The position numbers and the translations under genes are program-made. A stretch of 64,000 nucleotides of DNA from contig WTXG01000021.1 in assembly GCA_022496185.1 (NCBI GenBank), forward strand, positions 307,437 to 371,436, in the 5' to 3' direction. The notes beneath the pieces are model-generated. The model was given only the letters and a program-made list of their open reading frames with translations. It was not told the DNA's origin and did not search any database. Position 1 is the stretch's first letter, and each line of letters opens with the position of its first letter. Below, one piece after another: positions 1-64,000 of this stretch. The DNA comes from Multifurca ochricompacta (taxonomy: Eukaryota; Basidiomycota; Agaricomycetes; Russulales; Russulaceae).

Positions 1-340
1 GGGTCGGTATTCGACTTCTTGGGTCGTCATTGGACTGTGTAGCGTGTATGCGTCAGGCTTGTTCTTCTGTCAAGCGCGTTCCGACTTCTTGTAACGATCG
101 GGTCTTCATTCGGTGGTGCTGGTGTGGGAGGCGGCGTCGGTGCTGCTGAGATGCGCCGGATTTGGGTTTCATTGTCGGTCGAGGTGTTGGTGGCGAGAGT
201 CTTTGGAGTCGACATTCTAGGTGTTCGGCAGGTCTGATGGATGTTCTGAGCGGAAGGGTGAGCGAAGTTCTTGATGTGTGCCAGGGTAGAGCGAATTTCT
301 GGGGAAACGCTGAGTCACAGATGGAATAATTACCCCCCTC

Positions 341-698
341 CTAAGGCTTGCGGCGTCCTCGACGCATCGATGTCGGAGCGGCAGGCGTCCAAGAGTCATT
401 GCTCGAAGGGTAACCTTTCCAGTCGGCTAAGAACTGCAGTGTGTTCGCATGGCCATGATATCGATGCCTGATAAGGCGTTCTACTTCATATTCTTCTTCG
501 CTGTTGACAAGACTAGATGGTGGGCGTGTGTAGTTCACTCAGTGGGCTTCTGTTTCATGATAGGGTGATAAGGGGTTCACATGATATCTGTTGTATATCT
601 TCATGTGGGCTGGCAAGTTTAATCGGCAGGCAGTTGCATGTATCTGATCTTTCATTGTGAATGGTCCAACTCGGCGTGGTGCCAGCTTGGAAGAAGGA
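341..698 (-). pseudogene. Integrase C-terminus and chromodomain fragment
   Basis: Minus-strand translation gives the GPF-type end of a gypsy integrase (LAPRRVGPF, then a stretch ending YHVNPLSPYHE), one TGA at 537-539, and in the same frame a chromodomain with YEVERLI, an LADWKGY core and SNDSWTP. Chromodomains bind modified histone tails and direct integration to heterochromatin. This copy is too divergent from the GyA and GyB chromodomains to belong to those families. Nothing of RT or the integrase catalytic core is visible on its 5' side, so it is an internally deleted relic. Confidence 0.75.
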
Positions 699-2312
699 GA
701 ATGCGTTTTGAAGTGTTTTCCTTTGAGCTAGTCTTGTCTTCCCACGGCAAACTCCGGTCGGTTTCGGCGGTGGGTCACTCTGCGGAAGTGCTTGTTCCGT
801 TCTCTATTGTGTGGCTGGGCCATTGATGTTCCCTTCCCTCGTCAAGGCAAGGACGTGGGCAATTCAAGACCTTTTGTTCTGGATAGTCGTGATCTGGTTA
901 TTCAAGAAACAGTGAAGCTCCACATGCGTCCACCATTGGTCGGCATCGCTGCGATTCTCGTTCAAGGACGGAGGAGGAATGCCTTCCTTCCTTCCTTTCA
1001 TTATTCGTGGCTGTTGCGCAAGGATTGGTGCTGGTGGAGGCTACAGTCTTCCTTGGCCTTCTGGTGGGTTCTGTGGTGGTCCGAAGTGGTTCCCGAATGA
1101 TGCCAGCCGGATTCGCGTTGGCTGCGTCGTTAGTGTCGCGGCGGTCATTGTCATGCCGCGTTCAGGAAACGTTCCGAACAACGATTGATCTATTCGAGTG
1201 GGGAGTTGTGGAATCGGTCTCTAGGTGAGTTTAGTTCTGTTCCTTTCTAGGCAATTCTAATTGCTTCGAGTTGTCTTCTTTAGATGTGCAGCGATGTTAT
1301 CGATGGTGCGGGCTCGGGATGTCAAACCGGGACTTCGGGGTCGCGGTGTCAAGTTTCTTTTCGATGGATTCGATGGTCTCTTCGTGAAGTAAGCTTGCCT
1401 CAAGTCGGGGTTCAAGGATTCTGGGTTCACAGGTCCGTTACTCTGGACACTGTCGGTCAGGGATTGCTGACGAGCAATGTAAGGCGGTTTCGGTTTTCAG
1501 GTGGTATGTCTTCAGTTTCTGTTTGGGGAGTCCTCTTGCAAGAACTATAAGTCGGTTGTGGGATTCGATTGGAGCGTTATCATGCTCCGAGGTTGGGTTC
1601 GGTGTCAAAGCAAGGGACGCGTCGTCGTCGCCTTGCGGGTTCAGTGAGTCGTTTCTTTTCTCAGGTTCTGACTCTTCTATCAGGTTTCGATGTCGAGGTC
1701 GGTCTTCAAGAGACGTATCCTTCAAGGTCGGGGTTCGGGGTTCTTGCGCGGTCGTCGCGACTTTTCTGGGTTTCGTACAAGGGACGACTCGTCACCTTGC
1801 AGTTCTGGTCCGGCAATCAGGATCACTGGCATTCGGGGTCCATTCGGTGGTCTACCTCAACCACAATCAAGCCGCGGTCAGTACCTCGACCACAGCAAAT
1901 CAATAAACGATCAAACGTGATCGAGTCAAACTATCAAGGTCGCAACCAAGACAGAATCTGGCAGTCAAGATCAAGACGATGATCAAGACAGATCGAAGGA
2001 GTCAGGCCGCGGTCACTACGTCGACCACGACGGATCAAGGAGTCAAGCCGCGGTCAGTACGTCGACCACGACAAAGCAAGGAATCGAAGCCGCGGTCAGT
2101 ACGTCGACCGCGACGAATCAAGGGGATCAATACGGATTGGAGTCAAGTTATCAAGGTCAAGACGATGACCAGGATAAGTCAGGTCACCAGGATCAAGATG
2201 GATCGAGTTCCGGTGTCGGAGTGAGGGACGCGTCGTCGTCGCCTCACGCGTTCGGTAAGTCGTTCGTTGGTTTCGGTTAAGTCTGTTCTAAGTTCGATTA
2301 AGTCTGTTCTAA
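699..2312. other. Unassigned interior of the left remnant
   Basis: Several open frames of 60-140 codons exist on both strands, but none shows a motif or composition I recognise. The block contains the minisatellite at 1869-2114 and, next to the LTR, a direct repeat of about 20 bp (2272-2312, core TTAAGTCTGTTCTAA, twice). It is most likely leader or decayed gag/pol sequence. Confidence 0.5.
1869..2114 (+). repeat. Dispersed-tandem repeat, CCGCGGTCAGTACGTCGACC unit
   Basis: Four copies of a roughly 25-bp unit (GCCGCGGTCA then GTACGTCGACCACGAC) occur near 1871, 2007, 2047 and 2090, separated by short AAG/TCAAG-rich spacers. CpG sites are largely intact in three copies, unusual for this window. 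A spacer or leader minisatellite is the simplest reading. Confidence 0.7.
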
Positions 2313-2830
2313 TGTCACAGTTAGGTGCGGAACTGTGTCGGGGATCGTGTGGGAGCTAGCCTCCCAAGTCGCGTCAAGATAAGTCAAGGCTCTAGGTCAC
2401 AGCAAAGTCAAGTTCTGGTCAAGCCCATGATGAAGTCAGAGGGCACGCGCGTGAGATTCGAGGTCGACGGCAGAGACTCTAAGTCCTGCAACAAGTTCAA
2501 GATGATGAAGGCTCTCCAAGTCACATCTTGGAGAGTTCAAGTGGGGCTCTAACTGAGAGGATTCAAGGATTTCCGAAGCACCTCTGATTGAATACAAGAG
2601 AACAGACTTCGTCTGTCTCTCTACTCTAGTAGGTCTTTAAATACATGTAGAACTAGCTATGTCATAGTAAATAGAAGGTTCTAGGACTATGACATAGTAT
2701 CTAAATAGTTGTGCAGTAGAATGAGCTAGAATTAAGGAGAATTAGGAGGGGTTAGGCCCTCAGTAAGCCAAAACACCGGTGAAACACAATGTCAAGTCAT
2801 TAGTAACGTCGCAGGGAGAATTCTGTCACA
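2313..2830 (-). mobile_element. LTR-b, copy 1
   Basis: This 518-bp sequence starts TGTCACAG and ends TTCTGTCACA, matching the solo LTR at 58130-58644 over nearly its whole length and, inverted, the window end at 63979. On the minus strand it has a TATA-like TATTTAAAG followed by a short pyrimidine-rich stretch, so minus is the likely transcription strand. The flanks (TCTAA left, CCGAG right) do not match, so it is probably the terminal LTR of the element to its left rather than a solo LTR. Confidence 0.85.
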
Positions 2831-2831
2831 C

Positions 2832-5099
2832 CGAGAGCGTATTCACCAAGTATTGGACATTCTGCACAAACATGATCTATACCTCAAACCAGCCAAGTGC
2901 TCATTTGAACAACGAAGCATAGAGTACCTGGGGGTTATCCTGGAAGGAGGACGGGTTCGGATGGATCCAGTAAAAGTGCAAGGGATTCGGGAATGGCCCG
3001 TACCCACGTGTATCAAGGATGTGTGATCCTTCATCGGATTCTGCAATTTCTACCGACGATTTGTACAAGGATTCTCGGGTATGGCCCAACCACTGAATAG
3101 GCTGTTAAAGAAGGATACACCCTGGCACTGGGGAGATGAACAACAACAAGCCTTTGAACAAATCCGAGACATTGTAGGCTCAGAACCAGTTCTTCTGCAA
3201 CCAGACCTGGAAAGACCCTTTGAACTCGAAGTAGACGCATCGCGTTTTGCAAACGGAGCCATACTAAACCAACGGGATGTGACAGGATTGCTTCATCCAG
3301 TCGCCTTTTACTCCGAAACATTCTCACCAGCAGAACGGAATTATGACATTTGGGACAGAGAACTGCTCGCCATTGTGAAAGCACTACGACATTGGCGACT
3401 GTATCTAGCAGGAACTCCCCATAAAACCATTATCCACACTGATCACTCCAACCTCTTATATTGGAAGGAACCCCACAAGATTAGTCGACGGGTTGCCCGT
3501 GAAGTCCTGGAACTGGAGGAATATAACTTCGTGCTGAAACATATTGCAGGAAGTCGCAATGCACGCGCAGATGCCTTGTCGCGACGGCCTGACTGGAACA
3601 GTGGCGAAGAAGACAATAATGATATCACGGTCCTGCCCGAAGAGGTTTTTGCAAAGACCGCCATCGTGAGCCTCCATGACATGGACCTATGGGCTCAAGT
3701 GTCACAAAATATGAACCAACACCTATGCAAGTCATGGGCAGATGCACATAATCTGAAGAAGATCGACGGTCTTTGGTGGAAGGACGGGGATCGACTCGTT
3801 GTCACCGGTGGCGACAACATTAAGAGGGGGGTGATCCATTTTCACCACAACCTCCCTTCTGCGGGCCACCCTGGCATTGCCAACACATATGCCCTGGCCA
3901 AACGAGACTACTGGTGGCCAGACATGAAGAAGGATGTGGAAAACTATGTGAAAGGATGCGCGGACTGCCAAGCCAACAAAGTAAACACACACCCGCACCC
4001 ACCAGCACCATTCCCGATCACACCTACGGCCGCATTACCATTCCAGACCATTGCGATGGACTTTATAGTCAAACTCCCCACCTCCAGAGGATTCGACTCT
4101 ATCTTGACCATCACCGACCATGATTGCTCTAAAGCGGCACTGTTCATACCCTGTAATGAATCCGTCACAGCAGAAGGCGTAGCCAAACTTTACCTGGATC
4201 ACGTCTACAGACACTATGGCCTCCCAGAGAAGATCATCTCTGACTGCGACCCACGCTTCACCTCCACCTTTGCCAGGGCGCTCTGTAAGACCTTGGACAT
4301 CACCCAGAATATTTCGACTGCCTATCACCCACAGACTGATGGACAATCAGAAAGGACGAACCAATGGCTAGAACAATATCTTCGGTTCTGGTGCAATGGA
4401 CAGCAGGACGACTGGGCTGACTGGTTAGCAATGGCAGAGTTTGCACACAACTCATGGCCCAACGGAACCACCAAGACCCCTCCATTCTCACTTATCATGG
4501 GATGGACGCCAAGGACCAACTGGACCAAGAAACCCACAAACGTCCCATTGGCTGCGCAGCGTATCAGCCAATGGGAGGAGATCAGGAAATCGGCCAATGA
4601 AAACCTGCTCAAGGCGCAAAGAACCCTATCCGAAAGGCCGTCGAAGTTCACACCTTATCGAACCAATGACCTTGTCTGGCTGGAGGGAAAGAACATTCAC
4701 ACGTCACACCCCACTGCTAAATTAGCTCCCCGACGTCACGGACCGTTCATGATAACAAGGAAGCTGTCAGATGTGTCATATGAACTCAAACTTCCACCCA
4801 CATGGAGAATTCACCCAGTCTTCCATGCCCAACTTCTGACACCTTACAGAGAGACAGCCCTGCATGGGGAGAACTTCCCGAGACCCCCCCCTGAATTAAT
4901 CGATGGAGAAGCGGAATGGGAAGTGGAGCGGATTCTAGATTCCTCGCGTAAAGGCCGAGGGCACAAGTTACACTACCTAATCAAGTGGAAAGGATTCCCA
5001 GACTCTGACAACTCGTGGGAGCCTGCCGGGAATATCTTTGCTCCGGCCCTTATCTCGGAGTTCCATGACCAACACCCAGAAGCGCCTAAGAATAGTTAA
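2832..5099 (+). pseudogene. pol: GyA-1 Pol: RT end, RNase H, integrase, chromodomain
   Basis: The frame opens inside RT ([19 protein letters not shown]), has one TGA at 3024-3026 where other copies have Arg in VRSFIGF, then runs 672 codons. RNase H is about 3200-3600 (ELEVDAS, RELLAIVKALRHW, IHTDHSNLLYW, ARADALSRR). The integrase zinc domain lies near 3830-3970 (GHPG, then GCADCQ), and the D,D,E core near 4045-4390 (MDFIVKLP, ISDCDPRFTS, HPQTDGQSERTN). The GPF module (4735-4830) and a chromodomain (about 4905-5035, EWEVERIL, LIKWKGFPDSDNSWEP) follow. RDPR has become CDPR, a CpG-type change. TAA ends the frame 34 nt before ORF3. Confidence 0.9.
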
Positions 5100-5133
5100 A
5101 AGATGACCCAGATCCCAAGAAAATCCCCAGTAC

Positions 5134-6372
5134 ATGCTCCCACAGCAACGTCCTACAACTATCGAATCCATCATGTCTTTCATCACTGCCAATGCTGCCA
5201 TCGACGCTTTCGCTGCTACCACAGTAGTCGTCGAAAACTTCCCTTCCGCTCACCCTTCCACACATCCCTCCTCACCTATCGACTACGAGGCTGCCAAAGC
5301 CCGAGTCAAGAACCAGTCTCCCAACCCCAACGACGACTTTGAACACTGTGACGAACCACATCCAAATGACCTGATAGGTATGGAGTCGGATGATGAGGTC
5401 CCCGAATTCCCCTTTTTTGTTAACAACCCGAACTCCTCCACATACTACCCGTTGGAGATCACCATGGGTGACGGGATGGTCAGGATCGCCAAATATATCT
5501 TCTACACCAATGGAGGGATGGATGTGGCCGGATGCATGAAGAAGGACGGTCCCGTTTATGGAGCTCCAGTATATCTGGAAGAAAGGTACACCGGTCGTCT
5601 ACATCACACCATGACCGACGAACAACTGGGGCACCTGGCCGCTGAAGATTCGCGGGCCTTCGCCATCGACGAGGTGCTGAGCGACATGCGACTTCCGCGT
5701 CTCAAAGCCGAGGTAATGAGACTGCGGAAGAATCTAACTTTACGCAACACACTCAACCAACAGTACAAAGAACACGCGAAGATGATGGCCCAGCTGACCA
5801 ACGGGATGTTTCAGGTTGAGCAGGAATTGGTGGAGATTCGAAAGAGGCTGGAAAAGGGGGATGCTTATCAGACAATTGCGGAAAGGTACGCCGACACCTA
5901 CGCTCGACCCCTGCCCCCACGATCATTGGGGGCTGCCCCCGTGCTACTGCCGAATCGGTTTGAGATGCCACATATGCACGAGAACCCTCGAGGAGAGACA
6001 TGCTGGCGCTGTGATAGCAAATATCACATCAGCTGGAACTGCCCCCTCAATCGCAAGTGGTGTCGACACTGTCGTAGCAACCAACACTGGAGCAGGTTCT
6101 GCATCTTCCGCCGAGTGGGAGTCACCCCGACGATCAGCAACCCGTCCGCATGGTGCGGCAAGTGCCTGCATCATAATGCAGGGCACCGAGAGTTAGACTG
6201 CCCTGTCCACGACCTGTGCCGCTTGTGTGGGCAACGCGGCCCCTATGGATTCCTCCGCACTCACCAGTGCCCCCAGGATGAGGACAAGGAGAACTATACA
6301 ATGGATGATCGTAATGTAGCTGATGACTACTTGGAGCTGGTGCAGGATGATGATGGTACAAGTCGTTTCTAG
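5134..6372 (+). CDS. GyA-1 ORF3, extra zinc-knuckle protein downstream of pol
   Basis: An intact 412-codon ORF, in +1 frame relative to pol, beginning 34 nt after the pol stop (ATG at 5134; a second ATG, MSFITANAAIDAF, at 5173 is also plausible). It has an N-terminal Ser/Pro region, a conserved central block (EFPFFVNNP, AKYIFYTNGGMDVAGCMKK, GPVYGAPVYLEERY), a coiled-coil-like stretch at about residues 187-240, then Cys clusters. Residues 290-303 and 310-323 are both perfect CX2CX4HX4C knuckles; 341-356 is CX2CX6HX4C; 362-379 is CX2CX11HXC. The C-terminus is acidic (DDYLELVQDDDG). A role in binding element RNA or in particle assembly is inference. I know no standard gypsy ORF in this position with this layout. 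Confidence 0.85.
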   Translation: MLPQQRPTTIESIMSFITANAAIDAFAATTVVVENFPSAHPSTHPSSPIDYEAAKARVKNQSPNPNDDFEHCDEPHPNDLIGMESDDEVPEFPFFVNNPNSSTYYPLEITMGDGMVRIAKYIFYTNGGMDVAGCMKKDGPVYGAPVYLEERYTGRLHHTMTDEQLGHLAAEDSRAFAIDEVLSDMRLPRLKAEVMRLRKNLTLRNTLNQQYKEHAKMMAQLTNGMFQVEQELVEIRKRLEKGDAYQTIAERYADTYARPLPPRSLGAAPVLLPNRFEMPHMHENPRGETCWRCDSKYHISWNCPLNRKWCRHCRSNQHWSRFCIFRRVGVTPTISNPSAWCGKCLHHNAGHRELDCPVHDLCRLCGQRGPYGFLRTHQCPQDEDKENYTMDDRNVADDYLELVQDDDGTSRF

Positions 6373-6403
6373 CCGGGTCTGCTAGAACCAGAAGAGGGGG
6401 TGA

Positions 6404-6997
6404 TGTTACAACCTCTACCATCTGTCCCTGTTTTCTTTTCACTCCCCAACAATGACCCCTCCTTGCCACCCACTTTGCACTTCTCAATCACGTCTCCATC
6501 CTGGGATCCATCACGTGCCCTACTTCCATCCCCGTGACCTGCTTTGGACTTGTTGACGTACTGTATACCTATGTTTGACCCTTTGACTCTTATCTCGCTA
6601 TCTCCTTATCGTTATGACCGGACACTTACTTAATACCCTATCAGAAGCTAGACTTTACGCCGTCCGCTTCCGTATATTTGGGCCCACTTGACTCCGTGTC
6701 CTTATCTCGTAGACGCCCATCGAGTTACGTATATAAGTCCACTGTAGCTACCTTGTAGACCTCAGACTTGACTTATTGAATACATCGGTGCCTGTCTTCT
6801 GGATGTCCCCTTTGATCTCTGACTCAGTTGTCTCAAGTACTTCTGGTACTTTTCCGCTCAACATCGTCTTAGGGAAGCGCCCCTTTGACTTTGACTCATC
6901 CCACCTCATCTCCAAGGAGCCTTATTGGTTTCTTACCCGAATCCACGAACCGCGCTGTCACACAAGTCGTGTGGAACGTCCCGCACCGGGCGTAACA
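6404..6997 (+). mobile_element. GyA-1 3' LTR
   Basis: A 594-bp LTR with short inverted ends TGTTAC...GTAACA, preceded by a polypurine tract. It contains TATATAAG followed by the predicted mRNA start AGACTTGACTT, as in the other GyA LTRs. The next base begins a gag fragment of another GyA copy, so the element was inserted into, or recombined with, that copy. Confidence 0.92.
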
Positions 6998-8453
6998 CCT
7001 GCTCAGAATAACCCACCCACTGTGGACAAGTGGTCAAAGGAAGAGAAAGCCCAGGACATATGGGCTAATATGATGAAAGAGAGTGAGGAAGTGTGCACCA
7101 TCCTGGTAGAAAAGGCATTTGCAAAGAAGGATTTTTGTTAGGCTCAAACCCATCGGCCTGGGCATGAGCACTCCATGTCACCTCTGTGTATGCTAGTCGA
7201 TTCAAGTCATTAAAAATACCAGTTCATTTTGAAACTACACAGAGGACAGCCAACTGAGACATTTTAGTAGACTCTGGAGCTACAGACAACTTCATTCACC
7301 CACAACTAATCAAAACAATGGGCCTAGGGAAGCTGGCACTTCCCCAGGAAAAGAACATCTGGAACATTGATGGGATGGCCAATTGCACCAGAAAAATTAC
7401 CCACTATACTGACCTGAATGTCCAAGTTGGAGAAGTAACAAAGGTCATTTGCTTCTTGATTACTGATCTGGGAGATGAAGACCTCATTCTGGGGTACCCA
7501 TGGCTTGCTGCTTTTGAACCAAGAATTAACTGGGCTGATGCAACAATGGATAAAGACTCATACCCAACCATTGTCACGTCACTTGGCTATGATTACACAG
7601 TCAGACATCTGGCGGCAAAAGCCATACATACAGAGGAAGAAGATGACCCTGGTCATTGTTATGTCACCAAAGTGTCAGAACTGGCCCAGAAGGCAGTACA
7701 GGGACAGACTGAGAAAACTTACCATGACGTGGTGCCAAGCACTTACCATCAACATTGGAAGGTGTTCTCCAAAGAGGAATCACACCGCTTTCCACTGGAG
7801 TGACCATGGGATCATGCCATCAACCTTCTCCCTGATATGCCGGCTGCTATAGATTGCAAAATCTATCCGCTATCCCAATCTGAGCAGGTTGCACTTACTG
7901 AGTTCCTTGAAGAGCTTCTGGCCAAGGGGTACATTTGTCTGTCCAAGTCACAGTATGCCTCACCCTTCTTCTTCATCAAAAAGAAGGATGGCAAGCTGCA
8001 ACCAGTCCAGGACTACTGGAGGATTAATGCCTATACCGTAAAGAATGCCTACCCCCTACCACTCATCTCTGAACTTATTGACACCATGCAGAATAAATAC
8101 CTCTTTTCAAAGATGGATGTGCATTGGGGCTACAATAACGTCAGGATCAAAGAAGGTGACCAATGCAAAGCGGCATTTAAGATGAACCAAGGGTTGTTCA
8201 AACCAAATGTCATGTTCTTTGGACTTACAAATTTGCCAGCAACATTCCAGTCCATGATGAATCACATCTTTCATGACCTCATCCTTACTGGCGAAGTAGT
8301 GGTCTACATGGATGACATCCTGGTCGCCACCACTGATGATTTGAATCACCATCAAGAGTGAGTGCATCAGGTGCTGGATATACTGCACGAGCATGATCTG
8401 TACCTCAAACCAGCAAAGTGTTCTTTTGAACAGCGAAGCGTCGAGTACCTAGG
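6998..8453 (+). pseudogene. GyA-X fragment: Gag tail, protease, RT
   Basis: It starts in the Gag C-terminus (EEKAQDIWANMMKESEEV...KKDF), crosses a gag-pol junction (GGATTTTTGT, 7129-7138) and continues as protease (ILVDSGATDNF, catalytic Asp intact) and RT ([41 protein letters not shown] intact). Three TGA codons break it: before DILVDSG (7256), after PLE (7801) and after HHQE (8359). It stops abruptly at 8453, where the LTR of GyA-2 begins. Both ends are GyA LTRs, so this is a short piece of an older copy caught between two later ones. Confidence 0.85.
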
Positions 8454-9038
8454 TGTTACACCCAGTGTGGGACATTCCACATGACTTGTGTGACAGCACG
8501 ATTTGTAGGTTCAGGTTAGAAACCAATAAGGCTCCTTGGAGTTGAAATGGGACAAGTCAAAGTCCAAGGGGCTGCTCCCTAAGACAATGTTGAGCAGACA
8601 AATGCCAAAAGCACTGAGACAAATGAGTCAAAGATTCAAGGGGATGTCCAGAAGACAAGCACTGATGTATTCAATAAGTCAAGTCTGAGGTCTACAAGGT
8701 AGCTACAGTGGACTTATATACGTAATTCAGTGGGCGTCTACGAGATAAGGGTACAGAGTCAAGTGGGCCTGAATATCCGAAAGCAGACAGCATAAAGCCA
8801 GGCTTCTGATAGGGGATTAAGTAAGTGTCCGGTCATAAAGATAAGAAGATAAGAGATAAGGGATCAAACATAGGTAAATGTTGAGTCAACAAGTACAAAA
8901 TGAATCACAGGGACGGAAGCAGAGCACGTGATGGGTCCCAGGATGGAGACATAATGAGGAAGTGCAGAGTGGGCGGTAAAGAGGGGTTATCATTGGGGAG
9001 AGTGAAGAAAATGGGGTTAGACGGTAGAGACTGTAACA
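8454..9038 (-). mobile_element. GyA-2 3' LTR
   Basis: A 585-bp GyA LTR in reverse orientation (plus strand TGTTACACCC...CTGTAACA), followed directly by the polypurine tract complement and the end of ORF3. It carries the inverted TATATAAG box and the AAGTCAAGTCT complement of the predicted mRNA start. Confidence 0.9.
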
Positions 9039-9526
9039 TCACCCCCTCTTCTGGTTCTAGCAGACCTGGCTAGAAATGACTCGTACCATCATCATCCTGC
9101 ACCAAGTCCAAATAGTCATCAGCTACATTACAATCATCTATGGTGTAGTTCTCCTTGTCCAAGTCTTGGGGACACCTGTGGGTGCGGAGGAATCTGTAGG
9201 GGCTGCATTGGCCACACAATTGACACAAGTCATGGATGGGACAGTCCAGTTCATGGTGTCCCAAGTTGTGGCATAAACATTTGCCACACCATCTGGATGG
9301 ATTGACAATCATCAGGGCAACTCCTATGTGGCAGAAGATACAGAACCTGCTCCAGTGCAGGTCGCTATGACAGTGCTGGCACCACTTGTGGTTGAGAGGA
9401 CAGTTCCAACTGATATGGTACTTACTGTCACAATGCCAACATGTCTCGCCACAGGGGTTCTTGTGCATATGTGGCATCTCGAACCAATTTGGCAGCAGCA
9501 TAGGGGCAGCCCCCAACAACCGTGGG

Positions 9527-10806
9527 TGTAATGCTCAGCGGGGCGTTCTGTGCGACATGCACCGATTGGCTTAAGTCCACTAGTCCGGCACTAGTCAGCC
9601 ACTTCCACGGCACCCGACACTATGGGTCCGGGATCTACAACAGGCCTAGCACAACAGGGCTAGCCTCTTAGCTTCAGGATGGATAGGAAAATGTGCCATA
9701 ACCAAGCACAGAGGAAGACAGGAAGAGTCAGCCACAGGGAGCTAATCCCCTAAGGCTGTTGAGTGGGAACAGGGCCAAGCTGAGTGTGCTGAAGCCCTAT
9801 GAAGCGGCAAGAAGGTTCAAAAGGAAGGGTACACACCCATTGCCAGAGGCAATGGGGGTCCCTGTAAGGATCTCAAAGGTGCAAAAGAAGGGGAAAAGGC
9901 TTTGATGGATTCTGGGGTCTAAGATCTCTAGGCTGAAGGCCCAAGAGGTCAAATCTAGGGTTGTACAAACTGTCTACAGGGTCTTATATACTGTATGGAG
10001 ATCTGGTTTGTAGCTAATCAGGAACAGGGTCAGAGTCCTTATCATCCAATAGCAGATAAGATGTCAAATATAGTCCATGATAAGGATAAGCCTTATCAGA
10101 AGCATAATCATGTGGGACAGCCCCACAGGAGTCATATCAGTGTGGGAGGATTCCCACCAGGGTCAGGGGTAAATGGGGAGATAACAGGTCCCACAGGAGT
10201 CAGGGTGGATGTGGGAATACTCCCACAGGAATCAGAGAAGCGAATGATAAGCCAGATGGGCCATGTGATCAGAAAGGGGTAAATGATCAGATGAAGATGC
10301 TGTGATCAGGGTCAGGGATCACATGGTCCAAAGTCACATGGTCAGGGATCACATGGTCAAGGATCACATGGTCAGGGATCACATGGCCAGAGGTCACATG
10401 ACTGGCAGAGGGTCAAGTACAAGCCAAAGTCGTCTAGTTGTCTGGACTGGTCAGATTGGCAGGGACAATGTCAGGGGTTCCTATGGGTGTCAAGCACAGG
10501 GACAGGGTCAGGAGCAGTGGCCAAGGCATAAGCCAAGGCAGCAAGGAAGGGTGGTATACATCCAACAGTGTAGCAGCATAACTACCAGCAGGTTAGGTGT
10601 AAATGGCAGCATGGGAGGTCAGTCCTATGAACAATGTCACAGGAATCAGGGTAGGGTCCTGGGCACACAGGCCACAGGCATCAAGGAAGGTCCCAAGGCA
10701 ACAGGCCAAGGGCATCAAAGAGTGGTCCAGAGAAGGAGGAGATCAAGGATGGTGCAAAGAATAAGGCATGGTGTGCAGGGTCAGGAAAAAGAGTAGGGTC
10801 ATAACA
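9527..10806 (+). mobile_element. Solo LTR-c, copy 1, in ORF3 of GyA-2
   Basis: A 1280-bp sequence (TGTAATGCTC...GGTCATAACA) flanked by GTGGG on both sides (9522-9526, 10807-10811), so it is one integration followed by LTR-LTR recombination, or a non-autonomous unit. A second copy is at 33601-34925. No coding potential. Strand is nominal. It contains a short tandem array of ATCACATGGTCAGGG-type units and repeated CCCACAGGAGTCA motifs. No internal region of this family occurs in the window. Confidence 0.88.
10306..10405 (+). repeat. Minisatellite in LTR-c, TCACATGGTCAGGG units
   Basis: About six imperfect units of 14-17 bp sharing TCACATGG. The homologous array in the second LTR-c (34446-34550) has a different mix of GGTC and GGCC variants. 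Open frames through it yield repeated RDHMV peptides and should not be taken as a protein. Confidence 0.8.
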
Positions 10807-11736
10807 GTGGGGGTAGGGGTCAGGCATATGTATTGGCATACCTCTCAGCAATGGTTTGGTATGCATCCCCTTTCTCCAACCTTTTCCAAATCTCCACCAG
10901 TTCCTGCTCTACTTGGAACATCCCATTGGTCAGCCTTGCCATCATCTTCACATGTTCTTTATATTGCTTGTTGAGTGTATTGCATAAGGTCAGGTTCTTC
11001 TGCAGTCTCATTACCTCAGCTTTGAGATGTGGAAGTCGCATGTCACTCAACACCTCATCGATGGCAAAGGCCTGAGAGTCTTCTGCAGCCAGGTGTCCAA
11101 GCTGTTCATTGGTCATTGTGTGGTGTAAACGACCTGTGTACCTTTCCTCCAAATAGACTGGAGCTCCATAAACTGGGCCGTCCTTCTTCATACATCTGGC
11201 CACGTCCATTCCCCCATTGGTGTAAAAGATGTACTTGGTGATGGCAACCGTCCTGTCACCCATGGTGATCTCCAATGGGTAATACATGGAGGAATTTGGG
11301 TTGTTGGTGAAGAAAGGGAATTCCAGGACCTCGTCATCCAACTCCATACCTATCAGGTCATTTGGATGTGGTTCTTCACAGTGTTCAAAGTTGTCATTAG
11401 GATTGGGGGATTGGTTCTTGACTCAGGCCTTGGCGGCTTCATAGTCAATGGGAGAGGAAGGATGAGTGGAAGGGTGAGCAGAGGGAAAGTTCTCAACAAC
11501 TACGACAGTGGAGGTGAATGCATTGACGGCAGCATTGGCAGTGACAAAAGACATGATGGAGTGTATGGTGTTAGAACATTGCTGGGAGAGCATGTACTGG
11601 GGAGTCTGGTCAGGGTCTGATGGTCATTCCTTTTAACTGTCTCTAGGCACTTCCAGATGTCGGTTGTGAAACTCCAAGATAAGGGTCGGGGCAAAGATAT
11701 TTCTGGCTGGTTCCCATGAGTTGTCAGAGTCTGGGA

Positions 11737-12245
11737 TGTCAAACAATCATGCTGCTGGTTATACTGACTGTGGTTAGTAGCGGGTTAGGCTAGAAAGACA
11801 AGTATACTTCAGAGGTTGAAGAAACTCTATATTAACTATACTACTGACCTAGAAAGACAAGTATCTACAAGAGAGGTTAGTCAGAGGAAAGTAGATAGTA
11901 TGGTACAACTTACACTTCAGAGGTTGAAGAAACTCTGAAGTGAAAGAGACGAAACAGACACCCTTATATACCCATGGGGGCCAGGGGAAATGGTCTGTGC
12001 GCACTGGGAGTAAGTCCACAAGTGCCGGACAATAAACAAAGAGGGATAAAGGCCATTGGCCAAAGAGATATCACATGCTTACTGCACATTACTAAGGACA
12101 TCACTAATCAGCTGAGTAAGGTGAGAAAGAAATGTAATAAAGATATTGTAAAAAGTCCGAAACTCCGGAACCTAATCTAATCTTATCTACAGCTAAAGCG
12201 ATCCTCAGATGCCTGAAGCATCTCCAGACACATCCCGTGTCAACA
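11737..12245 (-). mobile_element. Solo LTR-k in the GyA-2 chromodomain
   Basis: A 509-bp sequence (TGTCAAACAATC...CGTGTCAACA) with TGGGA on both sides (11732-11736, 12246-12250). It matches the terminal repeats of copia element CoK at 51333-51824 and 57348-57701, including the repeated AGAAAGACAAGT and TTCAGAGGTTGAAGAAACTCT blocks. It interrupts the codons for the NSWEP part of the chromodomain. Confidence 0.9.
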
Positions 12246-15020
12246 TGGGAATCCCTTCCACTTGACAAGGTAATGCAGTTTGTGCCCTCATCCCTTACAT
12301 AGGGAGTCTAGAATCCACTCCACTTCCCATTCTGCTTCTCCATCGATCAGTTCAGGGGGGGGTCTCGGGAAGTTTTCCCCATGCAGGGATGTTTCTTGGT
12401 AGGGCATCAAGAGTTTGGCATGGAAGACTGGATGGATTTTCCATGTGGATGGAAGCTTGAGTTCATATGACACATCTGACAGCTTCCATGTTATCTTGAA
12501 AGGTCCATGATGTCGGGGTGCTAATTTGGCCGTGGGGTGTGACATGTAAATATTCTTCCCTTCCAGCCATACCAAGTCATTGGTCCAATAAGGTGTGAAC
12601 TGTGAGGGCTTCTCTGATAGGGTCCTTTGTGCCTTTAGCAGATTCTCATTGGCCAATTTCCTGATCTCCTCCCATTGGCTGATACACTGCACAGTTGATG
12701 GGACATTAGTGGGCTTATCAGTCCAGGTGGTTTGTGGTGTCCATCCCATGATAAGGGAAAATGGGGAGGTTTTAGTGGTACCATTGGGCCAAGAGTTATG
12801 TGCAAATTCTGCAGTTGCCAACCAGTCTGCCCAGTCATCCTGTTGTCTATTGCACCAGAAATGAAGGTATTGTTCCAGCCACTGGTTTGTCCTCTCTGAC
12901 TGTCCATCAGTCTGTGGATGGTAGGTGGTCGAGATGTTTTGGGTTACATCCAGAACTTTGCAAAGTGCTCAGGTGAATGTGGAGGTGAAGCGCAGGTCAC
13001 AGTCTGAAATGATCTTTTCAGGGAGACCATAGTGTCTGTAGACATGATCCAGGTATAGTTTGGCGACTCCCTCCACTGTGATGGATTTGTTACAGGGTAT
13101 GAACAGAGCTGCCTTGGAGTAGTCATGGTCGGTGACAGTTAAAATGGAATCGAAGCCTCTGGAAATAGGAAGTTTGACAATGAAATCCATGGTGATGGTC
13201 TGGAATGGTAGTGAGGCCATAGGTGTGATTGGGAATGGTGCTGGTGGGTGTGGGTGCATGTTTACTTTATTGGCTTGGCAGTCTGCGCATCCCTTCACAT
13301 AGTTTTCCACATCCTTCTTCATGTTTGGCCACCAGTAGTCTTGTCTGGCCAGGGTGTACATGTTAGCAATGCCAGGGTGGCCCACAGAGGGGAGGTTGTG
13401 GTGAAAATGGATCACCCCCCTCTTAATGTTGTCGCCACTGGTGACAACAAGACGGTCTCCATCCTTCCACCAAAGACCATCAATCTTCTTCAGGTTATGT
13501 GCATCCGCCCATGATTGGCATAACTGCTGATTCATATTTTGTGATACTTGAGCCCATAAATCCATGTTGTGAAGACTAATGACAGCTGCTTTCACAAAGA
13601 CCTCTTCAGGGAGTACTGTAATATCGTTGTTGTCCTCCTCTCCATTGTTCAGATCAGGTCATCATGACAAGGTGTCTGCGTGGGCATTATGACTTCCTGC
13701 GATGTGCTTCAGTATGAAGTTATATTCCTCTAGCTCTAGGACTTTGTGAGCTACTTGTTAACTAATCTTATGGGGTTCCTTCCAGTATAAGAGATTGGAG
13801 TGATCAGTGTGAATGATGGTTTGATGAGGGGTTCCTGCTAAGTATGGTCGCCAGTGTCATAGTGCTTTTACAATGGCAAGCAATTCCCTATCCCAAATAT
13901 CATAATTTTGTTCAGCCAGTGAGAAGGTCTCGGAGTAAAAGGCAACTGGGTGAAGTAGTCCCTTTGTGTCCCTTTGGTTCAATACAGCCCCATTAGCAAA
14001 GTGAGATGCATCCACTTCGAGTTCAAAGGGGCATCCTAGGTCTGGCTGCAGGAGAACAGGCTCTGAACCAACAATATCCTGGATCCATTCGAAGGCCTGT
14101 TGCTGTTCACTTCCCCAATGCCAGGGTACATCCTTCTTTAATAATCTGTTTAGTGGTTGGGCAATCCCAGAGAATCCTTGTACAAAACGTCAATAAAAGT
14201 TGCAGAACCCTATGAAGGATCACACATCTTTGACACATGTGGGTACAGGCCACTCCTGGATTCCTTGGACTTTCACCAGGTCCATTCATACACGTCCTCC
14301 TTCCAGGATGACTCCCAGGTATTCTATGCTCTGTTGTTCAAACAAGCACTTGGCTGGTTTAAGGTACAGGTCATGCTCATGCAGGATATCCAACACCTGG
14401 TGAACTCGTTCTTGGTGATGGGTAAGGTCATTTGTGTCGCTACCAATATATCATCCATGTATACCACCACTTCACCCATGAGAATGAGGTTGCAGAAGAT
14501 GTGATTCATCATAGACTGAAAGGTGGCAGGTGAGTTGGTGAGGCCAAAGAACATGACGTTCAGCTCAAACAGCCCCTGGTTGGTTTTGAATGCTGCTTTA
14601 CTCTGATCCCCTTCTCTGATCCTGATGTTGTTGTAACCCCAATGGACGTCCATCTTGGAGAACAGGGATTTATCTCGCATGGTATCAATAAGTTCTGAAA
14701 TAAGTGGCAGGGGGTAGGCATTTTTTATGGTGTAGGCATTTATTCATCAGTAATCCTGAACAGGTCGAAGTTTGCCATCCTTCTTCTTGATAAAGAAGAA
14801 GGGTGATGCATATGGGGACTTGGATGGACAAATGTGCCCTTTTGCCAGGTGTTCTTCAAGGAATGCCGTGAGCGCTGTCTGTTCCACCTGAGACAATGGG
14901 TAGATTTTACAATCGATTGCTGATGGAGTATCAGGTGCAAATTCAATAGTGTGGTCCCATGGTTGCATAGGTGGAAAGTGTTGTGATTCCTCTTCTGAAA
15001 ATACCTTCCAGTGTCTGTGA
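12246..15020 (-). pseudogene. pol: GyA-2 Pol: RT to chromodomain
   Basis: From right to left: RT ([20 protein letters not shown] near 14747-14830, [23 protein letters not shown] near 14450), RNase H (about 13650-14050), integrase zinc region and D,D,E core (12890-13450, GCADCQANK, MDFIVKLP, ISDCDLRFTS) and the GPF module with the chromodomain start (12288-12600). TGA codons and a few frame changes break it. Bases 11594-11731 hold the rest of the chromodomain. The sequence continues beyond Tc1-1 at 16618. Confidence 0.85.
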
Positions 15021-16617
15021 TACAGTGGGTCAAAAAACTGTCCCAATGTTTGCACCATTTCTAGTATTCACTCTATAGCACCTCAGCATTTAGGAATCTG
15101 GTTATGGTGTGGCTGTATGTCTGAACGCCCTGCTTCCTGGCTACCATGCCCAATTTGGATCAAAGAAATTGGCCATGATATAAGCATTTTATGATCAAAT
15201 CAAATCAATCAATCATTGGGACAGTTTTTTGACCCACATTTTAAATCCACTATCTGCCCAATTACTCCTTTTTTTCACCCCTTTTTGCCTTGGTAACTCC
15301 TTGAATCCTTTTAGTCATCCTTTCTATAACCTTTTGCCATCATTCTGGTGCATTTTTATTCCACTCCTCCACCACCCTCTCCCACAACTCAGGTACCCCC
15401 TTGACTGGTTAAGAACCTTCTTCAGATCCACCCAGAGGTGTCCAATGGGGCTAATATTTCAAGGGATTGGGCTATCCATACCAGGCTTCAATATTCCTGT
15501 CTTAAAACTGCTGGTTTGCCTTCTTGGAATTGTGTTTTGGGTCATTGTCCTGCTGAAACATGGTTTCACCCTCCACCATTTCTTACTTTTCAAACCTTTC
15601 CACCACTCTGCCATCCAAAATATCACAGTACTGGCATGGATTCATGATCCCCTAAACCCCTGTAAGCATTCCTAGTCCATTCCACCCCATACAAGACCAA
15701 TACCATAAGTTCTTCCTCCTCCATGCTTGACTGTCAGGGTGGTGGTTCTGTCAGAGGGTGGTTCTCCCTTATTTTTCCAAGTGTAGCTCCTTCTGTCTGA
15801 ACCAATTCTGTTCATTATAGTCTCACCTGACCACAAGATCCTTTTCCGGTCATCCACTGTCCAATTTTCATGGTAACCACTCTCTGACAGAACCACCACC
15901 CTGACAGTCAAGCATGGAGGAGGAAGAACTTATGGTATTGGTCTTGTATGGGGTGGAATGGACTAGGAATGCTTACAGGGGTTTAGGGGATCATGAATCC
16001 ATGCCAGTACTGTGATATTTTGGATGGCAGAGTGGTGGAAAGGTTTGAAAAGTAAGAAATGGTGGAGGGTGAAACCATGTTTCAGCAGGACAATGACCCA
16101 AAACACAATTCCAAGAAGGCAAACCAGCAGTTTTAAGACAGGAATATTGAAGCCTGGTATGGATAGCCCAATCCCTTGAAATATTAGCCCCATTGGACAC
16201 CTCTGGGTGGATCTGAAGAAGGTTCTTAACCAGTCAAGGGGGTACCTGAGTTGTGGGAGAGGGTGGTGGAGGAGTGGAATAAAAATGCACCAGAATGATG
16301 GCAAAAGGTTATAGAAAGGATGACTAAAAGGATTCAAGGAGTTACCAAGGCAAAAAGGGGTGAAAAAAAGGAGTAATTGGGCAGATAGTGGATTTAAAAT
16401 GTGGGTCAAAAAACTGTCCCAATGATTGATTGATTTGATTTGATCATAAAATGCTTATATCATGGCCAATTTCTTTGATCCAAATTGGGCATGGTAGCCA
16501 GGAAGCAGGGCGTTCAGACATACAGCCACACCATAACCAGATTCCTAAATGCTGAGGTGCTATAGAGTGAATACTAGAAATGGTGCAAACATTGGGACAG
16601 TTTTTTGACCCACTGTA
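15021..16617. mobile_element. Tc1-1, palindromic Tc1/mariner fold-back element
   Basis: TA duplications at 15021-15022 and 16616-16617 flank termini CAGTGGGTCAAAAAACTGTC. The whole unit is an inverted repeat: positions x and 31638-x are complementary, giving arms of about 735 bp (15021-15756, 15882-16617) around a unique 125-bp centre. I found no mismatch in the stretches compared. Both arms contain the C-terminal half of a Tc1 transposase; the helix-turn-helix half is absent. A second, inverted copy of the terminal 24 bp lies about 190 bp inside each end. It sits at a TA between protease and RT of GyA-2. It cannot encode its own transposase. Confidence 0.9.
15240..15911 (-). pseudogene. Tc1-1 transposase C-terminal half
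   Basis: Minus-strand reading shows WTVDDRKRILWSGETIMNR, GSDRRSYTW, VKHGGGRTYG and, after a frame change, TMFQQDNDPKHNSKKA. This is the DDE domain of a Tc1-type transposase, which cuts and joins element ends at TA. The first catalytic Asp (normally WSDET) is Gly, the second (QQDNDPKH) is present. The downstream part is mirrored exactly at 15727-16398 on the plus strand. It is not functional. Confidence 0.8.
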
Positions 16618-17258
16618 TGCCTCCAGTACTACCTCCTCAAAGTTTCCTTCTACACGTCCTTCTACCACCTTCTGAGCAAGTTCTGATGCCTTGGTGGTGA
16701 AACAGTAACCCAGATCCTTGCTTTCTTCTTCTGTCCTGTGTACCATTGAATGTCGAGCTGCATAGTCATACCCCATGGATGTGATAAGGACAGGGTAGAA
16801 TTCTTTATCCATAGTTGCATCGCCCCAGTTAATTTTGGGTTCAAATGCAGCTAGCCAAGGGTACCCTAAGATCAAGTCTTCATCTCCCAAATTGGTGACT
16901 AGAAAGTGAATTGCCTTTGTCCTTTCTCCTACTTGGATGTTGAGGTCAGTGTAATGCATGATCTTTCCTGCTCGGTTGGCTGTTCCATCAATATTCCAAA
17001 TGTTCTTTTCTTGGGGAAGTGCCAGCATCCCCAAACCCATGGCTTTTGTCATCCGTGGGCTGATAAAGTTGTCAGTGGCTCCTGAATCTATCAGGATGTC
17101 ACAGTTGGCCATCTTCTGTGTAGTCTTGAAATGTACTGGTATTTTCAACGATTTGAAGTGACTAGTATACACAGAGGTTACATGTAGTGCTCGTGCCCAG
17201 GCCAATGGGGGGGAGCCAATCAAAAATCCTTCTTGGCAAATGCCTTCTCTACTAGAAT
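16618..17258 (-). pseudogene. GyA-2 Gag tail and protease
   Basis: This is the 5' continuation of GyA-2 pol across Tc1-1: FLIGSPPLAWARALHVTS, ILIDSGATDNF (protease Asp intact), LGYPWLAAFEP, up to FEEVVLEAY, where the reading resumes left of Tc1-1 as HRHWKVF. The gag-pol slip sequence GGATTTTTGA is intact at 17220-17229 (minus). Only about ten Gag codons remain before the GyA-3 LTR. An open frame to 16444 runs into Tc1-1 and is not a real extension. Confidence 0.87.
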
Positions 17259-17840
17259 TGTTACGACCCCTGCCAAGCAACCCCATTTTCTTTACCCTCC
17301 CCAATGCGAACCCTCTGTTACCGCCTGTGTTACATTTCTTGATCACATCCCTGTCCTGGGATCCATCACATGCCCTCCTTCCATCCCCGTGACCCAGTTT
17401 GCATCTGTTGACACGCTGCTTGTTCCTATTTGCCTTTTTATCTCTTTATCTTCTTATCTTAAGATCGGACACTTACTTAGTACCCTATCAGAAGCTAGGC
17501 TTTATGCCATCCACTTTCGTATATTTGGGCCCACCTGACTCAGTTATCTTATCTATAGACGCCCACTAGATTACGTATATAAGTCCGCTGTAACTACATT
17601 GTAGACTTCAGACTCGACTTATTGAATACATCGGTGCTTGTCTTCTGGACATCCCTTTGGACGCTTGACTCAACCATCTCAGTACTTCTGGTACTTTCCG
17701 CTTAACATCGTCGTCAAGTACAGCCTTGTCGACTTTGACTCCTTCCATCTAAACTCCAAGGGATCTCATTGGTCCCTTATCTGATCACGAACGAACGCTG
17801 TCACACAAGTTGTGTGGAATGTCCCGCACTGGATGTAACA
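17259..17840 (+). mobile_element. GyA-3 5' LTR
   Basis: A 582-bp LTR bounded by TGTTAC and GTAACA. It contains the TATA box (17576-17583) and predicted start (17610). The following PBS does not begin with TGG, arguing against ordinary tRNA 3'-end priming. Confidence 0.92.
17576..17620 (+). promoter_or_regulatory. GyA-3 TATA box and predicted mRNA start
   Basis: TATATAAG lies at 17576-17583, and AGACTCGACTT at 17610-17620, 34 nt downstream, where a Pol II start is expected. This 11-mer is the exact complement of the sequence just after the LTR, which is why I place the mRNA start here. The start itself is inferred. Confidence 0.7.
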
Positions 17841-17842
17841 TC

Positions 17843-17853
17843 AAGTCGAGTCT
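17843..17853 (+). promoter_or_regulatory. GyA-3 self-priming primer binding site
   Basis: AAGTCGAGTCT begins 2 nt after the LTR end and is an 11-nt perfect complement of 17610-17620. In the fission yeast Tf1 element the first 11 nt of the mRNA fold back to such a site, are cleaved, and prime reverse transcription. Same length and position here support that mechanism. Confidence 0.75.
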
Positions 17854-17859
17854 CTCATC

Positions 17860-19368
17860 GTGGCTTCCAGCCGCAGTCAGACCCTGTTTAAAGAAGAACT
17901 CATCGAATGCAGAGACGAGAATAATCTTTCACAACAAGTACTTGGCTCTGCCGCCTGGAAAGATTTTGAATCCGAGTTTGGATACTACGTCTATCACGAC
18001 GGAAGATACCAACCAGTAGAATATGACGATGAAAAGAGAGTCTGGTATCGTATCCGATATTCAGAAAGCCGACACTCTTGGGTCACTACAGGACCTGCAC
18101 CACCAGAATTTGGACTAGGGCCGTGGAGAGAAAACCCCCCGGCTATCATTACGGACTCTGAACCAGAAGAGTATGTAGAAGAAAACAGTGAAGAAGCACT
18201 GGTATTAGCATCGACTACCGCCCCAGTTGCACCTGCAGTTGTCACGATCAGAGCCCCTGCTTTGACAACTCCTCAGATATCCATACAGTCTACCGACACA
18301 GTCACCCCGTTTTACCAAAACATGTCCACCATTGCCGCCCAACTCCCCGACCCAGCCCCTCCACCCCCACCACCAGTCATGGCGCCACCAAACATTCCTC
18401 CGCCTTCAGGACGACTATCAGGCGTGTTACCCCAGACATTCACAGGGGATCGTTCACAGAGCAAGAAGTTTATGTTGGAGTTCACTACCTTCAAAAACTT
18501 CAATCACGACGTCGCCCAGATCATTAACCCGTTCCAGCGGGCTAACCTCTTTCTCTCTCTCATCCGAGGAGAGGCCGTAGATGATTGGACGATGGAGCAG
18601 CTGGAGTGGCTGAATGAACAAATAGAGAGTGGATGACGGACCACGAGTGAAGGCCTTTGGGAAACAATTGCCCAGAGGTTTAAAGATGCATTTACCGATG
18701 GGCAGGCCAAACAGAAGGCAGCCCGAGAACTAAAGTCTCTAAAAATGGACAAAGGAGACCTTGATGCTTATGTCGCCAAATTCAGAAGCCTGGCCAATAG
18801 AGCTGGGTATGACACCGACGAAGAGGCCACGCTGGACCTCTTCTCCCAAGGGTTACCAAACCCTTTGGTGAAGAACATCATACAGTTCCATCATCCCAAC
18901 GATTGGGATTCCTGGGTCGATGCTGCCCGATGACAGCAGCAGGACTACCTTGACTTCCAAACACGTTTTGGGGTAGACACCAAAAAAGGGAAGACTCGAG
19001 ACCAGTGGAAAGCGGCCTTCAGTGTCAAACCTGTACATCACCAGAGAGATCCAAATGCCATGGATACCTCGGCAGACAGAACCCGAGCAAGGGCAATGCT
19101 CACGGAGGATGAGCGTCAGATGTTGATGAAGGAAGGTCGGTGCTTCTGCTGTAAAGCACAAGGACATATGTCTCGAGACTGTCCAAAGAAGGGAGCACGT
19201 GTTGCTGAAGCCACTACCACCCCAATTCACCCCATCAGCAACCCACCTACGACAGACAAACGAACCAAAGAGGAGAAGGCCCAGGACATATGGGCAAATA
19301 TGATGAAAGAAAGCAAGGAAGTGCACGCCATCTTAGTCGAGAAGGCGTTTGCAAAGAAGGATTTTTGA
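17860..19368 (+). pseudogene. gag: GyA-3 Gag
   Basis: The frame runs from a GTG (MASSRSQTL if initiated there) to TGA at 19366-19368, with TGA codons at 18634 and 18931 where related copies have Arg. An N-terminal region (WVTTGPAPPEFGLGPWREN), a Pro-rich linker, a retrotransposon capsid-like domain (GDRSQSKKFMLEF...NPFQRANLFLSLIRG...DDWTMEQLEW) and one CCHC knuckle (CFCCKAQGHMSRDC) are seen. There is no in-frame ATG between the LTR stop and MSTIAAQLPDP, about 155 codons in, although the upstream part is conserved. Gag forms the particle and packages RNA. Confidence 0.85.
19359..19368 (+). promoter_or_regulatory. GyA-3 -1 frameshift site at the gag-pol junction
   Basis: GGATTTTTGA: Gag reads GAT TTT TGA, Pol continues in -1 as TTT TTG ATT. 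A run of five T lets the TTT tRNA slip back one base before the stop. The same ten bases occur at this junction in GyA-2 (17220-17229) and GyB-2 (43303-43312), both on the minus strand. Confidence 0.65.
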
Positions 19369-22300
19369 TTGGCTCTACCCCATCGGCCTGGGCACGAGCA
19401 CTCCATGTAACCTCTGTGTATACTAGTCGCTTCAAATCTTTGAAAATACCAGTACATTTTGAAACTACACAGAGGATGGCCGATCGAGATATCCTGGTTG
19501 ATTCAGGAGCTACCGATAATTTCATCAGCCCACGATTAGCAAGGACTATGGGGCTAGGGATGCTGGCACTCCCCCAAGAAAAGAACATTTGGAACATTGA
19601 TGGGACGGCCAACCGAGCAGGAAAGATTACACACTATACTGATCTCAACGTCCAAGTGGGAGAAAGAACGAAGGTCATTCGTTTCCTAGTCACCAATCTA
19701 GGGGACGAAGATCTCATTTTGGGATACCCTGGCTGGCGGCATTCGAACCAAAGATTAACTGGATGGATGCCACTATGGATAAAGATTCTTACCCAGTCTT
19801 AATCACATCTCTGGGATACGATTACCTGGCCCGGCATGCAGTAATCAATGGCACCACTGAAGTGGAAAGAGAGGATCCCGGACGTTGCTACGTCACGAAA
19901 GCATCAGAACTGGCCCAGAAAGCGGTACAAGGACAAACCGAGAAAACCTTCGAAGAGGTAGTACCTGTCACTTACCACCGACATTGGAAGGTATTCTCGG
20001 AGGAAGAGTCGCAGTGCTTCCCACCAGCGCGCCCTTGGGACCATGCTATTGATTTTGTGCCGGAGACACCGCAAGCAATAGATTGTAAAATCTACCCCTT
20101 GTCCCAACAAGAACAGGAAGCGTTGACAATGTTTCTCGAAGAGCAACTGGCAAAAGGGTACATCCGTCCATCCAAGTCGCAGTATGCCTCACCCTTCTTC
20201 TTCATCAAGAAGAAGGATGGCAAGCTCGACCCATACAGGATTACCGGCGCATAAACGCCTACACAGTAAAGAATGCCTATCCGCTGCCTCTTATTTCAGA
20301 ACTCATTGACACCATGAGGGACAAGTCACTCTTCTCAAAGATGGATGTCCAATGGGGGTATAACAACATCCGGATCAGGGAGGGAGATCAATGCAAGGCA
20401 GCCTTTAAGACTAATCAAGGCCTGTTTGAGCCAAACGTCATGTTCTTCGGTCTCACCAACTCACCAGCCACCTTCCAATCAATGATGAATCACATTTTCC
20501 GTGACCTTATTCTCACTGGCGAGGTAGTGGTGTACATGGATGACATATTAGTGGCGACTCCAACGATCTCCCACATCATCAGGAGCGAGTCCACCAGGTG
20601 TTGGTATCCTACAAGAGCACGACCTATATCTCAAACCGTCAAAATGCTCATTTGAACAACGAAGTGTCGAGTACTTGGGGGTCATCTTGGAAGGTGGCAC
20701 GTACGAATGGATCCGGTAAAGGTGCAGGGGATTCGGGAATGGCCCACGCCCACATGTGTCAAAGAAGTAAGATCCTTTATAGGATTCTGCAACTTCTATA
20801 ACGTTTTGTACGAGGATTCTCTGGAATCGCGCAACCACTTAACGGGTTGTTAAAGAAGGACGTACCCTGGCACTGGGGAAAAGAGCAACAACAAGCATTT
20901 GAACAGATCCGAGACATTGTTGGCTCAGAACCTGTCCTCCTGCAGCCGGATCTAGCAAAGCCTTTTGAACTTGAGTCGACGCCTCCCACTTTGCCAATGG
21001 GGCAGTACTGAATCAGAGGGACACCACAGGAGTGCTCCACCCAGTGGCCTTCTTTTCTGAGACGTTCTCACCAGCCGAACGAAATTATGACATTTGGGAT
21101 CACGAACTCCTTGCCATTGTAAAAGCCTTACGACATTGGAGACCATATCTAGCCGGAACCCCTCATAAAACCGTCATCCACACCAACCATTCCAACCTAT
21201 TATATTGGAAGGAACCCCATAAGATTAGTCGACGAGTCACCCGTGAAGTCCTGGAACTTGAGGAGTACAACTTCACACTAAACATATTGCTGGAAGTTGT
21301 AACGCCCGTGCGGATGCTCTATCACGAAGGGCAGATAAACAAGGAGGCGAAGAAGATAATGAAGATATCACCATACTCCCCAAAGAGGTCTTTACGCGTA
21401 CAGCAGTTGTCAGCCTCCATGATATGGACTTATGGGCACAAGTATCACAGAATATGAACCAACAACTCTGCCAGTCCTGGGCAGAAGCACATAATCTGAA
21501 AAAGATAGATGGCCTTTGGTGGAAGGACAGTGATCGACTCGTTGTCACCGGTGGTGACAACATTAAGAGGGGGTGATCCATTTTCACCACGACCTCCCCT
21601 CTGCGGGCCACCCTGGCATTACTAACACATACGCCCTGGCCAAATGAGACTATTGGTGGCCCAACATGAAGAAGGACGTAGAGAGCTATGTTAAAGGATG
21701 TGCGGACTGCCAGGCCAATAAAGTAAATATGCATACGTGTCCACCAGCATTGTTCCCAATCACACCAATGGCCTCACTACCATTCCAGACCATTGCAATG
21801 GATTTTATTGTCAAGCTCCCCATCTCCAGAGGCTTTGACTCAATCCTGACTATCACCGACCACGACTGCTCCAAAGTGGCACTGTTCATACCATGCAACG
21901 AGTCTATCACAGCAGAAGGGGTAGCCAAACTCTACCTAAATCACGTCTACCGACATTACGGCCTCCCAGAAAAGATCATTTCTGACCGTGACCCACGTTT
22001 CACCTCCGCATTCGCCAAGGCACTCTGTAAAGTCTTGGATATCACCCAAAACATTTCAACTGCCTACCATCCACAGACAGATGGACAGTCCGAAAGAACG
22101 AACCAATGGCTAGAACAGTACCTTCGATTCTGGTGCAATGGATGACAGGATGATTGGGCCGATTGGCTAGCCATGGCAGAATTTGCGCATAACTCATGGC
22201 CCAACGGGACCACCAAAACCCCTCCATTCTCACTTATCATGGGATGGACGCCGCGAACGACCTGGACCAATAAGCCAACAAACGTTCCATTAGCTGCACA

Positions 22301-22840
22301 GCGTATCGACCAATGGAATGAGGTCAGGAAATCAGCCAATGAAAATCTGCTCAAGGCACAAAAGGCTCTGATGGACAGACCTTCGAAATTCACACCTTAT
22401 CAGACCAATGACCTTGTCTGGCTGGAAGGGAAGAACATTCATACATCACACCCAATGGCCAAGTTAGCGCCCCGATGTCACGGACCATTCAAGATAACAA
22501 GGAAGCTGTCAGATGTGTCATATGAACTCGAGCTTCCATCCACATGGAGAATTCACCCAGTCTTCCATGCCAAACTTCTGACACCCTATAGAGAGACGAC
22601 CCTACATGGGGAAAACTTCCCGAGACCTCCCCTGAATTAATCGATGGGGAAGCGGAATGGGAAGTGGAGCGGATTCTAGACTCCCAGCGAAAAGGCTGTG
22701 GGCGCAAACTGCATTACCTAGTCAAGTGGAAAGGATTCCCAGACTCTGACAACTCGTGGGAGCCGACTGGGAATATCTTTGCCCCAGTCCTTATCTCGGA
22801 GTTTCATGACCAACATCCAGAAGCGCCCAGAGACAATTAA
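19369..22840 (+). pseudogene. pol: GyA-3 Pol: protease to chromodomain
   Basis: Protease (ILVDSGATDNF), RT ([38 protein letters not shown] intact), RNase H (near 20990-21330), integrase (GCADCQ, MDFIVKLP, ISDRDPRFTS, TDGQSERTN), GPF module and chromodomain. Beside one clear TGA (22142, before QDDW) there are at least seven one- or few-base losses, for example near 19728, 20225, 20605, 20695, 20975, 21573 and 22630. TAA at 22838-22840 lies 40 nt before ORF3. Confidence 0.87.
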
Positions 22841-22880
22841 AAGGAACCAACCTGCAGACTCCAAAGAAATTCCCCAGTAC

Positions 22881-24107
22881 ATGCTCCCACAGCAACGTCC
22901 TACCACCATTTACTCTATCATGTCTTTCATCGCTGCCAATGCTGCCATTGACGCTTTCACCGCTACCAATGTAACTGTCGAAAACTTTCCCTCTGCCCAT
23001 CCTTCTACATGCCCCTCTTCACCCATCGACTATGAGGCCGCTGCAGCTCGAGTAAAGAATCAATCTCCCAACCCAAACGACAACTTTGAGCACAGTGAGG
23101 AGCCACACCCGAACGACCTGTTGGGCATGGAGCTAGATGACGAAGTACCCAAATTTCCATTCATTGCTAACAACCCCAACTCGTCCATGTATTTCCCCCT
23201 CGAGATCACCATGGCTGATGGAACAACCGCCATCGCCAAGTACATATTCTATACCAATGGAGGGATGGATGTTGCGGGTTGTATGAAGAAAGATGGCCCT
23301 GTTTATGGGGCCCCGGTCTATCTAGAGGAAAGGTATACAGGATGTTTGCATCATACGTTGACCGACGAACAGCTTGGACATCTGGCCGCCGAGGACTCTC
23401 GCGCCTTTGCGATTGACAAGGTGATGAGTGACATGCGCCTTCCATGTCTCAAGGCCGAAGTCATGCGACTGCGGAAGAATTTAACACTGCGCACGATGCT
23501 CAACAAACAGTACAAGGAGCACGCAAAAATGATGGCCTGACTCACTAATGGGATGTTCCAAGTTGAACAGGAGCTGGTAGAGATTCGAAAGAGATTGGAG
23601 ATTGGGGATGCGTACCAGACCATTGCTGAAAGGTACACTGACACATACACACGACCGCTCCCCCCCCGATCATTGGGGGCTGCCCCCCGACTACTGCCAA
23701 ATCGGTTTGAGATGCCACGGATGCACGAGAACCCCCGGGGTGAGACATGCTGGTGATGTGATAGCAAGTATCACATTAGCTGGAACTGCCCGCTCAATTG
23801 CAAATGGTGCCGTCACTGCCGGAGTAATCTGCACTGGAGTTGCTTCTGCATTTTCTGTCGCGTGGGTGTCGCCCCGATGATCGTCAACCCCTCAGGGTGG
23901 TGCGGCAAATGTCTGCGTCACAATGCAGGACATCGCGAACTCGATTGCCCAGTCTACGACTTATGCCGACAATGTGGACGACGTGGCCCGTATGGGTTCT
24001 TGCGCACGCATCAATGCGCGACTGACGACACTTATACCACTGACGATCGAAACCTAGCAGATGATTATGTAGACCTGGTGCAGGACGATGATGGTGCGCG
24101 TTTCTAG
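22881..24107 (+). pseudogene. GyA-3 ORF3
   Basis: One continuous frame of 409 codons broken by only two TGA: at 23538 (GyA-2 has Arg there) and at 23754, within knuckle 1 (CW*C, Arg in GyA-1). Otherwise it follows GyA-1: MSFIAANAAIDAF, YIFYTNGGMDVAGCMKK, the coiled-coil-like region, knuckle 2 (CRHC...HWSCFC), clusters 3 and 4 (CGKC, CRQC), and the acidic end DDYVDLVQDDDG. The relation to pol is again +1. Confidence 0.85.
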
Positions 24108-24138
24108 CTGGGTCAGCTTGAACCAGAAGGGAGGGTGA

Positions 24139-24726
24139 TGTTACGACCAGGGCCTAGCACCCCACTTTTCTTCACTCTCCCTAACAAGAACCCATCCCTT
24201 CCGCCTACTCTCCACTTCTTGATCATGTCCCCGTCCTGGGATCCCTCACGTGCCCTGCTTCCATCCCCGTGACTGTTGATTGTCCATGTTGACTCGTTAT
24301 TTACCTTTGCTATGGATTCTCTTATCGCTTATCTCCCTATCTCTAAGACCGGACACTTACTTAATACCCTATCAGAAGCCAGGCTTTACGCCATCCGCTT
24401 TCGTATATTCGGGTCCACATGACTCCTTGATATCTTATCTTTAGACGCTCACCCAATTACGTATATAAGTCCGCTGTAACTACATTGTAGACTTCAGACT
24501 CAACTTATTGAATACATTGGTGCTTGTCTTCTGGACATCCCTTTGGACGCTTGACTCGATCATCTCAGTACTTCTGGTACTTTCCGCTTAACATTGTCTT
24601 CAAGTACGGCCTTGTCAACTTTGACTCCTCCCATCTAAACTCCAAGGGATCCTATTGGTCCCTTATCTGATCACGAACAAATGCTGTCACACAAGTCATG
24701 TGGAACGTCCCGCACTGGACGTAACA
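24139..24726 (+). mobile_element. GyA-3 3' LTR
   Basis: 588 bp, TGTTAC...GTAACA, preceded by the purine-rich CAGAAGGGAGGGTGA. Most changes from the 5' LTR that I scanned are transitions, such as the start 11-mer AGACTCAACTT versus AGACTCGACTT, but there are also length changes. Confidence 0.92.
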
Positions 24727-27232
24727 CGGATGTTAGCAGGCAGTAACCAGTTGCAGTTGCAGGCGCCAGGACAAGCTAACAACTCCAGAGGGTGCAACAA
24801 CCACAAGGCTGTGGAGAGCGCAAGTCTATCCAATGTGGACATTGAAGCATGGGCCGCCATTGAAGAAATCGACGACACCGATTTTATGCCGCAATTGGCT
24901 TACAACACCGAAAGTCAAGTCAAATGCTCAGAAGTTGAGGTCGAGTTATACGACTCAGGAGCATCAAGACATATGTCTCCCTATCGAGGGAAATTCACCA
25001 ATTATTGCACCATTACCCCGTGTCCCATCTTAGCAGCTAACAATCGTATTTTCTATGTGATAGGTGCCGGCGATCTGCAGATCGAAGTTCCAAATGGCAA
25101 TGCCACTACCCCAGTTCTCCTACGCGACGCACTACACATGCCAGAAATGGCATTTACCATTATCTCGATTGCCTGGATCGCCGCTGCCGGTTCATCAGTC
25201 TCTTTTACCAAGGACGCATGCAAAATCACGAACAAGTCAGGCAAAGTCATCGGCACCATCCCAACAAGCACCAACAGCCTGTACAAGGTCGAACATGCCT
25301 CTTCTGCCATTCTCTCCACTGTTGCTGCAAGCGCAGCAGAACAAGTTGACATTCATGCCATGCACCGGCGTCTTGGCCACATCTTGGCCGACTCCATCCG
25401 AGGCCTCATCCGCAGCAACGCGATCGAAGGCATCAAACTCATTGACGATGGATCTCCGATTATCTGTGATTCATGCGAGTACACAAAAATGACTCACAAG
25501 GCAATCAGGAGCGAGCGAGTTGCTCCTCCTGCGAAGAACTTTGGAGCTGAAGTTCACTCCAACATCTGGGGACCCTCTCCTATAGCCAGCCTTGGAGGAA
25601 GAAGATATTATGTGACTTTTACAGATGATCACACTCGCTACACGCAAATCAACGTCCTGCACACCAAGGACGAGACCCTTTCAGCTTATTGCGCCTTTGC
25701 AGCTTGGGCGCAGACACAACATGGAGCGACTATCAAGGCTCTCAGATCTGATCGCAGTGGCGAATTCACCAGATCAGAATTCACCAAACTCTTGCAACAA
25801 CAAGGCACAGAACAACGTTTCACAACTCACGACACCCCGCAGCACAACGGAGTTGCAGAATCTCTTAACCGCAGACTCCTCAAGCATGTGTGGGCTTTCC
25901 TCCACCACTCTGGCCTGCCCAAATATCTTTGGGGCAAGGCACTCTTTCACATGGTTTGGCTTAAAAACCGCACCTCCACTAGGGCTCTTGGGACGACAAC
26001 TCCTTTTGAGAAACTCTACGGCAGCAAGCCAAATTTATCAAATGTTCCAGAATGGGGACAACGCGTTTGGGTCCACTCTGATGCAGGCTCAAAATTAGAC
26101 GCACGCGGCATAGAAGGACATTGGGTGGGATACGATGCTGATAGCACTCATGCCCACAGAATTTATTGGTCGCACAAGAATTCCGTCTCGGTTGAGCGGA
26201 ATGTCAAGTTTATAGACCCTAATGTTACGGTATACAGCAAAGCGCCATGCTTTATTGCATCACAGCAAGTACAAGCCCCGGCACCACCACCTCCTGCTCC
26301 AGCACCACCCCCAACGCCATCTACACCATTGTCCAGAACAACCACGCGAGCCTCCACACCTTCCCCACCAGGAGGACTGCCTTCCGAAAAGGCACCTCTC
26401 CTACCCACCACTTCCCCTCTACCTTCCGTCCCTCAATCCCCTCAAGGGCCGCAACCACCATACACTACAGAAAGCGGCAAAGAAGAAATGCCTGATGAAG
26501 AGGCACAAGATTACTATATGCCCTCTCCGACTCCAGCGCTGCCTCCGAGAGACAAAGGCAAGAGCAAAGAACCAGCACCCGAACCAATGCGCAAGTCAAC
26601 GCGCACCTCAAAACCATCATACTACATCACCAGAAAGCTTAGAGGCGAAGCATCGCCTTACGAAGAACAAGAAGATCCGAGTACTGGCAGTGAACGGGCA
26701 TGCTGGTACTATCATCCCGACTGGCCCAGATATAGCGCTTCTAGCGCCATAACCGCTGAGTTCGCTTACTCTGCAGATTGTGAAGATGCTATGGAGGCCG
26801 CCATCAACGATATAGAAGGCGACCCAAAGACACTCTCAGATGCGCAATCCCGGCAAGATTGGCTGAAATGGCAGGAAGTGTGACATTTTCTTGCTGCTGT
26901 TTCGGCTTTTCTCTTTTTTTCTTCTATGCCCCTCTCTTTTGATGTCATAGACCTTGTGACCTTAGTATGATATCATAGTACATTACATCTAGACTATGAC
27001 TTCATAATAGCTACATTGTATTTAAGGACTTCAATAAATCCAAGGACAGACCAAGTCTGTTCTCCTTGTACCAATCAAAGGTCCTTAGGAAGTCCCTTCA
27101 GCCCTCTTCCAAGATGTGACTTGAGAGGGTTTGGCTCACCAGTAGCTCCAGCAAAGGCTCTTGCCTTGCTATCTGAATACCCTGACTTCACATGCGACGT
27201 TCAGACTCGTTGCCTTGATCCATACCAGCCAC

Positions 27233-28380
27233 TAGTGTTTAAAAGTCCGGTCCAGTCCGGTTTTTTCAATATATTTCATGTGGACTGGACTGGCAACTGG
27301 TCTACAGTAACTCAAATATACTGCAACTGCAGACTGGACCGCTTAGGACCGGTCCATACCAGTCCGGTTTCGGTCCAACAACCGGTTGCAACCGGTTTTC
27401 ATGCAACCAGTTCACAACCAGTCTGAACCAGTCCGAACTGGTCAGAGGTCAGTTCCCAGACACTTTCAAGACAAGAGATAAGCTAAAGTTAACCACATAA
27501 ACTAAACTGTAGGAATATTGGTCATATATCATGGACTGGTTATTACAAGGAAAGATTAGATTAGATAAAGACAGAGCATTCTAATATAGATAACTGCCAT
27601 TAAACACTGCACAGAATGCAGATAGTGATGGATGCATAAGGCTTAAGGCAATCAGAGACACTCAGAATTGTGCATAGAGCAAGTATATTACTATTACTAC
27701 TATCCTACAAAGTTTCAGATCAGATCTTGCATCTGATCTGAAGTGAGACAAGAATCAGTTGCAGTGACTCAAAAAGGTGATTCAATGATGCATCAGATTA
27801 AATTGCCTATATCTCCATGAATACCACTCATAATTACATCATTCCTTTTTGGTATAAAGCTATTATGTACATCTGCCAGGCCTACACCAAACACGTGGCT
27901 CTGTTTAGCCTAGCTTTGTTATTAATTTACAAATAACCAGAGAGTGCCAAACATTGAATCACATTTTTGAGTCACTGTAACTGATTCTTGTCTCACTTCA
28001 GATCAGATGCATGATCTGATCTGAAACTTTGTAGGATAGTAGTAATAGTAATATACTTGCTCTATGCACAATTCTGAGTGTCTCTGATTGCCTTAAGCCT
28101 TATGCATCCATCACTATCTGCATTCTGTGCAGTTTTCAATGGTAGTTATCTATATTAGAATGCTCTATCTTATCTTATCTTTAAGGCACCAAAAAGACCG
28201 GTCCAGACCGGTCCATACCGGTCTAGTCCGGTTTTTAGGCAGTCTATCATTGTTGATGGACTGCAGACTGCATGTGTGAAAAATTGGGGCAACTGCAACT
28301 GGTGGTCCGGTTGCCATCAGTCCGGTCCGGTCCGGTTTGCGGTCTTTTTTCGGTCCAATGGACCGGACTTTTAAACACTA
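27233..28380. mobile_element. hAT-1, non-autonomous hAT-type element
   Basis: Termini TAGTGTTTAAAAGTCCGGTC and its complement are flanked by an exact 8-bp duplication CCAGCCAC (27225-27232, 28381-28388), the hAT signature. Both subterminal zones are packed with GGACCGG/CCGGTCC and GGTTGCAACC-like motifs, as expected for transposase binding sites. There is no transposase. The middle is a separate large inverted repeat (27563-28176). Confidence 0.9.
27563..28176. repeat. Large inverted repeat inside hAT-1
   Basis: Arms of about 220 bp (27563-27783 and 27956-28176; x and 55739-x pair) with a loop of about 172 bp. Arm similarity is high. The inner arm contains a smaller palindrome (GATCAGATC...GATCTGATC). 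A diverged copy of about 110 bp of the arm sits in hAT-2 at 32483-32590 (GAAGTTTCAAGTCAGATCAT, then AACAAGAATCAGTTACA). Confidence 0.85.
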
Positions 28381-30004
28381 CCAGCCACGCGCTGTGACGT
28401 CTTGACCGGACTTGACACCTGCATCTCTTGACTGACTTGATTGACCTTGACCCAAACCCGAACCGACGCATGCCAAAGGACCTGTGTGCGACAGGAAGCC
28501 ATGGATCGTGAGATCAACACACTCGAGAAGGCCAGAACTTGGTCTACAGTCCCATGCCCCGCTGGCAAGAACATCGTTGGCAGCAAATGGGTTTTCCGCA
28601 TCAAGCGGAAATCAGACGGCACCATCGAGAAGTACAAGGCATGACTCGTAGCTCGCGGATTCACCCAGAGATTTGGGGTGGATTATTTCGACACCTTTTC
28701 CCCCATCGCCAGGCTCGCAAGCTTTTGCACTATACTCGCCTTGGCCGCCTGGCACGATTGGGAGATTGACAGCTTCGACTTCAACAGGGCATATCTAAAT
28801 GGCAAGCTTGACGACAACGAAGATATTTACATGCAGTCACCCCCAGGTTACGACACTCAAGGGGAGTCAGTCAAGCATTTACACAAATCCCTATACAGCC
28901 TCAAACAAGCCAGACGCAAGTGGTACGACACACTGTACCGGGCTCTCAATGATCTCGGCTTCTGCGTCAATGAAGCCGACCCCGGAGTGTTTTCCACTCG
29001 CAGCAGAGGACACCTGACCATTCTAGCAATCCACGTTGATGATTGCATTATCACAGGCAGCTGCGACACATTCATTGCCGAATACAAGCACAAGCTTAAT
29101 GACCGTTATTCCCTCACGGACCTAGGTCCTGTCCACTGGCTCTTGGGCATCAAGATCTCGCACAACCGTAACGCGCGAACTATCTCACTTTCCCAGACAG
29201 CCTACATCGACACCATTCTCGCCAGATTCGCACTTAGCGATTCAAAACCATATGCAACCCCGATCGTCTCAGGGGCATACTACAACAAGTCTGACACACC
29301 GAGTGACGCTACTGAAGCGGTGCATATGAAGAAGACACCCTACCGCAAGGCTATTGGTAGCCTCATGTACGCCTCTGTTGCCACACGACCCGACATCACC
29401 TTCACCGTATCAACACTATTGCAATTCCTTGAAAACCCGGGCGAAATTCACTGGCAAGCAGTGAAACAAATCTTTCGTTACCTCAACGGTACCAAGTCAT
29501 ACAAACTCACTTACGGTAATCAAGCGCACGATCTTATTGGATACACGGACGCAGATGGAGCATCACAAGAACACCGCCACGCAATATCTGGCTTCGCCTT
29601 CCTCATCGACAGTGGAGCAGTCTCTTGGGCTTCGCAAAAGCAAGAGCTAATTACACTTTCTACTGCAGAAGCCGAATATGTGGCCGCAACTCATGCAGCC
29701 AAGGAGTGCATTTGGATGTGACGCCTTCTCAAGTCCCTATTCGATATTACCCTTACTCCGACACCTCTACTATGTGACAATCAAGCCACAATTCGACTTG
29801 CAGAAGACAACAACTACCATGCGCGCACCAAACATATCGACATTTGATTCCACTTTATTCACCAAACCATTACCGATAAACAAATTCAACTCGAGTATTG
29901 TCCCACAGAAGACATGACTGTGGACATCCTTATGAAGGCACTTCCCAAGTACAAGGTCGCTACTCACATTCAAAACCTTGGGATTTGTCGTGCTTGAAGG
30001 GGAG

Positions 30005-30631
30005 TGCTGCATTGCGCATTCCGGACAGACCGGCCTGGCCAGAGGAGAAGGATCTTAGGAGTGTCAAGATCGCACTCGGACACAAGATTATTGCCACGTT
30101 CATTCACGGCTACTCAAGATTACTGCAAAATTATGGTTTTATGTTCGGAAGAGTAAACGCATTTCTTATCTTCATTATCATCTTATTTTGTTTCGATTTT
30201 ATGCAAGTGCGACTAAAACCATTACAGTTGTACATTACAGTTCCGCTCCTTTCGTGCGCCCCTTTGTCTTGCATTCTTTGCTTCACATTTCATTCTGATT
30301 GACTTGTAGTTTACATTGTATGCCTCTCTGGCCAGATCTTTGGCCTCCAGTTTCAACTTTACTGTCTTATGCCTCCTATATTTACTCCTATAGCTAAAAT
30401 GTATAAAAACCTTAGTAGTCTGTTCAGAATCATCATCCAGTTTGATCCTTTCTATCCACCTGTCTGCTTCAACTTAGTTCTCACAAAAGCGAACTAACAA
30501 TCGCTTTTACTCTTATTCGCGCTCACTCTGCTCTTAGGTTGATCTTTGTGCTATCGCCAACTGTACTGGCAAATTCAGCTCGCCGTACCAGACTAACACT
30601 GGTACCCCCTAATTATAGTCTATTCCCCCCA
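30005..30631 (+). mobile_element. CoL 3' LTR
   Basis: It starts TGCTGCATTGCG directly after the polypurine tract. The end is uncertain: TG...CA ends are satisfied at 30631 (CCCCCCA) just before recognisable GyB LTR sequence, but a shorter end at 30598 (GACTAACA) is possible. A TATAAAAAC box near 30410 is the likely promoter. Confidence 0.6.
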
Positions 30632-30844
30632 GATGAATCTGGTATAGTCGCGATTCTGGTGGGAAAATATGTAAGAGTTCTTGTGTAAAATATGAGTCAG
30701 AGATAAGCACAGCCCAGGTCAAAGATAAGGAACAAATATGTACAAAGGAAGTCATAAACGTAATTAACAAAGGACAAACAAGGCCAAACAGCACGTCATG
30801 TGAAAAAGAAAAGGAAACAAGATGATGTAGCAGGGTTCATAACA
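30632..30844 (-). mobile_element. Partial 3' LTR of GyB-1
   Basis: About 213 bp matching the inner 213 bp of the GyB-2 LTR (GATGAATCTGGTATAGTC, GAGTTCTTGTGTAAAATATG). The outer part is missing where CoL ends. Confidence 0.85.
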
Positions 30845-30875
30845 TTACCCCCTCTCTAAGTCCTAGCAGAGCCAG

Positions 30876-32207
30876 CTAGATTGGCATACCATCATCATCC
30901 TGGACCAAGGAGAGGTAATTGTCAGCTACAGCATAGTGGTCAGCATTGTAGTTCTCCTTTTCTTCATCTGTGGGGCAAACGTGTGTTCATAGAAAACCAT
31001 AGGGCCCCTGTCTCCCACAGCGAAAGCAGCCATTGTAAACATGACAGTTGATCTCTCAGTGGCCAGCATTGTGGGAAAGGCATTTACCACACCATCCCAA
31101 TGGATTCTGGATGGTGGGGGCTTGTGTAAGTTGTCAGAACAGGCATTGGCGGCTCCAGTGTGAGGTACTCTGGCAATGTTGACATCACTTCTTGGCTGTG
31201 GGACAACACCAGCTGAGATGGTACTTGCTGCTGCATTGCCAGCAAAGCTTACCATCAGAATTTTCATGGAGGCATGGCATTTCAAGGGCATGTGGGTTGA
31301 GCTGGGGTGCAAGGTCAAGGCGGCAACGGGGAAGGGGTTGGGCAAAAATGTCTGTGTACTGTTCAGATATAATTTGGTATGCCTCTCTGAGCTCTAGTCG
31401 TGTCCTAATGCCGGCCAGGTGCAATTCTATGTTGAAGACTCCTCAATTAATCCTCACCATCTGCCATTCATAGTCACGATGCTGCATCTCTAGGTTGTCC
31501 CTGAGTGCCTGGAACTTGCACAGTCATGCGATTTCAGCAGTCAATCACAGCATGCGCAAGTCTTGGAGTACTTCATTAATTGCAAAGGCACATGGGTCAT
31601 TGGCTGACAAGTGTTGCAGATGCTCTGGCCCCAAGATGTAGTGGAGCCTGTTGGTCTTCTTTTCTTCCAGATACACCAGAGCCCCATAGACTGGTCCTCC
31701 CCTTTCCAGACATCCAGTGACGTCCATACCTTCATTGGTATAGTAGATGTACTTAGCAATTTCAGTCATCCCATCACTCCTGGATGTTGGGATCATCAAT
31801 GGGAAGTAAAATTGTGAATCAGGGTTATTCAGGAAAAAGGGGAACTCAGGGACCTTGTTGCCGAAGTCGACATCAATCAGGTCATTTGGATGGGGTTCTT
31901 CAGGCAGAGCAAAATCCTCGTTGATGTTAGTGGCTCTGATCCCTTTGGCCACTTTGGTGGCAGCATCATAGTCAATAGGAGATAATGGGCGAGAAGGAGG
32001 ATGCACAGGAGAAAGTAGGGGAAACACATCGATGGTGGCAGAGGTGTGGACACTGGATGGAGACATGGATGTTGTTCTGGGCAGTTGTGGGGAAAGAGGT
32101 TGTCCTGTTGATTGTATAGCAGGCTGCTCTTTATCTGCCTGGGGATGGTGTCTATAGAAGTCTTTGATAAGCTTGGGTGCAAAGACATCTGCAGCAGATT
32201 CCCACAA
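30876..32207 (-). pseudogene. GyB-1 ORF3, fused to the chromodomain frame
   Basis: It continues in frame from the end of the chromodomain (ESAADVFAPKLIKDFYRHHPQ) into the ORF3 signature (SPIDYDAATKVAKG, EFPFFLNNPDSQFYFPL, YIYYTNEGMDVTGCLERGG), a helical region, knuckles CWQC...HLSWCC and CQHC...HWSRQC, CGKC and CFRC clusters, and the end YLSLVQDDDGMPI. Several TGA or TAG-like breaks and Arg losses mark decay. There is no stop between chromodomain and ORF3, unlike GyA. Confidence 0.82.
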
Positions 32208-32721
32208 GTTGTTGGCATCAGGGAATCCCTTCCATTTGATCAGATAGTGGAGCTTTCAATTGCACCCTCAGCCTTTCCACTTTAGGGCCTAGCACGAGTG
32301 CACTTGTGAGTTACCCAGATCCGAACTCGTGGGTATTTCGATTAGATAATCCCATACTCGGATCCGCATGAGTATGTTCCCACGGATCACCCGGAGCCGT
32401 GAGTCCTATACTCGCATGGATCCGAGTACTTGTGGGTATACTCATAGGTTTACTTGTAAGGTTTGAGGCAGCCAGAGATCTTCATCTTGCATACACAGAA
32501 AGAATATATATATTACTACAATCCCACGAAGTTTCAAGTCAGATCATGCATCCAATCCAAAATAAAACAAGAATCAGTTACAATATCTATAGAAATGCGA
32601 AAAAACACAAAGTGTGGGGCGCGCCGATCGGACCGTGCATTGCCTTCCTATCTAGGAAGGTAGGCTTAAGAATGCACGCGTCGGCACATGTCGGTACAGA
32701 GATGCCGGGATCACGCCTAAT

Positions 32722-33070
32722 TGATAAGATCAAAAACGCGTTCACAATTAATTAGATACTTAGGATGTACATCTAAGTGATAAGATCAAAAATGCGTTCA
32801 CAATTAATTAGATACTTGGGATGTACATCTAAGTGATAAGATCAAAAATGCGTTCACAGTTAATTAGATACTTAGGATATACATCTAATACAAGTGATAA
32901 GATCAAAAATGCGTTCACAATTAATTAGATACTTGGGATGTACATCTAAGTGATAAGATCAAAAATGCGTTCACAATTAATTAGATACTAAAGATATACA
33001 TCTAAGATAATATAAGTGATAAGATCAAAACGCGTTCACAATTAAATAGATACAAGTGATAAAATCAATT
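32722..33070 (+). repeat. 56-bp minisatellite inside hAT-2
   Basis: Six units starting TGATAAGATCAAAAA at 32722, 32778, 32834, 32895, 32951 and 33017, plus a partial at 33056. Spacing is mostly 56 bp, longer where AATACA or AAGATAATAT was added. Each has GCGTTCACAATTAATTAGAT and TACATCTAAG. Units differ by a few bases, often at CG. Confidence 0.9.
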
Positions 33071-33114
33071 CTGCATAACCCTATATATAATATATTGTGT
33101 GTCTTTACCAGTGA

Positions 33115-33190
33115 GGCTGGGTGGCTTAGTGGTTAGAGCACCAGACCGAGCTTGTTCCCGGAGGTCTTAGGTTCAATCCATGTTTCAGCC
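33115..33190 (+). pseudogene. tRNA-like sequence (Pol III A and B boxes)
   Basis: 76 nt with a closing acceptor stem (GGCTGGG with TTTCAGCC, two G-U pairs), a D arm GCTTAGTGGTTAGAGC and a B box GGTTCAATCC. The anticodon stem (CCAGA with CCCGG) and T stem are imperfect and the anticodon loop is too long, so this is a tRNA pseudogene or SINE head rather than a working tRNA. Lying within hAT-2, it may be captured. Confidence 0.5.
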
Positions 33191-33600
33191 ATTTCTGTTC
33201 TAGGTTGACAAGCCTAGTAAAAAAATAATTTTATATAATAATATTCCCATGAGTATTCCGCGAGTACCCGTGCGGGTACCTGGGGTGCCAAAATCAATAC
33301 CTGGATCTGCATGAGTATTTTCCCATGGATCACCCAGATCTGCGAGTATCGATACCCATGAGTTTTCCCACAGCTCTACTCAAAAAACTCGCGAGTTACC
33401 TGGACTCGTGCTATGCCCTATTCCACTTAGTGTCAGTGATATGCTCTACCTCCCACTCTGGTTCTCCATTGACTAATTTGGGAGGAGGTCTAGGGAAATT
33501 CTGTCCATGAATGGAAGTCTCTTTGTATGGCATCAGAAGGTTGGCATGGAAGATGGGATGGATCTTCCATGTGGGCGGTAGTGTCAATCTATACATTATG

Positions 33601-34925
33601 TGTAATGCTCAGCGGGGCATTGCTGTGTGATGTGCACCAGTCAGCACAAGTCCATGGACACTTAGTCTGGCACTAGTCAGCCATGTCCGCGGCACCTGAC
33701 ACTGTGGGTCCGGGATCTACAACAAGCCTGGCATAACAGGGCCAGGCTCTTAGCTTCAGGGTGGATAGGAAGTTGTGCTATAACCAAGCACAGAGAAAGA
33801 CAGGAAGAGTCAGCCAAAGGGAGCTAATCTCCTAAGGCTGTTGAGTGGGGATCAGGCTCAGCTGCAGTGCCGGAAGCACATCAGGCAAACTGGGCTCAAA
33901 GGAAGCAAAGGAGGGGAAACCAGAGCAGCAATGGCATCTGGGTCAAGGGGTGAGATCTGGAGATGAAGTGCACACCCATTGCCAGAGGCAATGGGGTCCT
34001 TCCAGTGACACAAAGAAAGCAAAGAGGACTTAGAAGTCCAGTCTGTATTCCATGATCAGGGAAACTCTAGGCTGAAGGCCCAAGAGGTCAAATCTAAGGT
34101 TGTACAAACTGTCTACAGGGTCTTATATACTGTATGGGGATCTGGTGTGCAGCTAATCAGGAACAGGGTCAGAGTCCTTATCATCCAATAGCAGATAAGA
34201 TGTCAAATATAGTCCATGATAAGGATAAGCCTTATCAGAAGCATAATCATGTGGGACAGCCCCACAGGAGTCATATCAGTGTGGGAGGATTCCCACCAGG
34301 GTCAGGGGTAAATGGGGAGATAACAGGTCCCACAGGAGTCAGGGTGGATGTGGGAATACTCCCACAGGAATCAGAGAAGCGAATGATAAGCCAGATGGGC
34401 CATGTGATCAGAAAGGGGTAAATGATCAGATGAAGATGCTGTGATCAGGGTCAGGGATCACATGGTCCAAAGTCACATGGTCAGGGATCACATGGTCAAG
34501 GATCACATGGCCAAGGGTCACATGGCCAGGAGTCACATGACTGGCAGAGGGTCAAGTACAAGCCAAAGTCAGAGATTAGATTGGCAGGGACAGTGTCAGA
34601 GATCCCATGGGTGTCAATCACAGGGACAGGGGTACTGGCCAAGGCATAAGCCAAGGCAATAAGGAAGGGTGATGTACATCCAACAGTATAGCAGCAGAAC
34701 TACCATCAGGTTAGGTGTAAATGGTGGCAAGGGAGGTTGGTCCTGTGAGCAGCAGGTCACAGGCATCAGGGTAAGGTCCTGGGCACACAGGCCACAGGCA
34801 TCAGGAAGGTCCCAAGGCAGCATACCAAGGGCATCAGGGAGTGGTCCAGAGAAGGGGAAAGTCAAGGATGGTGCAAAGAATAAGGCATGGTGTGCAGGGT
34901 CAGGAAAAAGAGTAGGGTCATAACA
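33601..34925 (+). mobile_element. Solo LTR-c, copy 2, in GyB-1
   Basis: A 1325-bp copy of the unit at 9527-10806 with TTATG on both sides (33596-33600, 34926-34930). It differs by indels near 33850-34030 and in the minisatellite. It is in the integrase GPF region of GyB-1. Strand is nominal. Confidence 0.9.
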
Positions 34926-36916
34926 TTATGTCAGACAGCTTCTGTTCTATCCTAAATGGACCATGGCATCTAGGAGTGAGTTTTGCCATTGGGTGAGAAG
35001 TGTGGATGTTACGCCCTTCCAACCAGACTTGATCTCCAACCTGGTAGGGTGTAAACTTTGTGGGCTTCTCAGCCAGGGTCTTTTGCACCTTCTGAAGATT
35101 CCAATTGGCTGATTCTTGTATTTCTTCCCATTGGCCGATACGCTGTGTGACAGAGGGTACATTTGTGGGTTTATCTGTCCAGGTAGTGTGGGGATTCCAT
35201 CCCATAATAAGGGAGAAGGGGGAGACCTTTGTTGTCCCATTTGGCCAGCTATTGTGTGCAAACTCAGCTGTCACCAACCATTCTGCCCAGTCGTCTTGTT
35301 GCTCATTGCACCAGAACCGAAGATACTGTTCCAACCATTGGTTTGTTCATTCTGACTGTCCATCTGTTTGAGGATGATACACCGTAGAAATGTTCTGTTG
35401 GATATCTAAGCATTTGCAGAGGGCACAAGCAAACATGGATGCAAAGCGTGGGTCTCGGTTGGAAATAATTTTCTGGGGGAGTCCATAGTGTTGGTATACA
35501 TGGTCTAGGTAGAGTTTGGTGACTCCTTCTGCCAATATCATCTCATTACAGGGGATGAAGAGTGTGGCCTTCAAACAGTCATGGTCCATGATAGTGAGTA
35601 TTGAATCATATCCTTGTGATTGTGGCAATTTGATGATGAAGTCCATGGTGATAGTTTGGAAAGGGGCTGTTGTGATTGGTGTAATGGGTGAAAGTGCCAG
35701 CGGTTTTGGGTGTGTATTTACTTTATTTGCCTGACATTCTGTGCATCCTTTGACATATGCTTTGACATCCTTTTTCATGTTTGGCCACCAGTAGTCTCAT
35801 TTGGCAAGGGTGTAAGTGTTTGCAATTCCAGGGTGTCCTGCAGAGGGAAGGTCGTGGTGAAAATGAATCACCCCCCTCTTAATGTTGTTGCCACTGGTGA
35901 CAACCAGTCAACCATTGTCTTTCCACCAGAGACCATTCCTCATCTTTATGTTATGTGGGTTTGCCCAGGATTTGCACAGCTCCTGGTTCATGTTCTGTGT
36001 TACTTGGGCCCACAGATCCATATCATGGAGGCTGACAACTGCTGTCTTTGCAAAGACATCCTCTGGTAAGACTACAATATTGTCATTGTTGTTGTCTCTT
36101 TCATCACTACCAGCTGGTCTAGACAGGGCATCTGCACACACATTGTGAGCTCCAGGAAGGTGTTTGAGCATGAAGTTGTATTCCTCCAGCTCCAAGACTT
36201 CACATGCTACTTGTCAACTGATCTTGTGGGGTTCTTGCCAGTAAAGGAGGTTGGAATGGTTGGTGTAGATGATTGTCTTATGTGGGGATCCAGTGAGGTA
36301 AGGTCTCCAATGTCATAATGCCTTTACAATTGCCAATAATTCTCTGTCCCAAATATCATAATTCCTTTCTGCCAATGAGAAAGTTTCTGAGTAGAATGCC
36401 ACTGGGTGAAGGATCCCTTCACTATCTCTCTGTGATAAGACCACTCTGTTGGCATACATTGAGGTGTCAACTTCCAGTTCAAAGGGTTTTGCTAAGTCGG
36501 GTTGAATAAGGACTGGTTTGGAGCTGATGATTGTTTTTATCTGGTCAAATGCCTTTTGTTGTAGTTCATCCCAGTGCCAGGGCACATCCTTTTTCAAAAG
36601 ATCATTGAGTGGTCTAGCAATGGCCAAAAATCCCTTGATGAAGCATTGGTAAAAGTTACAGAAGCTGATGAATGACCTGACATCCTTGGTACATTGAGGG
36701 ATGGACCATTCCTGAATGCCTTGTACCTTTACAGGGTCCATGCGCACTTGACCTCCTTCCAGGATGACACCTAAGTATTCAATGCTGGTTTGTTCAAAAG
36801 AACATTTGGCTGGTTTCAGGTAGAGGTCATGTTTTGCTAGGATATCCAATACTTCATGAACATGGGTACAGTGATGATCAATGTCATTTCTTGTGGCCAC
36901 TAGAATGTTGTCCATG
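34926..36916 (-). pseudogene. pol: GyB-1 Pol: RT 3' half, RNase H, integrase
   Basis: RT resumes left of Tc1-2 with YMDNILVATRND: the active site YMDD has become YMDN by a CpG-type change. Then [20 protein letters not shown], RNase H (ELEVDTSMYANR, RELLAIVKAL), integrase zinc part (GCTECQANK), core (MDFIIKLP, ISNRDPRFAS, TDGQSE) and the GPF module (LTPRCHGPF). ISD has become ISN, removing the second integrase Asp. TGA codons interrupt at Arg positions. Confidence 0.85.
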
Positions 36917-37280
36917 TACAGTGCCTCACAAAACTGAGTCAATGTTTTGCACTTTTGCACTGTTTGTTGAATATCACATCAGCCAAAACAAATATAAACA
37001 AAGTCTTGGTAGACCATAACAGGTACAAGATAAGGGTTATGTAATGCAACAATAATTATGTAATTCCGATCAAAACCTGTGGAGCTATGCCCATTTCAAA
37101 TTGGGGACTCATTGACTCGGTTTTGTGAGTGGGTATCAGAAATATCAGAATCTGATGCTCCACCAAATGTACAGCAACCAATCCTTAATATATGGTTACC
37201 ACAGTTATCTTAATATTGATGGGACCTGGAATAGAGCTATTTAACCATGGTTTACATTCCCAGAATATTATAATTTCCCA

Positions 37281-37699
37281 ATGCACCCCACCTCCTCTGC
37301 TCAGAGAGAAAACATGCTCTCTCTGGCCTCTGAAGGTCATTCAACTCACACTACTGCCTCCAGACTCAGCCTCAGTCAGTCTGCAGTCTCTAGGACACTC
37401 AGGACCCTCCTCTCCAACCATCAGTCACCTCATATTAGTCATCCTTCCAAGCTCTCTGCTACCTCTGAACATGCTATCATCATACAAATCACCACAGGAA
37501 AGGTTGGCAATGCTGTCCAGGCCACAAAGCACATCAATTCCATCATCCCCAACCATGTCTCTTCACAAACTGTGCACTGGGTTCTTAAACAACATTCATT
37601 CAAGGCTGTAACAAAGAAGAAAAGGCCACTACTCTCTGCAGTACATTGCAAGAAGCACTTAGCCTTTGCTTTCAAGTACAGAGAGTGGACTGTGGAGGA
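37281..37699 (+). pseudogene. Tc1-2 transposase N-terminal half, left arm
   Basis: About 140 codons with paired helix-turn-helix segments (MLSLASEGHSTHTTASRLSL, SQSAVSRTLRTLL), the DNA-binding part of Tc1 transposases. It ends at EWTVED where CoH is inserted. The open frame beyond runs into the CoH LTR and is artificial. Confidence 0.85.
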
Positions 37700-37919
37700 T
37701 GTTGGAATAGCAGCACGCACAGAAAGGTACCGGAGATGGTGGGCTGGACTAACAACTACTATACGACTTACATTCACATTCCAATATGCATATAAGATAG
37801 ACTACTGCGTAGTGTTTAGAACCTCAGTCTTCTACTACAAAGACTGAGGTTAGTACCATTCTCAATCATAGCTACAGCATTCATTAACTGACTCTATCAC
37901 TGTAGCTATTCACTATACA

Positions 37920-38514
37920 TGTAACGCCTGGTGTGGGCATTCGTCATGACGTGTGATAAGTTGCATAGCAAAACTATGAAGTCAGGTATGCACTGTCTTT
38001 CAAGTACATGGAGATCGGGTGAGAAGTCAACACAAAGGAGCTAATCCCTTAGTGTTGGTGAGCGGAAGAGTGCCAGAAGCACTGAGACAATTCAAGAGTC
38101 GGGTCTTAGGAATCACCCAGAAGGTAATGCACCAAGTCGATTAAGAAGTCGAGTCCAAGGCATACAGGCTATCTAGGCAGGCCTTATATACATAATAGAA
38201 GTCGGAGTCTGAATCAGAGTATTGTACTCGATGTATCAACAAAGTCATAATGTATCTAAATAGGGGGACGGAGTCAACGTGGGCCAGGTGAGAATATATG
38301 TAGATGAATCTGGTATAGTCACAATTCTGGTGGGAAAATACGTAAGAGTTCTTGTGTAAAATATGAGTCAGAGATAAGCACAGCCCTGGTCAAAGATAAG
38401 GAACAAATATGTACAAAAGGGGTCATAACACGGTCAACAAAGGGGCAAACAGAGTCAAACAGCATGTCACATGATGGAAAAAGGAAACAAGACGACACAG
38501 TGGGGTTCGTAACA
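37920..38514 (-). mobile_element. GyB-2 3' LTR
   Basis: 595 bp, plus strand TGTAACGCC...TTCGTAACA. It differs from the 5' LTR at scattered places, which in the stretches compared are CG against TG or CA. Next to it lies the inverted polypurine tract (TACCCCCTCTC). Confidence 0.93.
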
Positions 38515-38545
38515 TTACCCCCTCTCTAAGTCCTAGCAGAGCCAG

Positions 38546-39913
38546 CTAGATTGGCGCACCATCATCATCCTGGACCAAGGAGAGGTAGTCGTCAGCTACG
38601 GCGTAGTGGTCTGCATCGTAATTTTCCTTCTCTTCGTCAGTGGGGCAAATGTGTGCTTGTAGAAAACCATAGGGCCCTCACCTCCCACATCGAAAGCAGC
38701 CATCGTAAACATGACAATCGATTTCTCGATGTCCAGCGTTGTGGGAGAGACACTTGCCGCACCACCCAGACGGGTTCTGGATGGTAGGGGCCTGTGTAAG
38801 TCATCAGAACAAGCATTGATGACTCCAGTGTGAGGTGCTTTGGCAGTGTCGACATTGCTTCTTGGCCGTGGGACAACACCAGCTGAGATGGTACTTGCTG
38901 CTACAGCACCAGCAAAGCTTACTGTTGGGGTTTTCATGGAGGCATGGCATTTCGAAACAATGGGGATTGAGCCGAGGTGCGAGATCGAGGCGGCGACGGG
39001 GGAGCAGTCGGGCAAAGATGTCTGCATACCATTCAGATATAATTTGGTATGCCTCCCCTCATTCCAGCCTCGTCCTAATGCTGGCCAGGTGGTGCTCTAT
39101 GTCAAAAACCCCTCGGTTGATCTTCACCATCTGTCGCTCGTAATCGCGACGCTGCATCTCCAGGTTGTCCCAGAGCGCCTGGAACTTGCGGAGTCGCGCA
39201 ATCTCAGCCATCAGTCATGGCATATGGAGGTCTCGAAGCACCTCATTGATAGCAAAAGCGCAGGGGTCATGGGCCAAGAGGTGTTGCAAATGTTCGGGTC
39301 CCAAGACGTAATGCAGCCAATCGACATTCTTTTCTTCCAAGTAGACTGGAGCCCCATAGACAGGCCCTCCTTTTTCCAGGCATCCAGCTACATCCATGCC
39401 TTCGTTGGTGTAGTAGATATATTTGGCCACCTCTGTAGTGCCATCATTTTTGGATGATGGGATCATAAGCAGGAAGTAAAACTGTGAGTTGGGGTCATTG
39501 GGGAAGAAGGGGAACTTGGGGGATTCATTGCCAAAGTCTACATCAATCAGGTCATTGGGATGGGGGTGCTCAGGCAGATTAAAATCTTCATCGATGTTGA
39601 TGATTCTGTCCCCTTGGGCCACTTGGGCGGTCGCATCGTAGTCAATAGGAGAAAGTGGGTGAGAAGGAGGGTGCACAGGAGTAAGTATGGGAAACGCATT
39701 GATGGCGGTGGAGGCATGGATCTTAGATGATGACATGGGTGAGTTTCTGGTCAGTTGTGGGGGAGAGAATGGTTCAGCAACTCGTATTTTCTCCGGCTCT
39801 TTATCTGCTTCTGGGTGGCGCCTATAGAAGTCTTCGATAAGCTTGGGTGCAAAGACATCTGCAGCAGATTCCCATGAGTTATCGGCATCTGGGAATCCCT
39901 TCCATTTGATCAA
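38546..39913 (-). pseudogene. GyB-2 ORF3, in frame with Pol
   Basis: The frame passes without a stop from the chromodomain (LIKWKGFPDADNSWE, 39913) through a Ser/Pro linker into ORF3 (SPIDYDATAQVAQG, KFPFFPNDPNSQFYF, YIYYTNEGMDVAGCLEKGG, GPVYGAPVYLEEK), then a helical zone, knuckles CWCC...HLSWCC and CRHC...HWSHQC, CGKC and CFRC clusters, and YLSLVQDDDGAPI. Five TGA codons interrupt: MP*L, LE*G, two adjacent in F**L, and R*G. No frameshift is seen. Here the extra protein would be made as the C-terminal part of Pol. Confidence 0.87.
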
Positions 39914-42900
39914 GTAATGGAGCTTCCGATTGCGCCCTCAACCCTTCCATTTTGCATCGGCAATACGTTCTACTTCCCATTCTGGCTCTCCGTTGACCAG
40001 GTCAGGGGGAGGTCTGGGAAAATTCTGTCCGTGAATAGAAGTTTCTTTGTATGGCATCAGAAGACTGGCATGGAAGATGGGATGTATCTTCCAGGTGGCA
40101 GGTAACGTGAGCTTGTACATGACATCCGAAAGCTTCTGTTCAATTACAAAGGGGCCATGGCATCTGGGAGCTAATTTTGCCATTGGGTGTGACATATGGA
40201 TATTGTGCCCTTCTAACCAGACTTGATCTCTGACCTGGTAGGGCGTAAACCTAGTAGGCTTCTCGGCTAGGGTCCTTTGCGCCTTCTGAAGGTTTCTGTT
40301 GGCCGATTCCTGTATCTCTTTCCATTGGCCGATATGCTGTGTCACAGATGGTACATTTGTGGGTTTGTCTGTCCATGTGGTGCGAGGGTCCCACCCCATA
40401 ATAAGAGAGAAAGGAGTGGCTTTTGTTGTTCCGTTTGGCCAACTATTGTGTGCAAATTCAGCCATCGCCAGCCATTCTGCCCAGTCGTTCTGTCATTTGT
40501 TACACCAAAATCGAAGGTATTGCTCTAACCATTGATTTGTTCATTCTGATTGACCATCCATCTGAGGGTGATATGCAGTAGAGATGTTCTGCTGAATGTC
40601 GAGACGTTTACAGAGGGCTCGGGCGAATATGGAAGCAAATCATGGGTCTCGGTCAGAAATAATCTTCTGCAGGAGTCTGTAATGTCGGTAAACATGATTT
40701 AGGTAGAGTTTCGCGACTCCTTCTGCTGATATTGTCTCGTTACAGGGGATGAAGAGGGCGGCCTTTGAATAGTCGTGGTCTGTGATGGTGAGTATTGAGT
40801 CGTATCCCTGTGACTGTGGAAGTTTGACAATAAAGTCCATGGCGATGGTCTGGAAGGGAGCTGTCGCAACTGGTGTGATGGGTGAAAGTGCTGGTGGTCT
40901 TGGGTGAGTGTTTACTTTATTTGCTTGGCATTCTGCGCATCCTTTGACATATGCTTCGACGTCCTTTTTCATGTTTGGCCACCAGTAGTCTCGTTTGGCA
41001 AGGGCGTAGGTGTTTGCAATTCCCGGGTGTCCTGCAGAGGGAAGGTCGTGGTGAAAATGGATCACCCCCCTCTTAATGTTGTTGCCACCAGTGACAACCA
41101 ATCAATTGCTGTCTTTCCACCAGAGGCCATCTTTCATCTTTATGTTGTGCGGCTCTGCCCAGGATTTGCACAGCTCCTGATTCATATTCTGCATTACTTG
41201 GGCCCATAGATCCATGTCATGGAGGCTAACGACAGCAGTCTTTGCAAAGACATCTTCAGGTAAGACGACAATATTATCATTGTCGTTTTCCCCTTCGTTA
41301 CGTCCGGTTGGTCTGGACAGGGCATCAGCTCGTGCGTTATGAGCCCCAGGTAAGTGCTCGAGCATGAAGTTGTACTCTTCGAGCTCCAAGACTTCTCGTG
41401 CTATCCATTGACTGATCTTGTGTGGCTCTCTCCAGTAAAGAAGATTGGAGTGGTCTGTATAGATGATGGTTTTGTGCGGGGATCCAGCCAAATATGGTCG
41501 CCAGTGTCATAACGCTTTTACAATAGCCAATAGTTCTCTGTCCCAAATGTCATAGTTTCTTTCTGCTGATGAGAATGTTTCTGAGTAGAATGCGACAGGG
41601 TGAAGGATCCCTCCAGTATCTCTCTGCGATAAGACTGTGCCGTTGGCATACATGGAAGCATTGACTTCCAGTTCAAAAGGTTTGGCTAAGTCGGGTTGAA
41701 TAAGAACTGGCTCGGAGCTAATGATTGCTTTTATCTGGTCGAATGCTTTCTGCTGTAATTCATCCCAATGCCAGGGCATGTCCTTCTTCAATAAATCATT
41801 AAGTGGTCAGGTGATGGCCGAGAATCCTTTGATGAAGCGTCGATAGAAATTACAAAAACCAATGAATGACCTGACATCTTTGGTACACTGAGGGGTGGAC
41901 CACTCTCGAATGCCTTGTACTTTTACAGGGTCCATGCATACTTGCCCCCCTTCGAGGATAACGCCCAAATATTCAACAGTTTTCTGCTCGAAGGAGCATT
42001 TGGCAGGTTTCAAATAAAGGTCGTGTTTTGCCAGGATTTCTAGTACTTCGTGAACTCGGGTCTGGTGATGGTGAATGTCGTCTTTTGTAGCTACTAGGAT
42101 GTCGTCCATATACACCACAATTTCTTCTGTAAGGATCAGGTCTCAGAAAATGTGATTCATCATGGCCTGGAAGGTTGCCGGCGAGTTCATCAAGCCAAAG
42201 AACATAATGTTGGGTTCGAAGAGTCCTTGATTGGTCTTAAAGGTGGCTTTGGGCTGGTCGCCTTCTCGAATACGAATGTTATTGTAACCCCAGTGGACGT
42301 CCATTTTTGAGAACAGGGCTTTGTCATGCATTTTGTCGATGATTTCTGAGATCAGTGGAAGTGGGTAGTTATTCTTCACCATGAGTTCGTTAATCCATCT
42401 GTAGTCCTGTACCAGTCGCAGTTTTCTGTCCTTCTTTTTAATAAAAAAGAAGGGTGAAGCATAAGGTGAGTTTGAAGGCCGTATATATCCTTTTGCCAGA
42501 TGTTCCTCCAGGAAAGTGGAGAGCACTTCCTTCTCGGGCTGAGACAGCGGATAGATCTTGCAATCTACTGATTGCGGAGCATTTGGGATGAAGTCGATGG
42601 TGTGATCCCAAGGTTGAGAAGGAGGGAAACGTTGTGACTCTTCTTCCGAGAAAACCTTCCAGTGTCAGTGATATTCTGCTGGCACTACTTCTTTGAATGT
42701 CTTTTCTGGGTTTTTCTGTGCCTCTGCCTGGGCCAATTCCGATGCCTTCATGACATAACAATATACCTGATCCACAGGTTCCACATCACTCCAGGTGACA
42801 GCTGATCCCATAACGATAGCATGGGTCAAGGGGTGCTGCACAGTGTAGTCATATCCCAAGGACGTAATAAGAACCGGGTAGAAATCTTTGTCCATTGTTG

Positions 42901-43306
42901 CTTCTGCCCAGTTGATTCTGGGTTCGAATGCTGCTAGCCATGGGTATCCCAAAACCATATCCTCATCTCCTAGATCTGTGATGAGGAAGCAAAGTTGCTT
43001 AGTTTGCTCCCCAACCTGCACTTCTAAGTCGCAGCAGTGCGTGATCTTTCCGGCTCTGTTGGCTGTCCCATCTATATTCCAAATGTTTTTCTCCTGGGGA
43101 AGTAACTGTGTCCCCAGTCCTAGTGTTCTCTGAAGTCTTTGACTGATAAAGTTGTCTGTTGCTCCAGAGTTGATCAATATCTGTCTGTTGGCTGTCTTCT
43201 GTTTGGTTTCAAAATGTACTGGTATTTTTAAGGACTTGAAACGACTAGTGTATACAGAAGTTACATGGAGTGCTCTTGCCCAGGCCGATGGGGTTGAGCC
43301 GATCAA
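39914..43306 (-). pseudogene. pol: GyB-2 Pol: protease, RT, RNase H, integrase, chromodomain
   Basis: From the slip site: protease (ILINSGATDNF, catalytic Asp now Asn), RT ([39 protein letters not shown] intact), RNase H (ELEVNASMYANG, RELLAIVKAL, IIYTDHSNLLYW), integrase zinc part (GCAECQANK), core (MDFIVKLP, ISDRDP, TNQWLEQYL), GPF module and chromodomain (EWEVERIADAKW). All segments share one minus frame. I read nine nonsense codons, all TGA, at positions with Arg in related copies (for example H*HWK, F*DLIL, L*HWR, SE*TNQ). Confidence 0.9.
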
Positions 43307-43312
43307 AAATCC
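43303..43312 (-). promoter_or_regulatory. GyB-2 -1 frameshift site
   Basis: On the minus strand GGATTTTTGA: Gag frame GAT TTT TGA, Pol frame GGA TTT TTG. Frames on either side differ by exactly -1, and the sequence is identical to GyA-2 and GyA-3. Confidence 0.65.
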
Positions 43313-44832
43313 TTCTGGCCAAAGGCCTTGTCAACGAGTAGGGCACATACTGCCTCATCCTCATTCATCATATGCTCCCATATCGCTTCTGCTTTCTGTT
43401 CTTTAGTTTTTAGGGTGGTTGCTGGGTTGTCTTTTGTTGGAGTTGGTAGGTTTTGTGCTGGCAATGTCATGGTGGTAGTGGCTACCGTTGCTTCAGCAGC
43501 ACAGACCGTCTTCTTTGGGCAGAATCGTGACATGTGCCCTTGTGCTCGGCAATGGAAGCAACGTCCTTCCTTCATCAGATTTTTCTTTTCATCATCGGTG
43601 AGGGCTGCACGGGCTCTGGTGCGATCTGCCGACGTATCCATGGCGTTGGGGTCTCGCGAGGTAGTAGGTTTTACCCCAAACACCGCCTTCCACTGATCGT
43701 GGGTTTTACCCTTCTTTGTGTCCATTCCAAAGTGCATTTGGAAATCCAAATAATCCTGCTGCTGCATCCTGGCAGCGCTCGTCCACTGGCTCCATGATTC
43801 AGGGTGATGGAACTGGATGATGTTTTTCACCAGGGGGTTGGGCAGCCCCTGGGAGAAGAGGTTGAGGGTTGCCTCTTCATTCACATCGTACCCTGCTCTC
43901 TTGGCCAGATTGTGGAACTTGGCTATGTAGCCATCTAGATCCCCTCTTTCCATTTTAAGGGATTTCAATTCTCTGGCGGCTTTCTGTTTGGCCTGCCCAT
44001 CCGTGAAGGCGTCTTTGAATCTTTGCGCCACTACATCCCACAGATCCTCATCCGTGGTTCTAGTTCTGGCTGTAACTCTGTCGTTCAGCCATTTGATCTG
44101 CTCCATTGTCCAGTCATTGACAGAATCCCCTCTGATAAGTGAGAGGAAGAGGTTGGTGCGTTGAAAAGGGTTCACGATTTGTGGGACGTCATGATTAAAA
44201 TTTTTGAATGTCTCAAACTTGAGCATGAACTTTTTGCTCTGAGATCGATCACCAGTGAACATAGTCGGCAGGACTCCCGTAAGGCATCCTGATGGGGGGG
44301 GGAGGTTCGGAGCAGGGACAGTCGGAGCTGGGTCTGGTAATTGTGCAGCAATGGTCGACATTGTTGGGTACATGATAGTCGGGGTGTCTGAGATTTGTTG
44401 TGTAATCTGGGGAGAGACTAAAGCAGATGTTCTGAACGTAGTACTCTCGGGTGCAACTGTCTGAGCCATAAAACTAGGGGCTATGACTTGTGCGTCTTCA
44501 CTGCTTTCTTCGATATATTCTTCGGTTTCGGAGTCTGTGACGATGGCTGGAGGATTCTCTCTCCAAGGTCCTAAGCCGTACTCTGGTGGGGCAGGTCCTG
44601 TGGTAACCCAGGAACAATGGCTTCTAGAGTAACGGATACGGTACCAGAATCTTTTCTGTTTGTTGTATTCAACTGGCTGGTACTGGTCGTCATGATAGAC
44701 GTAGTATCCAAACTCGGTTTCAAAATCTTTCCAGACGGCAGAGCCAAGGACTTGTTGTGAAAGATTATCCTCATCTCGGCAGTCGATGAGTTCTTCATTG
44801 TGCAAGGTCTGACTGTGGCTGGATGAAGCCAC
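43303..44832 (-). CDS. gag: GyB-2 Gag
   Basis: An uninterrupted 509-codon frame, ending in the TGA of the slip site. Capsid-like domain (GDRSQSKKFMLKFETFKNF, NPFQRTNLFLSLIRGD, DWTMEQIKW), a KLKMERGDLDGYIAKF-like helical part, and one CCHC knuckle CFHCRAQGHMSRFC near residue 424. The frame opens at a GTG only 22 nt after the LTR; the first ATG gives MYPTMSTIAAQL at about residue 150. Since the upstream 150 codons are conserved with GyA, initiation is unresolved (see findings). Gag would build the particle. Confidence 0.85.
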   Translation of the reverse strand: MASSSHSQTLHNEELIDCRDEDNLSQQVLGSAVWKDFETEFGYYVYHDDQYQPVEYNKQKRFWYRIRYSRSHCSWVTTGPAPPEYGLGPWRENPPAIVTDSETEEYIEESSEDAQVIAPSFMAQTVAPESTTFRTSALVSPQITQQISDTPTIMYPTMSTIAAQLPDPAPTVPAPNLPPPSGCLTGVLPTMFTGDRSQSKKFMLKFETFKNFNHDVPQIVNPFQRTNLFLSLIRGDSVNDWTMEQIKWLNDRVTARTRTTDEDLWDVVAQRFKDAFTDGQAKQKAARELKSLKMERGDLDGYIAKFHNLAKRAGYDVNEEATLNLFSQGLPNPLVKNIIQFHHPESWSQWTSAARMQQQDYLDFQMHFGMDTKKGKTHDQWKAVFGVKPTTSRDPNAMDTSADRTRARAALTDDEKKNLMKEGRCFHCRAQGHMSRFCPKKTVCAAEATVATTTMTLPAQNLPTPTKDNPATTLKTKEQKAEAIWEHMMNEDEAVCALLVDKAFGQKDF

Positions 44833-44841
44833 GGTGGGGAG

Positions 44842-44852
44842 AGACTCGACTT
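44842..44852 (-). promoter_or_regulatory. GyB-2 self-priming primer binding site
   Basis: Minus strand AAGTCGAGTCT starts 2 nt after the 5' LTR. Ten of its bases (AAGTCGAGTC) are complementary to the predicted mRNA start at 45081-45091. The PBS 11-mer is identical to that of GyA-3 although the LTRs differ. Confidence 0.72.
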
Positions 44853-44854
44853 AA

Positions 44855-45449
44855 TGTAACACCTGGTGCGGGCGTTCATCACAATGTGTGATAAGTTGTG
44901 TAGCAAAACTACGAAGTCAGGTATGCACTGTCTTTCAAGTACATGGAGATCGGGTGAGAAGTCAACACAAAGGAGCTAATCCCTTAGTGTTGGTGAGCGG
45001 AAGAGTGCCAGAAGCACTGAGACAATTCAAGAGTTGGGTCTTAGGAATCACCCAGAAGGTAATGCACCAAGTCGATTAAGAAGTCGAGTCCAAGGCATAC
45101 AGGCTATCTAGGCAGGCCTTATATACGTAATAGAAGTCGGAGTCTGAATCAGAGTATTGTACTTGATGTATCAACAAAGTCATAATGTATCTAAATAGGG
45201 GGACGGAGTCAACGTGGGCCAGGTGAGAATATACATAGATGAATCTGGTATAGTCACAATTCTGGTGGGAAAATACATAAGAGTTCTTGTGTAAAATATG
45301 AGTCAGAGATAAGCACAGCCCTGGTCAAAGATAAGGAACAAATATGTACAAAAGGGGTCATAACACAGTCAACAAAGGGGCAAACAGAGTCAAACAGCAT
45401 GTCACGTGATGGAAAAAGGAAACAAGACGACACAGTGGGGTTCGTAACA
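44855..45449 (-). mobile_element. GyB-2 5' LTR
   Basis: 595 bp, TGTTAC-type end on the minus strand, flanked on its outer side by ATACA. It contains the promoter box at 45117-45125. Confidence 0.93.
45081..45125 (-). promoter_or_regulatory. GyB-2 TATA box and predicted mRNA start
   Basis: TATATAAGG (45125-45117) is followed 34 nt later by GGACTCGACTT (45091-45081), the same spacing as in GyA-3. The complement of this start lies beside the LTR at 44842-44852. Confidence 0.7.
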
Positions 45450-45520
45450 ATACAGGTACTAGTTACTCAATATAGTCTTCTACTACAAAGACTGAGCTAT
45501 TCGCTATACAGTCTCCTACA

Positions 45521-45536
45521 GATTATGAGACCTGCC
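45521..45536 (+). promoter_or_regulatory. CoH putative primer binding site
   Basis: GATTATGAGACCTGCC follows the LTR directly. It resembles the CoK site GGTTATGGGCCCTGGG with changes, so it may be a decayed initiator-tRNA half-molecule site. Weakly supported. Confidence 0.4.
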
Positions 45537-45589
45537 ATCTCCAACTGAACCAAAAGACCAGACGCATATAATTACACATCCAAACAACC

Positions 45590-48500
45590 ATGAGCACACC
45601 AAGCAGCACAGTGGCGCCACAAGGCACAAGCACCTTTAGGGCAGCAGCAGCACAGAATGTGAGGGGAGTATGCATACATGACATCCCCCTGTTGGATGAG
45701 GATGGCGCAAATTTTGCATTCTGGAAGTTCTGAGCCAAAGTCATATTGGAGCTTTCGAATTTATGGCCAGTCATAGACGGATCAGAGCCTAGGCCAGATG
45801 CCAAGGCAACAGATGAGGAGCACAGAGAATGGGCCCTCAAAGATTGCGAGGCACACGCTCAAATCACATTGTCACTAAAGGACAAGCCACTGAGCTCAGT
45901 CCTGTATGCCAAAACTGCCAAGGAATGCTGGGATAACCTGTCAGTTTGCTATGAAGGGAAAGGTGAGCAGAAGATAGTCTACCTCATTAATGACGTCTTC
46001 CACACTACCCTCATGGACACAGAACCATTAGAGCCCCAAATAAATGCTATCATCAGGGCCGCTCACACCATCTCCAACCTCAGCTTACCTTTGGATGACA
46101 AGCTCATCGCAGTCACCATCATTGTCTCCCTACCAGCCTCTCTATCCACCCTCAAAACCATACTTTCCTCATCATCCCCAACTACTCTCACCACTGAGCA
46201 CATCAAGTCACAAGTCATCCTTGACGAACAGTGACACATACAAGAATCAGGCCTTGGTGCAACTGCTTACTTCATGCACTCAGGCAACACAGCTAAAAAG
46301 GGGAAAGGAAAATCTGATGAGGAAAAGCCCAAGAAGCACTGCACTCACTGTAAAAAGTGTGGGCATTTGGTGGAAGAATGCTGGAAACTAAAGAAGGAGA
46401 ATGAGGCGAACACAAATAATGTTGGGGGCAATGCACCTAGGCACTCTAACGCCAACGCTGCAGCCAAAGTCGCAGCAATGGACGGTGAGACACCACAGGG
46501 GGATAACCCCATACTCCTACTCAAAGTGCTACAAGCATTGTCAGCATGCATCAATCTTGAGCAGTGATGGATCATCGATTCGGGGGCATCACATACTATG
46601 TGCTCCCACCGAAACTGGTTCTTCCAGTTCCAGCCTCTCACAAACCCAGTGAAAATTGTCCTTGGTGACAGTAGTTCAATCCTTGGCACAGGTATTGGGT
46701 GCATCCATGTCCGGATGAGGGCCAATGGGAAGTCGAATGATGCAATTCTCAGAGATGTTCTGTACGTCCCAGAGTTGCACAGAAACCTCCTATCCATTGC
46801 CCAAATTACCAGCTGTGGAGCTGACATTCGCTTTGCCAAGAACACCTGTCAACTATACAGTCAGTCTGGGGCACTTAGCTGTGAGGGACACCTTGAGGGC
46901 AACCTCTACATCATGGACGTGCATACAGTAGCACCAGAGACAGTCCACATTGTGCAAGTCGAAGCCTTCCCAGCTGAAGGCAGCGAAGCCAGGCCTGACC
47001 ATGACATTGCATTGGTTGCATGAAGCTCAGTGGCCAAAGCTGATCTACACACCTGGCACTGCCGACTTGGACACCTCAACGTTGACGCTATCCTCCATAT
47101 GGTACGACAGGGTATGGTAAAAGGCATGGACATCATCCCAAAGACAAGTCCCTCTGACCTTTGCAAGCCGTGTCTCAAGGGGAAGCAGTCATGCGCAGAA
47201 ATCCAAAAGGAGACAGAGACCAGATCCACCCAAGTCCTGGGGTGGGTCTTCTCAGATGTATGTGGGAAGATGCCACATCGATCCCACCAAGGTTTTGAGT
47301 ATTTTGTAACCTGGGTGGACGACAAGTCTCAAAACGTCTTCATCAATGGCCTGCGCAAGAAGTCTGAAGTCGTGCTGCACCTAAAAAACTTTGTCACACG
47401 TGCTGAAGTCGAAACAGGGCAGCAGGTTAAAGCACTGCGCACCGATGGAGGGGGTGAGTACATCGCTAGTGTTGCCCAGAGGTTCCTGCAGGATAGAGGC
47501 ATCAAACACGAGATGACAACACCTGACACACCTCAGCACAATGGCGTCGCAGAGCGCATGAATCGGACTCTGCTAGACAAGGTCTGATCAATGCTTATTG
47601 ATGCTAACCTGCCCGAAACATACTGGTACAACACACTTGAGTATGCGGCTTACCTCCATAATGTTACTCCCACTCGTGCCTTGGCCAACTCCACCCCAGA
47701 AGAGGCCTGGAGCGGAAATAAGCCAGACATCTCATGCCTGCGCATCTTCGGCTGCTGAGCATTCATGCACATACCTGACAAGTACCACACCAAGCTGGAT
47801 GCTAAGTCACTTGTCTGCACATTCCTTGGATATGCACGAAGCCGCAAGGCTTACTGCCTGGTGCACCACCTTACTGGTCACTTCTTCGAGTCACACAACG
47901 TCATATTCGATGAAGGGGGGCTGGACAATCACCATGAGTGTGTCATCATCGAAGTTGACAATTCAGACATAGGGGAGCAACAACAAAACAACATCGAGAT
48001 TCAGCCAAAGCCAGTACAAAGCCCTATCCAACATCAGCCACAACACGAAAGCGATGCTGAAAGTGCACTCACCAAAACCCCAACTCCTGAAATCATACCC
48101 TCCTCCACCAGACCAAAATGCACCACACGTCCTCCCATCCGTGATGATGATGATCACTACACCATCAGCTCCTACAACACCAGGAGAAACCCCACAGAGC
48201 ATGCCAATATCATGCACTCTGACCTGACAAGCAACCCACACACCTACAAGGAAGCCATGGCATGACCCAACACTGGCGAGTGGGAAGCTGCTTGTCAAGA
48301 AGAGATGTGCTCATTTGAGCACATGGGGGTATACGAGATCATTGAGCATCCAAAGGGACGCAAGGTAGTTGGGAGCAAATGGGTGTTTCACACTAAGCGT
48401 GGGCCAACGGGGGAAATCTTGAGGCACAAGGCACAAATCGTAGCACAAGGCTTCACACAAGTTGAGGGAATCAACTATGATGAGATGTTCACACCAGTTG

Positions 48501-49777
48501 CAAAATTCCCATCACTGCGAGCAATCCTTGCACTGGCAACTGAACACAACCTTGAAGTTCACCAAATGGATGTGAAGTCAGTGTATCTAAATGGTGAATT
48601 GAGAGAGGAAATCTATATGGAACCTCCCCCTGGTTTCAAAGTACCCAAGGGGATGGTTCTCCAACTAGTTAAGGCAGTCTATGGCACCAAACAAGGCAGG
48701 CACATGTGGTACCAAAACATCAGATCAAAACTAGAAAGCATTGGATACCAATGCACCAAGGCTGATCATGCAGTCTTCATCTGCCCTCGCCCTGAGCACC
48801 CATCCATTATTGCCCTCTACGTCGATGACATTACCATGGTGTCAAAGAACCTAGAAGAGATCAATAAGGACAAGGAGGCTCTTAAGAGCACCTATGAGAT
48901 GACTGACCTTGGTGAGCTCACTTGGATTCTTGGGATGCATGTCACTCGTGACCATAAAGCCAGATGGATGGCCCTCTCACAGGAAAAGCACATTGATGAA
49001 ATCCTAGCACATTTTGGGAAATCCGATGTGCGACCTATCAGCACTCCTGCCCTTGCAAACGAGCACCTAAAAAGGCTTGACTCACCAACCATTGAAGCCA
49101 AGAAGTACCAGCAAGCTATTGGCGCTTTGATGTATCCCATGCTTGGTACTCGCCCTGACTTAGCATACACCATTGCAGCACTTGGGTGACACACCACAAA
49201 CCCTGGGGAGGAACATCAGCAAGCCCTAGACCACGCATTCCGTTACCTCAGAGCTACAAGCGGCACAAAACTTGTCTTTAGACGCGGCATCCCTGGAGGA
49301 ACTGAACTGCATGGCTATGTCGATGCTGATTGGGCAAGTGATGTGAATGATAGAAAATCCACATCAGGCTTCGTCTTCTTGCTGGCTGGAGGTGCAATAA
49401 GCTGGAGCTCCAAGAAGCAGCCATCTATTGCATTATCAAGCACAGAGGCTGAGTACATCACTGGTGCCCATGCTGCCAAGGAAGCTGTCTGGTTGTGTCG
49501 GCTATTAGCTGAAATATACCAGGTGAATGACTCACCAACACCCCTTCATATGGACAATCAATCCACAATCTCTGTCGCCCGAAACCCTGAGTTCCATGAT
49601 CGCACCAAGCACATTGATATAAGACACCATTTCTTGAGGCATATGTGCGAAAACCAAGAAATTGACCTCAAGTATGTGCCCACTGGGGAGCAACTCGCTG
49701 ATGTGTTGACCAAGGGACTTGTCTGCGAGAAGCACAAAAGGTTTACAAGTGCAATGGGAGTTGAGCGTGTGGGCTGA
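45590..49777 (+). pseudogene. gag-pol: CoH Gag-Pol polyprotein
   Basis: A single 1396-codon frame from ATG 45590 (MSTPSSTVAPQGTST). Gag (CWDNLSVCYEGKGEQ, knuckle CTHCKKCGHLVEEC), protease (WIIDSGASHTM), integrase (TWHCRLGHL...CKPC, WVDDKSQNVF, LRTDGGGEYI, PQHNGVAERMNR), RT (KWVFHTKRG, FTPVAKFPSL, ALYVDDITMVS), RNase H (GYVDADWASD, STSGFVFLLAGGAISW, LSSTEAEYI). Eight nonsense codons, all TGA, at 45731, 46232, 46565, 47021, 47585, 47756, 48263 and 49187, and no frameshift. RT and integrase active sites are intact. The polyprotein would supply all proteins for copying and integration. Confidence 0.9.
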
Positions 49778-49784
49778 GGGGGCA

Positions 49785-50070
49785 TGTTGGAATAGCAGCA
49801 CGCACAGAAAGGTACTGGAGATGGTGGGCCGGACTAACAACTACTATACAACTTACATTCACATTCCAATATGCATATAAGATAGACTACTGCATAGTGT
49901 TTAGAACCTCAGTCTTCTACTACAAAGACTGAGGTTAGTACCATTCTCAATCATAGCTACAGCATTCATTAACTGACTCTATCACTGTAGCTATTCGCTA
50001 TACAGGTACTAGTTACTCAATATAGTCTTCTACTACAAAGACTGAGCTATTCGCTATACAGTCTCCTACA
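49785..50070 (+). mobile_element. CoH 3' LTR
   Basis: 286 bp, TGTTGGAATAGC...GTCTCCTACA, preceded by a polypurine tract TGAGGGGGCA and followed by the target duplication GAGGA. Confidence 0.93.
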
Positions 50071-50075
50071 GAGGA

Positions 50076-50554
50076 CTGGCATCTGACCCAAACCTGTTGA
50101 TTTTGGTCTCATCTGACCAAATGACCCTCTTCCAGTCCTCCATAGTCCATTTTTGGTACTTGAAAGCAAAGGCTAAGTGCTTCTTGCAATGTACTGCAGA
50201 GAGTAGTGGCCTTTTCTTCTTTGTTACAGCCTTGAATGAATGTTGTTTAAGAACCCAGTGCACAGTTTGTGAAGAGACATGGTTGGGGATGATGGAATTG
50301 ATGTGCTTTGTGGCCTGGACAGCATTGCCAACCTTTCCTGTGGTGATTTGTATGATGATAGCATGTTCAGAGGTAGCAGAGAGCTTGGAAGGATGACTAA
50401 TATGAGGTGACTGATGGTTGGAGAGGAGGGTCCTGAGTGTCCTAGAGACTGCAGACTGACTGAGGCTGAGTCTGGAGGCAGTAGTGTGAGTTGAATGACC
50501 TTCAGAGGCCAGAGAGAGCATGTTTTCTCTCTGAGCAGAGGAGGTGGGGTGCAT
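50076..50554 (-). pseudogene. Tc1-2 transposase N-terminal half, right arm
   Basis: A mirror copy of 37281-37699 that extends further: after KYQKWTMED it reads WKRVIWSDETKINRFGSD, including the first catalytic Asp of the DDE triad. It then enters the loop. The rest of the catalytic domain is missing. Confidence 0.87.
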
Positions 50555-50918
50555 TGGGAAATTATAATATTCTGGGAATGTAAACCATGGTTAAATAGCT
50601 CTATTCCAGGTCCCATCAATATTAAGATAACTGTGGTAACCATATATTAAGGATTGGTTGCTGTACATTTGGTGGAGCATCAGATTCTGATATTTCTGAT
50701 ACCCACTCACAAAACCGAGTCAATGAGTCCCCAATTTGAAATGGGCATAGCTCCACAGGTTTTGATCGGAATTACATAATTATTGTTGCATTACATAACC
50801 CTTATCTTGTACCTGTTATGGTCTACCAAGACTTTGTTTATATTTGTTTTGGCTGATGTGATATTCAACAAACAGTGCAAAAGTGCAAAACATTGACTCA
50901 GTTTTGTGAGGCACTGTA

Positions 50919-51332
50919 TATGACTACCTCTTCTGTGAGGATCAGGTCTTGGAAAATATGATTCATCATTGATTGGAAGGTTGCGGGTGAGTTCGTTAAG
51001 CCAAAGAACATGACATTGGGTTTGAAAAGTCCTTGATTGGTCTTAAAGGTGGCTTTGGGCTGGTCACCTTCCCGAATATGGATATTGTTATAACCCCAAC
51101 GGACATCCATTTTTGAAAATATGGCCTTGTTGTGCATTTTATCAACAATTTCCGAGATCAGAGGGAGTGGGTAGTTGTTTTTCACCATAAGTTCATTAAT
51201 CTGTCTGTAGTCCTGTACCAGTTGCAACTTTCTGTCCTTCTTTTTAATAAAGAAGAAGGGCGAGGCATAAGGTGAGTTAGAAGGTCGTATATATCCCTTT
51301 GCCAAGTGTTCTTCCAGGAAGGTAGAGAGCGC
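50919..51332 (-). pseudogene. GyB-1 RT, 5' half
   Basis: Minus strand: [67 protein letters not shown], up to EEVVI, where the TA of Tc1-2 splits it from YMDN at 36916. On the right it stops at the CoK LTR. Confidence 0.88.
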
Positions 51333-51824
51333 TGTCGAACAGGCATGAGGCGCAGCATACTGACTGTAAGGTTAGCTAGAATGCTAGAAAGACAAGTTAT
51401 ACTTCAGAGGTGAAGAAAACTCTATTACACTATACTACACACCTAGAAAGACAAGTTATCTACAAGAGACGGTTAGTCAAAGGTAAGGTAGTAAGTAGAG
51501 TAGATGGGACTTACACTTCAGAGGTGAAGAAAACTCTGAAGTGTAGAGAATGAAACAGACACCCTTATATACCCCAAGGGATGGTCTGTGCGCACTGGGA
51601 ATAAGTCCACAAGTGCCGTACAATAAGTATGAGGGACAAAGGCCATTGGCCACTACAGAAATCACATGTTATATGGTACATCAGTCAGCTACTGCGGAAT
51701 GTGAGAAAGAAAGTAATAATGATAATGTAAAAGTCCGAGACTCCGGTATCTAATCTAATCTACAAAGTAGCTAATCTAATCACCTGATGCCTGAAGCATC
51801 ACTGAACATCTTCTGTGTTCAACA
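51333..51824 (-). mobile_element. CoK 3' LTR
   Basis: 492 bp, TGTCGAACAGGC...GTGTTCAACA on the plus strand; next to it is the inverted polypurine tract TCCCTCCATG. It matches the right copy at 57348-57701 almost base for base. Confidence 0.92.
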
Positions 51825-52069
51825 TCCCTCCATGCTGAAGGCATCTGGTCATGGATGGGAAACAAGTTGGATGAGCACACTGCCATCACAATTGAACAAG
51901 CATATCGCCAGCCAGAGATCCAACTTCTCTAATTCTTTGAGTGCGAGAGAGACATGGTGTTCAGAGGCATATAGCGGTGATTTGCTTATGCAAACTGAAA
52001 CCATACACACCTCTTGCATCACTCTCAAAGTTGAGAACTTTGCTCATGGTGGGAAAGTGAAACTGGTAT

Positions 52070-53480
52070 TCAAAGTCTCCAGATTCCAGCTCTCTCATTC
52101 AGCATAAGTCCAAGTCCATTGACCATGGTTTCAAACGATGCTCTTGGTAGAGACTTAGTGAAGCCATCTGCCAGCATCTCACCTGTGGGGGTGCACACTA
52201 ACTCAATTATGTGTGACTCAATGTATCCCCTAATGGCATGGTACTTGATGGGTATATGCTTTGACCGCCTTCCTGTGACCGGGTTTAATGCCAAATCCAC
52301 GGCACCCTTATTATCACAGTGGAGTAGTATAGGGGAGGATACCTCATACCCTAATTCCTCCATAAAAGTCCTATACCACGCTGCCTGATTTGCAGCCTCA
52401 CAGAGGCTCATATACTCGGCCTCAGTGGTGGACTGTGCTACAGTTTTCTGCTTTCTGGAACACCATGAAACGGCACCATTTGCTAAGAAAAACACATAGC
52501 CTGAGGTAGAGTGGCAGTCCTCTTGATCTCCCCATGAGGAATCTGCAAAGCCATGAAGGCCACTCTCCCCATTCCCTCCAGAATACCGCAACTTGCAGTC
52601 CTTTGTACTATTTAGATATTTTAGGACATATTTTGCAAGTTGCATATGATCTTGAGAGGGGTTGGAAGCATATTGACTAAGGCGTGCCACAGCAAAACTG
52701 ATATCGGGTCTGCTTCCAATCTGCACCCATAGCAGAGACCCCATCAACTGTTGGTACTTCTTTATTTCAGAAGTAGATGCCTGGCCATCAAACTTGACCA
52801 GATGTACATCAGCGCCAGAGGGAAGAGGAGTATATACTGGTTGGAATCCCTCATCCCAAACTTCTCAATAATAGATAAAACGTAGGCTGCTTGGTCAATT
52901 TCCAGTGTCTTATTAGGACGGTCCCTGGTGATATTAACTCCAAGGTAGGACTGGATTTCTCCCAAGTCAGTCATTTCATATTGATTAGATAGAGATGACT
53001 TCAGCCACGTTATCTTTTATTGGAAGATCCAAGTATAGTGATGTCATCTACATAAGAATGACATAGAGTGAATCATCCCCCTCCTTTTGATGAAACACAT
53101 ATACTCCTGCATCAGAGTACATCCGAGTAAAGCCCAGTTCATTAAGAACTGCATGGAATTGTAGATTCCATGCTCGGGATGCTTGTTTGAGGCCATATAA
53201 TGCTTTTTGTAGCCTACAAACTTTGGACTCTTGACCAGCAACGATGAAACCAGCTGGTTGCTCCATATATATTTCCTCATCCAGATCGCCATGAAGGAAT
53301 GCCGATTTGACATCCATTTGGTGGATTTCCCAATCCTCTAGCGTAGCTAGCACTAGTAATAGTCTAAGTGACTCAAATCTGGCGACTGGGGAAAAGGTTT
53401 CGTCAAAGTCCACTCCTTCCACTTGGGTGAACCCTTTTGCCATGAGCCTAGCATGAAACCATCCATCTGGTTTCAGCTTA
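52070..53480 (-). pseudogene. CoK RT and RNase H
   Basis: RT (MAKGFTQVEGVDFDETFSPV, WEIHQMDVKSAFLHGDLDEE, LYGLKQASRAW) breaks at the YVDD region near 53045. RNase H follows (LHGFADSSWGDQEDCHSTSG, VAQSTTEAEYMSLCEAANQA, HCDNKGAVDLALNP, TGEMLADGFTKSL) and ends at 52070. At least three frame changes. Confidence 0.85.
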
Positions 53481-55505
53481 AAAACCCATTTTGATTTGAC
53501 AGCCTTTCTTCCTTTGGAAGATCCTCAAGGTGCCACACATCAAGATTATCTAAGGCATCAATTTCATATTTACATGCCTCAAGCCATTCACTGGCATTGT
53601 CAGACTGCATTGCCTCCTGAAAGTCAGAGGGTCTCTATAAGAGACACCTGCAGCATTTAGCAGCTCCATATGTCCAAGTCTGGAAGAACCCTGCACGAAC
53701 TCAGCATTATCCTCATTATATAATCGAGGATTCATGTGACGCAAACGTTTGGGATGGGCAGTATCAAGATCTAAATCTTCCTGCACAGCCCTGTCACATT
53801 GCTGAGAGCATGGACTTTCCCTAGTAAATACTGGTTGGGAAATTTTGCCAACATTCTTTTTAGATTGTCTTTTGGCACGGGTTCTCTGGGGGAGTTCTGA
53901 TGGTTCCAGAATTTGGATGGAGGTGTCTGATAGATAGTTTGATCATGTGTGTCAAGTTCATTATCGGGTGTGGTAGGCTCAGGATTTACTTGAGGAGGTT
54001 CCACTACCTCCTGTTCCTCAACCTCAGCATCCTTGTCTCCAGGAGCCTGAGGAACTGTGGCTATTGCTGTTGAGGCTGGACAGGCCTCTCAACTTCTAAG
54101 ACAAAAGGCGTAACTTTTTCCTTTTGCTTTCCCTTGCTGTCCTTGGCAAGGTTGGATGGGAAGGACCCTTCATCAAATGTCACATCTCTTGACAATATGA
54201 AGGATCGAGTATGCATATCCCAAAGAAGATATCCTTTGAGTGGGGTGCATACCCAACAAAGACTGTTTCCCTGGCTTTGTGATCCAGTTTACGTCTTTTG
54301 TCCTCTGGGACAGTATAATAGGCTAAGCAGCCAAATATTTTAAAGTAAGAGACATCTGGAATGTCCCCATCCAGAAGCTCAAGCGGTGTCCTCCACTTAT
54401 TAGAGCGGATGGCGTTCTATTGTATATGTGACAGGCTGTTCGCACTGCACATTCCCAGAAACCAAGGGAAAGACCAGCATGATGCAGCATACTGGTAGCC
54501 TTTTCCATATGGTTCTGTTGAACCTTTCAGCCCTTCCGTTCTGTTGTGGGGAGTATGGCATTGTCAATTTATGCTCTATGCCAGCCTCTCAAGTATGGAC
54601 TTCAGCTCCCTATTGACATATTCGCCACCTCGGTCAGTGTGTAAGGTCTTTATTTTCTTGTCTGTTTTATTTTCCAAGAATGCCTTAATATTACTGAAGA
54701 CCATGTAAAGTCACTTTTAGCTTTCATAGCAACAACTAGAGCTGTCCTGCTAAAGTGTCTATGAAAGTGGCAAAGTATAGGTTCCTTGAATTGAAGTACA
54801 TTGCAAAGGACCAACTAGGTCACTATGAATGACTTCCAAGGGTGCTGAAGCTCTCTTTTGAGAGGGAGGGAATGGAAGACAGTGTGATTTTCCCATTTCA
54901 CAGCCATAACACGGCTTGTCTTCCACTTGGCTATTATCTATGCTAAGGCCTTTTACAGCCTTAGGAGCATGTCTTTTGAGGGCCTCTTTTGACATATGAC
55001 CCATCCAAATGCCAGGTATCAAGGCTAGTTGATGCAGATTTGTGGGACGCAGTATTTAGATTCTGCATAGTTTTCCCAAAGACCCAATAGAGTCCCATAG
55101 CCTTGACACCTTCCGCTATAATTGTATTATTGTACTTTATTTTGACCTCAGATGGAGAAATTCCACTGAGCCACCTTTGTCTGTGATGCAGCTTGTTGAC
55201 AGTATTCTTTCACTGCCAGGCATGTAAAAACATTTTTAACTCTAACTCATAATTTTTGAGTTTTGAGTATGACTTTGCCTGTTCCTTCGACTTGGACTAT
55301 GGATCCATCACCAATTGTCACCTGATGTCCCTTTGTGGGAAATACTCAGAGAAATCATCTAAGTATGGTGTAAAGTGAGTGGTGGCTCCGCTGTCCATCA
55401 TCCAAGGGTTGCTGCCATCATCGACTTCTTGTGTATGTTCGGTCATCATATAAAGTGAAATATGAGGTGTCTCATGCACCTCCTGTATTCTGCCACTACC
55501 ATTAA
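53481..55505 (-). pseudogene. CoK protease and integrase
   Basis: Near 55400 the minus strand reads WMMDSGATTHFTPYL (protease). At 54759-55022 is the integrase zinc region (MSKEALKRHAPKA, CYGCEMGKSHCLPFPPSQ, VIHSDLVGPLQ), then the core and C-terminal pieces near 54300-54640 (SMLHHAGLSLGFWECAV). A Pro/Ser/acidic linker covers 53550-54060. Frames change repeatedly. Confidence 0.8.
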
Positions 55506-56418
55506 CTAAGTAGCTACTTGTGTGGAGTTTGTTTGTACACTGGGGCCTTGCCCCTTCCTCTTGTTGCCCTTTTTGCCTGCATCAGCATTGGCTCTGTCCT
55601 GTTTCCTTTGCCGACATTCATTAGCCTTGTGGCCCGGCTTCTGGCAATAGAAGCAGGTGACATCATTGGACGATGATGCACCTGCAGGTTGTGGCGTGAA
55701 AGTACTTTTTTTTTTTTTTTTTGTTGACATGGGCTGCCTTGTTAAGGGCAGCCCCAACACCACTTCCTGCGGGCCGGCTAGTCGGCTTTCCTCATTTAGG
55801 AACCTTTGTACAAGGTCCTGAGGGGAAAGGCGGTCAGGGGGACCTGACACCAGGATTGAGCCAGCAATGGCGGAGTAGGATGGAGGTAGGGATTGGAGCA
55901 AATAAAGCTCATCTGGAGATCAGAGATCTCCATCCCATTCTCTTGAGAGTGCTCCTCACATCCAACACACGCTGCAACTGGGGTCTGAATTGCTTGCCCT
56001 CCTCCAAGCGAAGGAGGACACAGAACACCACAAGTTGTAGGTGGCCATGCTACCTACTGAGCCATAGAGCAATTCCAAATGCTCATATTGGCATTGACAG
56101 AAGGGTAAGTTCTGTCAGAGGCAATCTGAGAGTATGTTTCTGGTGATGTGACCATCACCAGAACTCCCATGAGGACTTCTCTACTCTATTCCACTCCACA
56201 TACATTGGCTCCAACCAAAGTGCAAGCCTTGGCATATTCGTCATCCTTTTCTCCATCCTCTGGCTTGGGAGGATTAAGGAATTCAGGGCATCATGCGTGA
56301 TGTGCCTCTTCATTCCATTTATCCTCAGCAGGGCAGTGAAGGACACCGACCACTGCTGCCAGTTGGAGCCGTCAAGTTTGTCAAACTTGAAGGTGGGGGG
56401 GAAGACGATGGAAGACAT
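55506..56418 (-). pseudogene. gag: CoK Gag
   Basis: Starts at ATG 56416-56418 (MSSIVFPPTFKFDKLDGSNW, WSVSFTALLRINGMKRHI), a copia Gag N-terminus, and ends with a CCHC knuckle CFYCQKPGHKANEC. The middle contains ILVSGPPDRLSPQDLVQRF. TAG or frame breaks occur near 56155-56200. A run of 17 A (plus-strand T, 55706-55722) encodes a Lys tract and probably shifts the frame. Confidence 0.82.
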
Positions 56419-57330
56419 TTTGAGATGATTTATAAAGGTTGATCCTGGTTCCAAGGAGCAATTAGAACCAGTTGTCCAGGTCTCATTTAAGAGGGCCCGT
56501 CCATTCTGTGGTGCTATGCTTCAGAACCTAAAAAGGTCCTGCCTCTGATGTGTGACTTCTAAGTAGTATAGTAGACTGTCTAGCGCCATCTACAACAAGT
56601 CCTAAGCCCACATCAGGGGGACTTGTGTAAATAGATGGGGAGTCATGTCATGGAGGAGCCAACCGCAAGTTCCACTAGAGACAAAGGGTGTAGAGCCCTT
56701 CCTCTAGTGCTGGTGGTGGAGTCCATGATTAAGCCCTAGATGATTGGGGCCATGACTATAGTAGACTATCAGGTTTCCTCTGGTTGGGGCGGACCCCCAA
56801 CAACAGCAGTGGGTACTTCTGCCCAGAGACAAAACCTTCTAGCTACTGTGTAAATACTATAGTAGTTCAAGCCTACTTGTATCGAGCCCAAGTGTCATGG
56901 GAGTGACTACCCATGCCTTGTTCTAGACCCTAAACTCTACCTGCAGGTCGCTAAACCTGGCTTACAGATTGAGCCAAGCATTGACTGAACCTATAGCTCC
57001 AAGCCTTCTGGGCAAGGGGCCTACTAAGACTATGGATGGGACGAAAACCCAGCTACAACTAAGAATACTATTTACTTAGAGCGCACATGAGGAACTCAAG
57101 GTGTTTCACCTGCTTAGGGTCCCTCATCACCTCTTGCAAGAATCCCCTGAGGGACTAGCCAGACAGATCAAGGTGGGCACATAAAGTGCACCACCTTGTG
57201 GACAGTTAAGGGCAAAAGAGATTAAAGATTCAAAGCTCACTGTGAAGACTGATTGGGAGAGAAGTCTTGAAGCTTTGTTGAGCTTTGAAGAGTGTTGGAC
57301 TGATCAAGAGAAAACATATCAGTTAAGCAT
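56419..57330 (-). other. CoK leader region
   Basis: About 910 bp between the primer site and gag with no ORF or motif I recognise. A long untranslated leader is plausible for packaging signals; nothing more can be supported. Confidence 0.5.
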
Positions 57331-57347
57331 GCCCAGGGCCCATAACC
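57331..57347 (-). promoter_or_regulatory. CoK primer binding site for initiator tRNA-Met half molecule
   Basis: Directly after the 5' LTR the minus strand reads GGTTATGGGCCCTGGG. Its complement CCCAGGGCCCATAACC resembles the anticodon arm of eukaryotic initiator tRNA-Met (CAT anticodon). Drosophila copia and yeast Ty5 prime from a cleaved half of this tRNA, so the same mode is likely. Confidence 0.75.
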
Positions 57348-58021
57348 TGTCAAACAGGCATGAGGCGCAGCATACTGACTGTACGGTTAGCTAGAATGCT
57401 AGAAAGACAAGTTATACTTCAGAGGTGAAGAAACTCTGTTACACTATACTACACACCTAGAAAGACAAGTTATCTACAAGAGACGGTTAGTCAAAGGTAA
57501 GGTAGTAAGTAGAGTAGATGGGACTTACACTTCAGAGGTGAAGAAAACTCTGAAGTGTAGAGGACGAAACAGACACCCTTATATACCCCAAGGGATGGTC
57601 TGTGCGCACTGGGAATAAGTCCACAAGTGCTGTACAATAAGTATGAGGGACAAAGGCCATTGGCCACTACAGAAATCACATGTTATATGGTACATCAGTC
57701 ATGTTACGACCAGGGCCCAGCAGCCCTATTTTCTTTACCCTCCCCAACAGAGACCCCACTTGCCCACCGACGTTACACTTCCTTATCACATCTCCCTCAT
57801 GGGATCCCTCACATGCGCTCCTCCCATCCCCGTGACTGTTGTTTGGACTTGTATATACACTATTTGCCTATGCTTATCCCTCTTATCTTCTTATCTTCTT
57901 ATCTTACGATCGGACACTTACTTAGTTCCCTATCAGAAGCCAGGCTTTACGCCCTCCGCTTCTGGATATTCGGGCCCACTTGACTCCGTGTTCTTATCTC
58001 ATAGACGCCCACTGAATTATG

Positions 58022-58066
58022 TATATAAGTCCGCTGTAACTACCTTGTAGACCTCAGACTTGACTT
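58022..58066 (+). promoter_or_regulatory. GyA-4 TATA box and predicted mRNA start
   Basis: Same 34-nt spacing as GyA-3 and GyB-2. The start 11-mer is AGACTTGACTT, exactly complementary to the altered PBS of this copy (58812-58822). Confidence 0.7.
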
Positions 58067-58129
58067 ATTGAATACATCGGTGTTTGTCTTCTGGACTTTC
58101 CCTTGAAACCTTTGACTCGATCGTCTCAG

Positions 58130-58644
58130 TGTCACAGTTAGGTGCGGAACTGTGTCGGGGATCGTGTGGGAGCTAGCCTCCCAAGTCGCGTCAAGATAAG
58201 TCAAGGCTCTAGGTCACAGCAAAGTCAAGTTCTGGGCGTGCCCACAATGAAGTCGAGGGCGCGCGCGTGAATCGAAGTCGACGGCAGAGACACTCAGTCC
58301 TGCAGCAAGTTCACTAGGGTTGAAGGCTCTCCAAGTCACATCTTGGAGAGTTCAAGTGGGGTTCTAACTGAGAGGATTCAAGGATTCCGAAGCACCTCTG
58401 ATTGAACACAAGAGAACAGACTTAGTCTGTCTCTCTACTCTAGTAGGTCTTTAAATACATGTAGAACTAGCTATGTCATAGTAAATAGAAGGTTCTAGGA
58501 CTATGACATAGTATCTAAATAGTTGTGCAGTAGAATGAGCTAGAACTAAGGAGAATTAGGAGGGGTTAGGCCCTCAGTAAGCCAAAACACCGGTGAAACA
58601 CAATGTCAAGTCATTAGTAACATCACAGGGAGAATTCTGTCACA
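58130..58644 (-). mobile_element. Solo LTR-b in the GyA-4 LTR
   Basis: 515 bp, TGTCACAG...TCTGTCACA, flanked by CTCAG on both sides (58125-58129, 58645-58649). It matches 2313-2830 closely. The perfect duplication shows insertion then loss of the internal part by LTR recombination. Confidence 0.93.
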
Positions 58645-58811
58645 CTCAGTGCTTTCAGCACTTTCTGCTCAACATCGTCATTAGGAAGCAGCCCTTTTGA
58701 CTTTGACTCATCCATTTCAACTCCAAGAGGTCCTATTGACTTCTTATCTGAACGAACACACAAAAGCTGTTGCACAAGTTGTGCAGAACGTCTCACACCG
58801 GATGTAACATC

Positions 58812-58822
58812 AAGTCAAGTCT
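58812..58822 (+). promoter_or_regulatory. GyA-4 self-priming primer binding site
   Basis: AAGTCAAGTCT, 2 nt after the LTR end, complementary over 11 nt to 58056-58066. Both sites differ from GyA-3 at the matching base pair, keeping the pairing. Confidence 0.75.
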
Positions 58823-58828
58823 CTCACA

Positions 58829-60337
58829 GTGGCTTCCAGCCGCAGTCAGACCCTCTTCCGGGAAGAACTCATTGAACGCAGAGACGAGAATAATCTTTCA
58901 CAGCAAGTACTTGGCTCTGCCACCTGGAAAGACTTGAATCTGAGTTTGGATACTACGTCTATTATGATGGAAGATACCAACCAGTAGAATACGATGACGA
59001 AAAGAGAGTTTGGTATCGCATCCAATACTCGGACAGCCGACACTCTTGGGTCACTACAGGACCTGCCCCACCTGAATTTGGACTGGGCCCATGGAGAGAA
59101 AATCCCCTGGCCATTGTCACGGACTCTGAACCAGAGGAGTACGTAGAAGAACTTAGTGAAGAAGCACCGGCATTAGCAGTGCCTACATTCTGGTTGCACC
59201 TGCAGTTGTCACGATCAGAGCCCCTGCTTTGACAACTCCCCAGATATTGATACAATCCACAGACACCATCACCCCATCCCATCCATCCATGTCTACCATT
59301 GCCACCCAACTTCCAGACCCCGCCCCACCAGCCCCTGTGGCACCACCTCCAAACATCCCCCCTTCGGGATGCCTGTCAGGAGTGTTGCCCCAGACATTCG
59401 CGGGGGACTGTTCACAAAGCAAGAAGTTCATGTTGGAGTTCATGACATTCAAAAACTTCAATCACGATGTCCCACAGATTGTCAACCCATTCCAACGCGC
59501 CAATCTGTTTCTTTCCCTGATTCGAGGGGATGCGGTGGATGACTGGACTATGGAACAATTAGAGTGGCTGAATGAGCAGGTTGAGAGTGGGCGACGAACC
59601 ACAAGCGAAGGTCTTTGGGAGACCATAGCTGAGAGATTCAAGGATGCCTTCACAGACAGGCAGGCCAAACAGAAGGCAGCGCAAGAGCTGAAGTCCCTCA
59701 GAATGGAGAAGGGAGAACTTGACACGTATGTGGCCAAGTTCAGAAGCCTGGCCAACAGAGCCGGCTACGACACAGATGAGGAGGCCACATTGGACCTCTT
59801 CTCACAAGGACTACCCAATCCACTAGTCAAGAATATCATACAGTTCCATCATCCTCATGACTGGGACACTTGGGTTGACGCTGCCCGACGGCAGCAACAA
59901 GACTATCTGGATTTCCAGACGCGGTTTGGAGTTGACACCAAGAAAGGAAAGACCCGAGATCAGTGGAAGGCTGCCTTCGGAGTAAAACCTGCCCAGCATA
60001 CCCAGCGGGATCCAAATGCTATGGATACCTCTGCGGATCGAGCCCGAGCTCGGGCAGCACTCACAGAGGATGAGCAGCAGACGTTAATGAAGGAAGGGCG
60101 ATGCTTTCACTGCAGGGCGTTGGGACATATGTCTCGGGACTGTCCTAAGAAGGGGGTACGTGTTGCCACAGCAACCGTTACACCAGAAAGCCCTGCTAAG
60201 AACAACCCACCCACCGTGGACAAAAGGTCAAAAGAGGAGAAAGCCCAGGATATATGGGCTAATATGATGAAAGAGAGTGAGGAAGTACGTGCCATTTTGG
60301 TAGAAAAGGCATTTGCGAAAAAGGATTTTGTTAGGCT
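58829..60337 (+). pseudogene. gag: GyA-4 Gag
   Basis: Starts at the family GTG (ASSRSQTL), loses a base near 58930 and more near 59190, then is open for 386 codons from about 59229 (MSTIATQLPDPAPPAP, GDCSQSKKFMLEFMTFKNF, DDWTMEQLEWLNEQ, CFHCRALGHMSRDC). At the junction the T run has four rather than five T (60327-60334), so gag runs on into the pol region and the -1 site is lost. Confidence 0.85.
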
Positions 60338-63300
60338 CAAACCCATCGGCCTGGGCAAGAGCACTCCATGTCACCTCTGTGTATGCTAGTTGATTCAAGT
60401 CGTTAAAATACCAGTTCATTTTGAAACTACACAGAGGACGGCCGACCGAGATATCTTAGTGGACTCTGGAGCCACAGACAATTTATTCATCCACGATTAA
60501 TCAGAACAATGGGTCTGGGAAGACTGGTGCTTCCCCAGGAAAAGAACATTTGGAATATCGATGGGACGGCCAATTGCGCCAGAAAGATCACTCACTACGC
60601 GGACCTAAATGTCCAGGTTGGGGAAACGACGAAGGTCATTCGCTTCTTGATTACGGATCTAGGAGACGAAGATCTTATCTTGGGATATCCCTGGCTCGCG
60701 GCTTTCGAACCAAAGATTAACTGGGCTGATGCGACCATGGACAAGGACTCGTACCCGACCATTATTACGTCGCTAGGTTACAATTACGCGATCAGGCATC
60801 CAGTAATCAGGGCTCTATGAGCAGAAGAAGGGGATGACCCTGGTCAATGTTATGTCACCAAAGCATCAGAACTAGCCCAGAAGGCCGTGCAGGGACAAGC
60901 TGAAAAGACTTACCATGACATAGTGCCAAGTGTCTATCAGCGGCATTGGAGGGTATTCTCTGAAGAGGAATCACATCGCTTTCCCCAGAGTGACCATGGG
61001 ATCATGCCATTGACCTCCTCCCAGACACGCCAGCTGCTATAGACTGCAAAGTCTACCCACTGTCCCAAACCGAGCAGGTGGCACTCACTGAATTCCTCGA
61101 AGAACACTTAGCCAAGGGATACATTCGCCTGTCCAAGTCGCAGTATGCCTCACCCTTCTTCTTTATCAAAAAGAAGGATGGCAAGCTATGACCAGTCCAG
61201 GACTACCGGAAAATTAATGCGTATACTGTGAAGAATGCCTATCCCTTGCCCCTCATTTCCGAACTCATTGACACCATGCAGGACAAGTCCCTCTTTTCGA
61301 AAATGGACGTATGCTGGGGTTACAACAATGTTAGAATCAAGGAAGGTGACCAATGCAAGGCGGCATTCAAAACAAATCAAGGATTGTTCGAACCGAATGT
61401 CATGTTCTTTGGGCTCATGAACTCACCAGCGACATTCCAATCCATGATGAACCATATCTTTCGAGACCTCATCCTTACCGGCAAGTGGTAGTCTACATGG
61501 ACGACATCCTGGTTGCCACCACCAATGATTTGAACCACCACCGAGAACAAGTGCATCAGGTGCTAGACATATTGCATGAGCATGATTTGTACCTCAAACC
61601 TGCAAAATGCTCCTTTGAACAGCACAGCGTCGAGTACCTGGGAGTAATTCTGGAGGAGGACAAGTGTGTATGGACCCTGTCAAGGTACAGGGAATTTGGG
61701 AATGGCCGACACTGACTTGTATCAAGGACGTCCGATCCTTTATTGGATTTTGTAACTTCTACCAGCGTTTGTCAAAGGATTCTCAGGCATAGCACGGCCA
61801 TTGAACGACCTCCTGAAAAAGGATATGCCCTGGCATTGGAGTGCCAAACAGCAACAAGCATTTGAATGGATTAGAGATCTAGTTGGCTCAGAACCAGTAC
61901 TTATCCAACCTGACCTGAGTCATCCCTTCGAGTTAGAAGTGGATGCCTCCCATTTCGCGAATGGGGCCATATTATATCAAAGGGACAGCTTGCAAGCACT
62001 TCATCCGGTGGCATACTATTCAGAAACCTTCTCATCCACTGAGTGAAATTACGACATTTGGGACCGGGAACTCCTAGCCATAGTCAAAGCATTATGACAT
62101 TGGCGGCCGTACCTTGCAGGGAACCCCCACAAAACAGTCATCTATACGGATCACTCTAACCTGTTGTACTGGAAGGAACCCCATAAAATCAGTCGACGTG
62201 TAGCACGAGAGGTCTTAGAGCTTGAGGAATACGACTTTATCCTGAAGCATATTGCAGGAAGCCAGAATGCACGAGCAGATGCACTATCACAAAGACCAGA
62301 CATGCACACAGGGGAAGATGACAATGACCATGTAACTGTCCTCCCAGAAGAGTGTTCGCCAAGACAGCCGTAGTCAGCCTTCATGATATGGACCTGTGGC
62401 ACAAGTCTCACAAAACATGAACCCAGAACTATGCCGCTCATGGGCTGATGCACATAACCTGAAAGAGGTAAATGGTATTTGGTGGAAAGACAGAGATCAT
62501 CTTGTTGTCACCGGTGGCGACAACATTAAGAGGGGGGTGATCCATTTTTACCACGATCTCCCCTCTGCTGGTCACCTGGGCATGCCAACACTTATGCTCT
62601 TGCCAAACGAGACTACTGGTGGCCCAACATGAAAAAGGATGTTGAAGCTTACGTGAAGGGATGTGCAGACTGCCAGGCTAACAAAGTAAATATGCACCCA
62701 CATCCTCCGGCGACGTTTCCCATCACTCCCACTACATCTCTGCCATTCCAGATGATCGCCATGGATTTCATAGTCAAACTACCCAACTCCAGAGGCTTTG
62801 ACTCCATTTGACCATCACAGACCATGACTACTCTAAAGCAGCACTCTTCATACCATGCAGGGAGTCTATCACAGCTGAAGGAGTAGCCAAACTTTATCTC
62901 GACCATGTCTACTGACATTACGGTCTCCCAGAGAAGATCATCTCTGACTGAGATCCATGCTTACCTCAACATTCGCCAGAGCACTATGCAAGGTTCTGGA
63001 CATACAGCAGAACATCTCAACAGCCTACCACCCCCAAACAGATGGACAGTCAGAGTGTACCAATCAATGGCTGGAGCAATACCTCTGATTCTGGTGCAAT
63101 GGACAACAGACAACTGGGCAGACTGGCTGGCAACAGCAGAGTTGTGCATAACTCCTGGCCTAATGCACAACAAAGACCCCCCCATTTTCCCTTATCATGG
63201 CTGGGTACCACGCACCATGTGGACTGATAAGCCAACGAATGTCCCCACAACCTCACAGCGACTTAACCAATGGGACGAGATCCGGAAATCAGCCAATGAA

Positions 63301-63794
63301 AACCTGCTGAAGGCACAATGGACCTTATCGGATAAGCCCTCAAAATTCACACCTTATCAAGCCAATGAATGGGTTTGGCTGGAAGGGAAGCATATCCATA
63401 CGTCACACCCCACAGCTAAACTGCACCCCGACGTCACGGACCTTTCAGAATCACAAGGAAACTGTCAGACGTGTCATATGAGCTCGATCTTCCTCCCACA
63501 TGGAAGATTCACCCAGTCTTCCATGCCAAGCTCCTCACACCATACAAAGAACGTCCATTCATGGGGAAAACTTCCCAAAACCTCCACCGGAGTTAGTAGA
63601 TGGAGAAGCGGAATGGGAAGTGGAGCAGATTGTAGACTCCGCCTACGAGGCTGAGGGCGCAAGCTGCATTACCTGATCAAGTGGAAGGGTTTCCCAGACT
63701 CTGACAATTTGTGGGAACCAACCGGAATATCTTTGCTCCGGACCTGATTGCGGAGTTCCACTTACGACATCCCCAAGCGCCCAAGAACAATTAA
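60338..63794 (+). pseudogene. pol: GyA-4 Pol: protease to chromodomain
   Basis: Protease (ILVDSGATDN), RT ([43 protein letters not shown] intact), RNase H (ELEVDASHFANG), integrase zinc part (GCADCQANK), core (MDFIVKLP) and GPF/chromodomain (EAEWEVEQIVDS, KLHYLIKWKGF-like). TGA replaces Arg at KL*PVQDY, TE*NYDIWD, AL*HWR, VY*HYG, SD*DPC, YL*FW. Single-base losses occur near 61483, 61770, 62352, 62395 and 62580. TAA is at 63792-63794. Confidence 0.85.
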
Positions 63795-63864
63795 AAGGAG
63801 GACAGACTCCCACCTCTTTCCCCCAGAACAACGCTTCACCAGCAATGTCCTAACCACAACTGAT

Positions 63865-63978
63865 ATGTCTTCCTCTTTCATCGCTGCCTCCGCTGCTATC
63901 GACGCCTTCGCTGCCACTCATGTGGTTGTAGAGGCTTTTCCCTCCGCTCATCCCTCCACTCGTCCTTCCTCCCCTATT
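63865..63978 (+). pseudogene. GyA-4 ORF3, N-terminal fragment
   Basis: 38 codons (MSSSFIAASAAIDAFAATHV, then FPSAHPSTRPSSPI) match the GyA ORF3 N-terminus. It is cut by the LTR-b at 63979; the rest should continue right of the window. The distance from the pol stop (70 nt) is longer than in GyA-1 because the upstream ATG region has changed. Confidence 0.8.
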
Positions 63979-64000
63979 GTGACAGAATTCTCCCTGCAAC
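63979..64000 (+). mobile_element. Start of another LTR-b
   Basis: TGTGACAGAATTCTCCCTGC is the reverse complement of the right end of the other LTR-b copies. It runs out of the window; solo or full element cannot be told. Confidence 0.8.

Follow-up and report, generated by a model that had tools for sequence, protein, structure and literature searches.

A conserved Cys/His-cluster protein encoded after pol in two sister families of fungal chromoviruses

Introduction

Why should a Ty3/Gypsy element carry a further protein after pol, and what could such a protein do there? According to the sections covered of a 2010 survey of fungal and spikemoss chromoviruses, the majority of full-length Gypsy elements in fungi code for Gag and Pol in one or two ORFs (PMC2864245). 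In the window studied here, the whole stretch of 64,000 nucleotides that was analysed, an earlier note had described a conserved reading frame, ORF3, between the chromodomain and the 3' LTR of two element families, GyA and GyB, and had proposed a second nucleocapsid-like or RNA-binding protein retained by selection.

Results

ORF3 in the window

When all six frames of the window were searched with an ORF3 profile, every one of the six places named for ORF3 was recovered (Table 1), and all matches besides these six copies had an E value of 0.045 or higher. A pol end lies immediately 5' of each of the six copies (tblastn). The 3' LTR that was said to follow ORF3 is seen as an LTR or LTR-like repeat at four copies (6403, 8454-9039, 24168 and 37919-38218), and the copy at 63850 ends with the window. 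The intervals first given for the two GyB copies, 30876-32207 and 38546-39913, do contain ORF3, but they also take in the end of the pol frame, to which ORF3 is fused. A pol frame of the Copia type, 742 aa long (24655-26883), in which Pfam finds Pol_BBD, integrase and SH3_retrovirus domains, starts inside the end of the GyA LTR at 24168-24726.

Table 1. Elements and ORF3 copies located in the window
Feature	Position	Strand	Remarks	Source
GyA pol, 3' part	2796..5099	+	ends in TAA; end of RT (alignment), RNase H, integrase zinc-binding, SH3_Tf2-1, chromodomain	Pfam, tblastn, junction
GyA ORF3	5134..6372 (profile match 5131-6369)	+	412 codons without a stop; contains the conserved block, the coiled coil and four Cys/His clusters (alignment)	ORF list, profile search, alignment
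GyA LTR 3' of ORF3	6403..6997	+	82% identity to L039 LTR	blastn
GyA ORF3, second copy	9073..11596	-	interrupted by insertion at about 9535-10807; parts 9073-9534 and 10808-11596, about 1.27 kb between	six-frame profile search of window
GyA copy, LTR-gag-pol-ORF3-LTR	17288..24726	+	pol scattered over several frames	
ORF3 of GyA copy 17288..24726	22878-24098	+	two stops	
GyB ORF3	30879..32066 (profile match 30882-32087)	-	7 in-frame stops	
Chromodomain end preceding GyB ORF3 30879..32066	32067-32207	-	in frame with that ORF3	
GyB ORF3	38549..39736 (profile match 38555-39733)	-	5 in-frame stops	
GyB pol	39797-43396	-	shares frame with ORF3 38549..39736	
GyB Gag	43306..44829	-	gag/capsid domain; single CCHC below Pfam cut-off	
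Further GyA ORF3, 5' start	63850..64000	+	cut at window end	profile search

The host elements

The order read at locus L039 is LTR, gag, pol, ORF3, purine-rich tract and LTR. Pol contains protease, RT, RNase H, integrase and chromodomain; of the domains found with Pfam, the integrase core is below the cut-off and the others are above it. The succession of RT, RNase H and integrase with a C-terminal chromodomain is that of the Ty3/Gypsy chromoviruses (Pfam, tblastn). In the GyA Gag, a capsid-type domain is accompanied by one canonical CCHC knuckle above the Pfam cut-off. In L039 and L042, a site of 11 bases placed two bases past the LTR has its complement in an LTR stretch about 30 bases downstream of a TATA-like box, at the predicted 5' end of the mRNA, an arrangement which we take to resemble the self-priming of Tf1-like elements. 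As read from sequence, GyA and GyB are chromoviruses, with a putative self-priming site of the Tf1-like kind.

The LTR pairs of L039, L040 and L042 are 99.1-99.5% identical and that of L041 98.5% over the partial length compared; L042 has a 5 bp target-site duplication, GATAA, and no matching duplication was found at L039. The ORF3-bearing elements thus appear to have been recently mobile. That the two families have different LTRs, as had been stated, is largely true, although the GyA LTR and the presumed GyB LTRs have about 140 bases in common at 71% (blastn). The Gag frame opens at the LTR end and runs without an ATG for about 150-160 codons (L039:1601-2085; window 44375-44829, minus strand), and these codons are nonetheless conserved between GyA and GyB; a non-AUG start or a spliced leader are candidates for the Gag start.

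Copy number and decay in the genome

The assembly searched comprises 53.8 Mb in 605 contigs. When GyA ORF3 was used as the query, the best 99 of 2239 candidates were scored, which were 86-100% identical to it and 59 of which were stop-free (manual count). A 24-base motif at the GyA ORF3 start had 266 exact matches in the genome and a pattern for the junction from the pol stop to ORF3 had 465, with none for the reversed motif or the reversed pattern; these copy counts may hold loci assembled twice, as pattern matches in contigs C594 and C597 look alike. Since the tabulated stops in GyA and GyB ORF3 copies are TGA (22 of 22 positions) where other copies mostly read CGA, CpG-type decay affects these elements. 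Stops of the other two types, TAA and TAG, are present as well in some of the GyA ORF3 genome matches. The TGA-for-CGA stops point to CpG methylation decay in the host.

Linkage of ORF3 to pol

A single frame runs in GyB from the chromodomain through a proline-rich linker into ORF3. A query across this join matched in one frame in 150 of 150 scored cases, the best 150 of 1892 candidates, two of which reach only just past the join and among which broken copies would rank lower. With a DNA pattern blind to the frame, the frame was kept in 60 of 65 GyB junctions (manual count), the junction length being 80 in 58 matches and 77 in two, and the other five were off frame. Judging from the frame, GyB ORF3 is part of the predicted Pol protein unless a protease cuts it off.

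GyA ORF3, in contrast, is separate. Here, pol terminates in TAA within a conserved TAAAAG in most of the junctions read and a linker of variable length follows, while the offsets between the two frames, in the first 100 of the 465 matches, are evenly spread (30/33/37). In a GyA-like subset (L058-L062), moreover, a stop in the ORF3 frame lies shortly before the ATG at four of five loci. Readthrough or a programmed frameshift as the general route to GyA ORF3 was rejected on account of the variable linker, the even spread of the offsets and the stop before the ATG. Since GyA pol ends in a stop and the frames are unrelated, ORF3 must start independently, either by reinitiation or from another mRNA. 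By eye, no clear branch site was seen for splicing at a conserved CCCCAG before the first GyA ATG, and a GTACATG motif before ORF3 was not found in the five GyA-like loci.

The fused and separate forms were not part of the earlier note and bear on what ORF3 may be. One proposal is that ORF3 exports unspliced element RNA from the nucleus or stabilises it, in the manner of CERV of the nematode element Cer1 or of Rev, as it shares with CERV its general make-up of a coiled coil plus Cys clusters. However, CERV is made from a spliced mRNA of five exons, the first of which are in the gag frame (PMC10309623, sections covered), whereas no splice-site pattern stood out by eye at the junctions before GyA ORF3, and a place within the Pol frame, as in GyB, is unlike that of an early regulator. 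We consider such an export function unlikely.

The ORF3 protein

ORF3 has a length of about 400 codons, and the GyA and GyB proteins are 52-57% identical. The four Cys/His clusters were found as claimed, two of them CX2CX4HX4C, the others being one CX2CX6HX4C and one CX2CX11HXC. None of the 16 Cys/His ligands varies among the 35 tabulated GyA copies; the departures seen in 12 GyB rows look as if they stem mostly from a single frameshifted copy, and there is one further change of Cys to Phe. The C-terminal half of the protein is basic.

In line with the coiled-coil-like stretch, AlphaFold modelled a helix, the central part of which has a pLDDT of 73-90 in the model of the conserved block. Structure prediction of this block, as had been suggested, succeeded to that extent only: the helix is the sole region of ORF3 modelled confidently, mean pLDDT values of 41 and 62 for full-length ORF3 and the conserved block are too weak for fold claims, and Foldseek gave no fold match in the PDB at E 0.001. 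No Pfam family was reported at E 0.01 for 28 ORF3 members, the weak matches at higher E falling on the coil, and no zf-CCHC model was found at E 5 for P0002, P0003 and P0007.

A profile search of solved structures with ORF3 returned 33 matches, none of them significant (best E 0.061), and 15 of the 17 that fall on the zinc region are Lin28 or retroelement nucleocapsid/Gag, also non-significant. The proposal of a second nucleocapsid-like or RNA-binding protein is therefore supported in part: it is favoured by the tandem knuckles, two of the four clusters having the CX2CX4HX4C motif of a Gag nucleocapsid, and by the kind of structures matched, but no match is significant, no Pfam zinc-knuckle model is hit, and ORF3 follows pol instead of lying at the Gag C terminus after the capsid. 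A duplicate of Gag was rejected, as BLASTP matches between Gag and ORF3 are short and weak, the best one lying at the knuckles with an E value of 0.015.

Relatives and phylogeny

Using a single ORF3 sequence, nothing was found in the protein database at E 0.01. Searching the same database with an alignment gave three relatives at E 10. Two are proteins of 209 and 155 residues from Multifurca ochricompacta, a basidiomycete of the Russulaceae, with 67-68% identity, which contain the block and the coil without the clusters. The third one is a metagenomic protein of 444 residues with 34% identity and four clusters of the same spacing as in ORF3. These relatives speak against a restriction of homologues to this locus. 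When the metagenomic protein was used to search the genome, the best 95 of 1760 candidates matched at 34-38%, and no family closer to it was seen among the 95. In viral contigs nothing was found. In loci L058-L062, ORF3 forms a further subset which starts with MSSSFIAASAA and is 84-89% identical to GyA; identity to a Multifurca protein is 74-75% in four of the five loci and 64% over a longer stretch in L059.

A control search of the protein database with pol yielded 6076 matches among 7992 scored, compared to only three relatives of ORF3. The ORF3 profile matched none of 120 listed pol relatives, among which a separate ORF3 would not show, as the proteins end at ORF ends. Fungal gene sets often mask repeats, and genes like ORF3 may be missed for this reason.

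A FastTree phylogeny was built from 69 integrase-chromodomain sequences, comprising three GyA, four GyB, two GyC and alternate members of the 120 public matches, and in it GyA and GyB were grouped with a support of 1.0, excluding all public sequences used; one GyA row (L040), which had been cut in the wrong frame, fell out of the tree. The earlier note was right in counting two families, but these are sisters in one clade, and therefore a single acquisition of ORF3 suffices. GyC, a third chromovirus family, shares 46-49% identity with GyA-type copies over the integrase end, and no ORF3 follows its chromodomain on the GyC strand at three loci (L055, L056 and L057). The one ORF3 match in L057 is antisense to GyC and beside a GyA-like piece.

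These comparisons bear on a role of ORF3 as a chromatin- or DNA-binding module of the integrase end that would aid the chromodomain in the choice of integration sites. Its position directly after the chromodomain, in frame in all the scored GyB joins, would fit such a role; however, ORF3 is separate in GyA, GyC has a chromodomain and no ORF3 at the three loci, and the weak matches of the clusters are knuckle proteins and not chromatin readers, so that we doubt this explanation.

Selection on ORF3

Selection was measured as the rate at codon position 2 divided by the rate at fourfold sites, with a neutral value near 1, and transversions alone were compared because CpG decay does not produce them. 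The ratio was 0.079 for GyA ORF3 (35 copies) and 0.103 for the 3' part of GyA pol (23 copies), 0.181 for GyB ORF3 (12 copies) and 0.088 for GyB pol (15 rows, including three from GyA), and the same DNA read in wrong frames as a control gave 3.2-9.1. The GyA copies were mostly best protein matches to the window ORF3 and were required to align over 95% of the query, and ten GyB loci were picked for long open frames; the junction-pattern counts (465 and 65) are free of such open-frame or best-match bias. The rows of L009 and L040 (duplicates) and one GyB pol row were left out before counting.

These results show that ORF3 is under purifying selection, with a strength like that on pol in GyA and about half of that on pol in GyB, where the weaker constraint is perhaps due to older copies. 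A dN/dS near 1 with CpG sites set aside was thus not seen, and the claim that ORF3 has been retained by selection is upheld by the transversion ratios, the invariance of the ligands and the homologues in the protein database.

Virus accessory proteins often counter host silencing, and since the elements suffer from CpG-type decay, ORF3 might act against RNAi or methylation. We judge this improbable, given that slow evolution, at the level of pol in GyA, would be unusual for a protein in an arms race. It is very improbable indeed that ORF3 is an Env-like protein or a functionless, passively carried fragment of a host gene. Env-like ORFs, too, are located after pol, but a simple hydropathy scale applied to the L039 copy showed no membrane-type segment or long hydrophobic stretch, the maximum over 19 residues being 1.46 and found at the N terminus only, and the Env-like protein was rejected for lack of a transmembrane segment; purifying selection and the relatives in the protein database both argue against a functionless fragment.

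Discussion

A possible role at the Pol stage

We propose that ORF3 is a nucleic-acid-binding, self-associating helper or cofactor of Pol, a reading to which we give a probability of roughly 0.45. Our preference comes from the two linkages: a protein joined to the integrase end in one family and free in its sister is most easily explained if ORF3 acts where Pol acts. Against it, a second nucleocapsid would be unneeded for packaging because the GyA Gag already has a canonical knuckle. ORF3 probably goes back to a single gain that predates the split of GyA and GyB, and selection would have kept it from then on. The long coiled coil is expected to mediate self-association or oligomerisation, and the tandem zinc knuckles, if they bind zinc, are predicted to bind the nucleic acid of the element. 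Within the particle or the integration complex, ORF3 may then act as a chaperone of RNA or cDNA close to integrase. Since it extends Pol at the C terminus, the GyB protein would be made at the dose of Pol and sit beside integrase and chromodomain, while in GyA it would be expressed separately, initiated at the ATG after the pol stop by reinitiation or from a separate mRNA.

Selection of pol-like strength on GyA ORF3 suggests a replication step beyond Gag and Pol. More tentatively, and with some doubt, we speculate that ORF3 represents a new retroelement protein family, with four zinc clusters, a coiled coil and nucleic-acid binding, which would be the essential third gene of a chromovirus lineage, switched between a Pol-fused and a free form and serving a replication step new to Ty3/Gypsy elements. 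The natural pair formed by the fused GyB and the separate GyA protein makes the role of ORF3 testable.

Comparison with known systems

GyA and GyB have the RT-RNaseH-INT-chromodomain order, a Gag with one CCHC and the putative 11-nt self-priming site in common with fungal chromoviruses including the Tf1-like ones, and differ from other fungal chromoviruses by the extra conserved protein after the chromodomain. The survey cited above marks an additional ORF in some element, and in its sections covered there is no mention of a zinc-cluster protein after pol (PMC2864245). In the same sections, Postia placenta elements are described with dUTPase domains at varying places of Pol, once C-terminal (PMC2864245); this is an extra Pol domain as in GyB, but an enzyme, whereas ORF3 is without a Pfam match. 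Within the parts covered of the literature searched, including PMC2864245, PMC3248453 and PMC3411680, the ORF3 protein was not found described.

Additional proteins are found in other LTR elements as well. In CERV of the C. elegans element Cer1, a Cys-rich region may be a zinc finger and there is a potential leucine zipper; the protein is needed for the export of genomic RNA and shows no obvious homology outside nematodes, as stated in the sections covered (PMC10309623). Both CERV and ORF3 are extra and Cys-rich; CERV comes from a spliced message that includes the gag frame. LTR elements of bdelloid rotifers have, besides gag and pol, a third ORF as in GyA, including types other than env (GDSL, DEDDy, coiled-coil or membrane) and typically expressed from spliced messages (PMC5408684, sections covered), and their contents differ from those of the GyA and GyB ORF3. 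Extra ORFs in retroelements are of a known kind, among which ORF3 is a real, selected third gene. Like retroviral nucleocapsid and Lin28, it has two CCHC clusters in tandem, the profile similarity being weak and non-significant; in contrast to both, ORF3 has two further, atypical clusters, a coiled coil and the conserved block, and is located outside Gag.
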